Source of the DNA: Pseudanabaena sp. UWO311
GTDB taxonomy: Bacteria > Cyanobacteriota > Cyanobacteriia > Pseudanabaenales > Pseudanabaenaceae
Reading direction: 5' to 3'
Length of the DNA: 64,000 nucleotides
Assembly: GCF_006937785.1 (NCBI RefSeq)
Contig: NZ_SJEE01000003.1
Location: 124,001-188,000 of the forward strand
The notes beneath the pieces are model-generated. The model was given only the letters and a program-made list of their open reading frames with translations, did no database searches and was not told the DNA's origin. The stretch's first letter is position 1. Every line of letters starts with the position of its first letter. A program made the translations under genes and the position numbers. Shown here one piece after another: positions 1-64,000 of the stretch.

Positions 1-665
1 GCTTCACTTACTTTGATGAAAATACAGGATTTATAGTTGGAGAGATGTGGTGGTCACAAAGTGGTGTTGTTAAACAAATTGAAGGATTATTTCTTGACCA
101 AATGCTGACTTTCCAAACAACTCAGATTTTATCCAATGGAGGTGGAACAGATTCAAGCCTAGGACATATTTATACTTTTAATGTTGCAGACAATAATCAA
201 ATACAAGGAAGTTGGAAACGAATTTATAGAATACCGTTAAGTGGTTTACTTGGCGATAGTGGTGCTAAGGAAGAGATTAACGGAAGCGTATCATTTAGTA
301 TTGGAAATAATCAAGGGCAGAAATTAGGAAATATCTTAACTCAAATATCCAGTCCATCTAACAGCAGTAGCTTACTGTCCTACTGTAGTGGAGGTTCTGC
401 CAGACGGAATATAACTGGCTGGGGGAATAAAAATTTTGAATCTATTTGTAATGACGTAAAAACTAAGTTTGCCGCTCTAAACGAGTCAATTGAAGCTATG
501 CAGAACGGATACTATTCGGCAGATTCTTCAAATACCTTAACAGTTATTTGTGCAGGTAAAGCTATTACTACGGTAAGCGGTATAGGTGCACAAGTATTTA
601 ACATTAGTAATGTGGACAAGGCTGGACCATGCGTCTACAAGGTAGTTCAAGTTAATCTAAATTAG
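1..665 (+). CDS. C-terminal part of an unrecognised, probably exported protein (left-truncated)
   Basis: The reading frame is open from the first full codon at position 3 to a TAA at 663-665, so the gene starts outside the window; the ATG at 45 is only an internal Met. About 220 residues are visible. The tail is rich in Ser, Asn, Gly and Gln and has four scattered cysteines (SYCSGG, ESICND, VICAGK, GPCVYK), which fits an exported or cell-surface protein. No catalytic motif or family signature is recognised. A secreted or pilin-like protein is possible but is a guess. The next gene is convergent (minus strand) 80 bp away. Confidence 0.6.
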   Translation, partial: FTYFDENTGFIVGEMWWSQSGVVKQIEGLFLDQMLTFQTTQILSNGGGTDSSLGHIYTFNVADNNQIQGSWKRIYRIPLSGLLGDSGAKEEINGSVSFSIGNNQGQKLGNILTQISSPSNSSSLLSYCSGGSARRNITGWGNKNFESICNDVKTKFAALNESIEAMQNGYYSADSSNTLTVICAGKAITTVSGIGAQVFNISNVDKAGPCVYKVVQVNLN

Positions 666-745
666 CGTTGTATTCATAGGATAAGGGGATTCATTCAAGC
701 GATCGCAATTTCATATTTGCACTAACTTTTGTAACGATCGCTGCA

Positions 746-1606
746 TTATACATCATCAGGATTAATGCCCAGCGATCTGAGCTTTTCGGCAAGACGTTCA
801 GCTTTTTGCTCTGCTTCTTGTTTGGCAAGACGCTCTTGAGTAGCAATTAAACGCTCTTGATCTGCGATCGCAGTTTGTTGATTTGCGATCGCCTCAGCAT
901 CTAATCGCGCCTGTTTTTCCGCGATCGCCCTTTCATCACCCGTCAACAATAAATTGCCCGACTCATCCCACCAGCGCAACCAAGACACACCATTCTCTAA
1001 TATCAACCCAAGTTCCACACCCATTGGCGCGATCTCATAATGTCCGCGATCATTAGGCAGCATTTTGACATAGCGACTATCCAGCAAATGATAAGCCTCA
1101 AGATTGTCTCTAAATCCGTCAAAAATCACATAAAAGGGAATCCGAATCGCTTGCTCGTAAACCCAGAATTTCCCAGCTTTTTCAGTCTCACTAGGTGGCG
1201 TTGTATCTCGTTCTTCTGATCCATTACCAGAGACAAATTCGATCGCAATTAAGGGCGCGACAAATTCTTTCCACAGTACATAAGAACGACGATATTCGCC
1301 ATCGAGAAGCGGCGATACATTCGGCACATAAAACCAGTCTGGTGCTTCGGCTCCTTTTTCGGGTGGCTCCATCATTCGCCAGTAAATGCCGCTATCTTGA
1401 CCAATGCAGTAACGTCCATCGGAATGTAGTTTTTCTAAAACTGGTGCGATCGAGCTAGTTAAAACAATACTTTGTGGGTGTTCTTGAAAATTTTTCACAA
1501 AGGTTCCGTCTGAGTCTGGGAGTTGCTTATGGTCGGGGAGACTGATTTTAGCCTCTTGAACGGGTTGGGGAGCAGTCGGCTTGAGTAGAGTTTGAGTGCT
1601 TTCCAT
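746..1606 (-). CDS. Uma2-family (DUF820) PD-(D/E)XK nuclease-like protein with C-terminal coiled coil
   Basis: 286 residues. The core (about 40-215) has the Uma2 layout: an APDWFYVPNV strand, an APLIAIEFVSGNGSEERD segment supplying the acidic and E/D-x-x residues of the PD-(D/E)XK-like fold, then the VYEQAIRIPFYVIFD stretch typical of the family. Residues 225-286 are a Glu/Ala/Gln-rich helix (RAIAEKQARLDAEA...) expected to form a coiled coil, an extension common in cyanobacterial Uma2 proteins. Uma2 proteins are very abundant in cyanobacteria; their cellular role is not established. Monocistronic, upstream of nothing obvious on the same strand. This is one of three Uma2 genes in the window, and the only one outside the BREX region. 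Confidence 0.85.
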   Translation of the reverse strand: MESTQTLLKPTAPQPVQEAKISLPDHKQLPDSDGTFVKNFQEHPQSIVLTSSIAPVLEKLHSDGRYCIGQDSGIYWRMMEPPEKGAEAPDWFYVPNVSPLLDGEYRRSYVLWKEFVAPLIAIEFVSGNGSEERDTTPPSETEKAGKFWVYEQAIRIPFYVIFDGFRDNLEAYHLLDSRYVKMLPNDRGHYEIAPMGVELGLILENGVSWLRWWDESGNLLLTGDERAIAEKQARLDAEAIANQQTAIADQERLIATQERLAKQEAEQKAERLAEKLRSLGINPDDV

Positions 1607-1648
1607 AGTAACCCTGAGAGATACGTTGGCTTAATTTTAGCATGGGAT

Positions 1649-1689
1649 ATAGTCAGGGGTACTGGGCTTTGCCTCGTCCCCCTGACTAT
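1649..1689. repeat. Imperfect palindrome with GGGCTTTGCC apex, possible terminator of the DUF39 gene
   Basis: An 11-bp perfect outer stem (1649-1659 with 1679-1689) encloses a GC-rich apex containing GGGCTTTGCC. It lies just 3' of the minus-strand gene ending at 1718, so it could end that transcript. It belongs loosely to the GC-TTY-GC palindrome family seen elsewhere in this window. Confidence 0.5.
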
Positions 1690-1717
1690 TCACTGAAATT
1701 GAGTGCCAAACCAAAAA

Positions 1718-2884
1718 CTAGAACCCTCGTACATCTTGCGGTAAAAATGCGCGATCGCTTGGTAACATCGCCACAGGTTCTGTAAGGGTAAATTCTCCTT
1801 TCACAATCCAGCCCTTAAGGGTTTTGGCAGCTTCTTCGGATAAATGTAAACTAGCTAATGGTGCAGTACGAACTGTTGAACCTGAGATCGTAATTTTGCC
1901 AGACTTGAGTTGAGCATAGGTAACAGACCCAAAAATAGGGCGTACTCGTCTCGGAATCGAGAAGTCAATTACAGGTGCGACTAACTCTTCATCTAAAACA
2001 GATGCTCTCGCCAACACTTCTTCATTAATTACAGGAAGTGGGACAGCTACACCCATCATCAATGACGCACCATAATTACGGAAATAACAACCACGCACCC
2101 AATCAGAAGTCATTTGCTTAGCATCACCAATCAGTGCCAAAGTTGCCGCAGGACCAATGGGAGTATGATTTTCCAACCGCTTTTGTAATGGAAAATGTTG
2201 CGTACCTTCCCATGCCACATAACCAATGCCACCGCCCATAAAGATGCGTGTACCAATGCCAATTAATTGCAGATCAGGATCATTCCACAATGGCGAAATC
2301 GCTCCAGGATTAGAATAAACAGCATTGCCTAGTCGGGGCTGCAGTGGTCCCAAATAGGTGTAGAGGGTTTCTTCGCCACCATTGACCCCGACAATAAAGT
2401 TCTGGTAGAGGTTGCGGGGATTAAATAGATAGAATTGATTAATGGAATCTTTTGTAATCGTTGTTTCAAAATTAGCGCGAGGATAGCAATCATTGGGATG
2501 TCCGATCGCTTTAAAGTTCACTGTTTTCCCCGCGATCAAATCAGCAATCACATGACCACCGCCACGATATTGCGGTGCTTCATCGGTAGGATCAGCTTCT
2601 TGGGTTGCTCCTAAATAAATATCTACTGCCCCAAATCCTGCATAAGCAGGCACTCCATCAATCCAGCAAGTTCTGATCTTAATCGGTGGATCGGTGTGTC
2701 CTAAATTGAGCACAGCCCCCGATGACTCCATCGGCTCGAATGTACCTGTGACGATCACATCTACTTGTTTAGTAGCTTGAGTCACTCCGATATCCAAGAC
2801 AAGGGCTTTGAGTTCGGTAGCAGTAAGGACTTTAGCCTTACCAGCTTTGATTTTGGCATTAATATCGGCGATCGTTTGAGGCAT
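1718..2884 (-). CDS. Homocysteine biosynthesis protein, DUF39 family
   Basis: 388 residues, full length for the DUF39 family. The N-terminus (TIADINAKIKAGKAKVLTA) followed by VDVIVTGTFEPMESSGAVLN and a GHTDPPIKI stretch are typical of the family, as is the C-terminal IDFSIPRRVRPIFGSVTYA segment. In methanogens DUF39 proteins are linked to assembling homocysteine from aspartate semialdehyde and a sulfur source; the function in cyanobacteria is inferred from that. The partner ferredoxin/NIL-domain protein usual in archaea is not adjacent. metK, the enzyme consuming methionine, is 0.8 kb away on the other strand, which suits sulfur amino-acid metabolism but is not proof of a link. Confidence 0.85.
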   Translation of the reverse strand: MPQTIADINAKIKAGKAKVLTATELKALVLDIGVTQATKQVDVIVTGTFEPMESSGAVLNLGHTDPPIKIRTCWIDGVPAYAGFGAVDIYLGATQEADPTDEAPQYRGGGHVIADLIAGKTVNFKAIGHPNDCYPRANFETTITKDSINQFYLFNPRNLYQNFIVGVNGGEETLYTYLGPLQPRLGNAVYSNPGAISPLWNDPDLQLIGIGTRIFMGGGIGYVAWEGTQHFPLQKRLENHTPIGPAATLALIGDAKQMTSDWVRGCYFRNYGASLMMGVAVPLPVINEEVLARASVLDEELVAPVIDFSIPRRVRPIFGSVTYAQLKSGKITISGSTVRTAPLASLHLSEEAAKTLKGWIVKGEFTLTEPVAMLPSDRAFLPQDVRGF

Positions 2885-2897
2885 AGGATTTTTCTGG

Positions 2898-2922
2898 GTT
2901 TTTAATTATGCCAAGGTGCTTA
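2898..2922 (+). repeat. 25-bp dispersed repeat, copy 1
   Basis: The word spanning 2898-2922 (core AATTATGCCAAGGT) recurs at 11567-11591 with one mismatch. Both copies are intergenic and precede a degraded CTCTCATA-containing stretch. Origin unknown. Confidence 0.5.
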
Positions 2923-2948
2923 TCTAGAATATAGCGCTTTGCGCTCTC

Positions 2949-2991
2949 ATAAAAAGCAAAGGGGTTACTAGGTGACACCTTTGCTTTTTAT
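2949..2991 (-). terminator. Hairpin terminator of the YbjN-like gene
   Basis: A 14-bp perfect stem (2949-2962 with 2978-2991) has an A-rich left arm, so on the minus strand it reads stem then U-run. It overlaps the stop codon (2988-2990) of the minus-strand gene, the usual geometry of a tight intrinsic terminator. Confidence 0.7.
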
Positions 2992-3509
2992 AATGACCAA
3001 CCATTATTTGATAATGTGCCTGCATGAATACGATCTAAAGCGCGTTTCCCACCCCAGCGATCGACTATCTTGTCATCATATTCGTCAGCAATTTCTATCA
3101 CTGCCTTAACTGAGGCTTCTAGCTCCTTCCTGTCACAAGTCGAGCCAACAATTGAATGTTCAAATAGGATTTCACTGTCTGGTGATATACCGAATGCCCC
3201 AAAAATCATCTTGGCATTTTCTTCAAGTAAATACCGCATCAGGTCTGGTTTTAATTCTGCGCCAACTACTACATAAGATCGCGTATTAATAATTGCATCG
3301 TCTCCATCCCAAGGAAAAACCAATACTTCTACTAACGCTGAACCCATAAATATGCCTAATCCTGGAATATCTTGGCGAGCACAGGGACATTTGCTAAATA
3401 TCTCTTGTATCCACGTTACTACTTTTTCATAACAGGCTTCTTGAGCAGTAGTTTGAAATTTCAAGTTATTTGCCTCCATAGGTGTTAGACAACTTTTTGA
3501 TTTTGGCAA
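2988..3509 (-). CDS. YbjN/CesT-like chaperone-fold protein (hypothetical)
   Basis: 173 residues. The pattern of a long helix (ACYEKVVTWIQEIFSK), alternating strands (ALVEVLVFPW, SYVVVGAEL), a LMRYLLEENAKMIFGAFGIS segment and a C-terminal helix (KAVIEIADEYDDKIVDRWGG) matches the YbjN / type III secretion chaperone-like fold common as small cyanobacterial proteins. RYLLEEN...FG.F is the part I rely on. No catalytic residue is evident; a peptide-binding role is inferred from the fold only. It is transcribed divergently from metK, with a 30-bp perfect palindrome between the two starts. Confidence 0.65.
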   Translation of the reverse strand: MPKSKSCLTPMEANNLKFQTTAQEACYEKVVTWIQEIFSKCPCARQDIPGLGIFMGSALVEVLVFPWDGDDAIINTRSYVVVGAELKPDLMRYLLEENAKMIFGAFGISPDSEILFEHSIVGSTCDRKELEASVKAVIEIADEYDDKIVDRWGGKRALDRIHAGTLSNNGWSL

Positions 3510-3563
3510 TCAGATATTAGTACTTAGATTAATCAGACTATACCTATATACAGGTACATTTTA

Positions 3564-3626
3564 AAATGAAACCCTAAAAATAGGATGGGGCGCTTTGCGC
3601 CCCATCCTATTTTTAGGGTTTCATTT
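3564..3626. repeat. 30-bp perfect palindrome, loop TTT, between divergent genes
   Basis: Left arm 3564-3593 and right arm 3597-3626 are exact reverse complements around a TTT loop; the apex reads GGCGC-TTT-GCGCC. It lies between the divergent starts of the YbjN-like gene and metK, so it is not positioned as a terminator of either. Outer arm carries the AAACCCTAAAAA-type sequence seen in other copies. Confidence 0.9.
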
Positions 3627-3708
3627 GACCCCTTGTACTATGATGGATAAATCTTAAGAGATACCAAAAATTTGCCTTATTACTTCTTGCGTTTAGGAGG
3701 AAACATAG

Positions 3709-4947
3709 TTGGCTAGTCGCTTCTTATTTACATCTGAATCAGTTACGGAAGGTCACCCTGACAAAATTTGTGATCAAATTTCCGATACGATTCTTGATAC
3801 CTTATTGGCTCAAGATCCGCGATCGCGTGTCGCAGCTGAGGTTGTGGTTAACACAGGTCTGGTCTTGATCACGGGGGAGATCACCACCAAAGCGCATGTC
3901 AACTACGTCGATATTGCTCGTAAAAAAATTGCTGAAATTGGTTATACCAATGCTGATAATGGCTTTTCGGCAAATAGCTGCGCAGTAATGGTAGCCCTTG
4001 ACGAACAGTCTCCAGACATTGCTCAAGGGGTGAATGTTGCACATGAAGTCCGCACTGGAGCGGAAGAAGAAGCGGATATTGAAGCCGTAGGCGCTGGTGA
4101 CCAAGGCATTATGTTTGGGTTTGCTTGCGACGAAACGCCCGAGTTTATGCCGATGCCGATCGCGATCGCTCACCGTCTAGCTCGTCAGTTATCAGTAGTT
4201 CGTAAAAATGGTACATTGCCATATTTGCGTCCTGATGGCAAAACTCAAGTCACCGTGGTTTATGAAGGTGATAAGCCCGTAGCGATCGATACGATCCTAA
4301 TTTCGACACAGCATGATGCGGCAATCGATGGCATTAGTGATGAAGCTAAAGTACAAGAACGTATTCAAGCCGATCTCTGGACACATGTAGTTTTACCTAG
4401 CTTTGCTGATACATCAGTCAAGCCAAGTGACCAAACCCGTTATCTGGTTAACCCCACTGGAAAGTTTGTGATTGGTGGACCTCAAGGTGATTCAGGGCTA
4501 ACAGGTCGTAAAATTATCGTTGATACTTACGGTGGCTATGCACGTCATGGTGGCGGAGCTTTTTCAGGCAAAGATCCCACAAAAGTTGATCGCAGTGCTG
4601 CTTATGCTGCTCGTCATGTTGCTAAAAATATTGTGGCGGCAGGTTTGGCTAGCAAATGTGAGTTACAAATTAGTTATGCGATCGGTGTGGCTCGTCCTAC
4701 CAGTATGCATATTGAGACCTTTGGCACAGGCAAGGTTGATGAAGAGACTTTGCTCCGCTTAGTCAAGGATCATTTTGATTTGCGCCCTGCGGCAATTATT
4801 AAGAATTTTGATCTGCAAAATTTACCTAGTACTCGCAATGGTCGTTTCTATCAAGATGTCGCGGCTTATGGTCACATGGGACGTAACGATCTAGACCTTC
4901 CTTGGGAACGTCTAGACAAAGTGGAACTCTTGAAAAAGAACGCTTAA
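3709..4947 (+). CDS. metK: S-adenosylmethionine synthetase
   Basis: Makes S-adenosylmethionine from methionine and ATP in the cytosol, the methyl donor for most cellular methylation. 412 residues, normal length. Diagnostic motifs: GHPDK near residue 15, [10 protein letters not shown] near 126, and [19 protein letters not shown] near 280, with the C-terminal YGHMGR close. The start is TTG: the strong Shine-Dalgarno TTAGGAGG (3692-3699) sits at the right distance, and no in-frame ATG lies nearby. The N-terminus [19 protein letters not shown] agrees with the family. Monocistronic with its own terminator. No SAM riboswitch is recognised in the 200-bp leader, which instead contains a long palindrome. 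Confidence 0.98.
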
Positions 4948-4948
4948 T

Positions 4949-4981
4949 ATCAAAAAGGCTCGCTAAGCGAGCCTTTTTGAT
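4949..4981. terminator. Bidirectional intrinsic terminator between metK and livG
   Basis: A perfect 15-bp stem (4949-4963 with 4967-4981, loop TAA) with A-run on the left and T-run on the right serves both convergent genes, metK (+) and livG (-). Confidence 0.88.
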
Positions 4982-4983
4982 AA

Positions 4984-5763
4984 TTACCCTTCATCACCCA
5001 AATAAGCTTCAATTACGGCCCGATCGCTTTTAACAATTTCAGGTTTGCCGATCGCAATCAATTGTCCAAAATCTAAAACAGCAATGCGATCGCATAGTCC
5101 CATTACTAATGGTACGTGATGCTCGATCAGGAGAATTGTGAGTTCAAAGCGATCGCGCAAACTGCGAATAAAATCACTTAATTGCCCTTTTTCATTAGGA
5201 TTCATCCCTGCGGCTGGTTCATCTAGCAATAATAATTTTGGTTGTAGAGCAAGGGCGCGAGCAATTTCTAGGCGGCGTTGATCGCCATAGGAGAAATTTT
5301 TGGCTTTAACTTCAGCGCGATCGCTCAGTCCCACTAGTTCCAGTAACTCTAAGGCTCGATCATAAGTTTGCTTCTCTTCTTTTGCCGTTGGTGGCAGTCC
5401 TAAGATTCCATTCCAAACTCCTGTCGTGGTACTGAGATGTCTTGCGATCGCCACATTCTCTAAAGCAGAAAGTTCTCCAAATAAACGGATATTCTGAAAG
5501 GTTCTGGCAATTCCAAATTTAGCAATCTGATGTGGGCGACGGTTAGTGATTTCTTGACCATCGTAGAGAGCCTTGCCACTCGTCGGCGTGATTAGTCCTG
5601 TGATTGTATTAAACAGCGTCGTCTTACCTGCTCCGTTTGGTCCAATCACGCCAAAGATTTCATTTTCTTGCACATCAAATGACACTTCATTCACTGCCAC
5701 CAAGCCCCCAAAGCGACGGGTTACTTGCTGAATAGCTAAGATTGATTTGCTATTTATATTCAT
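4984..5763 (-). CDS. livG: Branched-chain/neutral amino-acid ABC transporter ATPase, LivG type
   Basis: Powers uptake of hydrophobic or neutral amino acids through a Liv/Nat-type ABC importer at the inner membrane. 259 residues. Walker A GPNGAGKTT near residue 42, an ABC signature in the FSYGDQRRLEIARAL form, Walker B LLLLDEPAAG and a switch His in LLIEHH. ARTFQNIRLFGELSALENV is characteristic of LivG rather than LivF. Family-wide, LivG works with LivM, LivH, LivF and a binding protein. Here only a LivM-type permease is nearby, on the same strand (9087-10046), with three other genes in between. The exact substrate cannot be read from the sequence. Confidence 0.9.
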   Translation of the reverse strand: MNINSKSILAIQQVTRRFGGLVAVNEVSFDVQENEIFGVIGPNGAGKTTLFNTITGLITPTSGKALYDGQEITNRRPHQIAKFGIARTFQNIRLFGELSALENVAIARHLSTTTGVWNGILGLPPTAKEEKQTYDRALELLELVGLSDRAEVKAKNFSYGDQRRLEIARALALQPKLLLLDEPAAGMNPNEKGQLSDFIRSLRDRFELTILLIEHHVPLVMGLCDRIAVLDFGQLIAIGKPEIVKSDRAVIEAYLGDEG

Positions 5764-6226
5764 GTCAATGGTGATGTGCTTTTGCTGATTTTCGGTAAAG
5801 TTGTTATTACATCGCTTTGCGCTGTAAGCGATACGCTACCATATTTCACGATGTCCTATGAATTCAATCATAAATCCTCTTGAATTAAGCTTTGTAGCAT
5901 TTGCAAGTATAGCGATCGCAGTGACACTTCTCCCACAAATCTCTGATGCATCACCTAATTTACCTCTCATTTGATTGGGTAAGGTTTTAAGCCACAGTTC
6001 TTTGTATTTATATATACAGAAACTTCCTGTCTACTCGCCTTAGATACAGAAACAACCTGTATACAGTATACGCATTGATCTTTGAATGTTAGTTATGAGC
6101 ACAGTTTTGATAGAGCTGACACTATCAGTGAGATAGGGATAGGAAAGTATGGCTTTGGTCTTAGCAATATCTACAACACAGTGAAATTCACTTGCAAAAA
6201 ACTTCTCTATCCAAGGTCTAATATTC
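5764..6226. other. 463-bp intergenic region upstream of the Rieske genes
   Basis: Divergent spacer between livG (-) and the first Rieske gene (+). It contains an operator-like array (6014-6066, listed separately) and a short GATAG-type dyad near 6117-6140. No coding region or RNA gene is supported. Confidence 0.6.
6014..6066 (+). promoter_or_regulatory. Operator-like direct repeats ATACAGAAACNNCCTGT x2 plus CTGTATACAG palindrome
   Basis: Two 17-bp words at 6014-6030 and 6044-6060 agree at 15 of 17 positions and start exactly 30 bp apart, about three helical turns. Each is itself a dyad (ACAG...CTGT). The second runs into a perfect 10-bp palindrome CTGTATACAG at 6057-6066. The layout suggests a transcription-factor site controlling the Rieske gene 160 bp downstream. 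The regulator is unknown. Confidence 0.5.
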
Positions 6227-7258
6227 ATGTTGGTTACCAAACAACCTGTACTTAAGCGCTTCTGGTATCCAGTGATGCCGATCGCGCAACTCTCTGCTGA
6301 CAAACCCCAGTCATTTCAATTACTGGGACAAAAGATTGCCCTCTGGATCGATAAAGATGGAAAACCTGCTGCTGTTGCTGACCAATGCTGTCATCGATCA
6401 GCCCAGCTATCCAGAGGCGTTGTGATTGATGGCTGCATTCGTTGTCCTTATCATGGCTGGTCGTACAACCCTGAGGGAACCTGCGTGAAAGTACCTCAGC
6501 TAGAGAATGAGAAGATCTCCAAATCCTATAAGGTTCCCTCTTATCAATGTGTCGAGCAATATGGATATATTTGGGTTTGTTTAGATCAGCAGCCATTGCA
6601 TCCAATTCCTGAGATCGCGGCAGTGACAGACCCATCTTTCCGCATGATTCATGAGTTTTATGAAACATGGAAAGTTGGAAGTTTGAGGACGATCGAAAAC
6701 TCGTTTGATAGCGCTCATGGGCATTTTGTCCATGCCTCATCATGGGGTGATCAGAGTAACCCAGTGCCACCACCTATCGACGAAACCGTAGAAACTGACA
6801 CTGGATTTGTGATGAAGCATTGGGTAGAAGTTCTGAATCCAGACCTCCAAAAAAAGAATTTAGGAATCGCTTCCGAAAAGACGATTCGTACTAACGAACG
6901 CACTTGGTATATGCCATTTGCCCGTACGCTGAAAATTCAATATCCCAATGGCTTGATTCATCTAATTTTTACGGCTTATACTCCCATTGATGATCAGACG
7001 ACTCAGTTAGTTCAATTCTGTTTGCGAAATGATACAGAAGATGACGCAAAAGCGGCTGACATTATTGCCTTTGATCGTCAGGTGACGCAAGAAGATCGCG
7101 ATGTATTGGAAACCACTGAATTTGATGCGCCATTGTCTCTAGCTGAGGAGCAGCATATGCCGTCGGATAAACCAGGAATCATTATGAGGCATCGACTAGC
7201 GGCTTTACTAAAAGAGCATGGCGAAGTGGAGCAACGTCTGAATTATCCAAACCCATAA
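6227..7258 (+). CDS. Rieske [2Fe-2S] mononuclear-iron oxygenase, alpha-subunit type (copy 1)
   Basis: Likely an oxygen-activating hydroxylase or demethylase of the ring-hydroxylating oxygenase superfamily. 343 residues. The Rieske cluster ligands are C54-x-H56 and C73-x2-H76 in CIRCPYHGW. The mononuclear iron site is D161-x2-H164-x4-H169 in NSFDSAHGHFVH. There is no C-terminal membrane anchor, unlike the PaO/Tic55 chloroplast-type enzymes. The substrate cannot be assigned. A close paralogue follows 71 bp downstream on the same strand; the two share the N-terminus MLVTKQPVLKRFWYPVMPIA exactly and long blocks elsewhere, so they are a recent tandem duplication. Neither reductase nor ferredoxin is adjacent. 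Confidence 0.9.
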   Translation: MLVTKQPVLKRFWYPVMPIAQLSADKPQSFQLLGQKIALWIDKDGKPAAVADQCCHRSAQLSRGVVIDGCIRCPYHGWSYNPEGTCVKVPQLENEKISKSYKVPSYQCVEQYGYIWVCLDQQPLHPIPEIAAVTDPSFRMIHEFYETWKVGSLRTIENSFDSAHGHFVHASSWGDQSNPVPPPIDETVETDTGFVMKHWVEVLNPDLQKKNLGIASEKTIRTNERTWYMPFARTLKIQYPNGLIHLIFTAYTPIDDQTTQLVQFCLRNDTEDDAKAADIIAFDRQVTQEDRDVLETTEFDAPLSLAEEQHMPSDKPGIIMRHRLAALLKEHGEVEQRLNYPNP

Positions 7259-7293
7259 CGTTGAACCCCGAAGGGGTTCAACGTTATGGGTTT
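7249..7293. repeat. 21-bp perfect palindrome, loop GAA, swallowing a stop codon
   Basis: Arms 7249-7269 and 7273-7293 are exact complements around GAA. The left arm includes the last two sense codons and stop codon (7256-7258) of the first Rieske gene. It lies between two co-directional paralogues and could attenuate read-through into the second. Confidence 0.9.
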
Positions 7294-7329
7294 GGGGTCT
7301 ACACTTATGTAGCATGAAGGAATATCTCA

Positions 7330-8361
7330 ATGTTAGTTACCAAACAACCAGTACTCAAACGGTTCTGGTATCCCGTTATGCCGATCGCACATCTAACCGC
7401 CAAAATGCCACAACCGTTTGAGCTGCTAGGACAAAAACTAGCACTTTGGCTAGATCTTGATGGTCATCCAGTCGCAGTTAGCGATCGCTGTTGTCATCGG
7501 ACAGCGAAACTTTCTAAAGGAGTTGTCATTGATGGGTGCGTTCGCTGTGCCTATCATGGTTGGCAATACGATGGGCAAGGGGTCTGTGTGAAGGTTCCTC
7601 AATTTAGACCAGATCAAAAAATTCCTGCCAGTTATAAAGTTGACTCCTTCAACTGTGCTGAGCGCTATGGATATGTTTGGGTATGTCTAGATAAGGAACC
7701 ATTGCTGCCGATTCCTTATATTCCTGAAGCTGAAGATCCTATCAATCGATTAATTCCTCAATGCTATGACCAGTGGCAATGTAGCGGCTTGCGGGTAATG
7801 GAAAACTCCTTTGATAATGCTCATTTTAGCTTTGTCCATGCCGCATCATTTGGCAGTATTGAGCAGCCAAAGCCAGCAGCTTCCGAAATTACAACTCTCG
7901 AATTTGGTCTGGTGATTAAATCAGAGGTTCCAGTAATTAATCCGCCTACACAACAGAAAAATCTTGGCATGACTGAAGCTTTTACAACTAGATTTGTGGA
8001 ATCAACTTGGCATATGCCATTTAGTCGTACATTAAAAATTACTTATCCTAATGGATTAATGCATTCGATTTTTACGGCGGCAACTCCTGTAAGCGATCGC
8101 ATTTCTCAGATTGTGCAGTTCTGTGTACGCAATGATACAGAAGTTGATGCTAGTGCCGAAGATGTGATTGCCTTTGATCGCCAAGTCGTTTTGGAAGATC
8201 GAGTTGTTCTGGAAACGACAAACTATGATGCTCCTCTGGATGTGGCAGTCGAGCAGCATATGCCATCTGACCAGCCAGGAATCGTGATGCGGCGTAAATT
8301 ACTTGCACTATTCAAGCAGCATGGCGAAACAGAACAACATTTTCATCCAAGAATTGAATAG
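7330..8361 (+). CDS. Rieske [2Fe-2S] mononuclear-iron oxygenase, alpha-subunit type (copy 2)
   Basis: Same architecture and length (343 residues) as the preceding gene. Rieske ligands are in DRCCHRTAKL and CVRCAYHGW, and the mononuclear iron site in NSFDNAHFSFVHAASFG keeps D-x2-H-x4-H. A Shine-Dalgarno-like GAAGGA lies about 10 bp before the ATG at 7330. The catalytic-domain lining differs from copy 1 (SSWGDQSNPVPPP against ASFGSIEQPKPAA), so substrate preference may have diverged. Substrate unknown. Probably transcribed from the same promoter region as copy 1, although a strong hairpin separates them. Confidence 0.9.
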   Translation: MLVTKQPVLKRFWYPVMPIAHLTAKMPQPFELLGQKLALWLDLDGHPVAVSDRCCHRTAKLSKGVVIDGCVRCAYHGWQYDGQGVCVKVPQFRPDQKIPASYKVDSFNCAERYGYVWVCLDKEPLLPIPYIPEAEDPINRLIPQCYDQWQCSGLRVMENSFDNAHFSFVHAASFGSIEQPKPAASEITTLEFGLVIKSEVPVINPPTQQKNLGMTEAFTTRFVESTWHMPFSRTLKITYPNGLMHSIFTAATPVSDRISQIVQFCVRNDTEVDASAEDVIAFDRQVVLEDRVVLETTNYDAPLDVAVEQHMPSDQPGIVMRRKLLALFKQHGETEQHFHPRIE

Positions 8362-8375
8362 CGCTGCTCTTCACT

Positions 8376-8421
8376 CCAAAAAGACGAGAGGTGGTGCGAA
8401 GCACCGCCACTCGTCTTTTGG
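8376..8421. terminator. Near-perfect hairpin with GC-GAA-GC apex between convergent genes
   Basis: About 20 bp of stem with two mismatches and a one-base bulge, apex GGTGC-GAA-GCACC, flanked by CCAAAAA and TTTTGGGTTT. It sits between the convergent Rieske copy 2 and L,D-transpeptidase genes and can terminate both. Member of the window's palindrome family. Confidence 0.8.
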
Positions 8422-8429
8422 GTTTATTT

Positions 8430-9056
8430 TTAATGGATAATCTCAATAGTTGTGCCCTTTTGCAATAAAGAATAAATTTCATCCACGTCCTTATTTTTTA
8501 AGGATACGCAGCCCAAAGTCCAGTTGATTTTGCGATCGATCAGCCAATCATTCCCCTTCTCTACACCATGAATTCCAATCTCGTCACCAATACCATCTTT
8601 CGCTGTTACCTCACCTCTAGCCTTCGCTTGAGTGAATTTGCGCCATGAGTCCTGATTGGGGTAGTCCAGCCAGATAAATTTTGACCATTCCGAATGGTAA
8701 TAAAGCTCTTTAACCCGAAATATTCCCTCTGGGGTGCGCTTATCACCTTGACGCAATTTATCATCCTTAGGATTGCCGCCCAAAACGATCGCATAGGATT
8801 TAATCGGCTTGTTTTGGTAATAGACAGTCAGCTTATATTTAGATTTTTCTACAACGAGTTTGATCGCCTTTTTATCGAGTTTTTTGAGATTAATTAAATC
8901 CGCGATCGCCTTATCTTTGTTGAGAAATTCATTTGCCGCTCTTGCTTCACAGTCTGTGATACATGGCAGTTCAAAAATATGAGGATTTGCGATCGCATAG
9001 AGGCAGCTCAAGCTAGCCAGTACAACTAAGTAACCTAAAAATTTCTTCTGTAACAT
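8430..9056 (-). CDS. L,D-transpeptidase (YkuD domain), exported
   Basis: Forms 3-3 cross-links in peptidoglycan or anchors partners to it, in the periplasm. 208 residues. Residues 1-24 form a signal peptide or anchor (LGYLVVLASLSCLYAIA). The YkuD core starts near residue 63 with LVVEKSKYKLTVYYQNK. Catalytic residues are H163 in IGIHGVE and C183 in TLGCVSLKN, as in the family's HxxG...GC[VI]S pattern. A cysteine pair (PCITDCEARA, residues 32 and 36) follows the signal. Located 30 bp downstream of livM on the same strand, so co-transcription is possible; a functional link is not evident. Confidence 0.9.
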   Translation of the reverse strand: MLQKKFLGYLVVLASLSCLYAIANPHIFELPCITDCEARAANEFLNKDKAIADLINLKKLDKKAIKLVVEKSKYKLTVYYQNKPIKSYAIVLGGNPKDDKLRQGDKRTPEGIFRVKELYYHSEWSKFIWLDYPNQDSWRKFTQAKARGEVTAKDGIGDEIGIHGVEKGNDWLIDRKINWTLGCVSLKNKDVDEIYSLLQKGTTIEIIH

Positions 9057-9086
9057 ATCAACCTCAAATTATTTAGAACAAGAGGC

Positions 9087-10046
9087 TTAAGCACCTTGCT
9101 TATTTTTGGCAAGAACTTTTTTAGTTGTGCGTTTGCACCAACCTAAGAACTCTGGAGTAATGATCCCCTTAGGATAAAAAATTGTTCCGATCACAATCAA
9201 AACCCCAAAAATAATTAAGCGTCCATCTTTAAGAAATTGCCCTAACCATACAGGAACACCATTAACACTTGAAAATCCTCGCAAAACCTCAGGTAAAGCC
9301 GTTAGCACAATCCCCCCGACCACAGGCCCCAAAAAAGTGCGCGAACCACCAATTAATACAAAAGCTAAGAAAATAATACTGGCATCAAAGGTTCCTTGAC
9401 GAGCATTCCACGTATTCAAAAAATGAGCGCTTACGGCTCCCACCATACCCGCCAAAATTGCGGCTAGAGTAAAGGCTAAGACCTTGTAATAAGTTGGGTT
9501 GATTCCCATCGAATCTGCTGCTAATTCATCTTCACGAATCGCAATTAGCGCCCGCCCAACTCGAATTTTTTCCAGACGATACATAAATGCCATGCTCAAT
9601 CCCAATAATGGCAGAGCAATCCAGAGATATTCTAAGGGTGACTGAAACGGCTGCGGAATCCCAAAAATCCCCACTGCGCTACCAGTAATATCAAGATTGA
9701 GAGCAACCACGCGCAAAATCTCGACAAAGGCAATTGTAGCGATCGCCAAATAAATTCCTCGTAACCGCAACACAGGAATTCCTAAAACTATAGCCAAAAG
9801 CCCTGAGATCAGACCCGCAGACAACATTTCCAGTAATACCCACCAGACTGGCAAAGTCCCTGTCGTGTCCGTTAGCATCTTGGTCGATGCGATCGCGGCA
9901 ATATATCCACCTAGGGCATAAAATCCTGGAGTTGCCAATGACAACTGCCCAGCCATCAATGGCAAATAAACAGAAATTCCAAGGATTGCCCCAAAAATTG
10001 CCGATACAATTAAAAAACCGTAGGTGTTAAAAAATTCAGCCATCAT
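9087..10046 (-). CDS. livM: Branched-chain/neutral amino-acid ABC transporter permease, LivM type
   Basis: Inner-membrane channel subunit of a Liv/Nat-type importer. 319 residues with about eight to ten hydrophobic segments. The LRGIYLAIATIAFVEILR motif near residue 98 and the EAA-like loop IREDELAADSMGINPTYYKVLAF near 178 are LivM hallmarks. The track start MMAEFF could equally begin at the second Met. It is the presumed partner of the LivG ATPase at 4984-5763. The partner LivH, LivF and binding-protein genes are not in this window, so the transporter genes are dispersed. Confidence 0.9.
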   Translation of the reverse strand: MMAEFFNTYGFLIVSAIFGAILGISVYLPLMAGQLSLATPGFYALGGYIAAIASTKMLTDTTGTLPVWWVLLEMLSAGLISGLLAIVLGIPVLRLRGIYLAIATIAFVEILRVVALNLDITGSAVGIFGIPQPFQSPLEYLWIALPLLGLSMAFMYRLEKIRVGRALIAIREDELAADSMGINPTYYKVLAFTLAAILAGMVGAVSAHFLNTWNARQGTFDASIIFLAFVLIGGSRTFLGPVVGGIVLTALPEVLRGFSSVNGVPVWLGQFLKDGRLIIFGVLIVIGTIFYPKGIITPEFLGWCKRTTKKVLAKNKQGA

Positions 10047-10241
10047 TTAGACTTTGGTTACTTTTTTTAGTTATTTTTGAAAATGAAACCTATGCTCATC
10101 TCTTAAAAAATAACCTTCCATCACACTAATTAGCTATCATTAGTCAATAAGCAACAGTATCTTAAGAAATTATTAAGATTTTCTGTAAGCATAGACACAA
10201 CTCAAGCAGCAATCACCATAGCGATCGCCGCTTAACACATT

Positions 10242-10289
10242 AACCCTTAGCGTAGATCTTAAATGCAAGATTTTTACGTAACCCTTAGC
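10242..10289 (+). promoter_or_regulatory. Direct repeats AACCCTTAGC flanking a dyad in the guaB3 leader
   Basis: AACCCTTAGC occurs at 10242-10251 and again at 10280-10289, 38 bp apart. Between them is an inverted repeat (GATCTT...AAGAT framed by CGTA and TACG). This symmetrical arrangement immediately upstream of guaB3 could be an operator or a leader structure. No known family is recognised. Confidence 0.3.
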
Positions 10290-10317
10290 AAATATCAAAT
10301 TCTAGAGAGTACAAACA

Positions 10318-11481
10318 GTGGACATTCAAATTGGGCGCGGTAAAACTGCACGCAGAGCCTATGGTATCGACGAAATCGCATTAGTACCAGGGGGTAAAAC
10401 TCTCGATCCCAACGTTGCCGATACATTTTGGGAAGTTGGCGGAATTCGTCGGGAAATTCCAATTATTGCTAGTGCAATGGATGGTGTTATCGATGTTGAT
10501 ATGGCGGTTAGACTTTCGGATTTAGGTGCATTAGGCGTAATCAATCTTGATGGAATCCAAACACGCTATGACAATCCGACCCCAATATTAGAAAAAATTG
10601 CCTCAGTGGGAGTTACTGAATTTGTCTCCCTCATGCAGGAACTCTATGCAGAACCCGTAAAGCCTGAGCTTATACAAAAACGTATCCGCGAAATCAAAGA
10701 AAAAGGTGGCATTGCTTGCGCCAGCAGTATCCCAGTTAATGCCTTTAAATATGGTGCGATCGCTGCTGAAGCTGGTTGTGACCTATTCTTCTTGCAGTCC
10801 ACAGTCGTCTCAACTACTCACATCGCTGCTGAAGGACTAGTCTCGCTTGATCTCGCTAAATTCTGCCGAGAAATGCCGATCCCAGTCCTGATGGGTAACT
10901 GTGTCACCTATAATGTCACTCTCGAACTTTTAAGAGCAGGTGCAGCAGGTGTACTTGTTGGTATTGGACCTGGAGCTGCTTGTACATCTAGAGGTGTGCT
11001 TGGTGTTGGTATTCCCCAAGCTACAGCTGTAGCCGACTGTGCGGCCGCTCGCGAAGACTTTTTTAAAGAAACTGGCAAATATGTCCCGATCATTGCGGAT
11101 GGCGGCTTGATTACTGGTGGCGACATTTGTAAATCGATCGCTTGTGGAGCCGATGCCGTCATGATTGGCTCTCCCTTTGCTAGAGCTAAAGAAGCTCCCG
11201 GTCGTGGCTTTCACTGGGGGATGGCAACTCCTAGCCCTGTCTTACCTCGCGGAACCAGAATTCGTGTCGGTACAACTGGTACACTAGAGCAAATTTTGCG
11301 TGGGCCAGCGGGGCTTGATGATGGCACTCACAATCTCTTAGGAGCACTTAAGACCAGCATGGGAACTCTAGGAGCAGCCAATATTCGAGAAATGCAACAG
11401 GTTGAAGTAGTAATTGCGCCTTCACTTTTAACTGAGGGTAAGGTTTACCAAAAAGCACAGCAGCTTGGTATGGGCAAGTAA
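10318..11481 (+). CDS. guaB3: IMP dehydrogenase-family protein, GuaB3 type
   Basis: 387 residues, shorter than canonical GuaB (about 490) because the CBS-domain pair is absent; this matches the GuaB3 group of cyanobacteria and actinobacteria. The catalytic-loop region is GIGPGAACTSRGVLGVGIPQ with the nucleophile Cys, and the phosphate-binding IIADGGLITGGDICK and AVMIGSPFARAKEAPG segments are present. Expected reaction: NAD-dependent oxidation of IMP to XMP on the guanine-nucleotide path. The start is GTG at 10318, as no ATG fits and MDIQIGRGKTARRAYGIDE agrees with the family. Monocistronic, with a strong terminator at 11521. Confidence 0.9.
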   Translation: MDIQIGRGKTARRAYGIDEIALVPGGKTLDPNVADTFWEVGGIRREIPIIASAMDGVIDVDMAVRLSDLGALGVINLDGIQTRYDNPTPILEKIASVGVTEFVSLMQELYAEPVKPELIQKRIREIKEKGGIACASSIPVNAFKYGAIAAEAGCDLFFLQSTVVSTTHIAAEGLVSLDLAKFCREMPIPVLMGNCVTYNVTLELLRAGAAGVLVGIGPGAACTSRGVLGVGIPQATAVADCAAAREDFFKETGKYVPIIADGGLITGGDICKSIACGADAVMIGSPFARAKEAPGRGFHWGMATPSPVLPRGTRIRVGTTGTLEQILRGPAGLDDGTHNLLGALKTSMGTLGAANIREMQQVEVVIAPSLLTEGKVYQKAQQLGMGK

Positions 11482-11520
11482 ATAAGGTAAATACCTACGC
11501 ACAATTAAACATAAAACCTA

Positions 11521-11559
11521 AAAATCTGTACCGCCCGCTACGTGGGCGGTACAGATTTT
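11521..11559 (+). terminator. Intrinsic terminator of guaB3
   Basis: A 16-bp perfect stem (11521-11536 with 11544-11559), GC-rich at the top with a TTTT tail, lies 40 bp after the guaB3 stop. Confidence 0.8.
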
Positions 11560-11566
11560 GACTCTA

Positions 11567-11591
11567 GTTTTTAATTATGCCAAGGTACTTA
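11567..11591 (+). repeat. 25-bp dispersed repeat, copy 2
   Basis: One mismatch from the word at 2898-2922; intergenic in both places. Confidence 0.5.
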
Positions 11592-11664
11592 AAAGACTCT
11601 CATAGCGAGCTTTTTACCTTATTTACCAAACTATAGTAATTTAGGTGTTATCAAAAAAATCTTT

Positions 11665-12042
11665 ATGCCCAAAATCCTGCTGGTAGAAGATAATGAAATG
11701 AATCGCGATATGCTGTCACGAAGACTAATGCGTCGCGGTTTTGACGTTGTAGTTGCCGTTGATGGTGAGTCGGGTGTAGTAACTGCTCAAACAGAGCTAC
11801 CTGACCTGATCGTTATGGACATGAGTCTACCAATTTTAGATGGATGGGAAGCTACAAAGCGCTTGAAACAAATAACTGCTACTCAAAATATTCCGATTAT
11901 CGGCTGCTCAGCACATGCTATGGTTGGCGATCGCGAGAGAGGTATCGAAGCTGGTTGTGATGATTACGACACAAAGCCCATAGAATTTGCACGACTATTA
12001 GGAAAGATTGAGCAGTTATTAAAAAAGTATGTCAGAAATTAG
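11665..12042 (+). CDS. Single-domain CheY-like response regulator
   Basis: 125 residues, a bare receiver domain. Acidic pocket ED near residues 8-9, phosphoacceptor D52 in LIVMDMSLP, conserved Ser in GCSAHAM and Lys in DTKPIEF. It is the first of three tandem receiver proteins; its 3' end overlaps the next start by 14 bp, so translation is coupled. No histidine kinase is adjacent, so its phosphodonor is unknown. Confidence 0.92.
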   Translation: MPKILLVEDNEMNRDMLSRRLMRRGFDVVVAVDGESGVVTAQTELPDLIVMDMSLPILDGWEATKRLKQITATQNIPIIGCSAHAMVGDRERGIEAGCDDYDTKPIEFARLLGKIEQLLKKYVRN

Positions 12043-13039
12043 TGATGCTAAGCTATTAGTTATTGATGATGATCCGATGAATCGAGAGATTCTCTTTCGC
12101 CATTTAAAAAATTTAGGATATTCAGATATTACCTTGACGGATGGGGGCAAAAGCGGTCTAGAAATTGTTGCTTCAAACTCTATAGATTTAATCTTGTTGG
12201 ATATGATGATGCCAATAATGAATGGCTTGGAGACATTAACGCATCTTAAGGATAATTACCAATCGCGGGTGATTCCTGTAATTATTATTTCTGCTTTAGA
12301 TGAAAAAGAAATGATGCTTGCTTGCATTCAAAAGGGGGCTGAAGATTACTTGATCAAACCCTATGATCGTGTCCTTCTCAAAGCAAGGGTTAGTGCCTGT
12401 CTAGATAAGAAAATATTGCACGATCGCGAAGTTTTAAATAATCAGAAACTAGAGGCTGCGTATAAGGAACTCGCTGTTGCATATCACGATTTGGAAGTTG
12501 TTAAAAATGAGCTAGAAGCACTGTCTCATCGTGATGGATTGACTGGTATTGCCAATCGCCGTTACTTTGATACTGTCCTTGAAAGGGAATGGAACGCAGC
12601 CCACAGAGAAAAGAAATCTCTCTCTCTCATATTATTTGATATAGACTACTTTAAGAAATATAATGACACCTACGGGCATTTAGCGGGAGATGACTGTCTG
12701 TGTCAAGTTGCGATCGCTGCTTCACATGTAATCAAACGTCCTAGGGATACATTAGCAAGGTATGGAGGTGAAGAATTTGCAATAATTTTACCAGATACGG
12801 ATGAATTGGGCGCAGAGTTTTGTGCAGAACAAATCCGTTATGCTATTGAAAGCCTTAATATAAGCCATAGTTCTTCACAGATAAATTCTTGTGTCACGGC
12901 TAGTTTAGGAACGGCAACTATCAGCCCTCACACCCAAATTTCCACATCTCAACAATTAATTAAAGAAGCAGACTTAGCGCTGTATCAGGCTAAACGAGAG
13001 GGGCGAAATTGTGTAAAAGTATGGTCAACGGACAGATAA
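12029..13039 (+). CDS. Response regulator with GGDEF domain (diguanylate cyclase)
   Basis: Predicted to make cyclic-di-GMP on phosphorylation. 336 residues: receiver 8-125 (phosphoacceptor D58 in LILLDMMMP), a short coiled-coil linker (KLEAAYKELAVAYHDLEVVKNELEAL), then GGDEF about 165-335. The active-site signature is GGEEF in RYGGEEFAIILP and is intact. The inhibitory I-site RxxD (RPRD) lies five residues before it, so product feedback is likely. DxLTGIxNRR (DGLTGIANRR) is also present. Overlaps the preceding receiver gene by 14 bp and is followed 26 bp later by a third receiver gene; the three probably form one operon. Confidence 0.95.
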   Translation: MSEISDAKLLVIDDDPMNREILFRHLKNLGYSDITLTDGGKSGLEIVASNSIDLILLDMMMPIMNGLETLTHLKDNYQSRVIPVIIISALDEKEMMLACIQKGAEDYLIKPYDRVLLKARVSACLDKKILHDREVLNNQKLEAAYKELAVAYHDLEVVKNELEALSHRDGLTGIANRRYFDTVLEREWNAAHREKKSLSLILFDIDYFKKYNDTYGHLAGDDCLCQVAIAASHVIKRPRDTLARYGGEEFAIILPDTDELGAEFCAEQIRYAIESLNISHSSSQINSCVTASLGTATISPHTQISTSQQLIKEADLALYQAKREGRNCVKVWSTDR

Positions 13040-13065
13040 TCAAACATTGAGATTTTAAATAGCGG

Positions 13066-13779
13066 GTGGCAAAAATGGGAATTCAAAATTTTCAAGTATT
13101 GATTGTTGATGACAATGAAATAAATCGCGATATGCTTGCTCGGCGTTTGCATAGAAGAGATTTTAATTTGTCAATGGCTGGTGATGGAAGAGAAGCTTTA
13201 TCAATGATTCAAGCAAATCTCTATGATCTAATCCTTTTGGATATCATGATGCCTGAAATTGATGGATATGCAGTTCTCAAATATTTGAAAGAAGATTCAA
13301 GACTCCGTGACATTCCTGTAATCATGATATCGGCGATCGAAGAAATGGATAGCGTTATGAAATGTATGGAAATAGGAGCTGATGACTACCTTACCAAGCC
13401 ATTTGATCCTGAGATGCTTAAAGCAGCAATTAATCGTTGTCTTCCTGACAGGGGGAGGTCTGTAAATCCTCCGATGATTCCTAATCAGCCTATTTCTCGA
13501 TTATCTAGTCCTAGTTTTGCTAATCCTAGTACACAAAGCTCTGAGTTTAAATTGCCCGAAGAGACTACTCGTGGGACTTCAACTAATTCAATTAGTCTTG
13601 ATGAAGTTGTTCATCGTATTATGCAGTCGGGGATGATTAGCCGTAAAGGTTACTTATATTTTAGTAAAGCAATTTTCAATGCTTTATTTGAGAATTCAGG
13701 GCTAACCGATCAAGAGGTTTATCAAATTCACTCAGTATTTGATGCAATTCAATCTGGGAAGGTTAGGGTAGGTGAATGA
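13066..13779 (+). CDS. Response regulator with a cyanobacterial C-terminal helical domain
   Basis: 237 residues from a GTG at 13066; an ATG at 13075 is an equally good start. Receiver about 8-125 with phosphoacceptor D59 in LILLDIMMP and Lys in LTKPFDP. A Pro/Ser-rich linker (about 130-170) leads to a helical domain, VVHRIMQSGMISRKGYLYFSKAIFN onward, not matched to a DNA-binding or enzymatic family by eye. The N-terminus (DDNEINRDMLARRL) is close to that of the first gene of the cluster (EDNEMNRDMLSRRL), which suggests duplication within the operon. Confidence 0.88.
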   Translation: MAKMGIQNFQVLIVDDNEINRDMLARRLHRRDFNLSMAGDGREALSMIQANLYDLILLDIMMPEIDGYAVLKYLKEDSRLRDIPVIMISAIEEMDSVMKCMEIGADDYLTKPFDPEMLKAAINRCLPDRGRSVNPPMIPNQPISRLSSPSFANPSTQSSEFKLPEETTRGTSTNSISLDEVVHRIMQSGMISRKGYLYFSKAIFNALFENSGLTDQEVYQIHSVFDAIQSGKVRVGE

Positions 13780-13788
13780 AACTACTCG

Positions 13789-13829
13789 CCAAAGAGAGTT
13801 GCGCCGCTTTGCGGCGCAACTCTCTTTGG
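13789..13829. terminator. 19-bp perfect palindrome with GC-TTT-GC apex between convergent genes
   Basis: Arms 13789-13807 and 13811-13829 pair perfectly around TTT, apex GCCGC-TTT-GCGGC. It is placed between the convergent response-regulator and HHL1-like genes and can terminate both. Confidence 0.88.
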
Positions 13830-13833
13830 GGGT

Positions 13834-14268
13834 TTATTTCTTCTTAGTTAGGCTGTTGAAGTATTCCTTAGCCTTAGCAAAAGCGTACTTCACTCTATCG
13901 CCAATTGTTGGATCAGGCAAAACTGCAACTGTAACTTCCTCATCAGGAAACTCTTTTAGACGATAGCCATATTCCAAATTATCTTTGAACTTCCGCAAAA
14001 TAGGATATAAACGGATTGCGCTTTTCAATAACTCCGCTTCCTGTTGAAAAATTGCCTGACTAATTTTATTACTGCGTTCCACTGCCATCGAACCCGCAGG
14101 AACCCATTCCTTACCCTTAATACGGATAAAAATGTTGAACTCAGGCAAACCCTTGCTCTTCATTTCATCATATTTACTAGCAGCAGCCTCACGCTTGTTT
14201 GGTGCTTTTTTCTTCTTCTTGGGCTGTCCAGAAACCTGACCAAACCCAGATGCCTTAGTTTCAGACAT
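13834..14268 (-). CDS. HHL1-like protein (DUF6523 type), possible photosystem II protection factor
   Basis: 144 residues. A Lys-rich N-terminus (QPKKKKKAPNKREAAA) leads to a compact domain with FNIFIRIKGKEWVPAGSMAVERS, KSAIRLYPILRKF and EYGYRLKEFPDEEVTVAVLP. This resembles the cyanobacterial homologues of plant HHL1, a protein tied to photosystem II repair under high light. I recognise the family from the FNIFIRIKG-x-W-x-P-x-GS pattern and am not certain of it. No membrane segment is evident in this version. Monocistronic, with the shared terminator at 13789-13829. Confidence 0.6.
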   Translation of the reverse strand: MSETKASGFGQVSGQPKKKKKAPNKREAAASKYDEMKSKGLPEFNIFIRIKGKEWVPAGSMAVERSNKISQAIFQQEAELLKSAIRLYPILRKFKDNLEYGYRLKEFPDEEVTVAVLPDPTIGDRVKYAFAKAKEYFNSLTKKK

Positions 14269-14439
14269 TTTTTACCTTCTAGATTTCTAAAAATAAATTT
14301 TTTATAAATATGTAAATTAAGTTGAATCACTTAGATTTTTACATTTAACAAAAGTTTACTTTAGTCTATGGTTCAAAAACAATCTGTCTTTAGAAGCGCG
14401 ATCGCTGTCTTACCATCAACCTATTTCCTTTCTAGTAAA

Positions 14440-14480
14440 AAATTAGCGCTGCGTGGCGAAGCCATACAACGCTAATTTTG
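14440..14480. repeat. Interrupted palindrome AAATTAGCG...CGCTAATTT
   Basis: Outer arms AAAATTAGCG and CGCTAATTTT pair, and an inner TGGC-GAA-GCCA stem forms the tip. It is intergenic between the HHL1-like gene start and the hemA 3' end and looks like a decayed palindrome-family member. Confidence 0.5.
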
Positions 14481-14498
14481 GAGTAATTAGCTGGTCAC

Positions 14499-14526
14499 AA
14501 AAAAGCCGCCTCAAGGTGGCTTTTTT
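14499..14526 (-). terminator. Intrinsic terminator of hemA
   Basis: A 12-bp stem with one mismatch (14499-14510 with 14515-14526) has A-run and T-run flanks and sits immediately 3' of hemA on the minus strand. Confidence 0.8.
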
Positions 14527-14528
14527 AT

Positions 14529-15830
14529 TTACCCTTCTTTTAGTTGACTTGATGGCGAATCTAGATCAAAAAGTACTTGTAACATTTGCATCGCACGGCG
14601 GCGCGTCTCAATGTCTTGTTGAGCACGTAACTGTACCATCGGATCATGCAAGATCTTGTTGATAATGCCGCGAGTCATGCTTTCGATTACATCTTGATGC
14701 TTGTCTGCGAAGTCATTACCAAGACGAGATAGAGCTTTTTCCATTTCTTGCTCGCGGATGATTTCTAGCTTTTGACGGAGCTTGCTGATCGTAGGTACGG
14801 TCTCTAGCGATCGCCACCACATATCAAATTCAGCAACACAACCTTCTAGCAAAATCTCAGCTTGCATCGCCATTTGACGACGGCTTTCTTGATTTCCTGC
14901 TACCACTGCTTGCAAATCATCGACGTTAAAAGCTCTGGTGTTTGGCAACTCTTTAACATCAGAACTGATATTGCGGGGTACAGAAATATCAATAAGGGTC
15001 AAACCAGTGTGATTTTGGGCGATCGCTTCGAGATTTTGGCGGCTAAGAATCACTTCAGTCGAAGCTGTACTAGTAAATACAAGATCGGAAATTGCTACAC
15101 AATCTAACATTTGATCTAATGGTCGGATATCAAACTCTGCATCACTTGTCTCAAATTCCTTGAGCATTGCCGCAGCGCGATCGCGAGATCGATTAACGAT
15201 CGCAATTTTTTGCGCCCCTTTGGAAATCAAATGCTTCACCAACAAGCGAGACATTTTGCCAGCACCGATGATTGTCGTGTGCTTATCAGATAAATTTTGT
15301 AATTTAATTTGGGCAAGCTCGACCGCAGCAGAACTGATTGACACCGCACCTGTTCCAATTTCGGTTTCAGTCCGAACTCGCTTACCCGCTGACAGAGATT
15401 GTTTAAAAAGTTGGTTGAGAATCCTACCTGCGCCGTTATGTTGCTGGGCGAGTCGATGGGTGTTTTTGACCTGTGCGAGAATTTGTCCCTCGCCAAGTAC
15501 AAGACTATCTAAACCCGAAGCAACTCGCATCAGATGAGTTACGGCATCTTGACGGAGCAGAATAAACAGATAGCGACGTAGATACTGTAGAGGTAGTTGG
15601 CTAAACTCTGAAAGAAACTGCATAATTTCGCGAATACCACTTTCGGCTTCGCTAGTAACTACATATAACTCTAAGCGGTTACAGGTGCTTAAGATAGCAG
15701 CTTCTTCAATGCTCGGATAGCTCATTAGTTGAGCGATCGCAGCTTCCATGCGATCTTCAGGAATACTCAACTTTTCCCGTACTTCCACAGTCGCCGTTTT
15801 ATGACTCAAGCCAACAACTGCAATATTCAT
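14529..15830 (-). CDS. hemA: Glutamyl-tRNA reductase
   Basis: First committed enzyme of tetrapyrrole synthesis: it reduces glutamyl-tRNA(Glu) to glutamate-1-semialdehyde using NADPH, feeding heme, chlorophyll and bilins. 433 residues, full length. Catalytic Cys50 is in [24 protein letters not shown] is the family N-terminus, the NADPH-binding loop is IIGAGKMS near residue 190, and the C-terminal dimerisation helix is complete. glpX lies upstream on the same strand with a palindrome-rich 317-bp spacer; this glpX-hemA neighbourhood is common in cyanobacteria. The spacer makes an independent hemA promoter likely. Confidence 0.98.
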
Positions 15831-15967
15831 ATCGTAAATGCGTTTCTTATTTAGGACTAGAAAAAATTATCTTATGGGAAGAGCTTATCAGGAGATAGCT
15901 ACCAGTGTAGTAGGTACTTATTACTCCTTAACGTTCTGTAATATAGCCGCCGCCGCTCTCTCATCCC

Positions 15968-16056
15968 AAAACATAAAATGGCAAGAGCCATTTTGTGTTT
16001 TTAAAACCCTTATACCAATTCACGAAAGTGTGACAACACTTTTGTGAATTGGTATA
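15968..16056 (-). repeat. Compound two-hairpin repeat, copy 1 (inverted)
   Basis: Hairpin A (15968-15982 with 15987-16001, one mismatch) and hairpin B (16011-16030 with 16037-16056, one mismatch) are joined by a TTAAAACCCTTA linker. Read on the minus strand, the order and sequence match 20454-20556: a TACCAATTCACAAAAGTG stem, then AAGGGTTTTAAAAACACAAA, then the second stem. This is a mobile or dispersed element of about 90-100 bp. Confidence 0.75.
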
Positions 16057-16057
16057 A

Positions 16058-16108
16058 AACCGAAAAGGTGAGAGGCAGTGCTTTGCACTACCTCTCACCT
16101 TTTCGGTT
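16058..16108. repeat. 24-bp palindrome (one mismatch), loop TTT, 3' of glpX
   Basis: Arms 16058-16081 and 16085-16108 pair except at one position around TTT; apex AGTGC-TTT-GCACT. It can act as the glpX terminator on the minus strand. Confidence 0.85.
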
Positions 16109-16147
16109 AATATTTTCAGAACCTACGGGGCTTGTAGTTCTAAATAA

Positions 16148-17191
16148 TTAGCGCAAATTAATCGTTTTAGGTTTGTCGCTTGTCAAGTGAATGGTGTCAA
16201 CAAAGCGAGCAGTCTTAGATTGAGTTGAGATAACCAAAGATTGTGTACGGCAACCGCCAGCAAAGAAACGTACGCCTTCCATCAAAGTGCCAGGTGTAAT
16301 ACCACAACCAGCAAACAAGACATCTTTACCGCAAGCCAATTCGTTTGCATCATAGACTTTATCGCCATCAGTGATGCCCATTTCCTTAAGACGAGCCAAG
16401 TTACCTTCACGAGTCCAGCTAGCACTTTCAGGAGTATTAACTTCGGCAGGGTCATAGACTAGACGACCTTGAAAATGTCCACCCAAGCAACGCATTGCAG
16501 CTGCGGAGATTACACCTTCAGGAGCAGCACCGATACCCATCAGAGCATGGATGTTTGTTCCTGCAAAACCACAGCAAATTGCGGCAGATACATCACCATC
16601 ACTGATTAGACGTACACGAGCGCCAGCGGCACGGATTTCCGAGATCAAGCCTTTATGACGGGGACGATCCATAACGACAACGACTAACTCTTCGATCGCA
16701 CGACCCAAACAGTCAGAAAGAATTTGTAGATTTTTGGTAGGTGTGTTGCGGATATCGACATGACCTTTTGCCGCAGGTGGCGCAGCTAGTTTGTCCATAT
16801 AAAAGTCTGGTGCTTGGAACAATCCACCACGCTCAGAGATAGCAAGAACTGCCATCGAGCCATTTTGACCATAAGCAACAAGATTTGTACCTTCGCAAGG
16901 GTCAACAGCGATATCGATTTCTTGTAATTCTTCGATTGTGCAGAATTCGGCTGCGTTTGCCTGTGTGCAGATACCAACTTCTTCGCCGATATATAACATA
17001 GGTGCTTCGTCACGTTCACCTTCACCAATGACGATACGTCCGCGCATATGAATCTTGTTCATACGTTCGCGCATTGCTTCAACTGCGGCTTCGTCGGCTT
17101 CGTCTTTTTTGCCCAAACCCATCCACTTAGAAGATGCGATCGCCGCTTGTTCAACGACCTCAATAATCTCAAGACTGATTGTACTATCCAT
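16148..17191 (-). CDS. glpX: Fructose-1,6-bisphosphatase class II / sedoheptulose-1,7-bisphosphatase
   Basis: Calvin-cycle and gluconeogenic phosphatase that removes the 1-phosphate from fructose-1,6- and, in cyanobacteria, sedoheptulose-1,7-bisphosphate. 347 residues, full length. Metal and substrate motifs: [15 protein letters not shown] near residue 55 and DPCEGTNL near 97, plus the [13 protein letters not shown] and [12 protein letters not shown] stretches typical of GlpX. The start ATG at 17189-17191 gives the usual [26 protein letters not shown]-terminus. It is divergent from purF across a 25-bp perfect palindrome, and hemA follows downstream on the same strand. Confidence 0.97.
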
Positions 17192-17341
17192 GCGTAGAAA
17201 TACCTATTTACCTAAATTTTATGACTATTAAGACTTCGTTACGTTCTAGAATTTTTTTAGAACCAGAAAACAAAATATAAGTTTGGTTGTGTCTTACTAC
17301 ACAACCTTGTAATTAAGTTTACAGGGCAGAAGGACAAATTA

Positions 17342-17394
17342 AAACCCAAAAGATAGAGTGCGCCGCTTCGCGGCGCACTCTATCTTTTGGGTTT
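17342..17394. repeat. 25-bp perfect palindrome, loop TTC, between divergent glpX and purF
   Basis: Arms 17342-17366 and 17370-17394 are exact complements; apex GCCGC-TTC-GCGGC; outer ends AAACCC and GGGTTT. It lies between two divergent starts, so a terminator role is unlikely. Confidence 0.9.
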
Positions 17395-17490
17395 GGTTTA
17401 TTAATTTTGGTTAAGAAATGCTTAACACTGGTAGGATCTAGGAAGGGGCTTTTCTCTTCTACCCAAACTAATGTATTGCGTATACCTGCT

Positions 17491-19020
17491 ATGTTGCCAG
17501 ACCATTCTGACCATTCTGTTTTTGCTGATGAGATGCCTAAAAACCTTATAAATCATAGAGATTCTGATGATCTAGATTTTAATGATGACAATGAAATTGA
17601 GGCTGACAAACCACAGGAAGCTTGTGGTGTTTTTGGGGTATTAGCGGCAGAAGGGGATGTTGCTAAACTTGTATATTTTGGACTCTATGCCTTACAACAT
17701 CGTGGGCAGGAATCAGCAGGTATTACCGTCTACGATGAGCATGGTACGACCCATACACATAAAGCGATGGGACTCGTTGCTCAAGTATTTAATGAAACGA
17801 TCCTCTCTGAAATGAAGGGAGCATTAGGGATTGGGCATAACCGCTATTCGACTACAGGTTCGAGTAAGGTTTGCAATGCTCAACCGATTGTTGTGAATAC
17901 CAGACTGGGTGATTTCTCACTTGCTCATAATGGCAATTTAGTCAACGCGACAGAGTTACGCGGTGAACTGTCAGCTCAGGGACATGCTCTCGAATCAACT
18001 ACTGATTCTGAAGGAATAGCTTTTGCCGTGGGTGAGGCAGTAGAAGAAGGTAAGGATTGGCAAGAGGCGATAGTAAAGGCGTTGCGTCGATGCCATGGAG
18101 CTTTTAGTCTAGTAATGGCAATGCCTAATGTGATCGTAGGAGCAAGAGATGCCTATGGTGTTCGTCCTTTGGTAATTGGCAAAACTGAAGATGGTTCTTA
18201 TGTTTTGTCATCTGAGACCTGCGGGTTAGATATTATTGGCGCTGAGTATGTGCGTGAGGTTCTTCCTGGGGAACTGGTGATAATTACGATCGAGAATGGG
18301 ATTCAATCTTTACAATGGGAGGAGGCTAAGCCAAAGCTATGTGTATTTGAGATGATCTATTTTGCAAGACCTGATAGTGTGATGCATGATGAAAGTCTTT
18401 ATACCTACAGACTGCGAATCGGTCGCGCATTAGCTAGAGAAAGTCCTGTAGAAGCTGATATTGTGATCGGTGTCCCAGATTCTGGTATTCCTGCGGCGAT
18501 CGGATTTTCACGAGAGTCAGGGATTCCTTACGGTGAGGCTTTGATCAAAAACCGTTACGTGGGACGGACTTTCATTCAGCCAACCCAAGCGATGCGAGAA
18601 TCAGGAATCCGCATGAAGCTCAATACCCTCAAGGATGTTTTGCAGGGTAAAAGGGTAATTGTGATCGATGATTCGATCGTAAGGGGAACGACGAGTCGTA
18701 AAATAGTTAGAGCATTGCGTGAAGCTGGTGCAATTGAGGTACATATGCGTATTTCTTCGCCGCCCGTTACTCACCCTTGTTTTTATGGTATTGATACGGA
18801 CTCGCAAGATCATTTGATTGCTTCGCACAGTTCTGTCGATGCGATCGCCAAACAGATTGAGGTTGACACGCTTGCGTATCTCAGTCACGACGAAATGTTA
18901 AAAGCGACACAAATTGATACCACGCATTTTTGCACAGCTTGTTTTACTGGGAAATATCCGATTGAAGTTCCTGATAAACTCAAGCGCACCAAACTTATGC
19001 TAGAAAATACGGCAACATGA
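17491..19020 (+). CDS. purF: Amidophosphoribosyltransferase
   Basis: First step of purine synthesis: PRPP plus glutamine gives phosphoribosylamine. I place the start at the ATG 17491 (509 residues); the frame is open back to a TTG at 17407 but the extra 28 residues are not family-like. A propeptide of about 44 residues is followed by Cys45 of the Ntn glutaminase in EACGVFGVLA, so processing to expose Cys is expected. The PRPP-binding loop is VIVIDDSIVRGTTS, and CTACFTGKYPIEVP near the C-terminus fits the Fe-S or Cys-containing PurF group. The stop codon overlaps the next gene's ATG (ATGA). Confidence 0.96.
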   Translation: MLPDHSDHSVFADEMPKNLINHRDSDDLDFNDDNEIEADKPQEACGVFGVLAAEGDVAKLVYFGLYALQHRGQESAGITVYDEHGTTHTHKAMGLVAQVFNETILSEMKGALGIGHNRYSTTGSSKVCNAQPIVVNTRLGDFSLAHNGNLVNATELRGELSAQGHALESTTDSEGIAFAVGEAVEEGKDWQEAIVKALRRCHGAFSLVMAMPNVIVGARDAYGVRPLVIGKTEDGSYVLSSETCGLDIIGAEYVREVLPGELVIITIENGIQSLQWEEAKPKLCVFEMIYFARPDSVMHDESLYTYRLRIGRALARESPVEADIVIGVPDSGIPAAIGFSRESGIPYGEALIKNRYVGRTFIQPTQAMRESGIRMKLNTLKDVLQGKRVIVIDDSIVRGTTSRKIVRALREAGAIEVHMRISSPPVTHPCFYGIDTDSQDHLIASHSSVDAIAKQIEVDTLAYLSHDEMLKATQIDTTHFCTACFTGKYPIEVPDKLKRTKLMLENTAT

Positions 19021-19478
19021 CCAAGATCCTCTTTCATCTCGCATTTCCAGTAAAAGATATTCCAAGCACCAAAGCTTTTTATATTGATGGTTTGGGTTGT
19101 TTGGCAGGACGCGAGTCAAGCGACTCGCTGATCATGAGTTTGTATGGTCACCAGTTGGTAGCGCATGTTGATCACGAGAATATTGATTCTCAACGTGGCA
19201 TCTATCCGCGACATTTCGGGTTAGTTTTTTATTCCGAAAATAACTGGATGGCTCTGTTAGAAAAAGTCCATGATAAGCGTCTTAAATTTTATCAAAAACC
19301 AAAAATTCGCTTTGTGGACACCCCTTTAGAGCATCGAACCTTTTTCTTGGCTGATAATTCAGGCAACATTTTAGAATTCAAGCATTACAAATTTGAAAAT
19401 GCAATTTTTGGTGAGACTGATTTCAACAAAGTCGGAGATTCAGACTTTGCTCAACAGATTCCTGTGGTTTCGCATTAA
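19017..19478 (+). CDS. VOC (glyoxalase/bleomycin-resistance fold) protein
   Basis: 153 residues. The fold signature starts with FHLAFPVKDIPSTKAFYIDGLGC and ends with DTPLEHRTFFLADNSGNILEFKHY, the typical betaalphabetabetabeta modules with His, Glu and Arg metal or substrate positions (H in HLAF, E in LEFKHY). Substrate not predictable. The ATG overlaps the purF stop by 4 bp, so translation is coupled to purF and the two share the terminator at 19491-19532. A role next to purine synthesis is inference from position only. Confidence 0.9.
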   Translation: MTKILFHLAFPVKDIPSTKAFYIDGLGCLAGRESSDSLIMSLYGHQLVAHVDHENIDSQRGIYPRHFGLVFYSENNWMALLEKVHDKRLKFYQKPKIRFVDTPLEHRTFFLADNSGNILEFKHYKFENAIFGETDFNKVGDSDFAQQIPVVSH

Positions 19479-19673
19479 CCTGTTGGCAAAAAACAAAAAA
19501 GAGATGGCGCTAGTACCATCTCTTTTTTGTTTAGGATTAATTCCTGCTTTTAATTTCTTACGAAGCATTTGCATTTGCTTTTTCTTTTGGCGTTGGCGAG
19601 CAGATCCACCCTTACCTTTATCGTTTCGACCTTCATTGCGCGGGGATTCCCACCGCTTTAATCTTTGGCTCAT
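19440..19673 (-). CDS. Possible small very basic protein (uncertain)
   Basis: 77 residues with an Arg/Lys/Gln-rich N-terminal half (NDKGKGGSARQRQKKKQ), like other small basic cyanobacterial proteins. Against it: the frame reads straight through the purF-VOC terminator hairpin on the opposite strand and overlaps the VOC 3' end, and no clear ribosome site precedes the ATG. The N-terminal 50 residues may be real with an unusual tail, or the whole ORF may be spurious. Confidence 0.35.
   Translation of the reverse strand: MSQRLKRWESPRNEGRNDKGKGGSARQRQKKKQMQMLRKKLKAGINPKQKRDGTSAISFLFFANRLMRNHRNLLSKV
19491..19532 (+). terminator. Intrinsic terminator of purF-VOC
   Basis: A perfect 17-bp stem (19491-19507 with 19516-19532) with a T-run, 12 bp after the VOC stop. 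Confidence 0.85.
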
Positions 19674-19753
19674 TGTTGTTTTTACCCATGTGATTAAATT
19701 TTTTGGAGATAATCTAACGATTAGTAAATTAGGAATTAGTAATTACTAGTTAT

Positions 19754-19786
19754 CAATTCGTAATTCGTAACTCGTAATTCGTAATT
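19754..19786. repeat. Short tandem repeat of AATTCGT
   Basis: Four imperfect units of TAATTCG in a row in a 195-bp spacer. This resembles the short tandemly repeated repetitive (STRR) sequences of filamentous cyanobacteria. Confidence 0.5.
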
Positions 19787-19868
19787 TACTGATTTAATAT
19801 TACGTTAGCTCACATAGGGATTACTATCACTCTTTAGAATGAGTATGTGTGATTACAAGATGCCTCAT

Positions 19869-20219
19869 TTAAGCTAATTTTTGCTTTATTTCTTCAGGGT
19901 TTCTAAATCCGATCGCGATCGCCTTACCATCTTTGACAAATAAAGGTCGTTTTAGCAACATTGAATCTTTGGCATAGGCTTCAATCCATTGGATATGTGA
20001 CCATGTATCTTTTTCAGTGCCGAGTGATCGATAGGATTGTCCAGAGGTGTTTCGCATTACTCTTTCCCCTAATGCATTTACCCATTCGGCGATCGCAGTT
20101 CGAGATGGCGGATAGTCTTTGGTATTGATAAATTCGTAGGCAATTCCTTGATTGTCTAACCAAGCGATCGCTTTTTTGCAGGTTCCACAATTGGGTATGC
20201 CATAAACTTGAATAGACAT
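19869..20219 (-). CDS. Spx/ArsC-family thioredoxin-fold protein
   Basis: 116 residues from the ATG at 20217-20219; the open frame extends 26 residues further upstream but MSIQVYGIPNCGTCKKAIAWL is the family N-terminus. CGTC (CxxC) near residue 11 is the redox centre. The NTKDYPPSRTAIAEWV and LLKRPLFVKDGKAIAIGFRNPEEI segments are typical of the Spx/MgsR/YffB group. Members are arsenate reductase-like or regulators; true ArsC needs further catalytic residues that cannot be judged here. Function left open. Monocistronic between hairpin-rich spacers. Confidence 0.88.
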   Translation of the reverse strand: MSIQVYGIPNCGTCKKAIAWLDNQGIAYEFINTKDYPPSRTAIAEWVNALGERVMRNTSGQSYRSLGTEKDTWSHIQWIEAYAKDSMLLKRPLFVKDGKAIAIGFRNPEEIKQKLA

Positions 20220-20342
20220 AAATTTTCTCGGATTATGACTTGTTAAAAAAAGATACAGGGATAGGCAAGCCCACTCCTTTAGTGGCAGATAAAACACGAC
20301 AAGGCAGCTTTGACTACCTACAGCTATTGTATGGTATTTATC

Positions 20343-20397
20343 GCAACCCTCAAATAGTGAGTAGGTGATTTGCGCCTACTCACTATTTGAGGATTGC
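20343..20397. repeat. 25-bp palindrome with two mismatches
   Basis: Arms 20343-20367 and 20373-20397 pair except at two positions. The apex region contains GATTTGCGC. Palindrome-family member in the Spx/ArsC-like gene's upstream spacer. Confidence 0.8.
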
Positions 20398-20453
20398 AGC
20401 ATTTATCGATATTCATCGGTTAAATACCTCGCAAAAAAATCATATGTTAAGTA

Positions 20454-20556
20454 ATACCAATTCACAAAAGTGTGACAACACTTCTGTGAATTAAAAAGCA
20501 AACCCTGTAAGGGTTTTAAAAACACAAAGTGGCGTAGCCACTTTGTGTTTTGGTAT
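20454..20556 (+). repeat. Compound two-hairpin repeat, copy 2
   Basis: Bounded by ATACCAA and TTGGTAT. Contains a 14-bp stem (20459-20472 with 20479-20492), a small AAACCC...GGGTTT stem (20500-20516) and a perfect 15-bp stem (20519-20533 with 20537-20551). Homologous to the minus-strand reading of 15968-16056. Confidence 0.75.
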
Positions 20557-20692
20557 AACATTATAGGTATTACCCTTTCCAGTTAACAAATGGTGGTGCA
20601 TGGCTTTGCCGCGCCCCCCATTTGTTAATTTTATAACGCCTATTCTTTTAGTGGGAAGGGAGTAGTTGACATGGATATAGTCATAAAGATCG

Positions 20693-23623
20693 CTAATGCT
20701 TCCGTCTTCTACTGCGCAGAAATCGTTTGCGAAGTTCTTCTGCACCTAGTAAGATTGGTGGGCAGACCAGCAAAAATAGCCATTGCCATGATGTTAGTGG
20801 GGCTGTAGAGAAAATTTGTCTTAGGGACGAGACTTCAATAATTGAGATAATTAATATCCATTCTGTAGCAATTCCTAGCCAAATAAAAGGATTAGAAAAG
20901 AATCCTAATCGAAAGATGGAAGTTTGTTCGGAGCGGCAGGCGAAAACGTTCCCATCTTGACAGGCGACGATAATTGCTAGAGTCATCGTTGTAGCTTGAG
21001 CATAAATGAAGGTAATCTCTGGATTAGCAGTACGAGAAAGTATGGATGGCGCAATCGATTGCAATGATTTGAAGTCATAACCATAGCTGTGCCACACCCA
21101 AAAGAAACCAAGCATTCCTAATGCTGCTTCGATTAAGCCGAGGAAGCAGTAAGCGCGTAGAAGCAGAGACCGATCAAGAAGAGGTTGCGATTTTGCGCGA
21201 GGCGGTAACTGCATCGTTCCTAATTCCGCACGCTCGGTTCCTAAAGCTAGTGCAGGCAAAATATCCGTTCCTAAATCAACAATTAGAATTTGCATGATAA
21301 TTAGGGCAGGAGGGATTTTGAGGATCACCATAGCGAGAAATGGTACTAGTTCCGCAACATTGGATGCCAGAATGTAGGTCATAAACTTACGAATATTTTG
21401 ATACACGGATCGCCCTTGCTCGATCGCTACCACAATCGTGGCAAAGTTATCATCGGTTAGCACAATATCAGCAGCTTCCCGTGCCACATCCGTACCGTTC
21501 TGTCCCATCGCTACACCAATATTTGCAGCCCGTAAGGCAGGAGCATCATTTACTCCATCCCCTGTAACCGCAACGATTTCACCAATATCTTTGTAAGCTT
21601 GGACTAAACGCAATTTATGTTCAGGTGACATCCGCGCAAACACTAGTCCATGCCGATATTTCACAACTTGCCTTAGTTGCGCGTCGGAGAGATGTCCCAT
21701 CCCTTCACCAGTGACTACCCGCACGCGATCTCCAACCAGTCCAATTTGACGGGCGATCGCTTCAGCAGTGAGTCCATAATCACCCGTGACCATCGTCACC
21801 TTAATCCCAGCTTGATGGCATTGGGCGATCGCCTTTGGTACTTCGTCACGGGGCGGATCGAACATGGCTACTAGACCAATAAAAATCAGATTCTGTTCTA
21901 ATTCCTGTGCCTTGAGATCAATCAGTTCTTGCCCACCACGACGCGCCGCCAGTCCTAACACCCGAAATCCCTGCTTGGCTAAATCATCATTTGCTGTAAC
22001 TACTTCTTGCCAATAGTCATGGGTCAATTCTTGCTGAACACCATCACGCAAAATCCAATGACAATGTTTGAGAACTTCTAATGGTGCGCCCTTGGTGAAT
22101 GCAAGATTGGGAAGTTCATCTGCCCATAGTTCCGATGATTGCCAATTTAAAATGACGGTCATCATTAGTCGGCGAGAGTCAAAGGGAATTTCTCGTAACC
22201 GTGGAAACTTCTTTTGCAAATTCTCCAAATTTAGTTCTGCTTTTGCCGCAGCTACTAATAGAGCCGCTTCTGTCGGATCGCCAATTTCTTGCCAACGACT
22301 AGGTGCATTAAGATGCACTAAACGCGCATTAGAACACAGTGCTGAACCAATTAGCAGGATCTGAGCTTTCCACGTAATCTCGGAATCAGAGGGCATATTT
22401 ACCTTGCCACTGGTGGGATCGTAGCCTGCGCCTGTGACTTCAATTAATCTATTGGTTTGCTGAGCATTGGTCTCAGCATTAGGTTCGGAATTATCGTTTA
22501 GATCTGGTTGTGTCGGTAGCCACAAATAACGCACCGTCATTTCATTTTTGGTTAATGTCCCAGTCTTATCGGTGCAAATAACCGTGGTAGCACTTAGAGA
22601 CTCTACAGCCGAAAGCCTTCTCACTAGAGCATTTTTCCTTGCCATTCGCCGTACACCGATCGCTAAAGACAACGTTACAGTTGGTAATAATCCCTCTGGT
22701 ACTAATGCAACAATGATCCCGATCGCAAAAATGAAGCTTTCTTTTACTTCTATACCGACCAGAAAGTAAGCCAGCACAAAGACAAGCACTCCCATACTGA
22801 CTGCGATCGCGGTAATGATCCGCACAATTCGCGAAACTTGAATTTCTAACGTACTGGGCTCACGCTTTACCTCTGTAGTTAAATGGGCGACCTGTCCAAA
22901 CTCAGTCTCAGCGCCCGTTGCATAGACAACTGCTACTGCTCGTCCTGCCGCTACCGTTGAACCTGCCAACACAAGGTTGGCAATTTCCGATGGATTCACT
23001 TTTTCCTGCATCGGCTGTTCGCCTTGACGTAGCATCGTTTTACCGCCACGCACTGACACTGTCTCGCGCAACCTCACTGGATAAGGACTTCGTGCTACGG
23101 GTAAAGATTCTCCCGTCATTACAGATACATCTAGATACAAACTTTCTGCTGATATCAACCGCGCATCGGCGGAAATGCGATCGCCTTCTTCCAATTGCAT
23201 GACATCGCCACGCACCAGTTCCCTAGAGGGAATTTGCTTTAATTCACCGTCTCGATAAACTTTCACTTGCATCGGTAAAACTTTTTTGAGAGCTGATAGC
23301 GCTTTCTCCGCTTGAAACTCTTGCCAAAAGCTAAAGATGGCATTAATCCAGATCACTGACCAGACTGCCCAACCAAGTTCAGGAGTGCGGGAAATAAAGG
23401 CAAGAATCCCTGCGATCCAGAGTAGGAGAGCCATAAAATGAGTTAACTGATCGGCAAACCGCAACCACAAAGGACGATGGGCAGGTTCAGGCAATTCATT
23501 TGCACCAAATTTCTCTAATCGCGATTGCGCTTCTATTTGCGATAATCCATCGGCAGCAGTGCCAAGAGATTCGTATACTTCTTCAAAGGACAATGCCCAT
23601 AGTGGCTGGTGAAGTGATGCCAT
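20693..23623 (-). CDS. Cation-translocating P-type ATPase (type II)
   Basis: ATP-driven cation pump of the inner membrane. 976 residues, full length. N-terminal cation-ATPase domain (LGTAADGLSQIEAQSRLEKFGANELPE), actuator VMTGESLPV, phosphorylation motif DKTGTLTKNE, nucleotide-domain KGAPLEVL, and hinge VTGDGVNDAPAL. The M4 motif VPEGLLPTVTLSLAIGVRRMARKN follows the PEGLL pattern of type II pumps, so Ca2+ or Na+/K+ are the likely ions; heavy-metal CPx is absent. About ten membrane segments. Monocistronic. The 5' region carries two hairpins before the divergent kinase gene. Confidence 0.95.
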   Translation of the reverse strand: MASLHQPLWALSFEEVYESLGTAADGLSQIEAQSRLEKFGANELPEPAHRPLWLRFADQLTHFMALLLWIAGILAFISRTPELGWAVWSVIWINAIFSFWQEFQAEKALSALKKVLPMQVKVYRDGELKQIPSRELVRGDVMQLEEGDRISADARLISAESLYLDVSVMTGESLPVARSPYPVRLRETVSVRGGKTMLRQGEQPMQEKVNPSEIANLVLAGSTVAAGRAVAVVYATGAETEFGQVAHLTTEVKREPSTLEIQVSRIVRIITAIAVSMGVLVFVLAYFLVGIEVKESFIFAIGIIVALVPEGLLPTVTLSLAIGVRRMARKNALVRRLSAVESLSATTVICTDKTGTLTKNEMTVRYLWLPTQPDLNDNSEPNAETNAQQTNRLIEVTGAGYDPTSGKVNMPSDSEITWKAQILLIGSALCSNARLVHLNAPSRWQEIGDPTEAALLVAAAKAELNLENLQKKFPRLREIPFDSRRLMMTVILNWQSSELWADELPNLAFTKGAPLEVLKHCHWILRDGVQQELTHDYWQEVVTANDDLAKQGFRVLGLAARRGGQELIDLKAQELEQNLIFIGLVAMFDPPRDEVPKAIAQCHQAGIKVTMVTGDYGLTAEAIARQIGLVGDRVRVVTGEGMGHLSDAQLRQVVKYRHGLVFARMSPEHKLRLVQAYKDIGEIVAVTGDGVNDAPALRAANIGVAMGQNGTDVAREAADIVLTDDNFATIVVAIEQGRSVYQNIRKFMTYILASNVAELVPFLAMVILKIPPALIIMQILIVDLGTDILPALALGTERAELGTMQLPPRAKSQPLLDRSLLLRAYCFLGLIEAALGMLGFFWVWHSYGYDFKSLQSIAPSILSRTANPEITFIYAQATTMTLAIIVACQDGNVFACRSEQTSIFRLGFFSNPFIWLGIATEWILIISIIEVSSLRQIFSTAPLTSWQWLFLLVCPPILLGAEELRKRFLRSRRRKH

Positions 23624-23683
23624 GCTGGTCTACTCCTATTAATTCCTCATCTAGCGTTTTTCAATTGAATATGTACTCATTTG

Positions 23684-23727
23684 AAAATAAAAACTCAATC
23701 TCAGTGAGATTTTTGAGTTTTTATTTT
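23684..23727. repeat. 15-bp stem hairpin in the ATPase upstream region
   Basis: Arms 23684-23698 and 23713-23727 are complementary (AAAATAAAAACTCAA type), with an inner TCTCA/TGAGA pairing. It lies upstream of the P-type ATPase start. Confidence 0.7.
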
Positions 23728-23801
23728 GCCTAAGACAAAATGAAAATCACTATAAATATAAACCTAGCACCAGAGGCTTTAGCGAAATCTTAAGACTACG
23801 C

Positions 23802-23866
23802 CAAACGCCACAAAGATTATTGAAAGTGTTGTTTTACAACACTTTCAATAATCTTTGTGGCGTTTG
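23802..23866. repeat. 31-bp perfect palindrome, loop TTT, between divergent genes
   Basis: Arms 23802-23832 and 23836-23866 are exact complements around TTT; inner core AAGTGTTGT-TTT-ACAACACTT. It lies between the divergent ATPase and kinase genes and ends 18 bp before a TATAAT, so it abuts or overlaps the kinase promoter. Confidence 0.92.
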
Positions 23867-23884
23867 TTTGATCGAACATTGCTG

Positions 23885-23890
23885 TATAAT
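23885..23890 (+). promoter_or_regulatory. TATAAT -10-like element before the kinase gene
   Basis: A perfect TATAAT lies only 6 bp before the preferred ATG at 23897. If used, the mRNA would be leaderless or the start would be further downstream. No convincing -35 element; the palindrome's right arm occupies that position. Confidence 0.35.
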
Positions 23891-23896
23891 GACAAC

Positions 23897-25429
23897 ATGT
23901 TAGGCAAGCTACTTGATCGCCGCTATCGTATTATCAGAGAGTTAGCAGAAGGAGGTTTTTCGCAAACTTATCTTGCTGAAGATACTCGCTTGCCCAAAAA
24001 TCCTCAATGCGTGGTCAAGCATCTTAATCCCACCATTGATGATCCTGTTTTCACCCAAAAGGCTTTGGAACTATTTAAAGCAGAAGCCGAAACATTACAA
24101 GAATTGGGAAAACATGATCTGATTCCCCAACTTTATGCATATTTTCAAGAGAGCAAAGAGTTCTATCTCGTTCAAGAATTTATCGCAGGACATCCCCTCA
24201 GCCAAGAAATGCCTCCTGGTAGTCAAATGGCTGAAGCCAGAGTTGCTCAAATCATAAAAGAAGTATTAGAAATCCTGCAATTTGTTCATAAGTACAATGT
24301 CATTCATCGCGATATCAAACCTAGTAATTTGATTCGTCGTCATAGTGATGGCAAACTAGTATTAATTGATTTTGGCACTGTAAAGCAAGTCCAAATGGAA
24401 GTAGCAAGCGCCCATCATAAAGCCAAGGTGACATTACCAATTGGTACGCCTGGGTATATGTCATACGAACAAGAGCGTGGTCAATCTGTATCAAATAGCG
24501 ACATCTATTCTTTGGGGATGCTAGCACTGCAAGCTTTGACAGGTAAGCATCCTAGCCAGTTCCCAAGAGATCGCGACAATGAGATTACTTGGCGCAGCTA
24601 TGCAAAAGTTAGTCGTGAATTCGCCGCAGTTTTAGATCGGATGGCACGTTGCAATCCACGCGATCGCTATCAGACAGTTGATGAAGTCCTAAAAGACATC
24701 GCGAAACTACCAAAACTAAGTACGGTTTCTCCTAGAATTACTGATGATCGGGAGGTTAAGTCAAATCCTCTATTATTGACATCTGCGATCGCTTTGTTAG
24801 CTTTAACTGGTGGAATTTATCTGTTTAGTACAGGATGGAACCCTCTCAAAAGCAATAGCCTGCCAATTAACAGCCTTAGTCCTACCCCCAGTCTTTCTGT
24901 CGCCACACCTGAGACTTCATCTTCTCCTTTAGTTCAGCCCTCAGCAGCACCTTTATCAGATCGCAAGGCTAACTATGGGCAATTAGGTATCTATCTCAAA
25001 GAAAAAAACTGGAAAGCCGCAGATCATGAAACCTATTTATTGCTTCTCAAAGCCGCAGGAAATCAATCTGAACGTGATGGAACATTTCACCCCGATGAAT
25101 TTAATCAAATTACTTGTGCGGATCTAGTTTTAATTGATCAGTTATGGACACAGGCAAGCAATGGCAAGCAGGGATTAACAGCTCAGAAAAAGATTTACGA
25201 AGATTTTGCTAAAGATATTCGTAAAACATACGAAAACATTGGTTGGTTCAGTCCATCTGGTGAACTTGCGATCGATACTGCCTATGATCGCAAAACTACA
25301 AGATGGGAATACATTGAGGGTCGCCAGCCTAATTTTAAATCTCCGCCCGTTGGTCACCTGCCATTTTTGCTACGCGATCCCAACAAAAATTTTGAGCGCA
25401 TGGCTACCTTATATCGATGCTCATCTTAA
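23897..25429 (+). CDS. Serine/threonine protein kinase with C-terminal GUN4 domain
   Basis: I start at ATG 23897 (MLGKLLDRRYRIIRELAEGGFSQTYLAEDT), 14 codons inside the open frame, because the kinase fold begins there. 510 residues. Gly-rich loop LAEGGFSQTYLA, catalytic HRDIKPSN and DFGTVKQ are all intact, followed by the APE-equivalent GYMSYEQ. A membrane segment (LLLTSAIALLALTGGIYLF) near 310 separates it from a Ser/Pro-rich linker. The last about 150 residues form a GUN4 domain: YGQLGIYLKEKNWKAADHETYLLLLKAAG and CADLVLIDQLWTQASNGKQGL. GUN4 domains bind porphyrins in the Mg-chelatase regulator, so a tetrapyrrole-sensing kinase is a plausible inference. Confidence 0.93.
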   Translation: MLGKLLDRRYRIIRELAEGGFSQTYLAEDTRLPKNPQCVVKHLNPTIDDPVFTQKALELFKAEAETLQELGKHDLIPQLYAYFQESKEFYLVQEFIAGHPLSQEMPPGSQMAEARVAQIIKEVLEILQFVHKYNVIHRDIKPSNLIRRHSDGKLVLIDFGTVKQVQMEVASAHHKAKVTLPIGTPGYMSYEQERGQSVSNSDIYSLGMLALQALTGKHPSQFPRDRDNEITWRSYAKVSREFAAVLDRMARCNPRDRYQTVDEVLKDIAKLPKLSTVSPRITDDREVKSNPLLLTSAIALLALTGGIYLFSTGWNPLKSNSLPINSLSPTPSLSVATPETSSSPLVQPSAAPLSDRKANYGQLGIYLKEKNWKAADHETYLLLLKAAGNQSERDGTFHPDEFNQITCADLVLIDQLWTQASNGKQGLTAQKKIYEDFAKDIRKTYENIGWFSPSGELAIDTAYDRKTTRWEYIEGRQPNFKSPPVGHLPFLLRDPNKNFERMATLYRCSS

Positions 25430-25448
25430 TTTTTAAAAGGATAGAAAT

Positions 25449-26051
25449 ATGAGATTAAATTTGCGTAACCTATTTCTCTTATTAATAACTTCAAGCTCAA
25501 TTAGCTCTGTAATGTTGAGTCCTCATGCTGCGATCGCTCAAGTTGCTGATGTCCCCAATCCCGATAGTAATGGGGACTTTAGATCCGCTTTTCAAAGGGG
25601 GAATCGTGGTTTCTATACCATTAGCAAATGGCTAGTCATACAACCAATGGGATCTGGTGTAGAAGATTATGCTTTAAATTGTCGATACACCCCGAATGGA
25701 CAGATTAGGTCGCGGATTCAAAGAGGCGCGATCATTACGGCAGTTTTTAAAGGAACTCCAAATCTACATAGAGCTGAACCTCCTGAGCCATCTAGTGATG
25801 CGATCGCTTTAGACAGTGACGGCACTCCTTGGTTAAGAGTTAAGGGTTCACAGAATGAATTGGCTTATCCAGCTAAGCCAGCTAATTTTGATCAATTAGG
25901 TGAGTGCTATGTCAGAGCTACCTTAAAGTACATTGCCCCGATTAATCCTGATTCTCTGATGGCTTATAGCTCTAATACATATTGCAAGGAGCTGCCACTA
26001 TATTGCCAACCCAAACTTCTAAAATGGTTGTCATTGGGGTACACCCCATAG
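25449..26051 (+). CDS. Exported hypothetical protein
   Basis: 200 residues. A signal peptide is evident (LRNLFLLLITSSSISSVMLSPHAAIAQVAD, cleavage after AIAQ likely). The mature part has four cysteines (NCRYT, GECYV, NTYCKELPLYCQP) and a TPWLRVKGS segment resembling bacterial SH3-like surface domains. No firm family. It starts 20 bp after the kinase stop, with an AAAGGATAG ribosome site, so it is probably co-transcribed with the kinase and could be its periplasmic partner. Confidence 0.7.
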   Translation: MRLNLRNLFLLLITSSSISSVMLSPHAAIAQVADVPNPDSNGDFRSAFQRGNRGFYTISKWLVIQPMGSGVEDYALNCRYTPNGQIRSRIQRGAIITAVFKGTPNLHRAEPPEPSSDAIALDSDGTPWLRVKGSQNELAYPAKPANFDQLGECYVRATLKYIAPINPDSLMAYSSNTYCKELPLYCQPKLLKWLSLGYTP

Positions 26052-26060
26052 TTACCGTGT

Positions 26061-26125
26061 AAAACCAGAAGATTTTAGTTGAGAGTGTTGCAAAGCAACA
26101 CTCTCAACTAAAATCTTCTGGTTTT
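26061..26125. repeat. 31-bp perfect palindrome, loop AAA
   Basis: Arms 26061-26091 and 26095-26125 are exact complements; inner core GAGTGTTGC-AAA-GCAACACTC. Its outer word AAATCTTCTGGTT recurs outside the palindrome at 26207-26219. Confidence 0.92.
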
Positions 26126-26126
26126 T

Positions 26127-26185
26127 ATAAAAATCGTTTTTTTGAAAGCCCACCTTAGGTGGGCTTTCAAAAAAACGATTTTTAT
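26127..26185. repeat. 28-bp perfect palindrome, loop TTA
   Basis: Arms 26127-26154 and 26158-26185 are exact complements, one base after the preceding 31-bp palindrome. Apex GCCCACC-TTA-GGTGGGC lacks the GC-TTY-GC core. Together the pair form a 125-bp double hairpin between the exported-protein gene and nrdR. Confidence 0.92.
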
Positions 26186-26314
26186 GATGAGAATTGCTGG
26201 ACAAAAATCTTCTGGTTGGGCGAAACTGACCACTATAATTTACAGTTGTTATAGATAGGGTAAAGCTTTGCTCTGCGCTATGTTTGTTCCACACATCACA
26301 TTTTGAGATATGTC

Positions 26315-26767
26315 ATGCTCTGCCCGTTTTGTCAGCATACCGATAGCCGTGTTTTAGAATCTCGTTCGGCAGAGGCAGGCTGTAGTATTCGACGCAGACG
26401 CGAATGTCTTAATTGTCATCGTCGGTTTACTACTTACGAACGTATTGAGTTTGTGCCAATTACTGTTTTGAAGCGGGATGGAGCTAGTGAATCCTTCGAT
26501 CGCTCTAAGCTCTTACGTGGCATGATTCGGGCTTGTGAAAAGACAGGGGTATCACAGACAACTTTAGAATCAATCATTGACGAAATCGAAGCACAACTCC
26601 AAGTACGCGATTGCCATCAAGTCTCAAGCGTAGAAATTGGTGAAATGGTGCTGCAATATTTACAGGATGTCAGTGAGGTTGCATATGTGAGATTTGCATC
26701 GGTATACCGACAATTTCGGGGGGTTCGAGATTTTGCCGAAGCTTTAAACCACTTTGCAGCAAATTAA
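26315..26767 (+). CDS. nrdR: Transcriptional repressor NrdR
   Basis: Zinc-ribbon plus ATP-cone repressor of ribonucleotide reductase genes that senses dNTP/ATP levels. 150 residues from the ATG at 26315; the frame opens 4 codons earlier with a TTG, but MLCPFC is the canonical NrdR start. Zinc ligands C3, C6, C31 and C34 ([15 protein letters not shown]). ATP-cone runs from about residue 46 ([29 protein letters not shown]) with [11 protein letters not shown] at its end. No nrd structural gene is in the window. Confidence 0.97.
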
Positions 26768-26986
26768 CGTCAAGTTTGTTGTTGTGTTAATTAAAATCAA
26801 ACCAAACTATGATTGCCTTGCTATACATAGCTTTTGGGTTTCACAGTAGTGCCAAGCTATACCAAAAGAAATAACTTGTGACAAAAATTTGTAAAGAAAA
26901 GTTGAAATTTTTTATTGACCCTAGCTATAATAACTATGTTTTGTAATCCCGATCGCATTTCAGGGTCTAAATTAGGAGGTATCAAT

Positions 26987-27295
26987 TTGGCAAGGAGACG
27001 TAAGCGCAAAAGTAGACGTCGCCAAGAAGGGCGCAAAATCCTAGAACATATTCCTCAATTTAGTATCGATAGCGGTGAAGACAAGCCTGTGACGGCTGCA
27101 CGAAAGTACATTCATACACATGGTATTCTTCCCCCAGCACTGTTGCTTGTAAGACGTAACGAGCATACAACAGATCGATACTTCTGGGCGGAAAAAGGAC
27201 TATTTGGAGCACAGTATGTTGAAGAAAATCACTTCTTGTTCCCTAGTCTGAAACCACCCGAAGAAAGAGAAGTTGCACTAGCTGGATGTAGATAA
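26987..27295 (+). CDS. DUF3155 protein, conserved in cyanobacteria
   Basis: 102 residues from a TTG at 26987. The Shine-Dalgarno AGGAGG (26974-26979) sits 7 bp before it, which decides this start over the upstream ATG at 26936 or the frame's start at 26915. The strongly basic N-terminus ARRRKRKSRRRQEGRKILEHIPQ suggests nucleic-acid binding; the rest (ARKYIHTHGILPPALLLVRRNEHTTDRYFWAEKGLFGAQYVEENHFLFPSL) is the DUF3155 core. Function unknown. Monocistronic. Confidence 0.88.
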   Translation: MARRRKRKSRRRQEGRKILEHIPQFSIDSGEDKPVTAARKYIHTHGILPPALLLVRRNEHTTDRYFWAEKGLFGAQYVEENHFLFPSLKPPEEREVALAGCR

Positions 27296-27591
27296 ATTTT
27301 TATCAGTCTATTTAGAGCAAGCAAATATCTCGATTTTTCTATTGGTCACTTTTTAATCAATTTTATATATACATGCTTATTTCTTCTACAAACGGCGTTC
27401 ACCGTGGCAATGTGAAGAAATCTGGATTTATTTATAAACTTCTTTAAAAAGTAAATTTCTTATTCTAAGTATGTTTGATTTGTTTTCTTATTAAATATAC
27501 TTAAAATTTTTACAGTTATTTAGGTAGCTGCAAAATGGGGATTTTTATTTATCTATACAGATATTAACTGTTGAGCTATTTTATTACATCT

Positions 27592-27617
27592 TCCAGAAGT
27601 GAAATGTCACTTCTGGA
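27592..27617 (+). terminator. Intrinsic terminator in the DUF3155-lipA spacer
   Basis: A perfect 11-bp stem (TCCAGAAGTGA with TCACTTCTGGA) is followed by a T-run. It is 300 bp after the DUF3155 stop, further than usual, so it may end a long 3' UTR or an unannotated transcript. Confidence 0.7.
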
Positions 27618-27717
27618 TTTTTTTGGGTTTGTAGAAAGGGGGATCTCAAGCCTTTCTTTCAAAGTCTACTTTATGGCGTAAAGCGCTGTTAAAGGCTGTT
27701 TAGGTTTCATGTATCAC

Positions 27718-27766
27718 AAGAAATTTTTTAAAAGTGTTGCTTTGCAACACTTTTAAAAAATTTCTT
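27718..27766. repeat. 23-bp perfect palindrome, loop TTT, upstream of lipA
   Basis: Arms 27718-27740 and 27744-27766 pair exactly; inner core AAGTGTTGC-TTT-GCAACACTT, trailing GGGTTTT. The core is shared with the palindromes at 23802 and 26061. Confidence 0.9.
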
Positions 27767-27883
27767 GGGTTTTGATAAAGCAAAAAGCGCTGTAATTATC
27801 TCTAACTCGCAATAATGTTAGAATACAAAATGTTACAAAAATTGCATGAACTGCATAGGCTAGAAATCTAGGTAATTACAAAT

Positions 27884-28756
27884 ATGGCAGTCAAACCAGA
27901 TTGGTTGCGAGTTAAAGCCCCTCAATGGGAGCGCGTTGGGAATGTTAAAGAAGTCTTGCGCGATTTGGGGCTAAATACTGTTTGCGAAGAAGCATCTTGT
28001 CCAAACATTGGCGAATGCTTTAACCAAGGTACTGCCACATTTTTGATTATGGGGCCAGCTTGTACTCGCGCTTGTCCTTACTGCGATATTGACTTTGAGA
28101 AAAAGCCTCAAGCTCTCGATCCGATGGAGCCAATTAATTTGGGTGAAGCAGTACGTCGGATGAAGCTTAAGCATGTCGTCGTTACTTCTGTTAATCGGGA
28201 TGATTTGCCAGATGGCGGTGCTTCCCAGTTTGTACGGTGCATCGAAGAGATTCGGAAGTTGATGCCACAAACGACAATTGAACTGCTTATTCCTGATCTT
28301 TGTGCTAATTGGGAAGCCTTAGAAACGATTTTGGCAGCCCGACCTCATGTACTTAATCACAATACTGAGACTGTGCCACGGCTTTACCGACGAGTGCGTC
28401 CACAGGGAGAATATCAACGCAGTTTAGAACTATTACGACGAGCTCGTGAAATAGCGCCTTGGGTATATACCAAGTCAGGCATTATGGTAGGAATGAGCGA
28501 AACCAACGAAGAGGTTTTGGAGGTGATGCGTGATTTGCGAACAGTTGATTGCGATATTATTACCATTGGCCAATATCTACAACCTTCGGCAAAGCATTTG
28601 ACTTTGCATGAGTTCGTAACGCCTGAGCAGTTTGAAGCATGGCGGATTGCTGGTGAAGCTATGGGATTTCTACAAGTGGTGTCTTCGCCGCTTACGCGCA
28701 GTTCTTATCATGCAGAACAGGTACAAGCGTTAATGAAGCTATACCCAAAAGTTTAA
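27884..28756 (+). CDS. lipA: Lipoyl synthase
   Basis: Radical-SAM enzyme that inserts two sulfurs into octanoyl groups on lipoyl domains. 290 residues, normal length. Auxiliary cluster cysteines are in [12 protein letters not shown], and the radical-SAM CxxxCxxC is CTRACPYC near residue 60. [16 protein letters not shown] and the C-terminal [12 protein letters not shown] motif (with the auxiliary-cluster Ser) complete the family pattern. Start [19 protein letters not shown] is canonical. Only 24 bp separate it from pglW, but the two are functionally unrelated. Confidence 0.98.
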
Positions 28757-28780
28757 CGAAATCAATGGAAAATCGAATAA

Positions 28781-31700
28781 ATGCAAGTACCTAGTCCTAG
28801 TAACTGGATAACAGTTACCGAGTCAAATTTTGCTTGGGAGAGAGAAGCTCTCGAATATATACGGCAGCATTTTCCAAACTGTGAACCGTATAGGGCTTGG
28901 TCAAATTTTGAATTTATTGCTAGTGATGGCAGTATTAACGAGATCGATTTGCTAACGTTTACGACTCAAGGGGTGTTTTTAGTAGAGATTAAAAGCCGTC
29001 CAGGGAGACTATCTGGAGATGCTGGAACTTGGTCTTGGGAGAATGATGGCAAGTCTCGCGCTTATGACAATCCGTTGATTTTGGCAAATAGCAAAGCTAA
29101 GAAATTACGATCGCTACTTGGATCTCAAAAAGCATTTCGTGGAAAGTATAAGTTGCCATTTATCGAAGCCTTAGTTTTTTGTTCTGCTCCTGATTTGAAG
29201 TGTGATTTAAAGGATAATGCTCGATTTCGGATTTGTTTACGCGATCGCTTAGCGACAGCGACTACACCAATGCGAGCGGGAATTATGGCAGCTTTATTGA
29301 AACGGGATTGCCCTGGGCTAGACGAACAACCTAAAGGGATACACGATCGTCCGACGAGTAAAGCCTTTGCCCTAGCAATGGAACAAGCTGGAATTCGCGT
29401 ATCTCAGCAACAACGCAGGGTTAGTGATTACAATCTTGAGTCACAGATTGGAGAGGGGCTGGGCTATCAGGATTGGCTTGCAAAGCATGTTAGCTTACCG
29501 AACTCCGTAAGGCGAGTGCGGTTGTATCTGGTGCATAGTAACTGGCCAGATGTGCAAAAAAAAATTGTCGAACGAGCTGCATTACGGGAATTTCAGTTAC
29601 TCGAATCCTTGCAGCATCCTGGGATTTTACGGGCTTATGGTTATACAGAGCATCAGCTTGGCTCGGCAATTATTTTCGATCACGATCCTTCTTCAATGCG
29701 ATTAGATCTCTATCTAGTTCAGCATAAGGACATTTTAAGCGTGGATATTCGGTTAGATCTATTACGGCAAATTACCGAAGCTGTGGCTTATGCCCATCAG
29801 AAACGAGTTGTTCATCGTGCACTCTGTCCGCAAAGCATTTTTGTAGTGCAGCTATCTCGACAAAGGCGACAAATCAAAATTCTCAATTGGCAGGTTGGCT
29901 ATCGTGGCGATGCTTCGACAACGGGTGGGGAGATGGCGATCGCCGCAACTAGTCATGTGGAAGTACTAGTTGATGACATCAGTAAGGCATATCTCGCTCC
30001 AGAAGCTCTATCTAACATAAGTGAGGGAGAACATCTTGACGTTTTTTCCTTAGGAGCGATCGCTTATCATCTATTCTCTGGGAAGCCACCTGCTAGTGAT
30101 GGCGCAGAACTCAGCAACAAGTTAAGAGCGACGAAGGGATTACAAATCAGTGGTGTAATTGACGGGGTGGGCAAGGAATTACAGGATCTGATTCAGTTGA
30201 GTACCCATCCTGATGTGAGTTTGCGGATCGACTCCACAGTGGAGTTTCTTGAGCGTTTGGAATTGGTTGAAGAGGAATTGACCACTCCTAGCGAACAGTT
30301 TGTCGAAGATCCAATTGTTGCGCAAAAAGGAGATATTCTAGCGGGAGGTTTTCAGATATTGCATCGTCTAGGTCAGGGAGGGTCAGCGATCGCTTTTTTA
30401 GTTGAGCTCGATGGTCAAGAGTTTGTAATCAAGGTTGCGAACGATCCTGAGTATAACGATCGCCTACGCGGTGAATCCGAAGTTTTACAAAAGCTACATC
30501 ACGAGGCAATTGTAGAGTTTCGTGGAACTTCGATGATTGGCGATCGCTTTGCCTTTTTGATGAACCCGATCTATGTCGAGAAAAAAGCTGAGAAAAAAAT
30601 CGAAACCTTAGGACAAAGACTGCGCCGAGAAGGAAGACTACATTTAGAATTACTAGAGCGATTTGGAGAAGATTTGCTCAATGCGGTGCGCTATTTGGAA
30701 GATCAAAAGCTCTATCACCGTGATATCAAACCCGATAATATCGCCGTTGGTCAGGTGGGACGGGGCGATCGCCTCCATGCGGTTTTGTTTGATTTTTCAC
30801 TTTCCAAAGTACCAATAGATCAGATTCGAGCGGGAACTACGGGCTATCTCGATCCATTACTACCCCTAAGAAAACCACCGATCTGGGATAGCTATGCAGA
30901 ACGCTATGCTGTCGCTATTACTCTGTATGAATTGGCGACAGGGACGATTCCGAAATGGGGAGATGGTATTAGCGATCCTTCTTTTTTGGAATGCGAGATT
31001 ACGATTGATGCAGAGTTATTTGATTTGGCTTTACGAGATAGCCTGCCAGAGTTTTTTGCTAAGTCACTAAAGCGCAATTTTGCCGATCGCTTTGATAATG
31101 CAGAACAAATGCTGCGGGAATGGCGGGAATGTTTTGCGGGACTAGAACCATCGGGAGCAACTCTCACAGAAGAAGAGCGCATCAACCTACAAGAGCAAAT
31201 TGCGATCGCTACAGAGGATACTCCCATCGCTGAGCTGGGGCTAGGAGCGAGGGCATTGCAAGCACTCGATCGCCACAACATATTGACAGTTAAGGAATTG
31301 CTATCAGTACAGACAGCTTGGCTGGTGAGTCTGCGGGGTGTCGGGAATAAAACTAGGCGTGAGATTGCTGATGTTGTCAAACAGTTCCGCGATCGCATGG
31401 ATATCACCGAAGTAGAGCTTAGTAAGGTGGGCTATCAGCCTATATCGCAGAATGTGGTCGATCCTAGCAAGCTCAGTATTAATACGCTGGTGCAACGCAT
31501 CATCCGCGCTAGTGGCAAAGGGTCACCGAAATCTAAAAGTAGTTGGGCGAAGGATTCGGCAATTGTGAAATTGCGAAGTGATGTCGCCGACATTTTGGCG
31601 GCGGCAGGATTGGTGATGTCGCTAGACGAGGCGGCGACGGCGATTTTGGTGGCGAGGGGTTCGGATTATGATGAGCCGCAACGCACTAACTATGCGATCG

Positions 31701-32914
31701 CTATTTTGCGAATTGTTTTAGAAGTGGAAGCGGAGATGGCAAAACCTCGGTTTAAGCTTTATGAAAATAAGCTAGATGATAATCAAGATGACGCGAAGCC
31801 TTCTCTAGCATCGCCTTTGATCGCTGCTGATATCGAAGCCTTTAACTATGCGATCGCCTTGGGGCAGGTCGCTGATCGCTTGGCACAAAGCGATCCACTG
31901 TTACCGCCAAGTCGATCAATTTCGCAATTGAGGGAAATTTCTGTACCTGTGACGATGGAGACTCTGAATGAGTCTAGACTGATGCGGTTGGCGGCGGTGG
32001 CTTCGTATCAGGCGGCGCTATCTAGTCGGCAAGAGTTTTATCCGCGTGGCATGGAAGCAGAACGGGCACTCAAATTGTCCCAAGGCGCGTTATTTGGGGT
32101 AAATAATCTGACGGTCGTGGAAATCCGCGATCGCATTGCTAGTCGCTATCCCGCAGCTGAGAAGATACCAGACCATCCGCAACTTGATGAATTGCTGACG
32201 GCAGCAGGGTTAGAATTTCGCTGGGATGCAACGGGGGCAAAAGGTTGGGGCTGCTATGTGAATCGCTTGTTTAGTCCTTATTCTGATTCGTCTTCTGTAA
32301 ATTCCTTTTCACGGCAACCGACGGCTTTGGGTACGCTGATTTTGGGTGAGATCGATGAGGCGGCGGCTGATGCACGGTTATTTGAGGAGAAGTTGCAACG
32401 TGGAATTAAGCAGGGATCTTTTTTGGTGATGCTGGTTTTGCCAACCTATTACCAACAGGCGATCGCGGAAATCTCTAACCGATTGCCCGTGGTACATCTT
32501 AGTTTTGAGGATATGCTGCTCGATGCTTTGCAAGAGGTTGCTGATGCTGCTAAGGTCAACTGGGAGTTGGTAATTGAGACTGATGCAAAACCCGATGAAG
32601 GGGATTGGGACAAGTTATTATTGCTGGTTGATCGCGCATTAGCCTTAGTCGATCGACGATTAGCTGCGGCTAATTGCACGGTTTTATTAAGCTATGTGGG
32701 AATGCTGGCAAGGTATGATCGCTTGAATTGGCTTGAGAAATGGCGAGATCGGGTGGGTGATGATTTGGCTGGTTTATGGGTTTTAGTGCCAGGCGATCGG
32801 CAAGCATTTTTAGAAGGTAAAGCGATTCCCTTATTGAGTCCTTCGCAGAAAGTAACCGTTCCCAAAGGCTGGCTAGAAAATCGACATCGGGCAGTCAGCC
32901 CAGACTTACAATAG
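28781..32914 (+). CDS. pglW: BREX type 2 (Pgl) protein kinase PglW with NERD domain
   Basis: Large kinase of the phage-growth-limitation/BREX-2 system. 1377 residues. Order: NERD nuclease-related domain (about 15-130, with EIDLLTFTTQGVFLVEIKS), a first kinase-like domain (about 230-490), a second kinase (about 525-780), a helix-hairpin-helix segment (SLRGVGNKTRREI, about 850), and a long C-terminal region. The first kinase copy has HRALCPQS in place of HRDxxxxN and no DFG, so it looks like a pseudokinase. The second has LGQGGSAIAF, FVIKVAND, HRDIKPDN (about 645) and DFS for DFG, so it may be active. Start ATG at 28781. Next on the strand, after an inverted xis remnant, comes the broken pglX. 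Confidence 0.93.
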   Translation: MQVPSPSNWITVTESNFAWEREALEYIRQHFPNCEPYRAWSNFEFIASDGSINEIDLLTFTTQGVFLVEIKSRPGRLSGDAGTWSWENDGKSRAYDNPLILANSKAKKLRSLLGSQKAFRGKYKLPFIEALVFCSAPDLKCDLKDNARFRICLRDRLATATTPMRAGIMAALLKRDCPGLDEQPKGIHDRPTSKAFALAMEQAGIRVSQQQRRVSDYNLESQIGEGLGYQDWLAKHVSLPNSVRRVRLYLVHSNWPDVQKKIVERAALREFQLLESLQHPGILRAYGYTEHQLGSAIIFDHDPSSMRLDLYLVQHKDILSVDIRLDLLRQITEAVAYAHQKRVVHRALCPQSIFVVQLSRQRRQIKILNWQVGYRGDASTTGGEMAIAATSHVEVLVDDISKAYLAPEALSNISEGEHLDVFSLGAIAYHLFSGKPPASDGAELSNKLRATKGLQISGVIDGVGKELQDLIQLSTHPDVSLRIDSTVEFLERLELVEEELTTPSEQFVEDPIVAQKGDILAGGFQILHRLGQGGSAIAFLVELDGQEFVIKVANDPEYNDRLRGESEVLQKLHHEAIVEFRGTSMIGDRFAFLMNPIYVEKKAEKKIETLGQRLRREGRLHLELLERFGEDLLNAVRYLEDQKLYHRDIKPDNIAVGQVGRGDRLHAVLFDFSLSKVPIDQIRAGTTGYLDPLLPLRKPPIWDSYAERYAVAITLYELATGTIPKWGDGISDPSFLECEITIDAELFDLALRDSLPEFFAKSLKRNFADRFDNAEQMLREWRECFAGLEPSGATLTEEERINLQEQIAIATEDTPIAELGLGARALQALDRHNILTVKELLSVQTAWLVSLRGVGNKTRREIADVVKQFRDRMDITEVELSKVGYQPISQNVVDPSKLSINTLVQRIIRASGKGSPKSKSSWAKDSAIVKLRSDVADILAAAGLVMSLDEAATAILVARGSDYDEPQRTNYAIAILRIVLEVEAEMAKPRFKLYENKLDDNQDDAKPSLASPLIAADIEAFNYAIALGQVADRLAQSDPLLPPSRSISQLREISVPVTMETLNESRLMRLAAVASYQAALSSRQEFYPRGMEAERALKLSQGALFGVNNLTVVEIRDRIASRYPAAEKIPDHPQLDELLTAAGLEFRWDATGAKGWGCYVNRLFSPYSDSSSVNSFSRQPTALGTLILGEIDEAAADARLFEEKLQRGIKQGSFLVMLVLPTYYQQAIAEISNRLPVVHLSFEDMLLDALQEVADAAKVNWELVIETDAKPDEGDWDKLLLLVDRALALVDRRLAAANCTVLLSYVGMLARYDRLNWLEKWRDRVGDDLAGLWVLVPGDRQAFLEGKAIPLLSPSQKVTVPKGWLENRHRAVSPDLQ

Positions 32915-32936
32915 TTGCCTTGGCTATGATTTCTAC

Positions 32937-33269
32937 TTAACTAACCGCAAAATCGGTGTATTTGCAGAGATTTGGCGGATCGAAGGCGAGGACAATATCT
33001 GTTTTAGGAATGCCGAGATCTACTAACTTATTGGCTATGCCAATTTCTGTACCGTCTTGCTGAATCCAAATTTTATTATCGATAATGTCAAGGTGAAGAA
33101 CAACGCCGTAGACTCGTTTGGAGTTGCGCCAACCCACATAGATGAGTTGATAATGGTCATGTTCGGTATCAAAAATAGTTTCAGCGCGAATTCGGGTATC
33201 CCAAACTAGGCTGGCATGTTCTTTTAGGAGGTTTTGGATATGTTGACGGTATTGGGAGATGGTATCCAT
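32937..33269 (-). CDS. xisI: XisI-family protein
   Basis: 110 residues, normal XisI length. IQNLLKEHA, YQLIYVGWRNSKRVYGVVLHLDIIDNKIWIQQDGTEIGIANKLVDLGIPKTDIVLAFDPP is the standard family core. XisI was named from fdxN-element excision control in Anabaena, but XisH-XisI pairs are widespread in cyanobacteria away from any such element. Here the XisH partner is truncated (next entry) and the pair lies inverted between pglW and pglX. Read-out of function is not possible; XisI is probably orphaned. Confidence 0.93.
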   Translation of the reverse strand: MDTISQYRQHIQNLLKEHASLVWDTRIRAETIFDTEHDHYQLIYVGWRNSKRVYGVVLHLDIIDNKIWIQQDGTEIGIANKLVDLGIPKTDIVLAFDPPNLCKYTDFAVS

Positions 33270-33348
33270 AGGGATCGTGGGTTATTTGCCAATTTTCTTT
33301 TTCAAGGGCGTGTCTGACAACTTGGTGAAATAGATCGCGGGCTGACAT
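33181..33348 (-). pseudogene. xisH: Truncated xisH fused into the xisI start
   Basis: The minus-strand ATG at 33346-33348, preceded by a good AGGAGG, opens MSARDLFHQVVRHALEKENWQITHDPYG, the XisH N-terminus. After about 28 codons (near 33265) the sequence runs directly into the xisI coding start in another frame and stops at 33181. Intact XisH is about 138 residues, so about 110 codons are deleted. XisI keeps its own ATG inside the junction. Confidence 0.85.
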
Positions 33349-33423
33349 TGCTTTCCTCCTGATATCCCAGTTTATCCTACGCTTTTAAGATCATATAATT
33401 GACCCTACAATTCTATAAAAACT

Positions 33424-34353
33424 ATGCCGATCGCTCGCTCATCATTGCTCAAAGATTTACAAGTTCTCTTGAAGAAGTTGGAGGATGACTTGATCGATCG
33501 CAGCACATCTACAGAAATACCCGAAATCGGGTTGCGGTTGCGGAGTACCTATGAGCAGGCAAAGAAGGCACAGCATACGGCGCAGAGTTTTGAGGAATGG
33601 CGATCGCTTTCTGTGGCGCAGGTGGCGGCGGCTTGGGTATTGAGTTGTGTATTTGTGCGATTTCTGGAAGATAACAAAATGATCGAGCCGCCGAGGTTGG
33701 CGGGGGTGGGAGATCGCTTGTCACGGGCAAGGGATGAGCATGAGTTATATTTTCAAAAATTTCCCACCCATAGCGATCGCGATTATTTGTTGGCGGTTTT
33801 TCAGGATTTGGCGAAGTTGCCTGTGGCGGGGGAAGTATTTGGCGAGGGGAATGGTATCTGGCGGATGGCGAATTGGTTGAGTGGGGATGCGGCGGCGTTG
33901 TTGTTGCGGTTCTTTCAAAAAATTGATGCGAATACGGGTTTGTTAGTCCATGATTTTACGGATTCTAATTGGGATGCCAGATTTTTGGGCGATCTCTATC
34001 AGGACTTGTCGGAGGCGGTGCGGAAGCAGTATGCGTTGTTGCAGACTCCTGATTTTGTGGAGGCGTTTATTTTGGATCGCACGTTGGAACCTGCGCTGAA
34101 GGAGTTTGGTTTGGATGGTTTCAAGATGATCGATCCTGCCTGTGGGTCGGGGCATTTCCTGTTGGGCAGTTTTACGCGGCTATGCGATCGCCTATCACGC
34201 AACAATCCTAGCCAAAATATGCGGGTGTTGGTACAAAATTGCGAAACATTGGGAAATTCTTTAACCAGTAAATTTACTGTTATGCCATTCAAGATATTCG
34301 TTGTCTGGCAAATATTTTGGATTTTCAGGAATATACAATTTTCTCCCGTGTAA
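33424..34353 (+). pseudogene. pglX: 5' fragment of pglX (BREX type 2 adenine methyltransferase)
   Basis: Residues 1 to about 274 match a PglX N-terminus: helical domain (ARSSLLKDLQVLLKKLEDDLIDRS, AQVAAAWVLSCVFVRFLEDN) then the SAM-binding motif I, MIDPACGSGHFLLGSF. After MRVLVQN, near 34242, homology ends; the remaining codons are antisense to the HNH gene and end at 34353. The catalytic NPP(Y/F) motif and target-recognition region are gone. Intact PglX is about 1,200 residues. A separate C-terminal scrap lies at 35255-35464. As it stands this cannot be an active methyltransferase. Confidence 0.85.
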
Positions 34354-35202
34354 AGCATAGTATTCTCTACCATTTTCGTATTCTTCCTTAATTCGATTAC
34401 TAACTTCTACCTGAAAGTTTTTTGTAACTGTGAGATAGAATCCATCAAATAAGCGGTGTAGATCAGCACGAAGTAAAATGCCATTATTAGGCGCATGAGG
34501 ACCGTTTTCTGCAAAGTTCCTTATGTGAGCTGCCTCTAAGGCTGGCAAAGTTTTTTCGCCTGTAATTGCACATTTTCTCTGATATATATCAGTTATCAAA
34601 ACACGAAATGCACCTTGTCCCAAGCGAGGATTCACAGAATAAGATTTTCCATAACCAGAACCAGACGGTCTAAGTTTATCTAAACTAGAATCTACTAATG
34701 TATTGCTTGAGACCGAAGAAACTTTTTTAAGATTCTCTTGAACTTGTAACCACAATCTATTTCCTATCTCCGTCTCTGTATTGTAGGTCTTGCCTTGAAC
34801 AATATTGAGCTTCCAGTCTTCTGGAATAGGTATCCAATCTTCTCTCTTAAAGAAAAATGGTTCTAATAAAATACTACATCCAACATTTGGATTAGGGACA
34901 TCAGGTTTATTATTACTTCTTCTATATTTAATTATTTTTGACCTAAAATCTTGAAAAGAGCTAACTCCATTTTTTTCTTGGAAAGCCTCCCAAGCTATTG
35001 TCATTGGTAGGTCAGAATATCGCATAAAGTAGCCGCCACCAGCTATATAGTTAAGTGGACTATGTAACTTGAACAGGAAAATTTCAATCTCTTTTTTGAA
35101 TGGAGGTCTGCCACTAGGCTGCCAAAAATTCACTTCATCTGGCTGCAATTGAGATAAGAACTTATACCAATCATTGTCTGTGACTCCTACCCAAAATTTC
35201 AT
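34261..35202 (-). CDS. HNH endonuclease (predicted restriction-type) inserted in pglX
   Basis: 313 residues from the ATG at 35200-35202 (MKFWVGVTDNDWYKFL); the open frame runs 51 codons further into pglX remnant sequence, which I exclude. The N-terminal domain (residues 1-120) has the FWQPSG...FLFKL substrate-binding-like form seen in such enzymes. The HNH nuclease domain is near 215-275: RKCAITGEKTLPALEAAHIR, then NNGILLRADLHRLFDGFYLTV, keeping the Cys-x-x-Thr, His, Asn and His positions. It is antisense to the island and more AT-rich than pglX flanks, so it was probably acquired. It may act as a stand-alone restriction nuclease. Confidence 0.9.
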   Translation of the reverse strand: MKFWVGVTDNDWYKFLSQLQPDEVNFWQPSGRPPFKKEIEIFLFKLHSPLNYIAGGGYFMRYSDLPMTIAWEAFQEKNGVSSFQDFRSKIIKYRRSNNKPDVPNPNVGCSILLEPFFFKREDWIPIPEDWKLNIVQGKTYNTETEIGNRLWLQVQENLKKVSSVSSNTLVDSSLDKLRPSGSGYGKSYSVNPRLGQGAFRVLITDIYQRKCAITGEKTLPALEAAHIRNFAENGPHAPNNGILLRADLHRLFDGFYLTVTKNFQVEVSNRIKEEYENGREYYALHGRKLYIPENPKYLPDNEYLEWHNSKFTG

Positions 35203-35254
35203 ACTAACTGTTAGTGAAAAAGATATTTTTAAGTTATAACGATTATATGTCCTA

Positions 35255-35464
35255 TTGCTTATGATGGTCGCGCCATTACTAGCCAGTTTAGTCGAGCTAA
35301 TCCCTTGGCTCAAACAATGGCACAACGACATAGATTCAGAATTCGGCTTAGCCATGGGTGACTATTACGAAGTATTTTTGATTGAAGAAGCTAAAGCGAT
35401 CGGGCATACGGTTGAGAGTTTGAGGATGTGGGAACCCGTTGGCAAAGTAAAAAGTAAAAAGTAA
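35255..35464 (+). pseudogene. pglX: 3' fragment of pglX
   Basis: Codons from about 35265 encode LLASLVELIPWLKQWHNDIDSEFG...MGDYYEVFLIEEAKAIGHTVESLRMWEP, the typical end of a PglX protein (VPWLKQWHN...GDYY...EEA...L). It is in the same direction as the 5' fragment but separated from it by the HNH gene and about 850 missing codons. It ends in the AAAAAGT tandem repeat, whose frame supplies the stop. Confidence 0.8.
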
Positions 35465-35482
35465 AAAGTAAAAAAGTAAAAA
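35447..35482. repeat. Heptamer tandem repeat GTAAAAA
   Basis: Five near-perfect GTAAAAA units in a row at the 3' end of the pglX remnant, just before the antitoxin start. An STRR-like slippage-prone heptamer array. Confidence 0.8.
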
Positions 35483-35484
35483 CT

Positions 35485-35712
35485 ATGCACCAAGTCACCT
35501 TACAAGACGCAGAAAAGCACCTCGCTAATCTCCTCGCAGAAGCCAACAGAGGCGAAGAAGTAATCGTGGTCAATGACGATGGCACATTATTTAAAATTAT
35601 TGCGATCGGTAAAACTCGACCAGTCCCAAAATTTGGCAGCGCCAAAGGCTTAATCAAAATGTCCGATGACTTTGACGAGCCATTAGAAGACTTTGCGGAG
35701 TATGCCCCATGA
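35485..35712 (+). CDS. Type II antitoxin (Phd/YefM-like)
   Basis: 75 residues. MHQVTLQDAEKHLANLLAEANRGEEVIVVNDDGTLFKIIAI is the Phd/YefM-type N-terminal DNA-binding fold, followed by an acidic toxin-binding tail (SDDFDEPLEDFAEYAP). The stop overlaps the toxin ATG by 4 bp (ATGA), the usual coupled arrangement. It should neutralise the downstream PIN nuclease and repress its own promoter. Confidence 0.9.
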   Translation: MHQVTLQDAEKHLANLLAEANRGEEVIVVNDDGTLFKIIAIGKTRPVPKFGSAKGLIKMSDDFDEPLEDFAEYAP

Positions 35713-36095
35713 AGCTCTTACTCGATACCCACGCTTTTTTATGGTTTATCGAAGGCAACCAAAATCTGAGTCTAACTGCCAAAAATGCGATCGAATCTCC
35801 AACTAATCAAAGGTATTTGAGCATAGCCAGTCTTTGGGAGATTGCAATCAAAGTCAGTATTGGCAAACTAGAGATAGGCATGACCCTCACAGAATTGGTC
35901 AACCGTGAGGTCTACGGCAATGCGATCGAGATGCTAGAAATACAGTCCCATCATCTCGATACCTTAGCGGGTTTACCGTTTCATCACAAAGACCCATTCG
36001 ATCGCCTTATCCTCTCTCAAGGATTAACCGAAAAAATGCCCATAGTTACTAAAGATGGGCTATTTGCCAATTATCCCGTAACCCTAATTTGGTAA
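35709..36095 (+). CDS. PIN-domain ribonuclease toxin (VapC type)
   Basis: 128 residues. Acidic metal-binding residues are present: D6 in LLLDTHAFLWF, E in SIASLWEIAIK, and D in HHKDPFDRLILSQ. A toxin of this type cleaves RNA when freed from its antitoxin. Coupled to the upstream antitoxin by an ATGA overlap. It lies in the gap between pglX and pglY, with a convergent Rpn gene downstream. Confidence 0.92.
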   Translation: MKLLLDTHAFLWFIEGNQNLSLTAKNAIESPTNQRYLSIASLWEIAIKVSIGKLEIGMTLTELVNREVYGNAIEMLEIQSHHLDTLAGLPFHHKDPFDRLILSQGLTEKMPIVTKDGLFANYPVTLIW

Positions 36096-36104
36096 AGATT
36101 GGCG

Positions 36105-36119
36105 GCGCGATCGCGCCGC
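36105..36119. terminator. GC-rich palindrome between convergent vapC-type and Rpn genes
   Basis: GGCGCGATCGCGCC is a perfect short palindrome around a HIP1 core in the 27-bp gap between the toxin stop and the Rpn stop. A weak terminator at best, as there is no T-run. Confidence 0.35.
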
Positions 36120-36122
36120 AAC

Positions 36123-36959
36123 TTATTCTATATTTCTCAGCCGCGCCACCTCCTCCACACTTAGCCCCGCAGCCCGACTAATCGCCTCATCATCCAAAAC
36201 ACCTAGCAACTGTCGCGCCATCTCCAACTTGCCCTCAGCCTTGCCCTGATTAATGGCTTTCTTAAACGCATTGCGCTGATCATGGATAAACATCTCCTGC
36301 ATCTCCATATCCTCAATTTGCTCAGGCGTAAGATTGATCTCATTGGCGATCGCAAAGGCTTGGCTAATCTCAGGCACAACATTCATACTTTCAGGCACGA
36401 TCGCCAACTGTCGCGCACATTTCAAGAAATATAACCACTTATCCGCCAAAGTTTCTAAATCATTAACATCTTTCTCAAACTTGGGCAGTTCCACAAATAC
36501 CAACTCAATGTCATAGATCGGATAATCAATCAAAAAGTCTTTCTCTTTGAGGATAAACCGCGAAATTAGTTGATCAATCTCTGGAAACATCTCGAAATCG
36601 GTAATCGTGAGCGCAATCACAGGATTGAGCAAGCTATAGTCCTGCCCCACTCCCAATTGATTAGAATAAGCCTTCGCCGCATTATACAAAATCCGCTTCT
36701 CAAACCCCTCAATATTTAACACCTGCATCTCGATAATTACGGTTGTCCCATTATCGAGATTAGCTTTGACATCGAGATAGGTTTGCTTAACACCGCGTAT
36801 TTTCGGTGCTAAATAAGGATTAAGAATCTCTAAATCTTGAATTATCGGTTTACCATCATAGAGAATGGCATTGAGAAAGCTAATCAAAATATCATGACTC
36901 TGTTCAGAGCCAAAGATCTTTTTAAAAGCATAATCAGTTTTCGGATTAATAAATCGCAT
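36123..36959 (-). CDS. Rpn-family recombination-promoting nuclease / PD-(D/E)XK protein
   Basis: 278 residues. The N-terminus INPKTDYAFKKIFGSEQSHDILISFLNAIL and the core VKQTYLDVKANLDNGTTVIIEMQVLN carry the PD-(D/E)XK D and E-x-Q residues; GFEKRILYNAAKAYSNQLGVGQDY is the adjoining family signature. The C-terminus has the EGKLEMARQLLGVLDDEAISRAAGLSVEEVARLR tail shared by cyanobacterial members. Rpn proteins are DNA endonucleases or putative transposases with a suspected anti-phage role. A Uma2 gene lies 11 bp upstream on the same strand, so the two form an operon. Confidence 0.9.
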   Translation of the reverse strand: MRFINPKTDYAFKKIFGSEQSHDILISFLNAILYDGKPIIQDLEILNPYLAPKIRGVKQTYLDVKANLDNGTTVIIEMQVLNIEGFEKRILYNAAKAYSNQLGVGQDYSLLNPVIALTITDFEMFPEIDQLISRFILKEKDFLIDYPIYDIELVFVELPKFEKDVNDLETLADKWLYFLKCARQLAIVPESMNVVPEISQAFAIANEINLTPEQIEDMEMQEMFIHDQRNAFKKAINQGKAEGKLEMARQLLGVLDDEAISRAAGLSVEEVARLRNIE

Positions 36960-36970
36960 ATTGCCCTACC

Positions 36971-37543
36971 TTAACTAAATTGCACCCGTTTATACAAATC
37001 TCGCAAACTGACCTCTAGCGGCACTGACACCAACTTAATTACAGCCCCCTCTCCCCTATGGGTCAGCAATACCCATCGATCTTCCGACTCCTTAACATAG
37101 TGATCGACTTCATAACCATTTTGATACACCAAAACATATTCCCGAAAGCTAGACAGCGATCGATATTGGCGAAACTTGCCATCATGATCGTAGCCTTGAG
37201 TAGAGCTAGATAAAATCTCCACAATCAAACAGGGATTAGTCACTTCCATCTGTCTTTGATCGACAAAAACAGGCTCACCCGCCACCACCATCACATCAGG
37301 ATAGGTATAACGATTATATTCAGGCATCCATAACCGCATATCGCTCATGAATGTCTCATAGGTTTGATCGCCAATTACTAGCGGTAAAAGCCGACAAAAA
37401 TTTAAGGCGATTTTGTTGTGATTTGCGGAAGCTCCTGCCATCGGGATAATTTCTCCATCAATAAACTCACTCTTAAATTCGGCTTTATCCTCTAAGGCTA
37501 AATATTCCGATGCGGTATATCGTTTAGTCGCGGCTAACACCAT
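36971..37543 (-). CDS. Uma2-family nuclease-like protein
   Basis: 190 residues, the compact Uma2 form. Core: RYTASEYLALEDKAEFKSEFIDGEIIPMAGAS, YTYPDVMVVAGEP and NPCLIVEILSSSTQGYDHDGKFRQYRSLSSFREYVLVYQ, with the D/E-x-K-like acidic and Lys residues. Followed by the Rpn gene after 11 bp and transcribed opposite to the BREX genes. Start ATG at 37541-37543. Confidence 0.92.
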   Translation of the reverse strand: MVLAATKRYTASEYLALEDKAEFKSEFIDGEIIPMAGASANHNKIALNFCRLLPLVIGDQTYETFMSDMRLWMPEYNRYTYPDVMVVAGEPVFVDQRQMEVTNPCLIVEILSSSTQGYDHDGKFRQYRSLSSFREYVLVYQNGYEVDHYVKESEDRWVLLTHRGEGAVIKLVSVPLEVSLRDLYKRVQFS

Positions 37544-37645
37544 ATGCGATCGCCTCCTAAAAATTGACCATAGTTAACGATTATAATAACCAGACAGGCG
37601 ATCGCATTACTTAACAAAAATAGTCTTTTAAAACTCTTACTGGGT

Positions 37646-38293
37646 ATGCATACCACACTCACCCCACCATCTGAGCGCATTTTACTTTCCAGCATTCGTT
37701 GGGAAACCTATCGCGCGATCGCCCGTGACTGCGAACAACAACCTCGCACCCGACTCACCTATGACCAAGGACAACTAGAAATTCGGATGCCCTCTGACCT
37801 CCATGAAACCTACAAAAAATTATTAGGTAGAATTGTTGAAGCCCTCACAGAAGCTTGTGAACTAGAGATTCGTAGCCTTGGCTCGATGACCTGCGATCGC
37901 CAAGATCTTGCCCGTGGCTTAGAACCAGACCAGTGTTATTACATCCAAAATGAAGCCGCAATCTGGGGGAAAGAAAACATTGATTTACAGACCGATCCAC
38001 CTCCAGATCTAGCGATCGAAATCGATATCACCAGCAGCTCACTCAATCGCTTCAAAATCTATGCCCGTCTGGGAGTACCTGAAATTTGGCGCTATGACGG
38101 ACAAGTACTAACCATATTTGTGCTTGAGTCATCAACGGATGGCGATCGCTATGCAGCTTCTCAATACAGTATCGCGCTGCCCTTCGTCAAAACCACCGAT
38201 CTACAAAGATTTCTCAGCCTTAAACCCACCGTTAAAGAAAATGCCTTAATTCGCCAAGTGCGGGAATGGGCGATCGCTAAAAATATTAAATAA
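37646..38293 (+). CDS. Uma2-family nuclease-like protein, adjoining pglY
   Basis: 215 residues. RLTYDQGQLEIRMPSDLHETYKKLLGRIVEAL, PDQCYYIQNEAAIW and PPDLAIEIDITSSSLNRFKIYARLGVPEIWRYDGQVL give the Uma2 fold and catalytic-like residues. The stop at 38291-38293 is 6 bp before the pglY ATG, so it is almost certainly cotranscribed and could be translated together with pglY-pglZ. It has little in common with the minus-strand Uma2 next door and is a separate acquisition. Confidence 0.92.
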   Translation: MHTTLTPPSERILLSSIRWETYRAIARDCEQQPRTRLTYDQGQLEIRMPSDLHETYKKLLGRIVEALTEACELEIRSLGSMTCDRQDLARGLEPDQCYYIQNEAAIWGKENIDLQTDPPPDLAIEIDITSSSLNRFKIYARLGVPEIWRYDGQVLTIFVLESSTDGDRYAASQYSIALPFVKTTDLQRFLSLKPTVKENALIRQVREWAIAKNIK

Positions 38294-38299
38294 AAGCCC

Positions 38300-41200
38300 A
38301 TGACGCTCCTCAAAGACCTAATCGAAATTCCTGAAAGCCTCCAAAAAGGTGACTTTGTACTCAATCTGTCATCAGTGGCGAATGATGCCGATAAGATCCT
38401 GCGCGATTATGTCGTTACGCCCGAATTACAGAAATGCTTTGAAAAAGCACTCAACTTTATCCGCAGCACTCTCCAAACCAACGTCAGTAAGGCAACTTAT
38501 CTACATGGCAGCTTTGGTAGCGGCAAAAGCCACTTTATGGCTGTCCTCTACCTCATCCTCAAAGGCAACCTCACCGCCCGCAGCATCAACGAACTCGCAC
38601 CCGTAATCGCCAAAAATAACGAATGGGTCACAGGTAAAAAGTTCCTTTTAGTTCCGTACCATGCGATCGGCTCCGAAAATATGGAGTCCTGCATCCTTGG
38701 TGGCTATGTCGATTTCATCCGCCGCACCCATCCCGAAGCACCGATTCCAGGCGTATATCTTGCGGAAGGAATGTTTCAAGATGCCGCAAATCTGCGATCG
38801 CAAATGGGCGATGTCGCTTTTTTTGCAGCGCTCAATGGCGCAAATGCCACTAATACTGGCTGGGGTGAAATTGCCGCCAATGATTGGAATGTTGAGAGTT
38901 TTGAAAAAGCCACCAATGCACCACCCGCAACCGAAGTGCGATCGCAAATCATCGGTGCATTGATTAAAGCTTTTTTCAATTCCTACGATCAACAAGCCAA
39001 AGGCGAAGCTTTTCTATCTCTTGATAAAGGACTATCAGTAATCAGTCAGCACGCCAAGAGCCTCGGCTATGATGCCCTCATTTTATTTCTTGATGAATTG
39101 ATTCTCTGGTTAGCCAGTCGCGCCACCGACTTAAGCTTTATCCATCGCGAAGGACAGAAACTCTCCAAACTCGTCGAAGCTCAAACCCCCGATCGCCCAA
39201 TTCCGATTGTCAGCTTTGTGGCAAGACAGCGCGACCTCAGCGACCTAATCGGCAATGCTGTCCCTGGAGCCGAACGCCTTAACTTTAGTGATGCCCTCAA
39301 ACATTGGGAAGGCAGATTCGATCGCATCGTTCTCGAAGATCGCAACTTACCTGCGATCGCCCAAAAGCGCGTTCTCCGTCCTAAAAATCCTGCCGCCACA
39401 ACCGAGATTGATGCCGCCTTTGACAAAACTCTCAGCATTCGTGAAGCAGCCATGAATGTCCTACTTACCCGCGAAGGCGATCGGGAAATGTTTCGACAAG
39501 TCTATCCATTTAGCCCCGCCTTGATTCAAGCCCTAATCGCCGTCTCTAGCGTCCTCCAACGCGAACGCACCGCCCTCAAAATCATGGTGCAAATGCTTGT
39601 GGACAGGCGCGATTATCTTGCCGTTGGAGATATTCTGCCCGTGGGAGATTTATTTGATGCGATCGCCCATGGGGACGAATCCTTCAGTCCCGAAACAGCC
39701 TTTCATTTTGACAATGCCAAGCGGCTCTACCATCAAAAACTGCTGCCCATGATTGAGAAGCAGCACGGTTTGCGCCGCGAAGAATTTGAACTTCTGTTAG
39801 AGAATGACCCCAAGCGCATTGCCTTTTTCAACGACGATCGCTTGATTAAAACTCTACTATTATCGGCGCTTGTGCCTGAAGTGGAAGTCTTGCGCAGTCT
39901 CACGCCCGAACGTCTGTCTGCACTCAACCACGGCACTATCAAAGCCCCGATTCCAGGGAGAGAAGGACAGATCGTTTTGCAAAAATGTCGGCAATGGGCT
40001 GGCACTATCGGCGAAATTCGTCTCACCGAAGGTAATATGCCAACAATCTCTATTCAGCTTTCTGGAGTGGATACCGAGAGCATCATCGCCCAAGGCAAGC
40101 GCGAAGACAACCATGGTAATCGGATCAGGCTCGTGCGTGACTTATTATTCAAGCAACTAAACATCCAAGGCGAAGATGAACTAGAGCAGAGTTTTACCCA
40201 TCTTTGGAAAAACACAAGACGCTCCTGTACAGTCATGTTTCGGAACATTCGCGAACTACCTTTCACCGTCCTAGAAAACAATAGCGATCGCTGGAAAATT
40301 ATCATCGACTATCCCTTTGATGTCGATACCCATACCCCGCGTGATGATATCAGTCGGATTCAATCCTTCAGCGAAGATCATCCCCAAGGAGCCAAGACCC
40401 TAGGTTGGATTCCTGCCTTTCTCAGTGAAGACGCTCTCACCGATCTTGGTATGCTCGTTACCCTTGAGCATATTCTCGCTGGCACAGGCGAACGGTTTGC
40501 CCAGTTTGCGAATAATCTCTCAGCACAGGATCGTCAAGCCGCAAAGTCCTTATTAGAAAATCAGCGCAGCAGTCTCCACCAAAGAGTTTTACATCATTTA
40601 GAAGTAGTCTATGGACTCGAATCTTCCGATACTAATTCCATTAACTCTGCGCGATCGCTCGAATTAAACGAACGTTTTCAATCCCTTTACGAAGGACTAC
40701 AGCTCCAGCCGCCTGTGGCTTCTACCCTGCGAGATGCACTTACCAATTTATTAGAACAAGCACTAGTTTACGAATTTCCCTCCGCACCAGAATTTGAAGC
40801 CGAAATTGAAGCCAGTAATAATCTTGAGAAAGTCTATCGCGTGATCCTTGATGCAACCCAGCAAAACGATGGCAGAATTGCGATCGAAGATCGGAAACTC
40901 CGCCTACTAGTTCGCCAAATTGCCAATCCATTATTACTAGGCGAAATGGCTCCAGATGCCACCCACTTTGTGCTCGGACAGCATTGGAAGCAACTCTTCA
41001 CACGCAAAATTGCGGAAGCAGGCGGAGCGATATCCGTAGGGCAGTTGCGCCGTTGGCTTGATGAGCTAAAACCAATGGGACTACCTGCGATCGCCCAAAA
41101 TCTCGTCATACTCATCTTCACGGCGCAAACCAATCGCCTTGCTTATCGCAGCAATCTCGCGATCGAGCCAACCCTCAAATCTCTGCCCGATGATATCGAG

Positions 41201-42079
41201 TTTCGCACCCAACAGCTTCCCGATGAAGCAATATGGCAAGTTGCCCTAGATCGCGCCAGTAGCATTTTTAATGTGCAAATCTCTAGATTGCTCAATGCTC
41301 AAAATGTCGCCATCCTCAATGAACAAATCGCCAATCTCGCATCAGAAAATATCGACCATGCCAAACACTATGCCAATATACTCACTGACTCTATAAAACG
41401 ATTTGCGATCGCCAATCAGATCAATAAAAACTGCGATCGGCTGCAAACAGCTCTAGCGATCAGTCATGCTCTCGAAAGACTCAAAGCCAGTAAATCAGAA
41501 GACGTAATCAATATCCTGGCGGATATTACGATCGCTACCTCTGAGACTGCGATGAAAGAATGTTTCAGGCAACTAAAAACACTTGGTAAATCTTTGGATC
41601 GTGCAAATTGGGAAATTCTCAGCGCCATTCAGGTCATAAGCCAAGATATAACTGATGAGCGCTCAGCTGAAGTTAAAACTTTGCTAGATAACCTGACCTA
41701 TGCCCTTAGTGGCGATGAATATGCGATCGCCTTATCACCTGTACTTAAAGATTCAGAAGCTAAAGCCACCCGCATCCTTACAGCAAAGCCAAAAAATATC
41801 CCATTGCCAACCTCTGCCCCATTTCCCCTATTACCTAACCAGCCCACTCAAATTGCCGCTGATTCTACAAAGCCACTAACCCATACCCAATCATTAGCCA
41901 CAAATATTAATCCAACCATCACACCTGCTCCACCGCTCCCAACTAGCGAACAAATCATTAGTCAAGAAAACCATGAAAACATTAATCTAGCCGAAGCCGA
42001 GCAACTTCTCAGTAGTTTAAAATCACAGCAAAAACAAAATCAAAAAATCCGTATTAATTTAAGTTGGATTGTCGAATAA
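38300..42079 (+). CDS. pglY: BREX type 2 ATPase PglY
   Basis: Large P-loop ATPase of the Pgl/BREX-2 system. 1259 residues. The N-terminus MTLLKDLIEIPESLQKGDFVLNL is family-like. Walker A GSFGSGKSH is at about residue 70, and the Walker B-like ALILFLDELILWLAS at about 253. The C-terminal half is helical, with a Pro/Thr/Gln linker near the end (PLPTSAPFPLLPNQPTQ) and a LEQLLSSLKSQQKQNQ-like tail. Intact over its length; no frameshift seen. Four bases (TAAACAATG junction) before pglZ, so both are one transcriptional unit led by the Uma2 gene. Confidence 0.93.
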   Translation: MTLLKDLIEIPESLQKGDFVLNLSSVANDADKILRDYVVTPELQKCFEKALNFIRSTLQTNVSKATYLHGSFGSGKSHFMAVLYLILKGNLTARSINELAPVIAKNNEWVTGKKFLLVPYHAIGSENMESCILGGYVDFIRRTHPEAPIPGVYLAEGMFQDAANLRSQMGDVAFFAALNGANATNTGWGEIAANDWNVESFEKATNAPPATEVRSQIIGALIKAFFNSYDQQAKGEAFLSLDKGLSVISQHAKSLGYDALILFLDELILWLASRATDLSFIHREGQKLSKLVEAQTPDRPIPIVSFVARQRDLSDLIGNAVPGAERLNFSDALKHWEGRFDRIVLEDRNLPAIAQKRVLRPKNPAATTEIDAAFDKTLSIREAAMNVLLTREGDREMFRQVYPFSPALIQALIAVSSVLQRERTALKIMVQMLVDRRDYLAVGDILPVGDLFDAIAHGDESFSPETAFHFDNAKRLYHQKLLPMIEKQHGLRREEFELLLENDPKRIAFFNDDRLIKTLLLSALVPEVEVLRSLTPERLSALNHGTIKAPIPGREGQIVLQKCRQWAGTIGEIRLTEGNMPTISIQLSGVDTESIIAQGKREDNHGNRIRLVRDLLFKQLNIQGEDELEQSFTHLWKNTRRSCTVMFRNIRELPFTVLENNSDRWKIIIDYPFDVDTHTPRDDISRIQSFSEDHPQGAKTLGWIPAFLSEDALTDLGMLVTLEHILAGTGERFAQFANNLSAQDRQAAKSLLENQRSSLHQRVLHHLEVVYGLESSDTNSINSARSLELNERFQSLYEGLQLQPPVASTLRDALTNLLEQALVYEFPSAPEFEAEIEASNNLEKVYRVILDATQQNDGRIAIEDRKLRLLVRQIANPLLLGEMAPDATHFVLGQHWKQLFTRKIAEAGGAISVGQLRRWLDELKPMGLPAIAQNLVILIFTAQTNRLAYRSNLAIEPTLKSLPDDIEFRTQQLPDEAIWQVALDRASSIFNVQISRLLNAQNVAILNEQIANLASENIDHAKHYANILTDSIKRFAIANQINKNCDRLQTALAISHALERLKASKSEDVINILADITIATSETAMKECFRQLKTLGKSLDRANWEILSAIQVISQDITDERSAEVKTLLDNLTYALSGDEYAIALSPVLKDSEAKATRILTAKPKNIPLPTSAPFPLLPNQPTQIAADSTKPLTHTQSLATNINPTITPAPPLPTSEQIISQENHENINLAEAEQLLSSLKSQQKQNQKIRINLSWIVE

Positions 42080-42082
42080 ACA

Positions 42083-44392
42083 ATGATCGTCCCCAGTATC
42101 AATCAAATTAAGGTGCAAGTTACGACCATTCGCAAAAAAAGTGAAAATGCCAAATTCATTGGTATTCACACTTCAGGACAATGGATTAGCGAAACAGTGC
42201 AAACCGATGGCGATATCACCATTTACATTCATCCATGTAAATCTCCTCTAGCAATCCGCTTAATCATGCGAGATGTCATGCAAGATGCAATCCGCAATCT
42301 AGATCAAGATCGTCAAAACAATAAAATCCACGTTCTTCTAACTCCCCTAGAAGACAACGATCTTGGCGAAGATATTCTCATGCGATTGGCTAAACGGAAA
42401 CTTTTGGCGATCGATGTTTGGGAAGTCGTCAAATCCTTATTTCAAGCAAATGCGATCGATCCACGTCTGCGGAAAGAACGCTGGATCGCCGAATATTTGA
42501 TTGATTGGAGTAGCACCGATAGTTATGCACCTGTTAGCAACGGCTTTCTCGATGCCGAGACAGTTTGGACAATCCTTTTAAATCGCGGTTTAGACATTTC
42601 CGATTTCTCTCCCGATTTACCATATATTTTGAAATGGTCAATAGATAACGATCGTATTACTAAACTCAAAACTGCTCCACCGATCTTTCAACAAGCCGTA
42701 ATTGCTTACCTCACAAATCTTGTCGGCAGAACAGCTCATTACATATTGCGCTGTGCCTGCCAAACAGAACGCAACGATTTAGTCTCTCTAGGCTTAGTAT
42801 TTGGAGTTTTATTTCATCCCCAAGCATCAGGAAAGCTGGATAAGGCGATCGGTAAAATCGAAGAGCGCTATTTACAAGGAGAAAGCCTAACTCCCGATTT
42901 GGGAATTGCTTGGCGAGATGCAACTCAGGAAGTGATTCAATGGCGTTTATCATCAGAAATCCAACAGCGATCGCAAATCTTGCATCGCGCCGACGAGATT
43001 TTGCAAGAAGTTGGTGCTAGTCATCTAGCCCACCTCAGCGAGATCTCACCACTAGGTTTTCATCAGCGACTTGAGTCCTTTGGACAAACTCTATCGTCTA
43101 TTCTAAAAAAATCACTCAAAAACTCCAGTGGATTAAAAAAACTGCTCGCTTGTCGTCATGAAGTATTAGGACATACCTTAGCTAAAGAGGAGCAATATCG
43201 TAGTCGCATCAATAATCTCGATATGGCGATTAGGCTGTGTAAGTGGGTTCAACAACAAACAGAGACAAATTCTTTGCCACAATCCCTAACGGGCGCGATC
43301 GACATTGAACTCAGTGACAACTGCTTTGCAGACTGGGCAAGACATTCGCTGACTGCCGATGAGCCGTTACAAATACTTTCAGCCGCCTATGCTGAGCTTT
43401 TTAATCTTGCTGTCAAAGCACGCGAAGACCATTCACAAAACTTTGCCCATCTTTTTGCTAGTTGGACAGAGTTAGGCTCAAATAACAATGAAGTATTAAA
43501 TGGAGTATTAGTAGTTGAAAATGTTCTCAAAGATATCGTTGCACCGATCGTATCTCACAATCCAGTTCTTTTGATTGTTTTAGATGGAATGAGTATGTCA
43601 GTATGTTTTCAACTACTAGAAAATATCACTCGTCAAGGTTGGTTACTATTGCACAAAGAAGATCGAGATTTTCCAGTAATACCAGCCCTAGCCACAGTTC
43701 CATCAATCACTGAAATATCACGTACTAGCTTATTGTGTGGGCGAGTAAGAAGTGGTAGTGCAAAGGACGAAACCTCTGGATTTACATTTCATCCTGACCT
43801 TAACGAGCGCAGCAAACAACAGAAAAAACAAGCTCCTCTCCTATTCCATAAAACCCATCTACAAGGAGAAGAAGATGTAACTCTTAGCCAAGATGTGCGC
43901 CAAGCAATTGCATCTAGTGATCGCCTAGTCATCGGTGTAGTTGTCAATGCGATCGATGACCGTCTAACTAAAGGTGAGCAGTTGCATGTGAACTGGACAC
44001 AGCAATCCATAAACCTCCTCCCTGCTCTTTTACATGAAGCAAAAAATAGCGATCGCATCGTGATTTTGGCAAGCGATCATGGCCATATTATTGAGCATGG
44101 AACTAAACTAATATCTACAACAGAGGGAGGCGAAAGATGGCGACCTGATGATGGCAATCTTACAGACCAAGAATGTCGATTGACTGGAAGTCGAGTTGTT
44201 GCATCGGAACACAGGGTAGTAATTGCACCTTGGTCAGAGCAGCTTCGCTATAAGCCCAAAAAAAATGGATATCATGGTGGAGTCAACCCCCAAGAGTTAG
44301 TAACTCCTGTTGCAGTATTATCTTCAGGAAAATCTTTCCCTAGTGGTTGGATAGAGTCACTAAATAAGTTTCCTAGTTGGTGGAATATTTAA
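42083..44392 (+). CDS. pglZ: BREX type 2 phosphatase-domain protein PglZ
   Basis: 769 residues. N-terminal part IHVLLTPLEDNDLGEDILMRLAKRKLLAIDVWEVVKSLF is PglZ-like. The alkaline-phosphatase superfamily domain starts near 480 with PVLLIVLDGMSMSVCFQLL and has the second metal site in VILASDHGHIIEHGT near 655, then the VIAPWSEQLRYKPKKNGYHGGVNPQELVTPVAVL end. Metal-binding Asp and His are retained. It directly follows pglY. The set lacks brxD and brxHI within this window. Confidence 0.95.
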   Translation: MIVPSINQIKVQVTTIRKKSENAKFIGIHTSGQWISETVQTDGDITIYIHPCKSPLAIRLIMRDVMQDAIRNLDQDRQNNKIHVLLTPLEDNDLGEDILMRLAKRKLLAIDVWEVVKSLFQANAIDPRLRKERWIAEYLIDWSSTDSYAPVSNGFLDAETVWTILLNRGLDISDFSPDLPYILKWSIDNDRITKLKTAPPIFQQAVIAYLTNLVGRTAHYILRCACQTERNDLVSLGLVFGVLFHPQASGKLDKAIGKIEERYLQGESLTPDLGIAWRDATQEVIQWRLSSEIQQRSQILHRADEILQEVGASHLAHLSEISPLGFHQRLESFGQTLSSILKKSLKNSSGLKKLLACRHEVLGHTLAKEEQYRSRINNLDMAIRLCKWVQQQTETNSLPQSLTGAIDIELSDNCFADWARHSLTADEPLQILSAAYAELFNLAVKAREDHSQNFAHLFASWTELGSNNNEVLNGVLVVENVLKDIVAPIVSHNPVLLIVLDGMSMSVCFQLLENITRQGWLLLHKEDRDFPVIPALATVPSITEISRTSLLCGRVRSGSAKDETSGFTFHPDLNERSKQQKKQAPLLFHKTHLQGEEDVTLSQDVRQAIASSDRLVIGVVVNAIDDRLTKGEQLHVNWTQQSINLLPALLHEAKNSDRIVILASDHGHIIEHGTKLISTTEGGERWRPDDGNLTDQECRLTGSRVVASEHRVVIAPWSEQLRYKPKKNGYHGGVNPQELVTPVAVLSSGKSFPSGWIESLNKFPSWWNI

Positions 44393-44395
44393 GCT

Positions 44396-44436
44396 TCACA
44401 AGCAAAAGGCAGCGATTCGCTGCCTTTTGCTTGTGA
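44396..44436 (+). terminator. Hairpin terminator of pglZ
   Basis: A perfect 19-bp stem (44396-44414 with 44418-44436, loop ATT) starts 4 bp after the pglZ stop. It is also 13 bp from the end of the convergent VIT/VWA gene. Confidence 0.85.
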
Positions 44437-44448
44437 GACTTTGCGATT

Positions 44449-46989
44449 TTAAGAAATAACGTTGAGAGTGAGACGGATATTGCCATTAGCTGTCGATGAC
44501 AAGACGATATTTTGTAGCGATCGCTTGATCATCTCTACAAGATTTTTATCCTTCACAGTCGAAGCCACATCATCCAGTACAAATCTTGTCAACCTGCCAT
44601 TTTGAATGGGAATCTCTAAGACTACAGTTCCATTGAATCCAGCAGGAATATTAATTGACTGCAATTGTTGAGCGATCGCTTGCTGGACAATGCTAATATC
44701 AACACCAGCAATGCCTGAGATACTCACGATTTGGACTTTTGATACAGTAGATTGTTGGCTTACCTTGGATGGTTCAGCAGGAGTATTACTGCTATCAATT
44801 TTAGGACTGAGTCTTGTGTTAAGCTTATCGCTGCCAGTAATTGAAAAAATAGCTTCTCCTTGCAATTTTGTTGAAGTGCTAAATTGCTGAGGAGATAAAG
44901 TCGTAGTGCGCTGAGAAGTCATAGGTACAGAGCTTGGGGCAGCAGGCTTGAGACTTCGACTATCGGCGATTTCGCCTGAAGTTACGCCAAAATTTACACC
45001 CTGAGGCATTTCTACTGGAACATTTACTGTGACCTTGCCGCCGTCAGGATTGACGCGCACTTCTTCGCTCACTGCAACAAAAGCAGTGTATTGAGAGAGC
45101 AAGCGGTAGTTGAGAGCAGTTTGAGTCACTGCATCAACAAGTGATTTGACTTCGCCACCAAACATCTGATTCATTAAATCTTTAATGCGAGCGCGTCCCC
45201 ATAGTTGGGCAATGCCGAGATTACTATTGCCTTTATCAAAATTCACATCAAGGGTTTGCTCGTAACGCTCGCCACCTGCGGCGATACCTGTGATTTTGAG
45301 TTTGCCATTGGCGCGATCGCCCTTTTTGCCAAATAATACTAGAGGCTGCTCCGCAAATAGGTCAGGAGCATTACTAGGATAGATTTCGGGAGCCGCGCCA
45401 TCACCTTCCCATTTCACTTGAATATTCGTAAGGACAGGATTGTTGATTTGACGGAAGAACTTCTCGGCAACTTCTTGGGTTGGTTCATCTTGACGTACTA
45501 CTCGCGAAGTACCTCGTCCCATTTCAGCAACACGCTCAAGCAAGTAGCGATTAACGGAACTGCCAACACCGAAACTATAAAGACGGTTACCAGGTTTGAG
45601 ATTTTTCTGAACGGCAGAGATTACTTCATTGTCATTGCCAATATAACCATCGGTAATTAGTACCACGCTGCGAATACGTCCATTAGATGATGAGGGGAAG
45701 TTAGTTACAGCATTGATGCCATTCATTAATTCTGTACCTCCATTAGCATCAACTTGATCAATATAGTTCATCGCCTTTTGACGATTGGCAACGGTATTTT
45801 GGAGCGGATAACTAGAAAGCTGGCGAGTGGTGCTAGAAAAATCAATAATTGTGAATGTGTCGTTGGGATTCAATCCGTTGATAAAGCGGCGCATCAGTTC
45901 CCTTGATTTGATAATCGGATCGCCTGATTGAGAACCTGATGTATCCATTAAAAACACAACGTCCTTGGGTACAATTTGATCGGCACGATAGGCGATCGCA
46001 GGAATCAGATAAGTTGCAAAGTGTGAGCCTTGGTCGTTTGTGGTTGTGAGGATCGTGGGCTGAGTGCGATCGCTACTAATTTTGTAACGCACAATCAAGT
46101 CCTTATTAGGAATGTTATCGCCAGCCGCTAATTTTAGTTGCATGGTTTCGCCATTATTCTGAACATCAATGCGATGCGAAGTGGAATAAAGATTGCGAAT
46201 GGGAACACCTGCATCAATTTGCAAGCTCACCGTAATATCATTGCCCGATCGCGTTTCAGGCTTGAGTATGGGCGGATTAATTCGCGAGGCATCAGGGACT
46301 TGAGTAGTATTTCCCTTTGGATCGATCGCTGCCCCTGGAATATAGCGAGGTCCCACGACCATGGGGAATACAAATTCATAATCGCCTTGCTCGAATTTAA
46401 GGCTTTCGGTGTAGCGAATCGTCACCTTGATTTGTTCACCTGGTTTAATATTTGCTAGAGATTGCGTGAAGATATTATCCCGTTCTTGCTCTAGCAAACC
46501 CGCTGTGCGTCCTTCCTTGCGGGCACGATCATAGATTTCCTTGGCTTCTTCACGTTTTTTGATATCCCCTTTAATGACGCGATCGCCGATCTTAATTTCC
46601 ATGTCATCGACAGCCGCTTGGTCTGGCAATGGGAATACATATATGGCTTCTAAGGGTTTGTCATAGGGATTCTGAAAAGTTTGGGTGACTTCTACCCTTG
46701 AAATGTTGCCAGATATTTTCCCTTTGACATCAGTATTGGTTAAAGTAAAAGCTTGTTGCTTGCGATCGGTGGTTTGGACATACAACCCACCAACAGGACG
46801 ATCTTTGTTTGTTTCGGCGCGAGGAGTGCGATCGCTAACTGGTTCGAGAATTCCTGTTCTAACCATAGTGCTAGGGTTTTGTGGAGTTTTAGCGATCGGG
46901 CTAGACTGGGCTAAGGTGCGATGAGCGATCATTCCTGCAAGAGCGATCGCGACAGGGATAGAGATGTAAATAGGTTTCATCAATTTCAT
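44449..46989 (-). CDS. VIT and von Willebrand factor A domain protein, exported
   Basis: 846 residues. A signal peptide (YISIPVAIALAGMIAHRTLAQ, about 1-28), then the VIT domain (about 70-210: LTNTDVKGKISGNISRVEVTQTFQNPYDKPLEAIYVFPLPDQAAV), then the VWA domain (about 345-520) with an intact MIDAS, DTSGSQSG, and the T and D further on (ANGGTEL, ITDGYIGND). The C-terminal 250 residues include Ser/Pro/Thr stretches and a TonB-like VQNGRLTRFVLDD tail. Related to inter-alpha-trypsin inhibitor heavy chains; probably binds a protein at the cell surface. Monocistronic, convergent with pglZ. Confidence 0.93.
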   Translation of the reverse strand: MKLMKPIYISIPVAIALAGMIAHRTLAQSSPIAKTPQNPSTMVRTGILEPVSDRTPRAETNKDRPVGGLYVQTTDRKQQAFTLTNTDVKGKISGNISRVEVTQTFQNPYDKPLEAIYVFPLPDQAAVDDMEIKIGDRVIKGDIKKREEAKEIYDRARKEGRTAGLLEQERDNIFTQSLANIKPGEQIKVTIRYTESLKFEQGDYEFVFPMVVGPRYIPGAAIDPKGNTTQVPDASRINPPILKPETRSGNDITVSLQIDAGVPIRNLYSTSHRIDVQNNGETMQLKLAAGDNIPNKDLIVRYKISSDRTQPTILTTTNDQGSHFATYLIPAIAYRADQIVPKDVVFLMDTSGSQSGDPIIKSRELMRRFINGLNPNDTFTIIDFSSTTRQLSSYPLQNTVANRQKAMNYIDQVDANGGTELMNGINAVTNFPSSSNGRIRSVVLITDGYIGNDNEVISAVQKNLKPGNRLYSFGVGSSVNRYLLERVAEMGRGTSRVVRQDEPTQEVAEKFFRQINNPVLTNIQVKWEGDGAAPEIYPSNAPDLFAEQPLVLFGKKGDRANGKLKITGIAAGGERYEQTLDVNFDKGNSNLGIAQLWGRARIKDLMNQMFGGEVKSLVDAVTQTALNYRLLSQYTAFVAVSEEVRVNPDGGKVTVNVPVEMPQGVNFGVTSGEIADSRSLKPAAPSSVPMTSQRTTTLSPQQFSTSTKLQGEAIFSITGSDKLNTRLSPKIDSSNTPAEPSKVSQQSTVSKVQIVSISGIAGVDISIVQQAIAQQLQSINIPAGFNGTVVLEIPIQNGRLTRFVLDDVASTVKDKNLVEMIKRSLQNIVLSSTANGNIRLTLNVIS

Positions 46990-47377
46990 GGTAACTTCAC
47001 TCCTCAGCGCCTATCGTAATTTAGTGAGTAGGCAAGCTATTAATATTTACTAAAATTGAGTCTCCCACCATTTCTAAAAGTTATTTGGTCAGTTGCATTT
47101 TTGGTAACGACAAAAAGGCAGAATAAATTGAAAAGGCGCACCCTCACAATGAAGTATCTCAGCATGGCTCTATAGGTGTTTCGGGGAGTTCAACCTTGAT
47201 AAACGGCTCAATGCTTTTAATGATGGGTATTTCAGACATCAAAGACCTCCGAGGCTAAAACCATTGTCTTCAAGTATTTCAGTCATTTACGCTAGAGCAC
47301 CTCCCCGAAACGCCTATTGAGCCATTTAATTATGCTTACTATGTAGGACAGCGCCACAATAAAATTGGAAGTCCCTA
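46990..47377. other. 388-bp spacer with a MITE-like element
   Basis: Divergent spacer between the VIT/VWA gene and the LigB-type gene. It holds the inverted-repeat element 47164-47325 and no gene. Confidence 0.7.
47164..47325 (-). mobile_element. 162-bp MITE-like element with 25-bp inverted ends
   Basis: Left end 47164-47188 and right end 47301-47325 are inverted repeats with two mismatches (core GTTTCGGGGAG). The minus strand between them encodes a short frame, MSEIPIIKSIEPFIKVELPE, that runs into the left end, as expected of a transposase-gene remnant. No target duplication is evident. Family not assigned. Confidence 0.65.
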
Positions 47378-48214
47378 ATGATTACAAAAACTGATCGTAA
47401 AATCATTCTCCCCACCTACTTTATTTCCCATGGTGGTGGCCCCTGGCCTTGGATGCGGCAAGAGATGAGCGGGCTTGAACAACTTGAAGCCTCTTTGCAA
47501 GCCATCCCTAAAGAAATTGAGATCACACCTAAAGCAGTTCTCGTCATTTCTGCACATTGGGAAGAACGGAACTTCACAGTCATGTCGAGTGCTGCGCCGC
47601 CAATGCTCTATGACTATTCTGGGTTTCCAGAACATACTTATCGAATCCAATATTCTGCCCTAGGCTCCCCGTCGGTGGCTAGTCGTATCCAAGAACTGCT
47701 ACAAAAAGCTGGATTTCAGGCGGACTCCGACCAATTCCGTGGATTTGATCACGGTGTTTTTGTCCCAATGTTTGTCGCTTACCCTGAAGCAAATGTCCCC
47801 ATACTTCAGTTGTCTATAAGAGCAGATTACGATCCAGCCGCGCATATTGCTGTCGGCCGTGCGATCGCACCGCTTAGAAATGAGGGTGTGCTGATTATTG
47901 GTAGTGGGCTGACCTATCACAACTTGAGCCTCATGATAGGACAACAGGCAAAAGCTTCTTCTCATCTGTTTGACGAATGGCTGACAAATGTTGTCTGTGG
48001 CTCGAAGTCTGACGAACGAAACTATCATCTAGTTAACTGGAGCCAAGCGCCATCAGCACGCATAGCTCATCCGCGAGAAGATCACTTGGTTCCGCTCTTC
48101 GTTGCTGTTGGTGCTGCTGAGATGGAGTTAGGCGATCGCATTTATCATGAAGAGAAATTTTTCGGGGGAATCACTGTTTCCAGTTTTCGCTTTGGCGAGA
48201 AAACAGTTTTTTAG
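47378..48214 (+). CDS. LigB/DODA-type extradiol aromatic ring-opening dioxygenase
   Basis: 278 residues, normal length. FISHGGGPWPW near residue 16 gives the first metal His, VLVISAHWEE near 58 the second and GFDHGVFVPM near 122 the third cluster; YHNL near 185 is the distal His. Related to YgiD and plant DODA, which cleave DOPA or similar catechols with an iron or zinc centre. The substrate is not determined. Monocistronic, followed by a palindrome and tRNA-Ser on the other strand. Confidence 0.93.
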   Translation: MITKTDRKIILPTYFISHGGGPWPWMRQEMSGLEQLEASLQAIPKEIEITPKAVLVISAHWEERNFTVMSSAAPPMLYDYSGFPEHTYRIQYSALGSPSVASRIQELLQKAGFQADSDQFRGFDHGVFVPMFVAYPEANVPILQLSIRADYDPAAHIAVGRAIAPLRNEGVLIIGSGLTYHNLSLMIGQQAKASSHLFDEWLTNVVCGSKSDERNYHLVNWSQAPSARIAHPREDHLVPLFVAVGAAEMELGDRIYHEEKFFGGITVSSFRFGEKTVF

Positions 48215-48256
48215 CCCAAAAAGAAGGTGCTGCGAAAGCAGCACCTTCTTTTTGGG
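48215..48256. terminator. 19-bp perfect palindrome between the dioxygenase gene and tRNA-Ser
   Basis: Arms 48215-48233 and 48238-48256 pair exactly around GAAA; apex GCTGC-GAAA-GCAGC. It begins at the dioxygenase stop and ends 6 bp before the tRNA 3' end, so it can terminate both convergent transcripts. Confidence 0.85.
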
Positions 48257-48262
48257 TTTGTA

Positions 48263-48349
48263 CGGAGAGGGGGAGATTCGAACTCCCGTTAGGTGTGACC
48301 CCAAATCTGATTTCGAGTCAGACGCATTCAACCACTCTGCCACCTCTCC
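48263..48349 (-). tRNA. tRNA-Ser, anticodon CGA
   Basis: The minus strand reads GGAGAGG...CCTCTCC with a long variable arm, T-arm GGGAGTTCGAATCTCCC and an anticodon stem-loop TCTGA-CTCGAAA-TCAGA, giving anticodon CGA (codon UCG). 87 nt; discriminator G; CCA is not encoded. All arms pair. Confidence 0.97.
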
Positions 48350-48623
48350 AAATATGTTTTGTAATGTCTTTGGTAAGCAAAGCGATTGTAATAATATCAC
48401 ACTATGTATGCTTTGATAGCATAAAGTGCTGAAATTCAGAAATTCTCATTATGAAACCGATTTTGGTTCATCACCGTCATAGGCGATTATCTCCGCAACT
48501 TGCTTTAATTAACTGAAATGAGATCACCTGCTTTTAGCCGTGAATTCTCTAAAAAAATCAGTACAATGTTCTCGTCCTTCATGTCCAAGCAGATTTTTCG
48601 ACCATCATAGGAAAAGGATAACC

Positions 48624-49946
48624 ATGCGAAATGTTACTCTCCATGCCTTTAATTGGCGATACACAGATATTATTGACAATTTGGATTCTATTCGAGAAGC
48701 GGGATATGGAGCGGTGCTAATCCCACCTCCACTTTACTCAGACCCTAATGGCGATCAGTGGTGGCAGAGATATCAGCCTAAAGATTATCGAGTATTGCTA
48801 TCACATTTGGGAGGCAAAAAGGATCTGGAGAAGTTGATTAAGGCTTGCCATGAAGGCACTCCCAAATTACAGGTGTATGCGGATCTTGTGGTTAACCACA
48901 TGGCAAACGAAGCTCGTAAAGATCATTTCGATTTTCCAGGTGCAGCCGAGCTTGAGCGTTACCAAAAACAGCCTGCCTTGTTTGAGGAGAACCGATTATA
49001 TGGTGACCTCAGTAAAGGATTATTTTCTGTTTTCGACTTTAACAATGCTGGTGAGATTGATAGCGATGAGTGGTCAAATCGGGATGCCGTGATCTATCAG
49101 AATTTATCAGGGCTACCTGATCTCAAAAATTCTGACTGGGTGTTGCAGCAGCAGACCGCTATGGTAGAGGCAATGATAGAGATGGGCTTCGATGGTTTTC
49201 GGATAGATGCCATTAAACATATCACCGAGCGAATGATTGATAACTTTGCTGATAATCCTAAGTTTCGGGATCGGTTTTGGTTCGGTGAAGTCTTAACAGG
49301 TAGCGATCGCGATGAGCGGATATTCCTTGATCCATTTTTAAGAGAAACTTGGATTTCAGGCTATGATTTTCCTCTATTCCAAACTATGCGCGAAGCATTC
49401 GGCATGGGTGGTTCTTTGCGAGCTTTAGCTCGTCCTGAAAGCCAAAATAATGCTTTGCCTTGGAATCGATCAGTAACCTTTGTAATCAACCACGATATTC
49501 CTCACAATGATGGGTTCCGCTTTTGGTTATTTGATCCACAAGATGAACATTTGGCTCATGCTTACATCTTGGGACGCGATGGAGGAGTTCCTCTCATTTA
49601 TTCTGACCATAATGAATCACGCCATTCGCAAGACCGCGATCGCTGGTTAGATGTATACAAGCGCCCCGATATGGTGGCGATGATCCATTTTCATAATGCT
49701 GTTCATGGTCAGCCGATGGTTATCCTTTATGAAAGTGACTTATTGCTAGTATTCCGCCGAGGCGCAAATGGAATTGTAGCTATAAACAAAAGTGGCTCAA
49801 ACCAATGGGCAAGTTTCAGCACTTGGGGACTGAAAAACCCTGCTAAATATCGAGATCTTATCCATCACTATGAGATGAACCTTTCTGGAAATACGCTGTC
49901 CCTATTTGTCCCACCCAGAACAGCCCAAATGTGGTTAGCAGAATAG
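48624..49946 (+). CDS. GH13 alpha-amylase family glycoside hydrolase
   Basis: 440 residues from ATG 48624, chosen because AGGAAAAGG precedes it and MRNVTLHAFNWRYTDIIDNLDSIREAGYGAVLIPPP is the barrel start; the open frame begins 28 codons earlier with a GTG. Catalytic nucleophile D195 is in GFDGFRIDAIKHI, the acid E in FWFGEVLTG, and the third Asp in VINHDIPHNDGF. It acts on alpha-1,4-glucans or related glucosides; no signal peptide is seen, so it is likely cytosolic. Exact substrate not resolved. Single gene with a strong hairpin after it. Confidence 0.93.
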   Translation: MRNVTLHAFNWRYTDIIDNLDSIREAGYGAVLIPPPLYSDPNGDQWWQRYQPKDYRVLLSHLGGKKDLEKLIKACHEGTPKLQVYADLVVNHMANEARKDHFDFPGAAELERYQKQPALFEENRLYGDLSKGLFSVFDFNNAGEIDSDEWSNRDAVIYQNLSGLPDLKNSDWVLQQQTAMVEAMIEMGFDGFRIDAIKHITERMIDNFADNPKFRDRFWFGEVLTGSDRDERIFLDPFLRETWISGYDFPLFQTMREAFGMGGSLRALARPESQNNALPWNRSVTFVINHDIPHNDGFRFWLFDPQDEHLAHAYILGRDGGVPLIYSDHNESRHSQDRDRWLDVYKRPDMVAMIHFHNAVHGQPMVILYESDLLLVFRRGANGIVAINKSGSNQWASFSTWGLKNPAKYRDLIHHYEMNLSGNTLSLFVPPRTAQMWLAE

Positions 49947-49994
49947 CTGTCAACAACCACAGCAGAACATAGAACATTTCTCGCTCAAGCCCAA

Positions 49995-50049
49995 AGCAAT
50001 AAATATTTTAAAAGTGCTGCTTCGCAGCACTTTTAAAATATTTATTGCT
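49995..50049. repeat. 26-bp perfect palindrome, loop TTC
   Basis: Arms 49995-50020 and 50024-50049 pair exactly; core AAGTGCTGC-TTC-GCAGCACTT. It is between the convergent GH13 and WD40 genes and can terminate GH13. Confidence 0.92.
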
Positions 50050-50053
50050 ATAA

Positions 50054-50082
50054 AGAGTGGCGGCGCTTTGCGTCGCCACTCT
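50054..50082. repeat. 13-bp palindrome (one mismatch) with GC-TTT-GC apex
   Basis: Arms 50054-50066 and 50070-50082 around TTT; apex GGCGC-TTT-GCGTC. It lies 5 bp from the WD40 gene's stop and may terminate it. Tandem with the preceding palindrome. Confidence 0.8.
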
Positions 50083-50087
50083 CATTC

Positions 50088-51185
50088 TTAGCGAAAACCT
50101 TTTCCCTGTGAAGATTCACTCCATAACATTAGTTCTCCGTCGGCATTTGCAGCCGCTAATTTTTTGCCCAGCGGTTGCCATTGCATTGCTGTAATCTCGC
50201 CCATTGGAGTTTCTAATGCTTGTACCCAATCCTTGGCATCTTTCCAAATTGCAATCCTGCCATTTTCATCAGCAGAGGCAAGTACTTCAGATTTAGGTTT
50301 GAAGGCAACAAAGCCGACGATACTGTTATGACCTTTAATCACTTCACCTTCCCAACCGACATTCAGATCAGCATGTTTTTCCCACACAACCACATCGGAA
50401 CCACTAGAGGAAGCCAATAGCGGCGAAGTTTTGCTAGCTGACCAATCAAAAGAACGAATTTTCCCAGGGAAACCTTGCATCCGCCAAGGTGAGGCATCAA
50501 AGTCTGTGCCAAGCCATTGCATCACCACAACTAGATTATCGAGGGTACTTGCTACTAAATATTCACCCACCCGATCCCAAACCAGTTTGGAAGTAGCAGT
50601 TGGCATTTCAAACCGAATCGGATCTTCGTACCAATCCTTAGCTGTCCATGCCTTAATACCGCCATCACCTCCCATCGTGAGTAATTCGCCGCTTGGATGC
50701 CATGCGATCGCTAGTACTGTTGATTGCTCAAAATGTAGGGTCGTCACAATATCAAGAGTCTCTGCGCTCCAGATTTGGACATACTTACCGAAACTAAATG
50801 CAAATTCGGGACGAGTGGGATGCCAAATCAGATGCTCAATCCATTTTGTACCAAGATCGAGGGTTGCCGCGATCGCAGGTTGATCGCCATCTAATTTCCA
50901 CACTCGTACTTTACCATCTTGCCCCCCAGCCGCCAGCCATCGCCCATCTGCCGAAAATCCCAGACAATCCACTGAAATTTCTGTTGGTGCTTGTAATTCA
51001 ATCAACTTTTGAGTCAGATCGTTACCAGCCTTTGCATCATCAAACATTACTGTCTCACCCGATGCAGTGGCAACAGCGAGATATTTGCTATTGGGTGACC
51101 ATGCGATCGCGGTGACATATTCACTGAGTGTAATTTGTGATTGAGGTTTGGGATTTAGAATAAGTGTGGTCTTAGGCTTGGGCAT
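50088..51185 (-). CDS. WD40 repeat protein
   Basis: 365 residues made of about seven WD repeats, such as YVTAIAWSPNSKYLAVATASGETVMFD, WLAAGGQDGKVRVWK, LLTMGGDGGIKAWTAKDWYED, IVGFVAFKPKSEVLASADENGRIAIWKD and LAAANADGELMLWS. No signal peptide or catalytic domain. A beta-propeller scaffold for protein interactions; the partner is unknown. Monocistronic, divergent from glyA. Confidence 0.92.
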   Translation of the reverse strand: MPKPKTTLILNPKPQSQITLSEYVTAIAWSPNSKYLAVATASGETVMFDDAKAGNDLTQKLIELQAPTEISVDCLGFSADGRWLAAGGQDGKVRVWKLDGDQPAIAATLDLGTKWIEHLIWHPTRPEFAFSFGKYVQIWSAETLDIVTTLHFEQSTVLAIAWHPSGELLTMGGDGGIKAWTAKDWYEDPIRFEMPTATSKLVWDRVGEYLVASTLDNLVVVMQWLGTDFDASPWRMQGFPGKIRSFDWSASKTSPLLASSSGSDVVVWEKHADLNVGWEGEVIKGHNSIVGFVAFKPKSEVLASADENGRIAIWKDAKDWVQALETPMGEITAMQWQPLGKKLAAANADGELMLWSESSQGKGFR

Positions 51186-51254
51186 AGTAATTATTTGGCT
51201 GTCTCCATTTGTTAGCTCCCATGGATTTTAACTTAGCGCAAAGCGCCGTAAAAC

Positions 51255-51297
51255 CAAAAAGAGAGTGGCAGCACTTCGCGCCGCCACTCTTTTTTTA
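51255..51297. repeat. Imperfect palindrome between divergent genes
   Basis: AAAAAGAGAGTGGC and GCCACTCTTTTT-type arms surround an AGCACTTCGCG tip. A decayed member of the GC-TTY-GC family, in the WD40-glyA divergent spacer. Confidence 0.65.
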
Positions 51298-51377
51298 GTC
51301 TATAGCTATAATCACTGCGTGTTAGCATATTTTTATAGGTATTTTCGTTTAGGCTAATCCAGCCTCGTTTTCGACCC

Positions 51378-51529
51378 ATAGGACTTATGTAAATCAACCA
51401 AGAACTCAAGTTCTTGGCTAAAAGCTCAAGTCCACTAAAGTGGACTACAGAATACTGTTAATTAACTCGTTTCAACGGGTTTGAGCTTTTAGCACGCACT
51501 TGAGTGCAGGGATACTGCGTAAGTCCTAT
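51378..51529 (+). mobile_element. 152-bp MITE-like element with ATAGGACTTAYG ends
   Basis: ATAGGACTTATG at 51378-51389 and its near-complement at 51518-51529 form the ends. Inside are two inverted units built from palindromes flanking the separator GCTAAAAGCTCAA: AGAACT-type and AGTCCACT-type palindromes, then the reverse unit. A partial copy of the first unit is present, inverted, at 60658-60710. Confidence 0.65.
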
Positions 51530-51570
51530 CCAACTTAATTTCAGACAATCAAGCACAGAAGCTTAGCAAA

Positions 51571-52869
51571 ATGACAAACTTGTTTCCCATCCTCGCCGCA
51601 TCCGATCCTCTTGTCGCAGGCTTTATCGGTAAAGAAATCGAGAGACAGCGCAATAATATCGAACTGATAGCCAGTGAAAATTTTACGTCCCTCGCAGTTA
51701 TGGCGGCGCAGGGATCAGTATTGACCAACAAATATGCCGAAGGGCTGCCATCCAAACGCTATTACGGTGGTTGTGAGTTTGTAGACGAGATCGAGTCGAT
51801 CGCTATCGATCGCATCAAAGAATTATTTGGCGCAGCCCATGCAAATGTCCAGCCTCACTCTGGCGCACAGGCAAACTTTGCCGTATTCCTGACCCTGCTC
51901 AAACCAGGTGACACTTTCATGGGGATGGACTTGTCCCATGGTGGACATTTGACTCATGGTTCACCTGTAAATGTTTCGGGAATGTGGTTTAACAAAGTCC
52001 ATTACGGTTTAAATCAAGAAACCGAACAGCTAGATTTTGATTTGATTCGCGATTTGGCTTTGCAACATAAGCCCAAATTAATCATTTGCGGCTATTCGGC
52101 ATATCCCAGAATTATCGATTTTGTCAAATTCCGTGCGATCGCAGATGAAGTTGGCGCGTATCTAATGGCAGACATCGCCCATATCGCAGGTTTAGTCGCG
52201 TCAGGACATCACCCCAATCCAATTCCCTATTGTGATGTCGTTACTACAACCACTCACAAAACTCTACGTGGGCCTCGTGGCGGTCTGATCATGACTCGCG
52301 ATGCTGCACTTGGTAAGAAATTCGATAAATCAGTCTTCCCTGGTTCACAGGGTGGCCCCCTTGAGCATGTAATTGCAGCTAAGGCTGTTGCCTTCGGTGA
52401 AGCATTATGTCCTGAGTTCAAAACTTACTGTGGACAGGTGATTGCGAACGCTCAAGCTCTTGCAGCTCAATTGCAAGAACGTGGATTCAAACTGGTTTCT
52501 AATGGAACTGATAACCACTTGTTGTTGGTCGATCTGCGTTGTATTAGTATGACTGGTAAGGTCGCAGACTTGTTAGTAAGCGGCATCAATATCACTGCTA
52601 ACAAAAACACCGTTCCATTCGATCCTGAATCACCTTTTGTAACCAGTGGTTTACGCCTTGGTTCTCCTGCGATGACTTCTCGTGGCTTAAAAGAATCTGA
52701 CTTCCGCGAAATCGGCAATATTATCGCCGATCGCCTTTTAAGTCCTGAGAGTGATGCTGTCCAATCTGATTGTCTCGCAAGAGTTCAAGCTCTATGCGAT
52801 CGTTTCCCTCTCTATCCTGAACTTGAGTATCCAGAGATCAGCATCAAGGAACCTGCTCTAGCCGTCTAA
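51571..52869 (+). CDS. glyA: Serine hydroxymethyltransferase
   Basis: PLP enzyme interconverting serine and glycine with transfer of a one-carbon unit to tetrahydrofolate; feeds purine and methionine synthesis and photorespiratory recovery. 432 residues, full length. [11 protein letters not shown] near the N-terminus, [18 protein letters not shown], and PLP lysine K230 in [15 protein letters not shown]. Monocistronic with a strong terminator just after it. Confidence 0.98.
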
Positions 52870-52883
52870 ATAAAATCCATCAC

Positions 52884-52922
52884 AAAAAAAGGAAGGTACA
52901 TGACATGTACCTTCCTTTTTTT
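52884..52922 (+). terminator. Intrinsic terminator of glyA
   Basis: A stem of about 18 bp (A7-GGAAGGTACAT with its complement around GAC), with a T-run, starts 14 bp after the glyA stop. Confidence 0.88.
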
Positions 52923-52967
52923 ATGATGGCGATCGCGAATGAGTCTGCGAGCGATCACAACCAAAGA

Positions 52968-53016
52968 GTGATACGATATTTTTATGAATTGTACTATAGG
53001 ATCAACCAAAATCAAT
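52968..53016 (+). promoter_or_regulatory. Conserved leader of LRR paralogue 1
   Basis: GTGATACGATATTTTTATGA leads to CTATAGG and ACCAAAATCAAT just before the ATG. The same block recurs ahead of paralogues 3, 4 and 5. CTATARRR probably contains the -10 element. There is no recognisable Shine-Dalgarno. Confidence 0.6.
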
Positions 53017-54240
53017 ATGAAACCATCTTTGCACTTTAGTATTGCCTCAGCCGCTATAGTAATTCTATCGCTTCAAGTTGCACAGGTTAACGCTGCTCCA
53101 ACCCACCATCAAAGTTTTGAGCAATGGTGTTTGCAAAAGGATTCTCTTCCAGTCGAGACTAAAAAAACAATTGAGGCGTTGCTCAATAAAGCTGGCTCAC
53201 AAGACTGCAAATTAGCTGATATGAAACTCAATAGTTTGTCTAAACTTTATCTGAGCGGATATAACATCACTGATATCAAGCCACTTGCGAGCTTGACTAA
53301 GTTAACAGAACTCAAGCTTGACGGGAATCAAATCAGTGACATTAAGCCACTTGCGAGCTTGACTAAGTTAATAGAACTCAAGCTTGACGGGAATCAAATC
53401 AGTGACATTAAGCCACTTGCGAGCTTGACTAAGTTGACAGAACTCAAGCTTGACTGGAATCAAATCAGTGACATTAAGCCACTTGCGAGCTTGACTAAGT
53501 TGACAAAACTCACTCTTTACTTCAATCAAATCGCTGACATTAAGCCACTTGCGAGTTTGACCAATTTGACAGAACTCAGTCTCTTCAACAATCAAATCAG
53601 TGATATTAAACCACTTGCGAGTTTGACTAAGTTGACTGTTCTCGTCCTCAACAACAATAAAATCAGTGATGTTAAACCCCTTGCGAGTTTGACTAAGTTG
53701 ACTGGTCTCTGGCTCAGCGACAATAAAATCAGTGATGTTAAACCCCTTGCGAGTTTGACTAATATGACTATACTCATTCTCAGCAACAATCAAATCAGCG
53801 GGGTTAAACCACTTGCGAGTTTGACTAATATGACTAGACTCATTCTCAGCGACAATCAAATCGGTGATGTTACGACTCTTGCGGGCTTAACTAATCTGAC
53901 TGGTCTATTTCTAAATGGGAATCAAATCAGTGATGTTGAACCACTTGCGGGTTTGACTAATTTGTCGAGTCTCTCTCTCTACAAAAATCAAATCAGTGAT
54001 ATTAAGCCTCTATCAAGCTTAAACAATTTGATTTTACTCATGCTTGACGACAATAAAATTATTAATGTCAAGCCGCTTACAAATTTGACTAATTTGACTT
54101 ACCTCCATCTAGGCGGAAATCAAATCAATGATCTTAAGCCACTTGCGGGTTTGACTAAGTTGACTGAACTCCATCTAGGCGGAAATCAACTTAGTGACAA
54201 ATCTTGTCCAGTCAAACCAGAATCTGTTTGTAAGTACTAA
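53017..54240 (+). CDS. Secreted leucine-rich-repeat protein, paralogue 1 (14 repeats)
   Basis: 407 residues from ATG 53017 (MKPSLHFSIAS); the frame extends 11 codons upstream into the conserved leader, which I exclude. Signal peptide about 1-27. N-cap HHQSFEQWCLQKDSLPVETKK...CKLAD has two cysteines. Then 14 full 22-residue repeats of the internalin-like pattern DIKPLASLTKLTELKLDGNQIS, and a C-cap with two cysteines, CPVKPESVC. The first three repeats are nearly identical at the DNA level. Solenoid repeats of this type bind proteins; no anchor or enzyme domain is present. First of five tandem paralogues. Confidence 0.93.
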   Translation: MKPSLHFSIASAAIVILSLQVAQVNAAPTHHQSFEQWCLQKDSLPVETKKTIEALLNKAGSQDCKLADMKLNSLSKLYLSGYNITDIKPLASLTKLTELKLDGNQISDIKPLASLTKLIELKLDGNQISDIKPLASLTKLTELKLDWNQISDIKPLASLTKLTKLTLYFNQIADIKPLASLTNLTELSLFNNQISDIKPLASLTKLTVLVLNNNKISDVKPLASLTKLTGLWLSDNKISDVKPLASLTNMTILILSNNQISGVKPLASLTNMTRLILSDNQIGDVTTLAGLTNLTGLFLNGNQISDVEPLAGLTNLSSLSLYKNQISDIKPLSSLNNLILLMLDDNKIINVKPLTNLTNLTYLHLGGNQINDLKPLAGLTKLTELHLGGNQLSDKSCPVKPESVCKY

Positions 54241-54397
54241 ATATTCCGTAGAGCGATCGCATCTGATTCTCAATCACTTCATAGCGCGATCGCAGTTTGT
54301 TGATGATCTATTTGCGATCGCAATCACATGACGATCTATTTGCGATCGCAGACGTACTTCTAAGAAAGCAGTAAAATCCTAAAAAACAGGAACCGAT

Positions 54398-55291
54398 ATG
54401 AAAAGCTCTTTAACCGTCAGTGTTCTCTCCATCGCCACACTTCTCCTATCATTTCCTGTTTTACAAGCAGTTGCCCTTCCCACTCAAAATCAAAGCTTTG
54501 AACAATGGTGTTTGCAGAAAGATTCTCTTCCAGTTGAGACTAAAAAAACGGTTGAGGTGTTGCTAAAAGAATCTGGCATACAAGACTGTAAGTTAGCTGA
54601 TGGGAAACTCAATAGTCTATCTACCCTTAATCTCAATGGGAATCAAATCAGTGATGTGAAGCCTCTTGTAGGTTTGACTAAGTTGACGAAACTCACTCTC
54701 GACGTGAATCAAATCATTGATATTAAACCACTTGCAGGTTTGACTAAGTTGACTTGGCTCTCTCTAGACGACAATAAGATTATTGATATTAAACCACTTG
54801 CTGGCTTGACTAAGTTGACTGACCTCACTCTTGACGAAAATCAAATCAGAGATATTAAGCCACTTGCGGGTTTGACTAAGTTGACTTGGCTATCTCTCAA
54901 CAGCAATAAAATCAGTGATATTAAACCACTTACAAGCTTGACTAAGTTGAATTGGCTCACTCTCGACAAGAATCAAATCAGCGATATTAAGCCACTTGCG
55001 GGTTTGACTAAGTTGCCTATCCTCACTCTCAGCAGCAATCAAATCATTGATATCAAGCCACTTACAGGCTTGACTAAGTTGTCTGGCATCGATCTCAGCG
55101 AGAATCAAATCATTGACGTTAAGCCACTTGCGAGTTTGACTAAGTTGCATTGGCTCTATCTCACCAACAATAAAATCAGTGATGTTAAGCCACTTGTGGG
55201 CTTAACTAAGTTGACTGAACTTCATCTAGGTGGAAATCAACTTAGTGACAAATCTTGCCCAATTAAACCAGAATCTATTTGTCAGTACTAA
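54398..55291 (+). CDS. Secreted leucine-rich-repeat protein, paralogue 2 (9 repeats)
   Basis: 297 residues. Signal peptide (SLTVSVLSIATLLLSFPVLQAVA), N-cap NQSFEQWCLQKDSLPVETKKT...DCKLAD, nine full repeats, C-cap CPIKPESIC. The ATG at 54398 has a plausible AGGA site. Its upstream sequence differs from the other paralogues and contains two direct copies of GATCTATTTGCGATCGCA. Smallest member of the array; repeat registers match paralogue 1 exactly, with an 85-residue N-part and 14-residue C-part. Confidence 0.93.
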   Translation: MKSSLTVSVLSIATLLLSFPVLQAVALPTQNQSFEQWCLQKDSLPVETKKTVEVLLKESGIQDCKLADGKLNSLSTLNLNGNQISDVKPLVGLTKLTKLTLDVNQIIDIKPLAGLTKLTWLSLDDNKIIDIKPLAGLTKLTDLTLDENQIRDIKPLAGLTKLTWLSLNSNKISDIKPLTSLTKLNWLTLDKNQISDIKPLAGLTKLPILTLSSNQIIDIKPLTGLTKLSGIDLSENQIIDVKPLASLTKLHWLYLTNNKISDVKPLVGLTKLTELHLGGNQLSDKSCPIKPESICQY

Positions 55292-55364
55292 ACATTCTGC
55301 CTATTTATTGGTGATGATGATCACGAATGAATCTGCGATCGCGCACAATGAAAATTTCATAGGA

Positions 55365-55412
55365 GTGATATGGTATTTTTGTGATTTATGCTATAAAGCG
55401 ACCAAAACCAAT
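55365..55412 (+). promoter_or_regulatory. Conserved leader of LRR paralogue 3
   Basis: Block homologous to 52968-53016, with TTATGCTATAAAG as the probable -10 region and ACCAAAACCAAT before the ATG. Confidence 0.6.
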
Positions 55413-56972
55413 ATGAAACCATCTTTGCGCTTTAGTATTGTCGCAGCCACAATAGTAATTCTATCGTTTCAAGTTGCACGAGTTGATGCTACTCCAACCG
55501 ACAATCAAAGCTTTGAGCAATGGTGTTTGCAGAAGGATTCTCTTCCAGTCGAGACTAAAAGAACAGTTGAGGTGATGTTAAAAAAATCTGGTACACAAGA
55601 CTGTAAGTTAGCTGATATGAAGTTTAACAGTCTACACAGTCTACCAATACTTAATCTCGATAGCAGTCAAATCAGTGATGTTAAGCCTCTTGCGAGTTTG
55701 ACTAAGTTAGATTGGCTCAGTCTTAAAGACAATCAAATCAGTGATATCAAACCCCTTGCTGGCTTGACTAATTTGGAGAAACTCTTTCTCGACAATAATC
55801 AAATCAGTGATATTCACCCCCTTGCTGGCTTGACTAATTTGAAGATGCTCTGGCTCAACAGCAATCAAATCAGTGATGTCAAGCCTGTTGCGGGATTGTC
55901 TAATTTGCATGGGCTTCTTCTTTTCAACAATAAAATCAGTGATGTTAAGCCACTTGCGAGTTTGACTAATTTGGATTCGCTCTATCTAGGCAGGAATCAA
56001 ATCAGTGATATTAAGCCGCTTGCGAGTTTGACTAATTTGTCTAGCCTCAGTCTCGTCAACAATCAAATTAGTAATGTTAAGCCTCTGATGGGTTTGACTA
56101 AGCTGGCTGGACTCTTTCTCGAAGAGAATCAAATCAGTGATGTTAAGCCTCTGATGGGTTTGACTAACTTAATTGACTTGTATCTCAACAGGAATCAAAT
56201 CAGTGATGTTAAGCCTCTGATGGGTTTGACTAAGCTGGCTGGACTCGAACTCAACGGGAATCAAATCAGTGATGTTAAGCCTCTTTCGGGTTTGACTAAT
56301 TTGACTAGACTCGAACTCAACGGGAATCAAATCGGTGATATTAAGCCTCTTTCGGGTTTGACTAATTTGACTAGCCTCTGGCTCGGCGGGAATCAAGTCA
56401 GCGATATTAAGCCTCTTGCGGGTTTAACTAGGTTGATTGAGCTCTATCTTGGCGGGAATCAAGTCAGCGATATTAAGCCTCTTGCGGGTTTAACTAGGTT
56501 GATTGAGCTCTATCTCAACAGCAATCAAATCATCGATATTAAGCCACTTGTGGGTTTAACTAAGTTGACTTCTCTTGACATCTACGGGAATAAAATCAGC
56601 GATATTAAGCCACTTGTGGGTTTAACTAAGTTGACTTCTCTTGGTCTCAGCGGGAATCAAATCAGTGATATTAAGATTCTCGTGGGTTTAACTAAGTTGA
56701 CTTCTCTTGGTCTCGGCGGAAACCAAATCAGTGATATTAAGCCACTGGCAGGCTTGACAAATCTTACTGACCTCACTCTTGACAAGAATCAAATCAGTGA
56801 TATTAGGTCTCTTGCGAGTTTAACTAAGTTGACTTCTCTTGGTCTCAGCGGGAATCAAATCAGTGATATTAAGCCTCTTGAGGGTTTGACTAAGTTGATT
56901 GAAATCTATCTCGGTGAGAATCAAATTAGTGATAAATCTTGTCCAATTAAACCAGAATCAGTCTGCAAGTAA
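55413..56972 (+). CDS. Secreted leucine-rich-repeat protein, paralogue 3 (19 repeats)
   Basis: 519 residues from ATG 55413; the frame runs 61 codons upstream, overlapping paralogue 2, but MKPSLRFSIVAATIVILSFQVARVDAT is the signal peptide and the conserved leader precedes it. N-cap as in paralogue 1 but three residues longer (FNSLHSLPILNL). Nineteen full repeats, several in back-to-back identical pairs such as GLTRLIELYLGGNQVSDIKP twice, and C-cap CPIKPESVC. Largest of the five, probably grown by in-frame repeat duplication. Confidence 0.93.
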   Translation: MKPSLRFSIVAATIVILSFQVARVDATPTDNQSFEQWCLQKDSLPVETKRTVEVMLKKSGTQDCKLADMKFNSLHSLPILNLDSSQISDVKPLASLTKLDWLSLKDNQISDIKPLAGLTNLEKLFLDNNQISDIHPLAGLTNLKMLWLNSNQISDVKPVAGLSNLHGLLLFNNKISDVKPLASLTNLDSLYLGRNQISDIKPLASLTNLSSLSLVNNQISNVKPLMGLTKLAGLFLEENQISDVKPLMGLTNLIDLYLNRNQISDVKPLMGLTKLAGLELNGNQISDVKPLSGLTNLTRLELNGNQIGDIKPLSGLTNLTSLWLGGNQVSDIKPLAGLTRLIELYLGGNQVSDIKPLAGLTRLIELYLNSNQIIDIKPLVGLTKLTSLDIYGNKISDIKPLVGLTKLTSLGLSGNQISDIKILVGLTKLTSLGLGGNQISDIKPLAGLTNLTDLTLDKNQISDIRSLASLTKLTSLGLSGNQISDIKPLEGLTKLIEIYLGENQISDKSCPIKPESVCK

Positions 56973-57129
56973 TATTAGAAATCCTTGGAAATAGCTTTAC
57001 TAAGTATGAGTTTTAAGGATGGAAGCGATCGCATCTAATTCTCAATCACTTCATAGCGCGATCGCAGATTTATTGGTGATGGTGATCACGAATGAATCTG
57101 CGATCGCGCACAACCAAAATTTCACAATA

Positions 57130-57178
57130 GTGACACGATATTTTTGTGAATCACACTATAGAATCAACCAAAACTAAT
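57130..57178 (+). promoter_or_regulatory. Conserved leader of LRR paralogue 4
   Basis: Block homologous to 52968-53016, with CACACTATAGAA as the probable -10 region. Confidence 0.6.
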
Positions 57179-58138
57179 ATGAAACCATCTTTGCGCTTTA
57201 GTATTGCCTCAGCCGCTATAGGAATTCTATCGTTCCAAGTTACACAGGTTGACGCTGCTCCAACAGACAATCAAAGCTTTGAACAATGGTGTTTGCAGAA
57301 AGATTCTCTTCCAGTAGAGACGAAAAGAACAGTTGAGGTGTTGCTAAAGAAATCTGGTACACAAAACTGTAAGTTAGCTGATGTGAGGCTCAATAGTCTA
57401 TCTAATCTATCCCTTGGCTTGGAGCAAATTAGTGATGTTAAACCTCTTGCGAGTTTGACTAATTTGACTTCTCTTGGGCTCTACAGGAATAAAATCATTC
57501 ATGTAGAGCCACTGGCCAGTTTAACTAATTTGACAGAAATCGACCTTACTTGGAATCAAATCAGTGATGTTAAGTCACTTGCGGGCTTGAACAATTTGAC
57601 TTCTCTTGGACTCTACAGCAATAAAATCATTTATGTAGAGCCACTGGCCAGTTTAACTAATTTGACTAGGCTCTCTCTCGGAGAGAATCAAATTATTGAC
57701 ATTAAGCCACTTGCGGGATTGACTAGGTTGTCTAGTCTACGTATTGGGGGGAATCAAATCAGAGATATTAAGCCTCTTGCTCGTTTGACTAAGTTATCTG
57801 ATCTCAGTGTTGAAAACAATCAAATCAGAGATATTAAGCCACTTGCGGGTTTGACTCAGTTGTCTAGTCTTCGGCTTGGCGAGAATCAAATCAGAGATAT
57901 TAAGCCTCTTGCGCATTTGACCAAGTTGAGTGTTCTCTGTCTCGACAGGAATCAAATCAGTGATATTAAGCCTCTTGCACATTTGACTAGATTGAGTATT
58001 CTCTGTCTCGACGATAATCAAATCAGTGATTTTAAGACACTTGCGGGGTTGACTAATTTGACTGACCTTTATTTTACGGGCAATCAAGTCAGCGAAAAGG
58101 CTTGCCCAGTCAAACCAGAATCTATTTGTAAGTACTAA
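57179..58138 (+). CDS. Secreted leucine-rich-repeat protein, paralogue 4 (10 repeats)
   Basis: 319 residues from ATG 57179. Signal peptide FSIASAAIGILSFQVTQVDAA, N-cap NQSFEQWCLQKDSLPVETKR, ten full repeats, C-cap CPVKPESIC. Repeats 1 and 3, and 2 and 4, form alternating pairs (NLTSLGLYRNKIIHVEPLAS and NLTSLGLYSNKIIYVEPLAS), so a two-repeat unit was duplicated. Divergent residues at the exposed positions (LARLTKLSDLSVENN) distinguish its binding surface from that of its sisters. Confidence 0.93.
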   Translation: MKPSLRFSIASAAIGILSFQVTQVDAAPTDNQSFEQWCLQKDSLPVETKRTVEVLLKKSGTQNCKLADVRLNSLSNLSLGLEQISDVKPLASLTNLTSLGLYRNKIIHVEPLASLTNLTEIDLTWNQISDVKSLAGLNNLTSLGLYSNKIIYVEPLASLTNLTRLSLGENQIIDIKPLAGLTRLSSLRIGGNQIRDIKPLARLTKLSDLSVENNQIRDIKPLAGLTQLSSLRLGENQIRDIKPLAHLTKLSVLCLDRNQISDIKPLAHLTRLSILCLDDNQISDFKTLAGLTNLTDLYFTGNQVSEKACPVKPESICKY

Positions 58139-58211
58139 CCATTCCGCCTATTTATTAGTGCTGATAATCGCAAATAAACATGCGATCGCATACAACCAAA
58201 GTTTTATAAGA

Positions 58212-58259
58212 GTGATACGATATTTTTATGATTTATGCTATAAAGCAACCAAAATCAAT
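58212..58259 (+). promoter_or_regulatory. Conserved leader of LRR paralogue 5
   Basis: Block homologous to 52968-53016, with TTATGCTATAAAG as the probable -10 region and ACCAAAATCAAT before the ATG. Confidence 0.6.
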
Positions 58260-59420
58260 ATGAAATCATCTTTGCACGTTGATATTGTCTCAGCCACAAT
58301 ACTAATTCTATCGTTCCAAGTTGCACAGGTTGATGCGGCTCCAACCAATAATCAAAGCTTTGAAAAATGGTGTTTGCAGAAGGATTCTCTTCTAGTAGAA
58401 CCTAAAAAAACGGTTGATGTAATGCTCAAGAAATCTGGCACGCAAGACTGTAAGCTAGCTGATATGAAGCTCAATAGCCTATCTACACTTTCGCTCAACG
58501 GGACTCAAATCAGTGATATTAAGCCACTTGCAGGTTTGACTGAGTTAACAGAACTCTATCTCGGTGACAATAAGATCAGTGATATTAAGCCACTTGCGGG
58601 TTTGACTAAATTGACTTATCTCTATCTAGGCAACAATCAAATTAGCGACATTAAGCCACTTGTAGGTTTGACTAACCTAACAGAACTCTATCTCTTAAGC
58701 AATAAAATCGCTGACATTAAGCCACTTGCGAATTTGACTAAGTTGACTTGGCTCTCGCTCAACAGCAATAAAATCATTGATATCAAGCCTTTTGTGGGCT
58801 TGACTAATTTTACTCACCTCAATCTTAGTAGCAATCAAATTAGCGACATTAAGCCCCTTGAGAGATTGACTAATCTAACTGCACTCTTTCTTGGCGAGAA
58901 TAAGATCGGTGATATTAAGCCGCTTGAAGGTTTGGCGAACTTAACTTTTCTCTCACTCAGCAGGAATCAAATCACTGATATTAAGCCACTTGCTGGTTTA
59001 ACTAATTTAATGATCCTTTATCTCGGTAAGAATCAAGTTAGTAATGTTAAGCCAATTGGAGAGATGACTAAGTTGGCTAACCTTTATCTCGACGGTAATC
59101 AAATTAGCGATATTAAGCCACTTACAGGTTTGACGAATCTAACGGAACTCTCACTCGGCGGTAATCAAATCATTGATGTTAAGCCACTTGCGGGTCTGAC
59201 TATGTTGGAGCGACTCTCACTCGGCGGTAATCAAATCATTGATGTTAAGCCACTTGCGGATTTGACTCATCTAAAGGTACTCTCACTTGACGGTAATCAA
59301 ATCATTGATGTTAAGCCACTTGCGGGGTTGACTAAGTTGACGTACCTCGGTCTCAGTAACAACAAAATTAATGACAACTCCTGCCCAGTCAAACCTGAAT
59401 CTGTTTGCACATACTGGTAG
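58260..59420 (+). CDS. Secreted leucine-rich-repeat protein, paralogue 5 (13 repeats)
   Basis: 386 residues from ATG 58260. Signal peptide IVSATILILSFQVAQVDAA, N-cap NQSFEKWCLQKDSLLVEPKK, 13 full repeats, C-cap CPVKPESVC. N-cap shows more substitutions (EKW, LLVEP) than the other paralogues. Repeats 10-12 share near-identical LTELSLGGNQIIDVKPLA-type units. A 16-bp perfect hairpin follows. A remnant of the same leader sequence lies 3' of it, which suggests a sixth copy once existed. Confidence 0.93.
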   Translation: MKSSLHVDIVSATILILSFQVAQVDAAPTNNQSFEKWCLQKDSLLVEPKKTVDVMLKKSGTQDCKLADMKLNSLSTLSLNGTQISDIKPLAGLTELTELYLGDNKISDIKPLAGLTKLTYLYLGNNQISDIKPLVGLTNLTELYLLSNKIADIKPLANLTKLTWLSLNSNKIIDIKPFVGLTNFTHLNLSSNQISDIKPLERLTNLTALFLGENKIGDIKPLEGLANLTFLSLSRNQITDIKPLAGLTNLMILYLGKNQVSNVKPIGEMTKLANLYLDGNQISDIKPLTGLTNLTELSLGGNQIIDVKPLAGLTMLERLSLGGNQIIDVKPLADLTHLKVLSLDGNQIIDVKPLAGLTKLTYLGLSNNKINDNSCPVKPESVCTYW

Positions 59421-59436
59421 TCCTAAAAGTTATATG

Positions 59437-59473
59437 GTAAAGATGGGCGGCGCTTAACGCCGCCCATCTTTAC
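59437..59473 (+). terminator. Intrinsic hairpin after LRR paralogue 5
   Basis: A 16-bp perfect stem (59437-59452 with 59458-59473) around CTTAA, 16 bp after the stop. Confidence 0.8.
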
Positions 59474-59499
59474 CTGTTTAGCACTACCCACATACTCAA

Positions 59500-59577
59500 C
59501 ATTCTGTAGCGCGATCAAAAATTTATTGGTGATGATGAGTACGTTTAAAATACGCGATCGCGCATATCTAAAGTTTT
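59500..59577 (+). repeat. Remnant of an LRR-array upstream block without a following LRR gene
   Basis: TTATTGGTGATGATGAGTAC..., a GCGATCGCGCA core and AAAGTTTTA match the block before paralogues 3-5 (for example ATTGGTGATGATGATCACGA before paralogue 3), but no LRR coding sequence follows. Instead there is a hairpin and the convergent methyltransferase gene. Confidence 0.65.
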
Positions 59578-59634
59578 AAAGCAACAAAATTATTACGGCG
59601 AGCTTGGTCTGCCGAAATAATTTTGTTGCTTTAG
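59576..59634. terminator. Long hairpin at the end of the lipid operon
   Basis: A near-perfect stem of about 24 bp (59576-59599 with 59611-59634, two mismatches) with AAAATTATT-type arms. It lies 22 bp from the methyltransferase stop and can terminate the minus-strand operon. Confidence 0.8.
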
Positions 59635-59655
59635 TTTTAGAATTAGAATAGAAAC

Positions 59656-60528
59656 TTATCTGTGCTTTTCAGCCGTGACAACTCCAAAAATGCCATTGGA
59701 TTCCATTTGTACCTGAAAGTTCTCAAATCCAGCAGCATCTGCCCATTGGCGAATTAGCTCCCAAGAGCGCACTCGCATTACCCAAGGAAGCCCCGTATGC
59801 GCTGGCAAAGTGCGAGCAATCATTTCTAGCTGAGGATGCTGTGGCTGAATCGTGAAGATCAGCGTCCCTGTTGTATCGAGAATTCGATAGAGTTGCTGAA
59901 AGTGATTTTTAATCAGCGCATCATTGGGCAAAATCTCATGTAGTCCTGAAACAATAACCAAGTTTGGTCTTGGCATTACCCGATCTAGATCTTCGTCATT
60001 GAACGCATCAGCCTGTTCGATCTGGGCAGTAACTCCGAATTGAGTCGCTAACTGGCGAGCCTTAGTAACATTCTCTAATTTGTAATCACGCAGGGTTGCC
60101 GCGATCGCATTATTTCCCAATTCTTGTTCAAATTCTTGCAACACCTCTAGATCGTAGCGACCGCCACCGCAAGCAACATCCAACAAATGACAGGGAATAT
60201 TCTGCTGTTGATAGGACTGTAATACTTTGCGGAGTGTGGTTTTCATCAACTGCGATCGCGATCTAATGCCGCGCCATCCCTGAGAATTGAGATAAAACCA
60301 GTCAATGAGAGTTCCTAGAGGTGTAGTACCACTGGGCTGATTTTTATAAACATACTCCAGCATCACACCTGAATCAAAACCATACTGAAATCCGATCTGA
60401 ATGCCTTGTGATAGTTTGCCAATGGTTTTGAGAGAGAGATTCATCAATCCGTAGTACCAAGCCTTAGGATTCCAGATTGGTAGAGGAAGCAAAAGTTGTT
60501 CGTAGGTAGGGAATGATTTTTGTAGCAT
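59656..60528 (-). CDS. SAM-dependent methyltransferase, YnbC C-domain-like
   Basis: 290 residues. Motif I LLDVACGGGRYDLEVL is near residue 120, with NVTKARQLATQFGVTAQIEQADAFND following and LVIVSGLHEILPN at motif IV. It lacks the alpha/beta-hydrolase half that E. coli YnbC carries, so it corresponds to the methyltransferase half alone. Last gene of a four-gene minus-strand cluster with CDP-alcohol phosphotransferase, CdsA-like and PlsC-like genes. By analogy it may methylate a lipid head group, but the substrate is inferred only from context. A 181-bp spacer with a MITE fragment separates it from the acyltransferase gene. Confidence 0.82.
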   Translation of the reverse strand: MLQKSFPTYEQLLLPLPIWNPKAWYYGLMNLSLKTIGKLSQGIQIGFQYGFDSGVMLEYVYKNQPSGTTPLGTLIDWFYLNSQGWRGIRSRSQLMKTTLRKVLQSYQQQNIPCHLLDVACGGGRYDLEVLQEFEQELGNNAIAATLRDYKLENVTKARQLATQFGVTAQIEQADAFNDEDLDRVMPRPNLVIVSGLHEILPNDALIKNHFQQLYRILDTTGTLIFTIQPQHPQLEMIARTLPAHTGLPWVMRVRSWELIRQWADAAGFENFQVQMESNGIFGVVTAEKHR

Positions 60529-60657
60529 GACGACCTCTGTGGGTAAGGAAAAAGGAAAAAGGAAAAAGTAGATAGAATCTGGATTCTGTAGGGGCTGTGC
60601 CCCCGTGCCAGCCCATGACTTAGGCTGTCTCAGAAATTTGCTTTCTACGTAAGTTCT

Positions 60658-60710
60658 TTAGTCCACTTCAGTGGACTTGAGCTTTTAGCCAAGAACTTGA
60701 GTTCTTGGCT
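60658..60710 (-). repeat. Inverted partial copy of the 51378-51529 element
   Basis: The minus strand of 60658-60710 matches about 51398-51450: palindrome AGAACTCAAGTTCT, separator GCTAAAAGCTCAA, palindrome AGTCCACT...AGTGGACT. It ends at the acyltransferase stop codon. Just upstream, ACGTAAGT resembles the element end. Confidence 0.7.
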
Positions 60711-61351
60711 CATTTTTCTACAGACAGCGCCTGTACGCGCTCTGTTAGTTGCTGGAGAAAGATTTGTTTTTGTCCATTCCAGTACATGGCTTCACCAATG
60801 AAGATTGAGCATACCAATGGGACGATGAGGAAGTCGCCTTTGGGGAGCGCTTTGCCTAGACCATGCAGGAAAATGGGAACGATTGGTACATGAGGATGTT
60901 GCTTGGCTAGATGGGCGATGCCACTTCTAAACTCACCGATGCTTTCAGGAGTGCCTCTAGTGCCTTCAGGATAGAGAATAAGAATCTGATTTTCGGCGAT
61001 CGCATCGGCACAGTTTTTAAAGAAATTGCGATGGTTGTTGCAATTATCTCGACAGTTACCCGATTCAGTTGAAACGGGAATAATATGTAGAATGTGACGT
61101 GCAAACCATGCTAAGCAAGGATTTTGTTGGAGAAAATACTCCTCATTGGCGACGGGGCGAAGATGCTGCACCTTTGACAAGGGGAAAAGTGACAAGAGAA
61201 CAAGGGTGTCCAGATGGCTATTGTGATTAGCAACTAGAATGGCGGGGCCAGTTGTGGGCAATCTCTCGCGATGTTGGATGCGCAATCCTAGCAGGACTAA
61301 GACGATGATTTTTGTGGTTAGAAAGAAGATAACGCTAATAATTTGTTTCAT
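60710..61351 (-). CDS. 1-acylglycerol-phosphate acyltransferase-like protein (PlsC family)
   Basis: 213 residues. The acyltransferase signature NHxxxxD appears as NHNSHLDTL near residue 41, and EGTRG as LYPEGTRGTP near 125. A single membrane segment near the N-terminus (IISVIFFLTTKIIVLVLLGL). Acylates a lysophospholipid. Its start overlaps the end of the CdsA-like gene by 4 bp (ATGA), so translation is coupled. Whether it is the housekeeping PlsC or an operon-specific enzyme cannot be told. Confidence 0.9.
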   Translation of the reverse strand: MKQIISVIFFLTTKIIVLVLLGLRIQHRERLPTTGPAILVANHNSHLDTLVLLSLFPLSKVQHLRPVANEEYFLQQNPCLAWFARHILHIIPVSTESGNCRDNCNNHRNFFKNCADAIAENQILILYPEGTRGTPESIGEFRSGIAHLAKQHPHVPIVPIFLHGLGKALPKGDFLIVPLVCSIFIGEAMYWNGQKQIFLQQLTERVQALSVEK

Positions 61352-62301
61352 AGCAATTGTCCTTGGAAGTAGAAATAAACTGTGAAGTGGAAAAATAGAG
61401 GAGCGGTATAAGTGAGGCTATCAATGCGATCCAAAATACCGCCATGTCCAGGCAGCAGATTGCCGCTATCTTTAATGCCCAAATCTCGTTTCAGAGCAGA
61501 GATATTCACATCTCCGATAAATCCTGTCAGGCTGAGCAATAGCCCTAGAAAACCAGCATGGAGTATATCAAAGGGAGTCAACCAAGGCGCTAAGGCGATC
61601 GCTAACCCAGTAGTTGTCAAAATCCCTCCTAGCAATCCTTCTACAGTTTTATTGGGGCTGACTTTGGGAATGATTTTATGGCGACCAAATAGCTTGCCAA
61701 AGATATATTGAGAAATATCGTTGATTTCCGTCAGCAGCAATAGATAAACTAATAAGCCTGTACCACCTGCGATCGGATTGCCGCTTAGGGGCAGCATGAT
61801 TAAATATGAGAGATGGCTAATCGTATATACATTCAACATCAGCCCCCAATGGATTGTCCCGATCGCATTTAAAAAACCTTCAGTTTCGCCGTTGAGCAAC
61901 ATGCGCATTGGAAGGAGCAAGAACATATAGATGGGAATGAAGATTAAAAACATTCCGTACCAACCAATGTAAATCCAGAAGTATTGGAGAAATATGGCAA
62001 GGTATGCCCAGAGTAAAACGCGGCGATCGCTAAAGCGAGTGGGAATTACAGAGAGATATTCTCGCAGAGCGATAAAACTGAGAAACATAAAGAAGATGAT
62101 AGATGCGGGATGTTTCAGCAATATGGCGAGACTGAAAATAGTCACCATCACCCACCAAGATTTGATACGGGCATTTAGTTCGCTATAGTCTGTTTCCCAA
62201 TGGCTTAAGGCTAAACCGAGGACGATAAGGGTGGCGATCGCAAGTAGTCCAAAAATTCCCGCGAGGGTATATAGCACTGGTGCAGCTAAATTTATTTCCA
62301 T
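61348..62301 (-). CDS. Phosphatidate cytidylyltransferase (CdsA family, YnbB-like)
   Basis: Makes CDP-diacylglycerol from CTP and phosphatidic acid in the membrane. 317 residues with about eight membrane segments. The C-terminal signature is present as ALKRDLGIKDSGNLLPGHGGILDRID. In E. coli a CdsA paralogue, YnbB, sits in the ynb operon and has been linked to MPIase glycolipid synthesis; by context this gene is its counterpart, and a separate housekeeping cdsA may exist elsewhere. Overlaps both neighbours: 10 bp with the CDP-alcohol gene and 4 bp with the acyltransferase. Confidence 0.93.
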   Translation of the reverse strand: MEINLAAPVLYTLAGIFGLLAIATLIVLGLALSHWETDYSELNARIKSWWVMVTIFSLAILLKHPASIIFFMFLSFIALREYLSVIPTRFSDRRVLLWAYLAIFLQYFWIYIGWYGMFLIFIPIYMFLLLPMRMLLNGETEGFLNAIGTIHWGLMLNVYTISHLSYLIMLPLSGNPIAGGTGLLVYLLLLTEINDISQYIFGKLFGRHKIIPKVSPNKTVEGLLGGILTTTGLAIALAPWLTPFDILHAGFLGLLLSLTGFIGDVNISALKRDLGIKDSGNLLPGHGGILDRIDSLTYTAPLFFHFTVYFYFQGQLL

Positions 62302-62930
62302 GATTCAACCTCCTGTAACATCCCTTGAATGCGATTAATAATTGTCCAAATTTGTAGAAAAATCACTCCAATTAAAAGGATGGTGAGCCATTGAGAAGGA
62401 GCAACTCCTAAGCCGAGGAGCAAACCAATTAAGCCAAATACAAAGGCGCGATCGCTTTTGCCCATTGGACCTTCGTAATGTCGTATATGGTCAATCTCAT
62501 AGCCTAAGACCCCGACCATTTCCGAAGTGATCGCCAATATTACAATTCCAACAATCAAGGGAGCGGAAATACCAGCTATTAGCGCAAATGGTAGATAGAG
62601 AAAAACATCAGATATGACATCTCCCATCTCATTGAGAATGCAGCCCAAGGCTGATTTCTGATCATGTTCGCGAGCTAGCATTCCATCGATCGCATTTAGT
62701 CCCATGCGTACCAATAAAGTGATCGGTAGAGAGCATAGAACCTGTTGTGTTGTAGGCAAAAATGAATATGCAAATTGTGTACTTTGCACAAGTGCTAGTC
62801 CAGTTAATCCAGACAACAAAATCGCCGCTCCCGTAACTTGGTTAGGAGAAATTTGCCATGCTGCCAATTGGGCTACGAATGGGCGGAGCAGATTTTGAAA
62901 GGCTGATTTGCATTGGTAGATTGAAATCAT
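62292..62930 (-). CDS. CDP-alcohol phosphatidyltransferase (YnbA-like)
   Basis: Membrane enzyme that joins a CDP-activated lipid to an alcohol. 212 residues. The family motif DxxDG-xxAR-x8-GxxxD-xxxD reads here with Asn at the first (N79) and third (N100) Asp positions, while D82, G83, A86, R87, G96 and D104 are kept. This same pattern, as I recall it, occurs in E. coli YnbA (LNALDGMLARE...GDVISD). Transcribed first in the minus-strand operon. Substrate alcohol unknown. A palindrome-containing divergent spacer separates it from the next gene. Confidence 0.9.
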   Translation of the reverse strand: MISIYQCKSAFQNLLRPFVAQLAAWQISPNQVTGAAILLSGLTGLALVQSTQFAYSFLPTTQQVLCSLPITLLVRMGLNAIDGMLAREHDQKSALGCILNEMGDVISDVFLYLPFALIAGISAPLIVGIVILAITSEMVGVLGYEIDHIRHYEGPMGKSDRAFVFGLIGLLLGLGVAPSQWLTILLIGVIFLQIWTIINRIQGMLQEVESWK

Positions 62931-63092
62931 TAGCTTCTCCGAAAACTCATGAGCTAATCATGCAACCTTTACCACTGTAATGAGAATGACTTGATCGAGC
63001 AGACTGCGATCTCCTCGAAGTTTATAGAAGTAGATCGAAGTAGGGCGAAGTTTTTTGAAAAAGCTTGTTATATTAGATTAATAAATTCCAAT

Positions 63093-63119
63093 AGTTTTTT
63101 TGCCTTCGGCAAAAAAACT
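63093..63119. repeat. 12-bp perfect palindrome GCC-TTC-GGC with A/T arms
   Basis: Arms 63093-63104 and 63108-63119 pair exactly. It lies between the divergent YnbA-like gene and the right-edge gene, 26 bp before the latter's ATG. Confidence 0.75.
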
Positions 63120-63144
63120 TGGATCTCCAGCTAATTGGTAACTT

Positions 63145-64000
63145 ATGTTAGGTTCGCCAGCAATTCGTCCTGAAGCCCTTGAGCAATGGCTTTCAGAAAC
63201 AATCCAACAACATTATGTAGTGCTGCTACTTAAAAGAATCGGGATGACTCGGCGCAGAGCCGATTGTTTTGTACGACTAGCGCTCTACTTATTTTTAAAA
63301 GATTGCCAAGCGCGAAAAGTTCTCCCGAAACCACCACTGGCTGAGTTATCTTTTCCACAAGGATGGGTTGAATGTAGTTGCCTTGAAGCATCAGAAGTAT
63401 TTTATAGCGACAAAGATCGTGGAGGCGATCGCTCAGCGGGGATGATGCTCAATAAGCTGGTTGATCTGGGGCTAATTCAAAAGCAGTTTGATGGCAACTG
63501 CACCCAAATCAAAATTCAACCACTGCCAGATCTGCTGAAAAGTGATACTCAAGACTCCAATATAAGCTTTGCGATCGATGCTTTTGACCCGCGCAGTGAT
63601 GCGATTCCGATCGCAAATTTGTTAGCTAGCAACTACAACTGGCTCAATCGCAATAACGATGCAGTCACCTATCGCATTGCCAATATCCTCCGCGATTGGG
63701 CTAGTCAATATGCGGCAGGCTTACGGGTATTACGTCGTAGTGACAATCAAAACCCTGTCGGGTTTTATGCTTTCTATCCGACTAAACGGGAATCAGAAAT
63801 AAAGTTTTTTGAACCTCCTAGTCGCGGACTGCATTTGAGTCAAGTTTCTGATATTGATCCTTTTCAGATGGCTTTGGCAGGAGATGAAACTTGTCAGTCT
63901 ATTTTTGTGAGGAGTTGGGTGATTGATAGTGAATATCGACAGGCATCCCAGCCTAGCCTTTTACTGGATTCTCAACAAACTCTCCAGAGAATGCAACAAG
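63145..64000 (+). CDS. Conserved hypothetical protein, truncated by the window edge
   Basis: The frame is open from ATG 63145 to the end of the window: 285 codons without a stop. Features: an N-terminal helical segment (QQHYVVLLLKRIGMTRRRADCFVRLALYLFLKD), then a domain with SFAIDAFDPRSDAIPIANLLASNYNWLNRNNDAVTYRIANILRDWASQYAAGLRVLRRSDNQNPVGFYAFYPTKRESE, which resembles a GNAT-like fold. I cannot assign a function. Codon use and the HIP1 sites match the neighbours, so it is a genuine resident gene. Divergent from the lipid operon. Confidence 0.75.
   Translation, partial: MLGSPAIRPEALEQWLSETIQQHYVVLLLKRIGMTRRRADCFVRLALYLFLKDCQARKVLPKPPLAELSFPQGWVECSCLEASEVFYSDKDRGGDRSAGMMLNKLVDLGLIQKQFDGNCTQIKIQPLPDLLKSDTQDSNISFAIDAFDPRSDAIPIANLLASNYNWLNRNNDAVTYRIANILRDWASQYAAGLRVLRRSDNQNPVGFYAFYPTKRESEIKFFEPPSRGLHLSQVSDIDPFQMALAGDETCQSIFVRSWVIDSEYRQASQPSLLLDSQQTLQRMQQ

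Follow-up and report, generated by a model that had tools for sequence, protein, structure and literature searches.

Introduction

In the BREX type 2 (Pgl) system of Streptomyces coelicolor, the genes pglW, pglX, pglY and pglZ follow one another in this order (PMC4365076, PMC12839542). A catalytic mutant of PglX was described to abolish resistance in Streptomyces, and PglX is reported to be toxic in this host when PglZ is absent (PMC4365076). PglX of BREX type 1 systems has been described as necessary for both restriction and modification where this was tested (PMC12707154). A BrxHI helicase and a BrxD ATPase are given for about 90 % of the taxa with a type 2 system, and HNH nucleases are described as common beside BREX genes and have been proposed to be auxiliary effectors (PMC12839542). 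Frequent disruption of pglX by frameshift or insertion sequence, with the other BREX genes staying in place, has been described (PMC9122589, PMC9716671, citing Goldfarb 2015). Such disruption has been interpreted as phase variation (PMC9122589) and the acquisition of pglX by transfer as a means of restoring BREX (PMC9716671).

A nuclease of the modification-dependent type is encoded within the BREX type 1 locus of the E. fergusonii plasmid island pEFER, beside an intact pglX gene. This enzyme, BrxU, belongs to the GmrSD (DUF262-DUF1524) family, and the account of the island states that a delta-pglX derivative still protects, through BrxU alone, whereas the double mutant does not (PMC8565348). 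Another group of modification-dependent endonucleases, to which VcaM4I (EVE-HNH) and TagI (SRA-HNH) belong, combines an N-terminal domain of the PUA superfamily, a linker and a C-terminal HNH domain in about 300 amino acids. Enzymes of the VcaM4I type are described as independent of NTP, and VcaM4I as reading modified cytosine (PMC7897488).

A BREX type 2 locus without a complete methyltransferase gene

The stretch of Pseudanabaena DNA analysed here (the window) covers 64 kb of a 271-kb contig from a 5.2-Mb genome in 61 contigs. The pglW gene (28781..32914, plus strand) encodes a full-length protein with a NERD nuclease and kinase domains (1478 bits with NF033442, cut-off 990; Pfam NERD and Pkinase), as expected of the PglW kinase of BREX type 2. 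The BrxC-type ATPase PglY (38300..42079, plus strand) is likewise full length and scores 996 bits with NF047891, which falls short of the NCBI cut-off of 1700, a value that none of the 14 genomes with a match attains, and 1414 bits with the PADLOC BrxC profile. A full-length type 2 PglZ is encoded at 42083..44392 on the same strand (NF033446, 634 bits, cut-off 200). Internal stops are absent from all three proteins. The gene order is that of S. coelicolor, with remnants in the place of pglX. Differences from that system are the loss of the PglX core and the presence, between pglX and pglY, of Uma2 genes and genes of the toxin-antitoxin type.

The PglX profile NF033451 (1185 positions) covers the window only at its positions 2-264 and 1124-1184. 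The N-terminal remnant lies at 33424..34235 on the plus strand and retains motif I (DPACGSGHF); its reading frame continues past the pglX sequence as far as 34353. The C-terminal remnant, of about 65 codons with the stop, lies at 35268..35464 on the same strand. About 270 N-terminal codons are left beside these, while 859 (by the profile) to 892 codons (by comparison with a relative, G025) are missing. The intact PglX N6-adenine methyltransferase that BREX type 2 requires is thus lacking, positions 265-1123 being gone, and the locus is a BREX-2 locus by descent and not a complete system. NF033451 has just one further match in the genome (E 6.5e-10), within a 1017-aa gene of the Eco57I/N6_Mtase type on contig C28; a profile search of all 61 contigs detected neither the missing core nor a second BREX-2 PglX. 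A PADLOC scan of 20 window proteins found neither BrxHI nor BrxD.

G025, a genome of the same genus, has the same order of pglW, pglX, pglY and pglZ and an intact pglX gene of 1245 codons. DNA homology to G025 runs at 90 % up to about 34235 and returns at about 35268 with 93.5 %. By alignment with G025 and its sister genome G023, an AT-rich insert of 1,032 bp (34236..35267) stands for 2,675 bp of pglX (about 892 codons). Its GC content is 35.0 %, whereas the window has 43.0 % and the N-terminal part of pglX 50.1 %. Homology at the joins is not visible, repeats at the joins were not seen by eye and only short repeats occur around the insert.

The insert carries a single gene, which is antisense to pglX (34261..35202, minus strand) and encodes an HNH endonuclease of 313 aa with a likely start at 35202; a 364-aa frame merely extends upstream into pglX remnant sequence. 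The stretch 5' of this gene within the insert (35203..35267, minus strand) is non-coding, and a consensus scan gave no promoter-like site in it; such sites number 9 in the region against 6.7 in shuffles, at most slightly above chance. An intein or intron in pglX was rejected because 859 profile positions are gone, and a multicopy element because the insert DNA is present once in the genome. Sites of GCGATCGC, a dense occurrence of which goes with cyanobacteria, number 109 in the window against 0.8 expected in shuffles; their absence from the insert (0 against 1.8 expected, probability 0.17) is uninformative.

These results bear out the original prediction of a BREX type 2 locus with full-length pglW, pglY and pglZ genes, a gutted pglX and an inverted, AT-rich HNH gene in the gap, which is also foreign in composition. 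The predicted remnants of 274 and 65 codons are correct to within a few codons, and the predicted loss of about 850 codons agrees with the 859 to 892 given above. An ancestral HNH-split gene order would have spoken against the prediction; relatives carry an intact pglX, so that the split form is derived.

Various small modules surround pglX in this and other genomes. The space between pglX and pglY holds here a VapB-type antitoxin gene (35485..35712, plus strand; Pfam DUF2281, NCBIfam TA_VapB below cut-off), a PIN-domain toxin gene (35709..36095, plus strand; Pfam PIN), an Rpn gene and two Uma2 genes (36971-37543 and 37646-38293), which match the PADLOC candidate families PDC-S03 and PDC-S17. 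Elsewhere this space is occupied by HepT and a nucleotidyltransferase (G091), Uma2 and HepT (G127) or DUF5615 (G025), and in G170 a Uma2 gene lies between pglW and pglX. A XisI gene (Pfam PF08869, 5e-45) is located antisense at 32937-33348 between pglW and pglX, and another is present at the matching place in G127. Just upstream of the former, a short frame with a start that we take to resemble XisH diverges thereafter, which would fit a deletion of xisH. At 27717-27767 lies a perfect inverted repeat of 24 nt around a 3-nt loop, with many similar copies in G012, G023 and G025.

Exchange of the pglX module

The genes of the locus differ greatly in their divergence from G025. Values of dS are 1.17 for pglW, 0.87 for pglY and 1.02 for pglZ, compared with 0.25 for the N-terminal part of pglX and 0.14 for vapB, the latter being 96 % identical in DNA. 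Identity to G025 jumps at the start of pglX and drops inside the PIN gene, both edges being sharp; the flank that contains the lipoyl synthase gene (27827-28749, named from sequence) is 84 % identical. As pglX and vapB are far less diverged than pglW, pglY and pglZ, the pglX-vapB module was exchanged horizontally between lineages after the divergence of these three genes. The sisters G023 and G025 (loci L069 and L066) have pglW genes that are 99.9 % identical, while their PglX proteins share 97 % of the first 572 residues and 54 % of the rest, which would fit a swap of the specificity part.

Pairwise dN/dS values against G025 are 0.09-0.16 for pglW, pglY and pglZ and average over a long history. 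In the N-terminal part of pglX, synonymous and non-synonymous changes were counted as 15:8 on the branch of the present genome, 16:11 on that of G025 and 14:12 on that of G023. These branch counts reveal no relaxed constraint in the N-terminal remnant relative to G025 and G023, so that either pglX would have been gutted late or the fragment would still be constrained. The observation argues for a loss of the pglX core that is apparently recent.

Breakage of pglX in cyanobacterial BREX-2 loci

A survey of 388 genomes of the class, entered via pglZ, gave 15 genomes with a type 2 PglZ match at 1e-30, of which nine had loci readable across pglX; G008, G012, G190, G202, G346 and G385 were omitted as not readable end to end. 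The pglX gene is intact in five of the nine (G025, G081, G091, G127 and G305). It is broken in the other four: by the HNH insert here, by an IS4-type insertion in G023, by ISL3 in G069 and by a single frame change in G170, which may be a sequencing error. An apparent single frame of 1648 aa across pglX of G069 turned out to be this ISL3 insertion. All nine loci have whole pglW, pglY and pglZ genes (0 of 27 broken), pglW of G305 running across both ends of a contig of 51.5 kb, which was read as circular. The difference between 4/9 and 0/27 gives p = 0.002 in a small sample that includes the sisters G023 and G025. In G385, which is outside the count, pglW, pglY and pglZ lie in several frames, and pglX, which runs into the contig end, is open as far as it can be read; with these three genes counted as broken, the comparison becomes 4/9 against 3/30 (p = 0.037). 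The pglX gene of G190, also uncounted, ends in an unrelated coiled-coil frame at the contig end. We presumed this frame to be IS66, which Pfam and NCBIfam did not confirm.

As in the disrupted loci described before (PMC9122589, PMC9716671), pglX is damaged while the other BREX genes stay. The disruptions in these accounts are frameshifts or insertion sequences, whereas in the present locus the core of the gene has been replaced by a nuclease gene.

Domains and predicted fold of the HNH protein

The HNH protein matches Pfam HNH_2 at 8e-12. HNH domains were its only matches in Pfam, and none was obtained with the EVE, SRA or ASCH profiles. H226 and N240 are invariant in all seven aligned sequences and H249 is conserved in six of them; the three residues are presumably catalytic. 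A sequence search of the PDB gave six matches, the best of which (6yex, VcaM4I; 5e-4) is confined to the HNH part, the other five having values of at least 0.39.

A structure model built on seven sequences is of middling confidence (mean pLDDT 76.6, pTM 0.52). It consists of a PUA-type N-terminal domain (residues about 1-160), a linker helix and the HNH_2 domain. Foldseek placed VcaM4I first, then TagI and after these ASCH proteins, with ScoMcrA and EcoKMcrA following above E 0.01. Over the whole chain, the model superposes poorly on VcaM4I (TM 0.29, rmsd 20 A), either because the two proteins differ in the arrangement of their domains or because the model is uncertain in this respect. When residues 1-160 were realigned on their own, ZmASCH gave a Z score of 12.8, the EVE protein 2eve 8.6 and YTH domains about 7.5; scores under 8 may reflect a common arrangement only. 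Residues 194-313 aligned with the TagI nuclease (Z 12.9).

The protein is thus predicted to consist of a PUA-type (ASCH/EVE/YTH-like) domain and an HNH domain, a modelled architecture that is that of NTP-independent modification-dependent endonucleases. It shares the domain order and the size of about 300 aa with VcaM4I and TagI, and differs from them in that its N-terminal domain fits ASCH structures better than EVE and has no Pfam match. If active, it would be a type IV (modification-dependent) enzyme cutting modified DNA.

Distribution of the HNH family and its methylase neighbours

Relatives that cover the N-terminal domain are 31-55 % identical and occur in Balneola, on Deinococcus and rhizobial plasmids and on IMG/VR contigs. 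In a sample of the phylum, 16 of 386 genomes have a match at 1e-25, and the N-terminal domain is covered only here and in G586, where the gene is frameshifted; the family is rare in the sampled cyanobacteria. Homology to the G586 copy begins at the start codon, so that there is no shared upstream flank. The gene was rejected as a common phage gene, as 50,697 phage records gave seven matches, none of them over 80 % of the length. Among viral contigs, the single protein as query found no relative, and an alignment as query found six loci.

Eight copies have an open full frame (L071, L073, L074 and L131-L135); L072, with a stop near the start, the frameshifted L075 and G586 and the partial L136 were not counted as open. 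Five of the eight lie within 1.5 kb of a DNA methylase or type I specificity gene, a raw count uncontrolled for background, to which the IMG/VR contigs may contribute a bias. The neighbours are a type ISP gene in L074, an Eco57I-type gene in L131, N6_N4 in L132, HsdS in L133 and a C5 methylase in L135. They were called by a profile scan of nine proteins, for L073 and L074 also from the record annotation, while L134 and the second C5 methylase of L135 were read by eye. BREX genes were not seen beside the family outside the present genome in the stretches read. On the viral contig L135, a longer HNH relative (2898-4250) with about 140 extra N-terminal residues, which look EVE-like by eye and have no Pfam match, adjoins an NgoFVII-type nuclease and C5 methylases.

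A search of the genome for another methylase, as the original prediction had proposed, gave seven N6_Mtase matches and one D12 match without internal stops, only these two families having been sought; none of the matches is a second BREX-2 PglX. With these eight other predicted N6-type methylase genes in the genome, a general attack on adenine methylation (m6A) by the HNH enzyme is unlikely. The mark read may be a modified cytosine, by analogy with VcaM4I, or a special context.

Interpretation of the locus

The reading that fits best, to which we give a probability of about 0.6, is that a BREX-2 locus has recently lost its methyltransferase and that the HNH protein, if active, acts alone as a type IV enzyme. 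In one or more non-homologous events, pglX would have lost its core for catalysis and specificity and received in exchange about 1 kb of DNA that contains one complete HNH gene in antisense orientation. BREX should then be off, both in modification and in exclusion, because the PglX catalytic mutant is unprotected in Streptomyces and PglX is needed in BREX type 1; pglW, pglY and pglZ would be passengers for now. Since PglX is toxic without PglZ, losing PglX first would be the safe order. The PUA domain of the HNH enzyme would flip the modified base and its HNH domain would cut, so that the enzyme could by itself restrict phages with modified DNA. The locus would in this respect resemble the laboratory delta-pglX derivative of the E. 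fergusonii BREX/BrxU island, with BREX off and the type IV enzyme on. As in the pEFER locus, a nuclease gene of the modification-dependent type lies within a BREX locus at pglX; the present locus differs in its destroyed pglX and in the PUA-HNH type of its enzyme. A dying or switched-off system was one of the two outcomes originally predicted, and the four broken pglX genes among nine readable loci favour it. The full length of PglW, PglY and PglZ speaks against a system that is switched off, as it would also fit retained function.

A less probable, though still tenable, variant holds that pglX is an often broken, horizontally exchanged cassette with the HNH gene as an incidental passenger, and that recombination in the conserved ends of pglX could swap an 'off' allele for a working one. 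The low dS of the pglX N-terminal part and vapB with their sharp edges, the differing pglX genes of G023 (with its IS4-type insertion) and G025 next to a shared pglW, and the published views of pglX disruption as phase variation (PMC9122589) and of its transfer as restoring BREX (PMC9716671) all favour such exchange. With 2.7 kb gone, however, no small reversal could repair the gene, and the intact alleles compared come from relatives, none from this species. Considerably more doubtful is a conflict between writer and reader, in which the HNH enzyme would read the BREX methyl mark and could establish itself only after pglX had been lost. The N-terminal domain does fit ASCH structures best (Z 12.8), and ASCH domains have been predicted, without proof, to be m6A readers (PMC11037411). 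A general m6A cutter would nevertheless be self-destructive in a genome with seven N6_Mtase genes and one D12 gene, the relatives L074, L131 and L132 adjoin N6-type methylase genes, and VcaM4I reads modified cytosine.

The other predicted outcome, a rearranged working system, seems improbable in a form that has PglW, PglY and PglZ detect the infection and guide the HNH nuclease. It could draw on the full length and the low dN/dS (0.09-0.16) of the three genes and on the proposal that HNH nucleases beside BREX genes are auxiliary effectors (PMC12839542). But there is one instance only, the HNH gene is antisense and, in other genomes, the stretches read around members of the family contain no BREX genes. 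The loci with IS4 and ISL3 lesions retain the same core although their pglX holds no HNH gene. The original suggestion that the HNH enzyme supplies the attack while another methylase marks self found no support, as none of the other full-length copies seen lies in a BREX locus and modification-dependent endonucleases of the predicted fold are autonomous and do without a self-marking methylase. Equally improbable is an 'inverted BREX', in which PglW, PglY and PglZ would work without a methylase together with a PUA-HNH enzyme attacking marked DNA; if true, a former writer locus would have turned into a reader-nuclease locus. Misassembly is unlikely, and the least probable reading of all: the genome is a draft of 61 contigs, yet the two ends of pglX are correctly ordered and oriented well within a contig of 271 kb, the insert DNA occurs only once and none of the contigs carries the missing core. 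The reading given first, with BREX off and the type IV enzyme possibly on, is preferred.

Conclusions

In this natural BREX locus, the place of the methylase core has physically been taken by a nuclease gene with type IV architecture. HNH genes beside BREX are already described as common (PMC12839542), and the unusual point is the place of this gene, inside the excised methylase core. Literature searches, which were not exhaustive, found no description of a pglX gene replaced by a nuclease gene and no experimental report on this PUA-HNH family. Among the few cyanobacterial loci compared, it is pglX that is lost while pglW, pglY and pglZ stay whole. The case, whose components are of known kinds, raises the questions of what role PglW, PglY and PglZ have without PglX and of whether the loss of pglX lifts a barrier to cutters of modified DNA, and it draws attention to the PUA-HNH endonuclease family.
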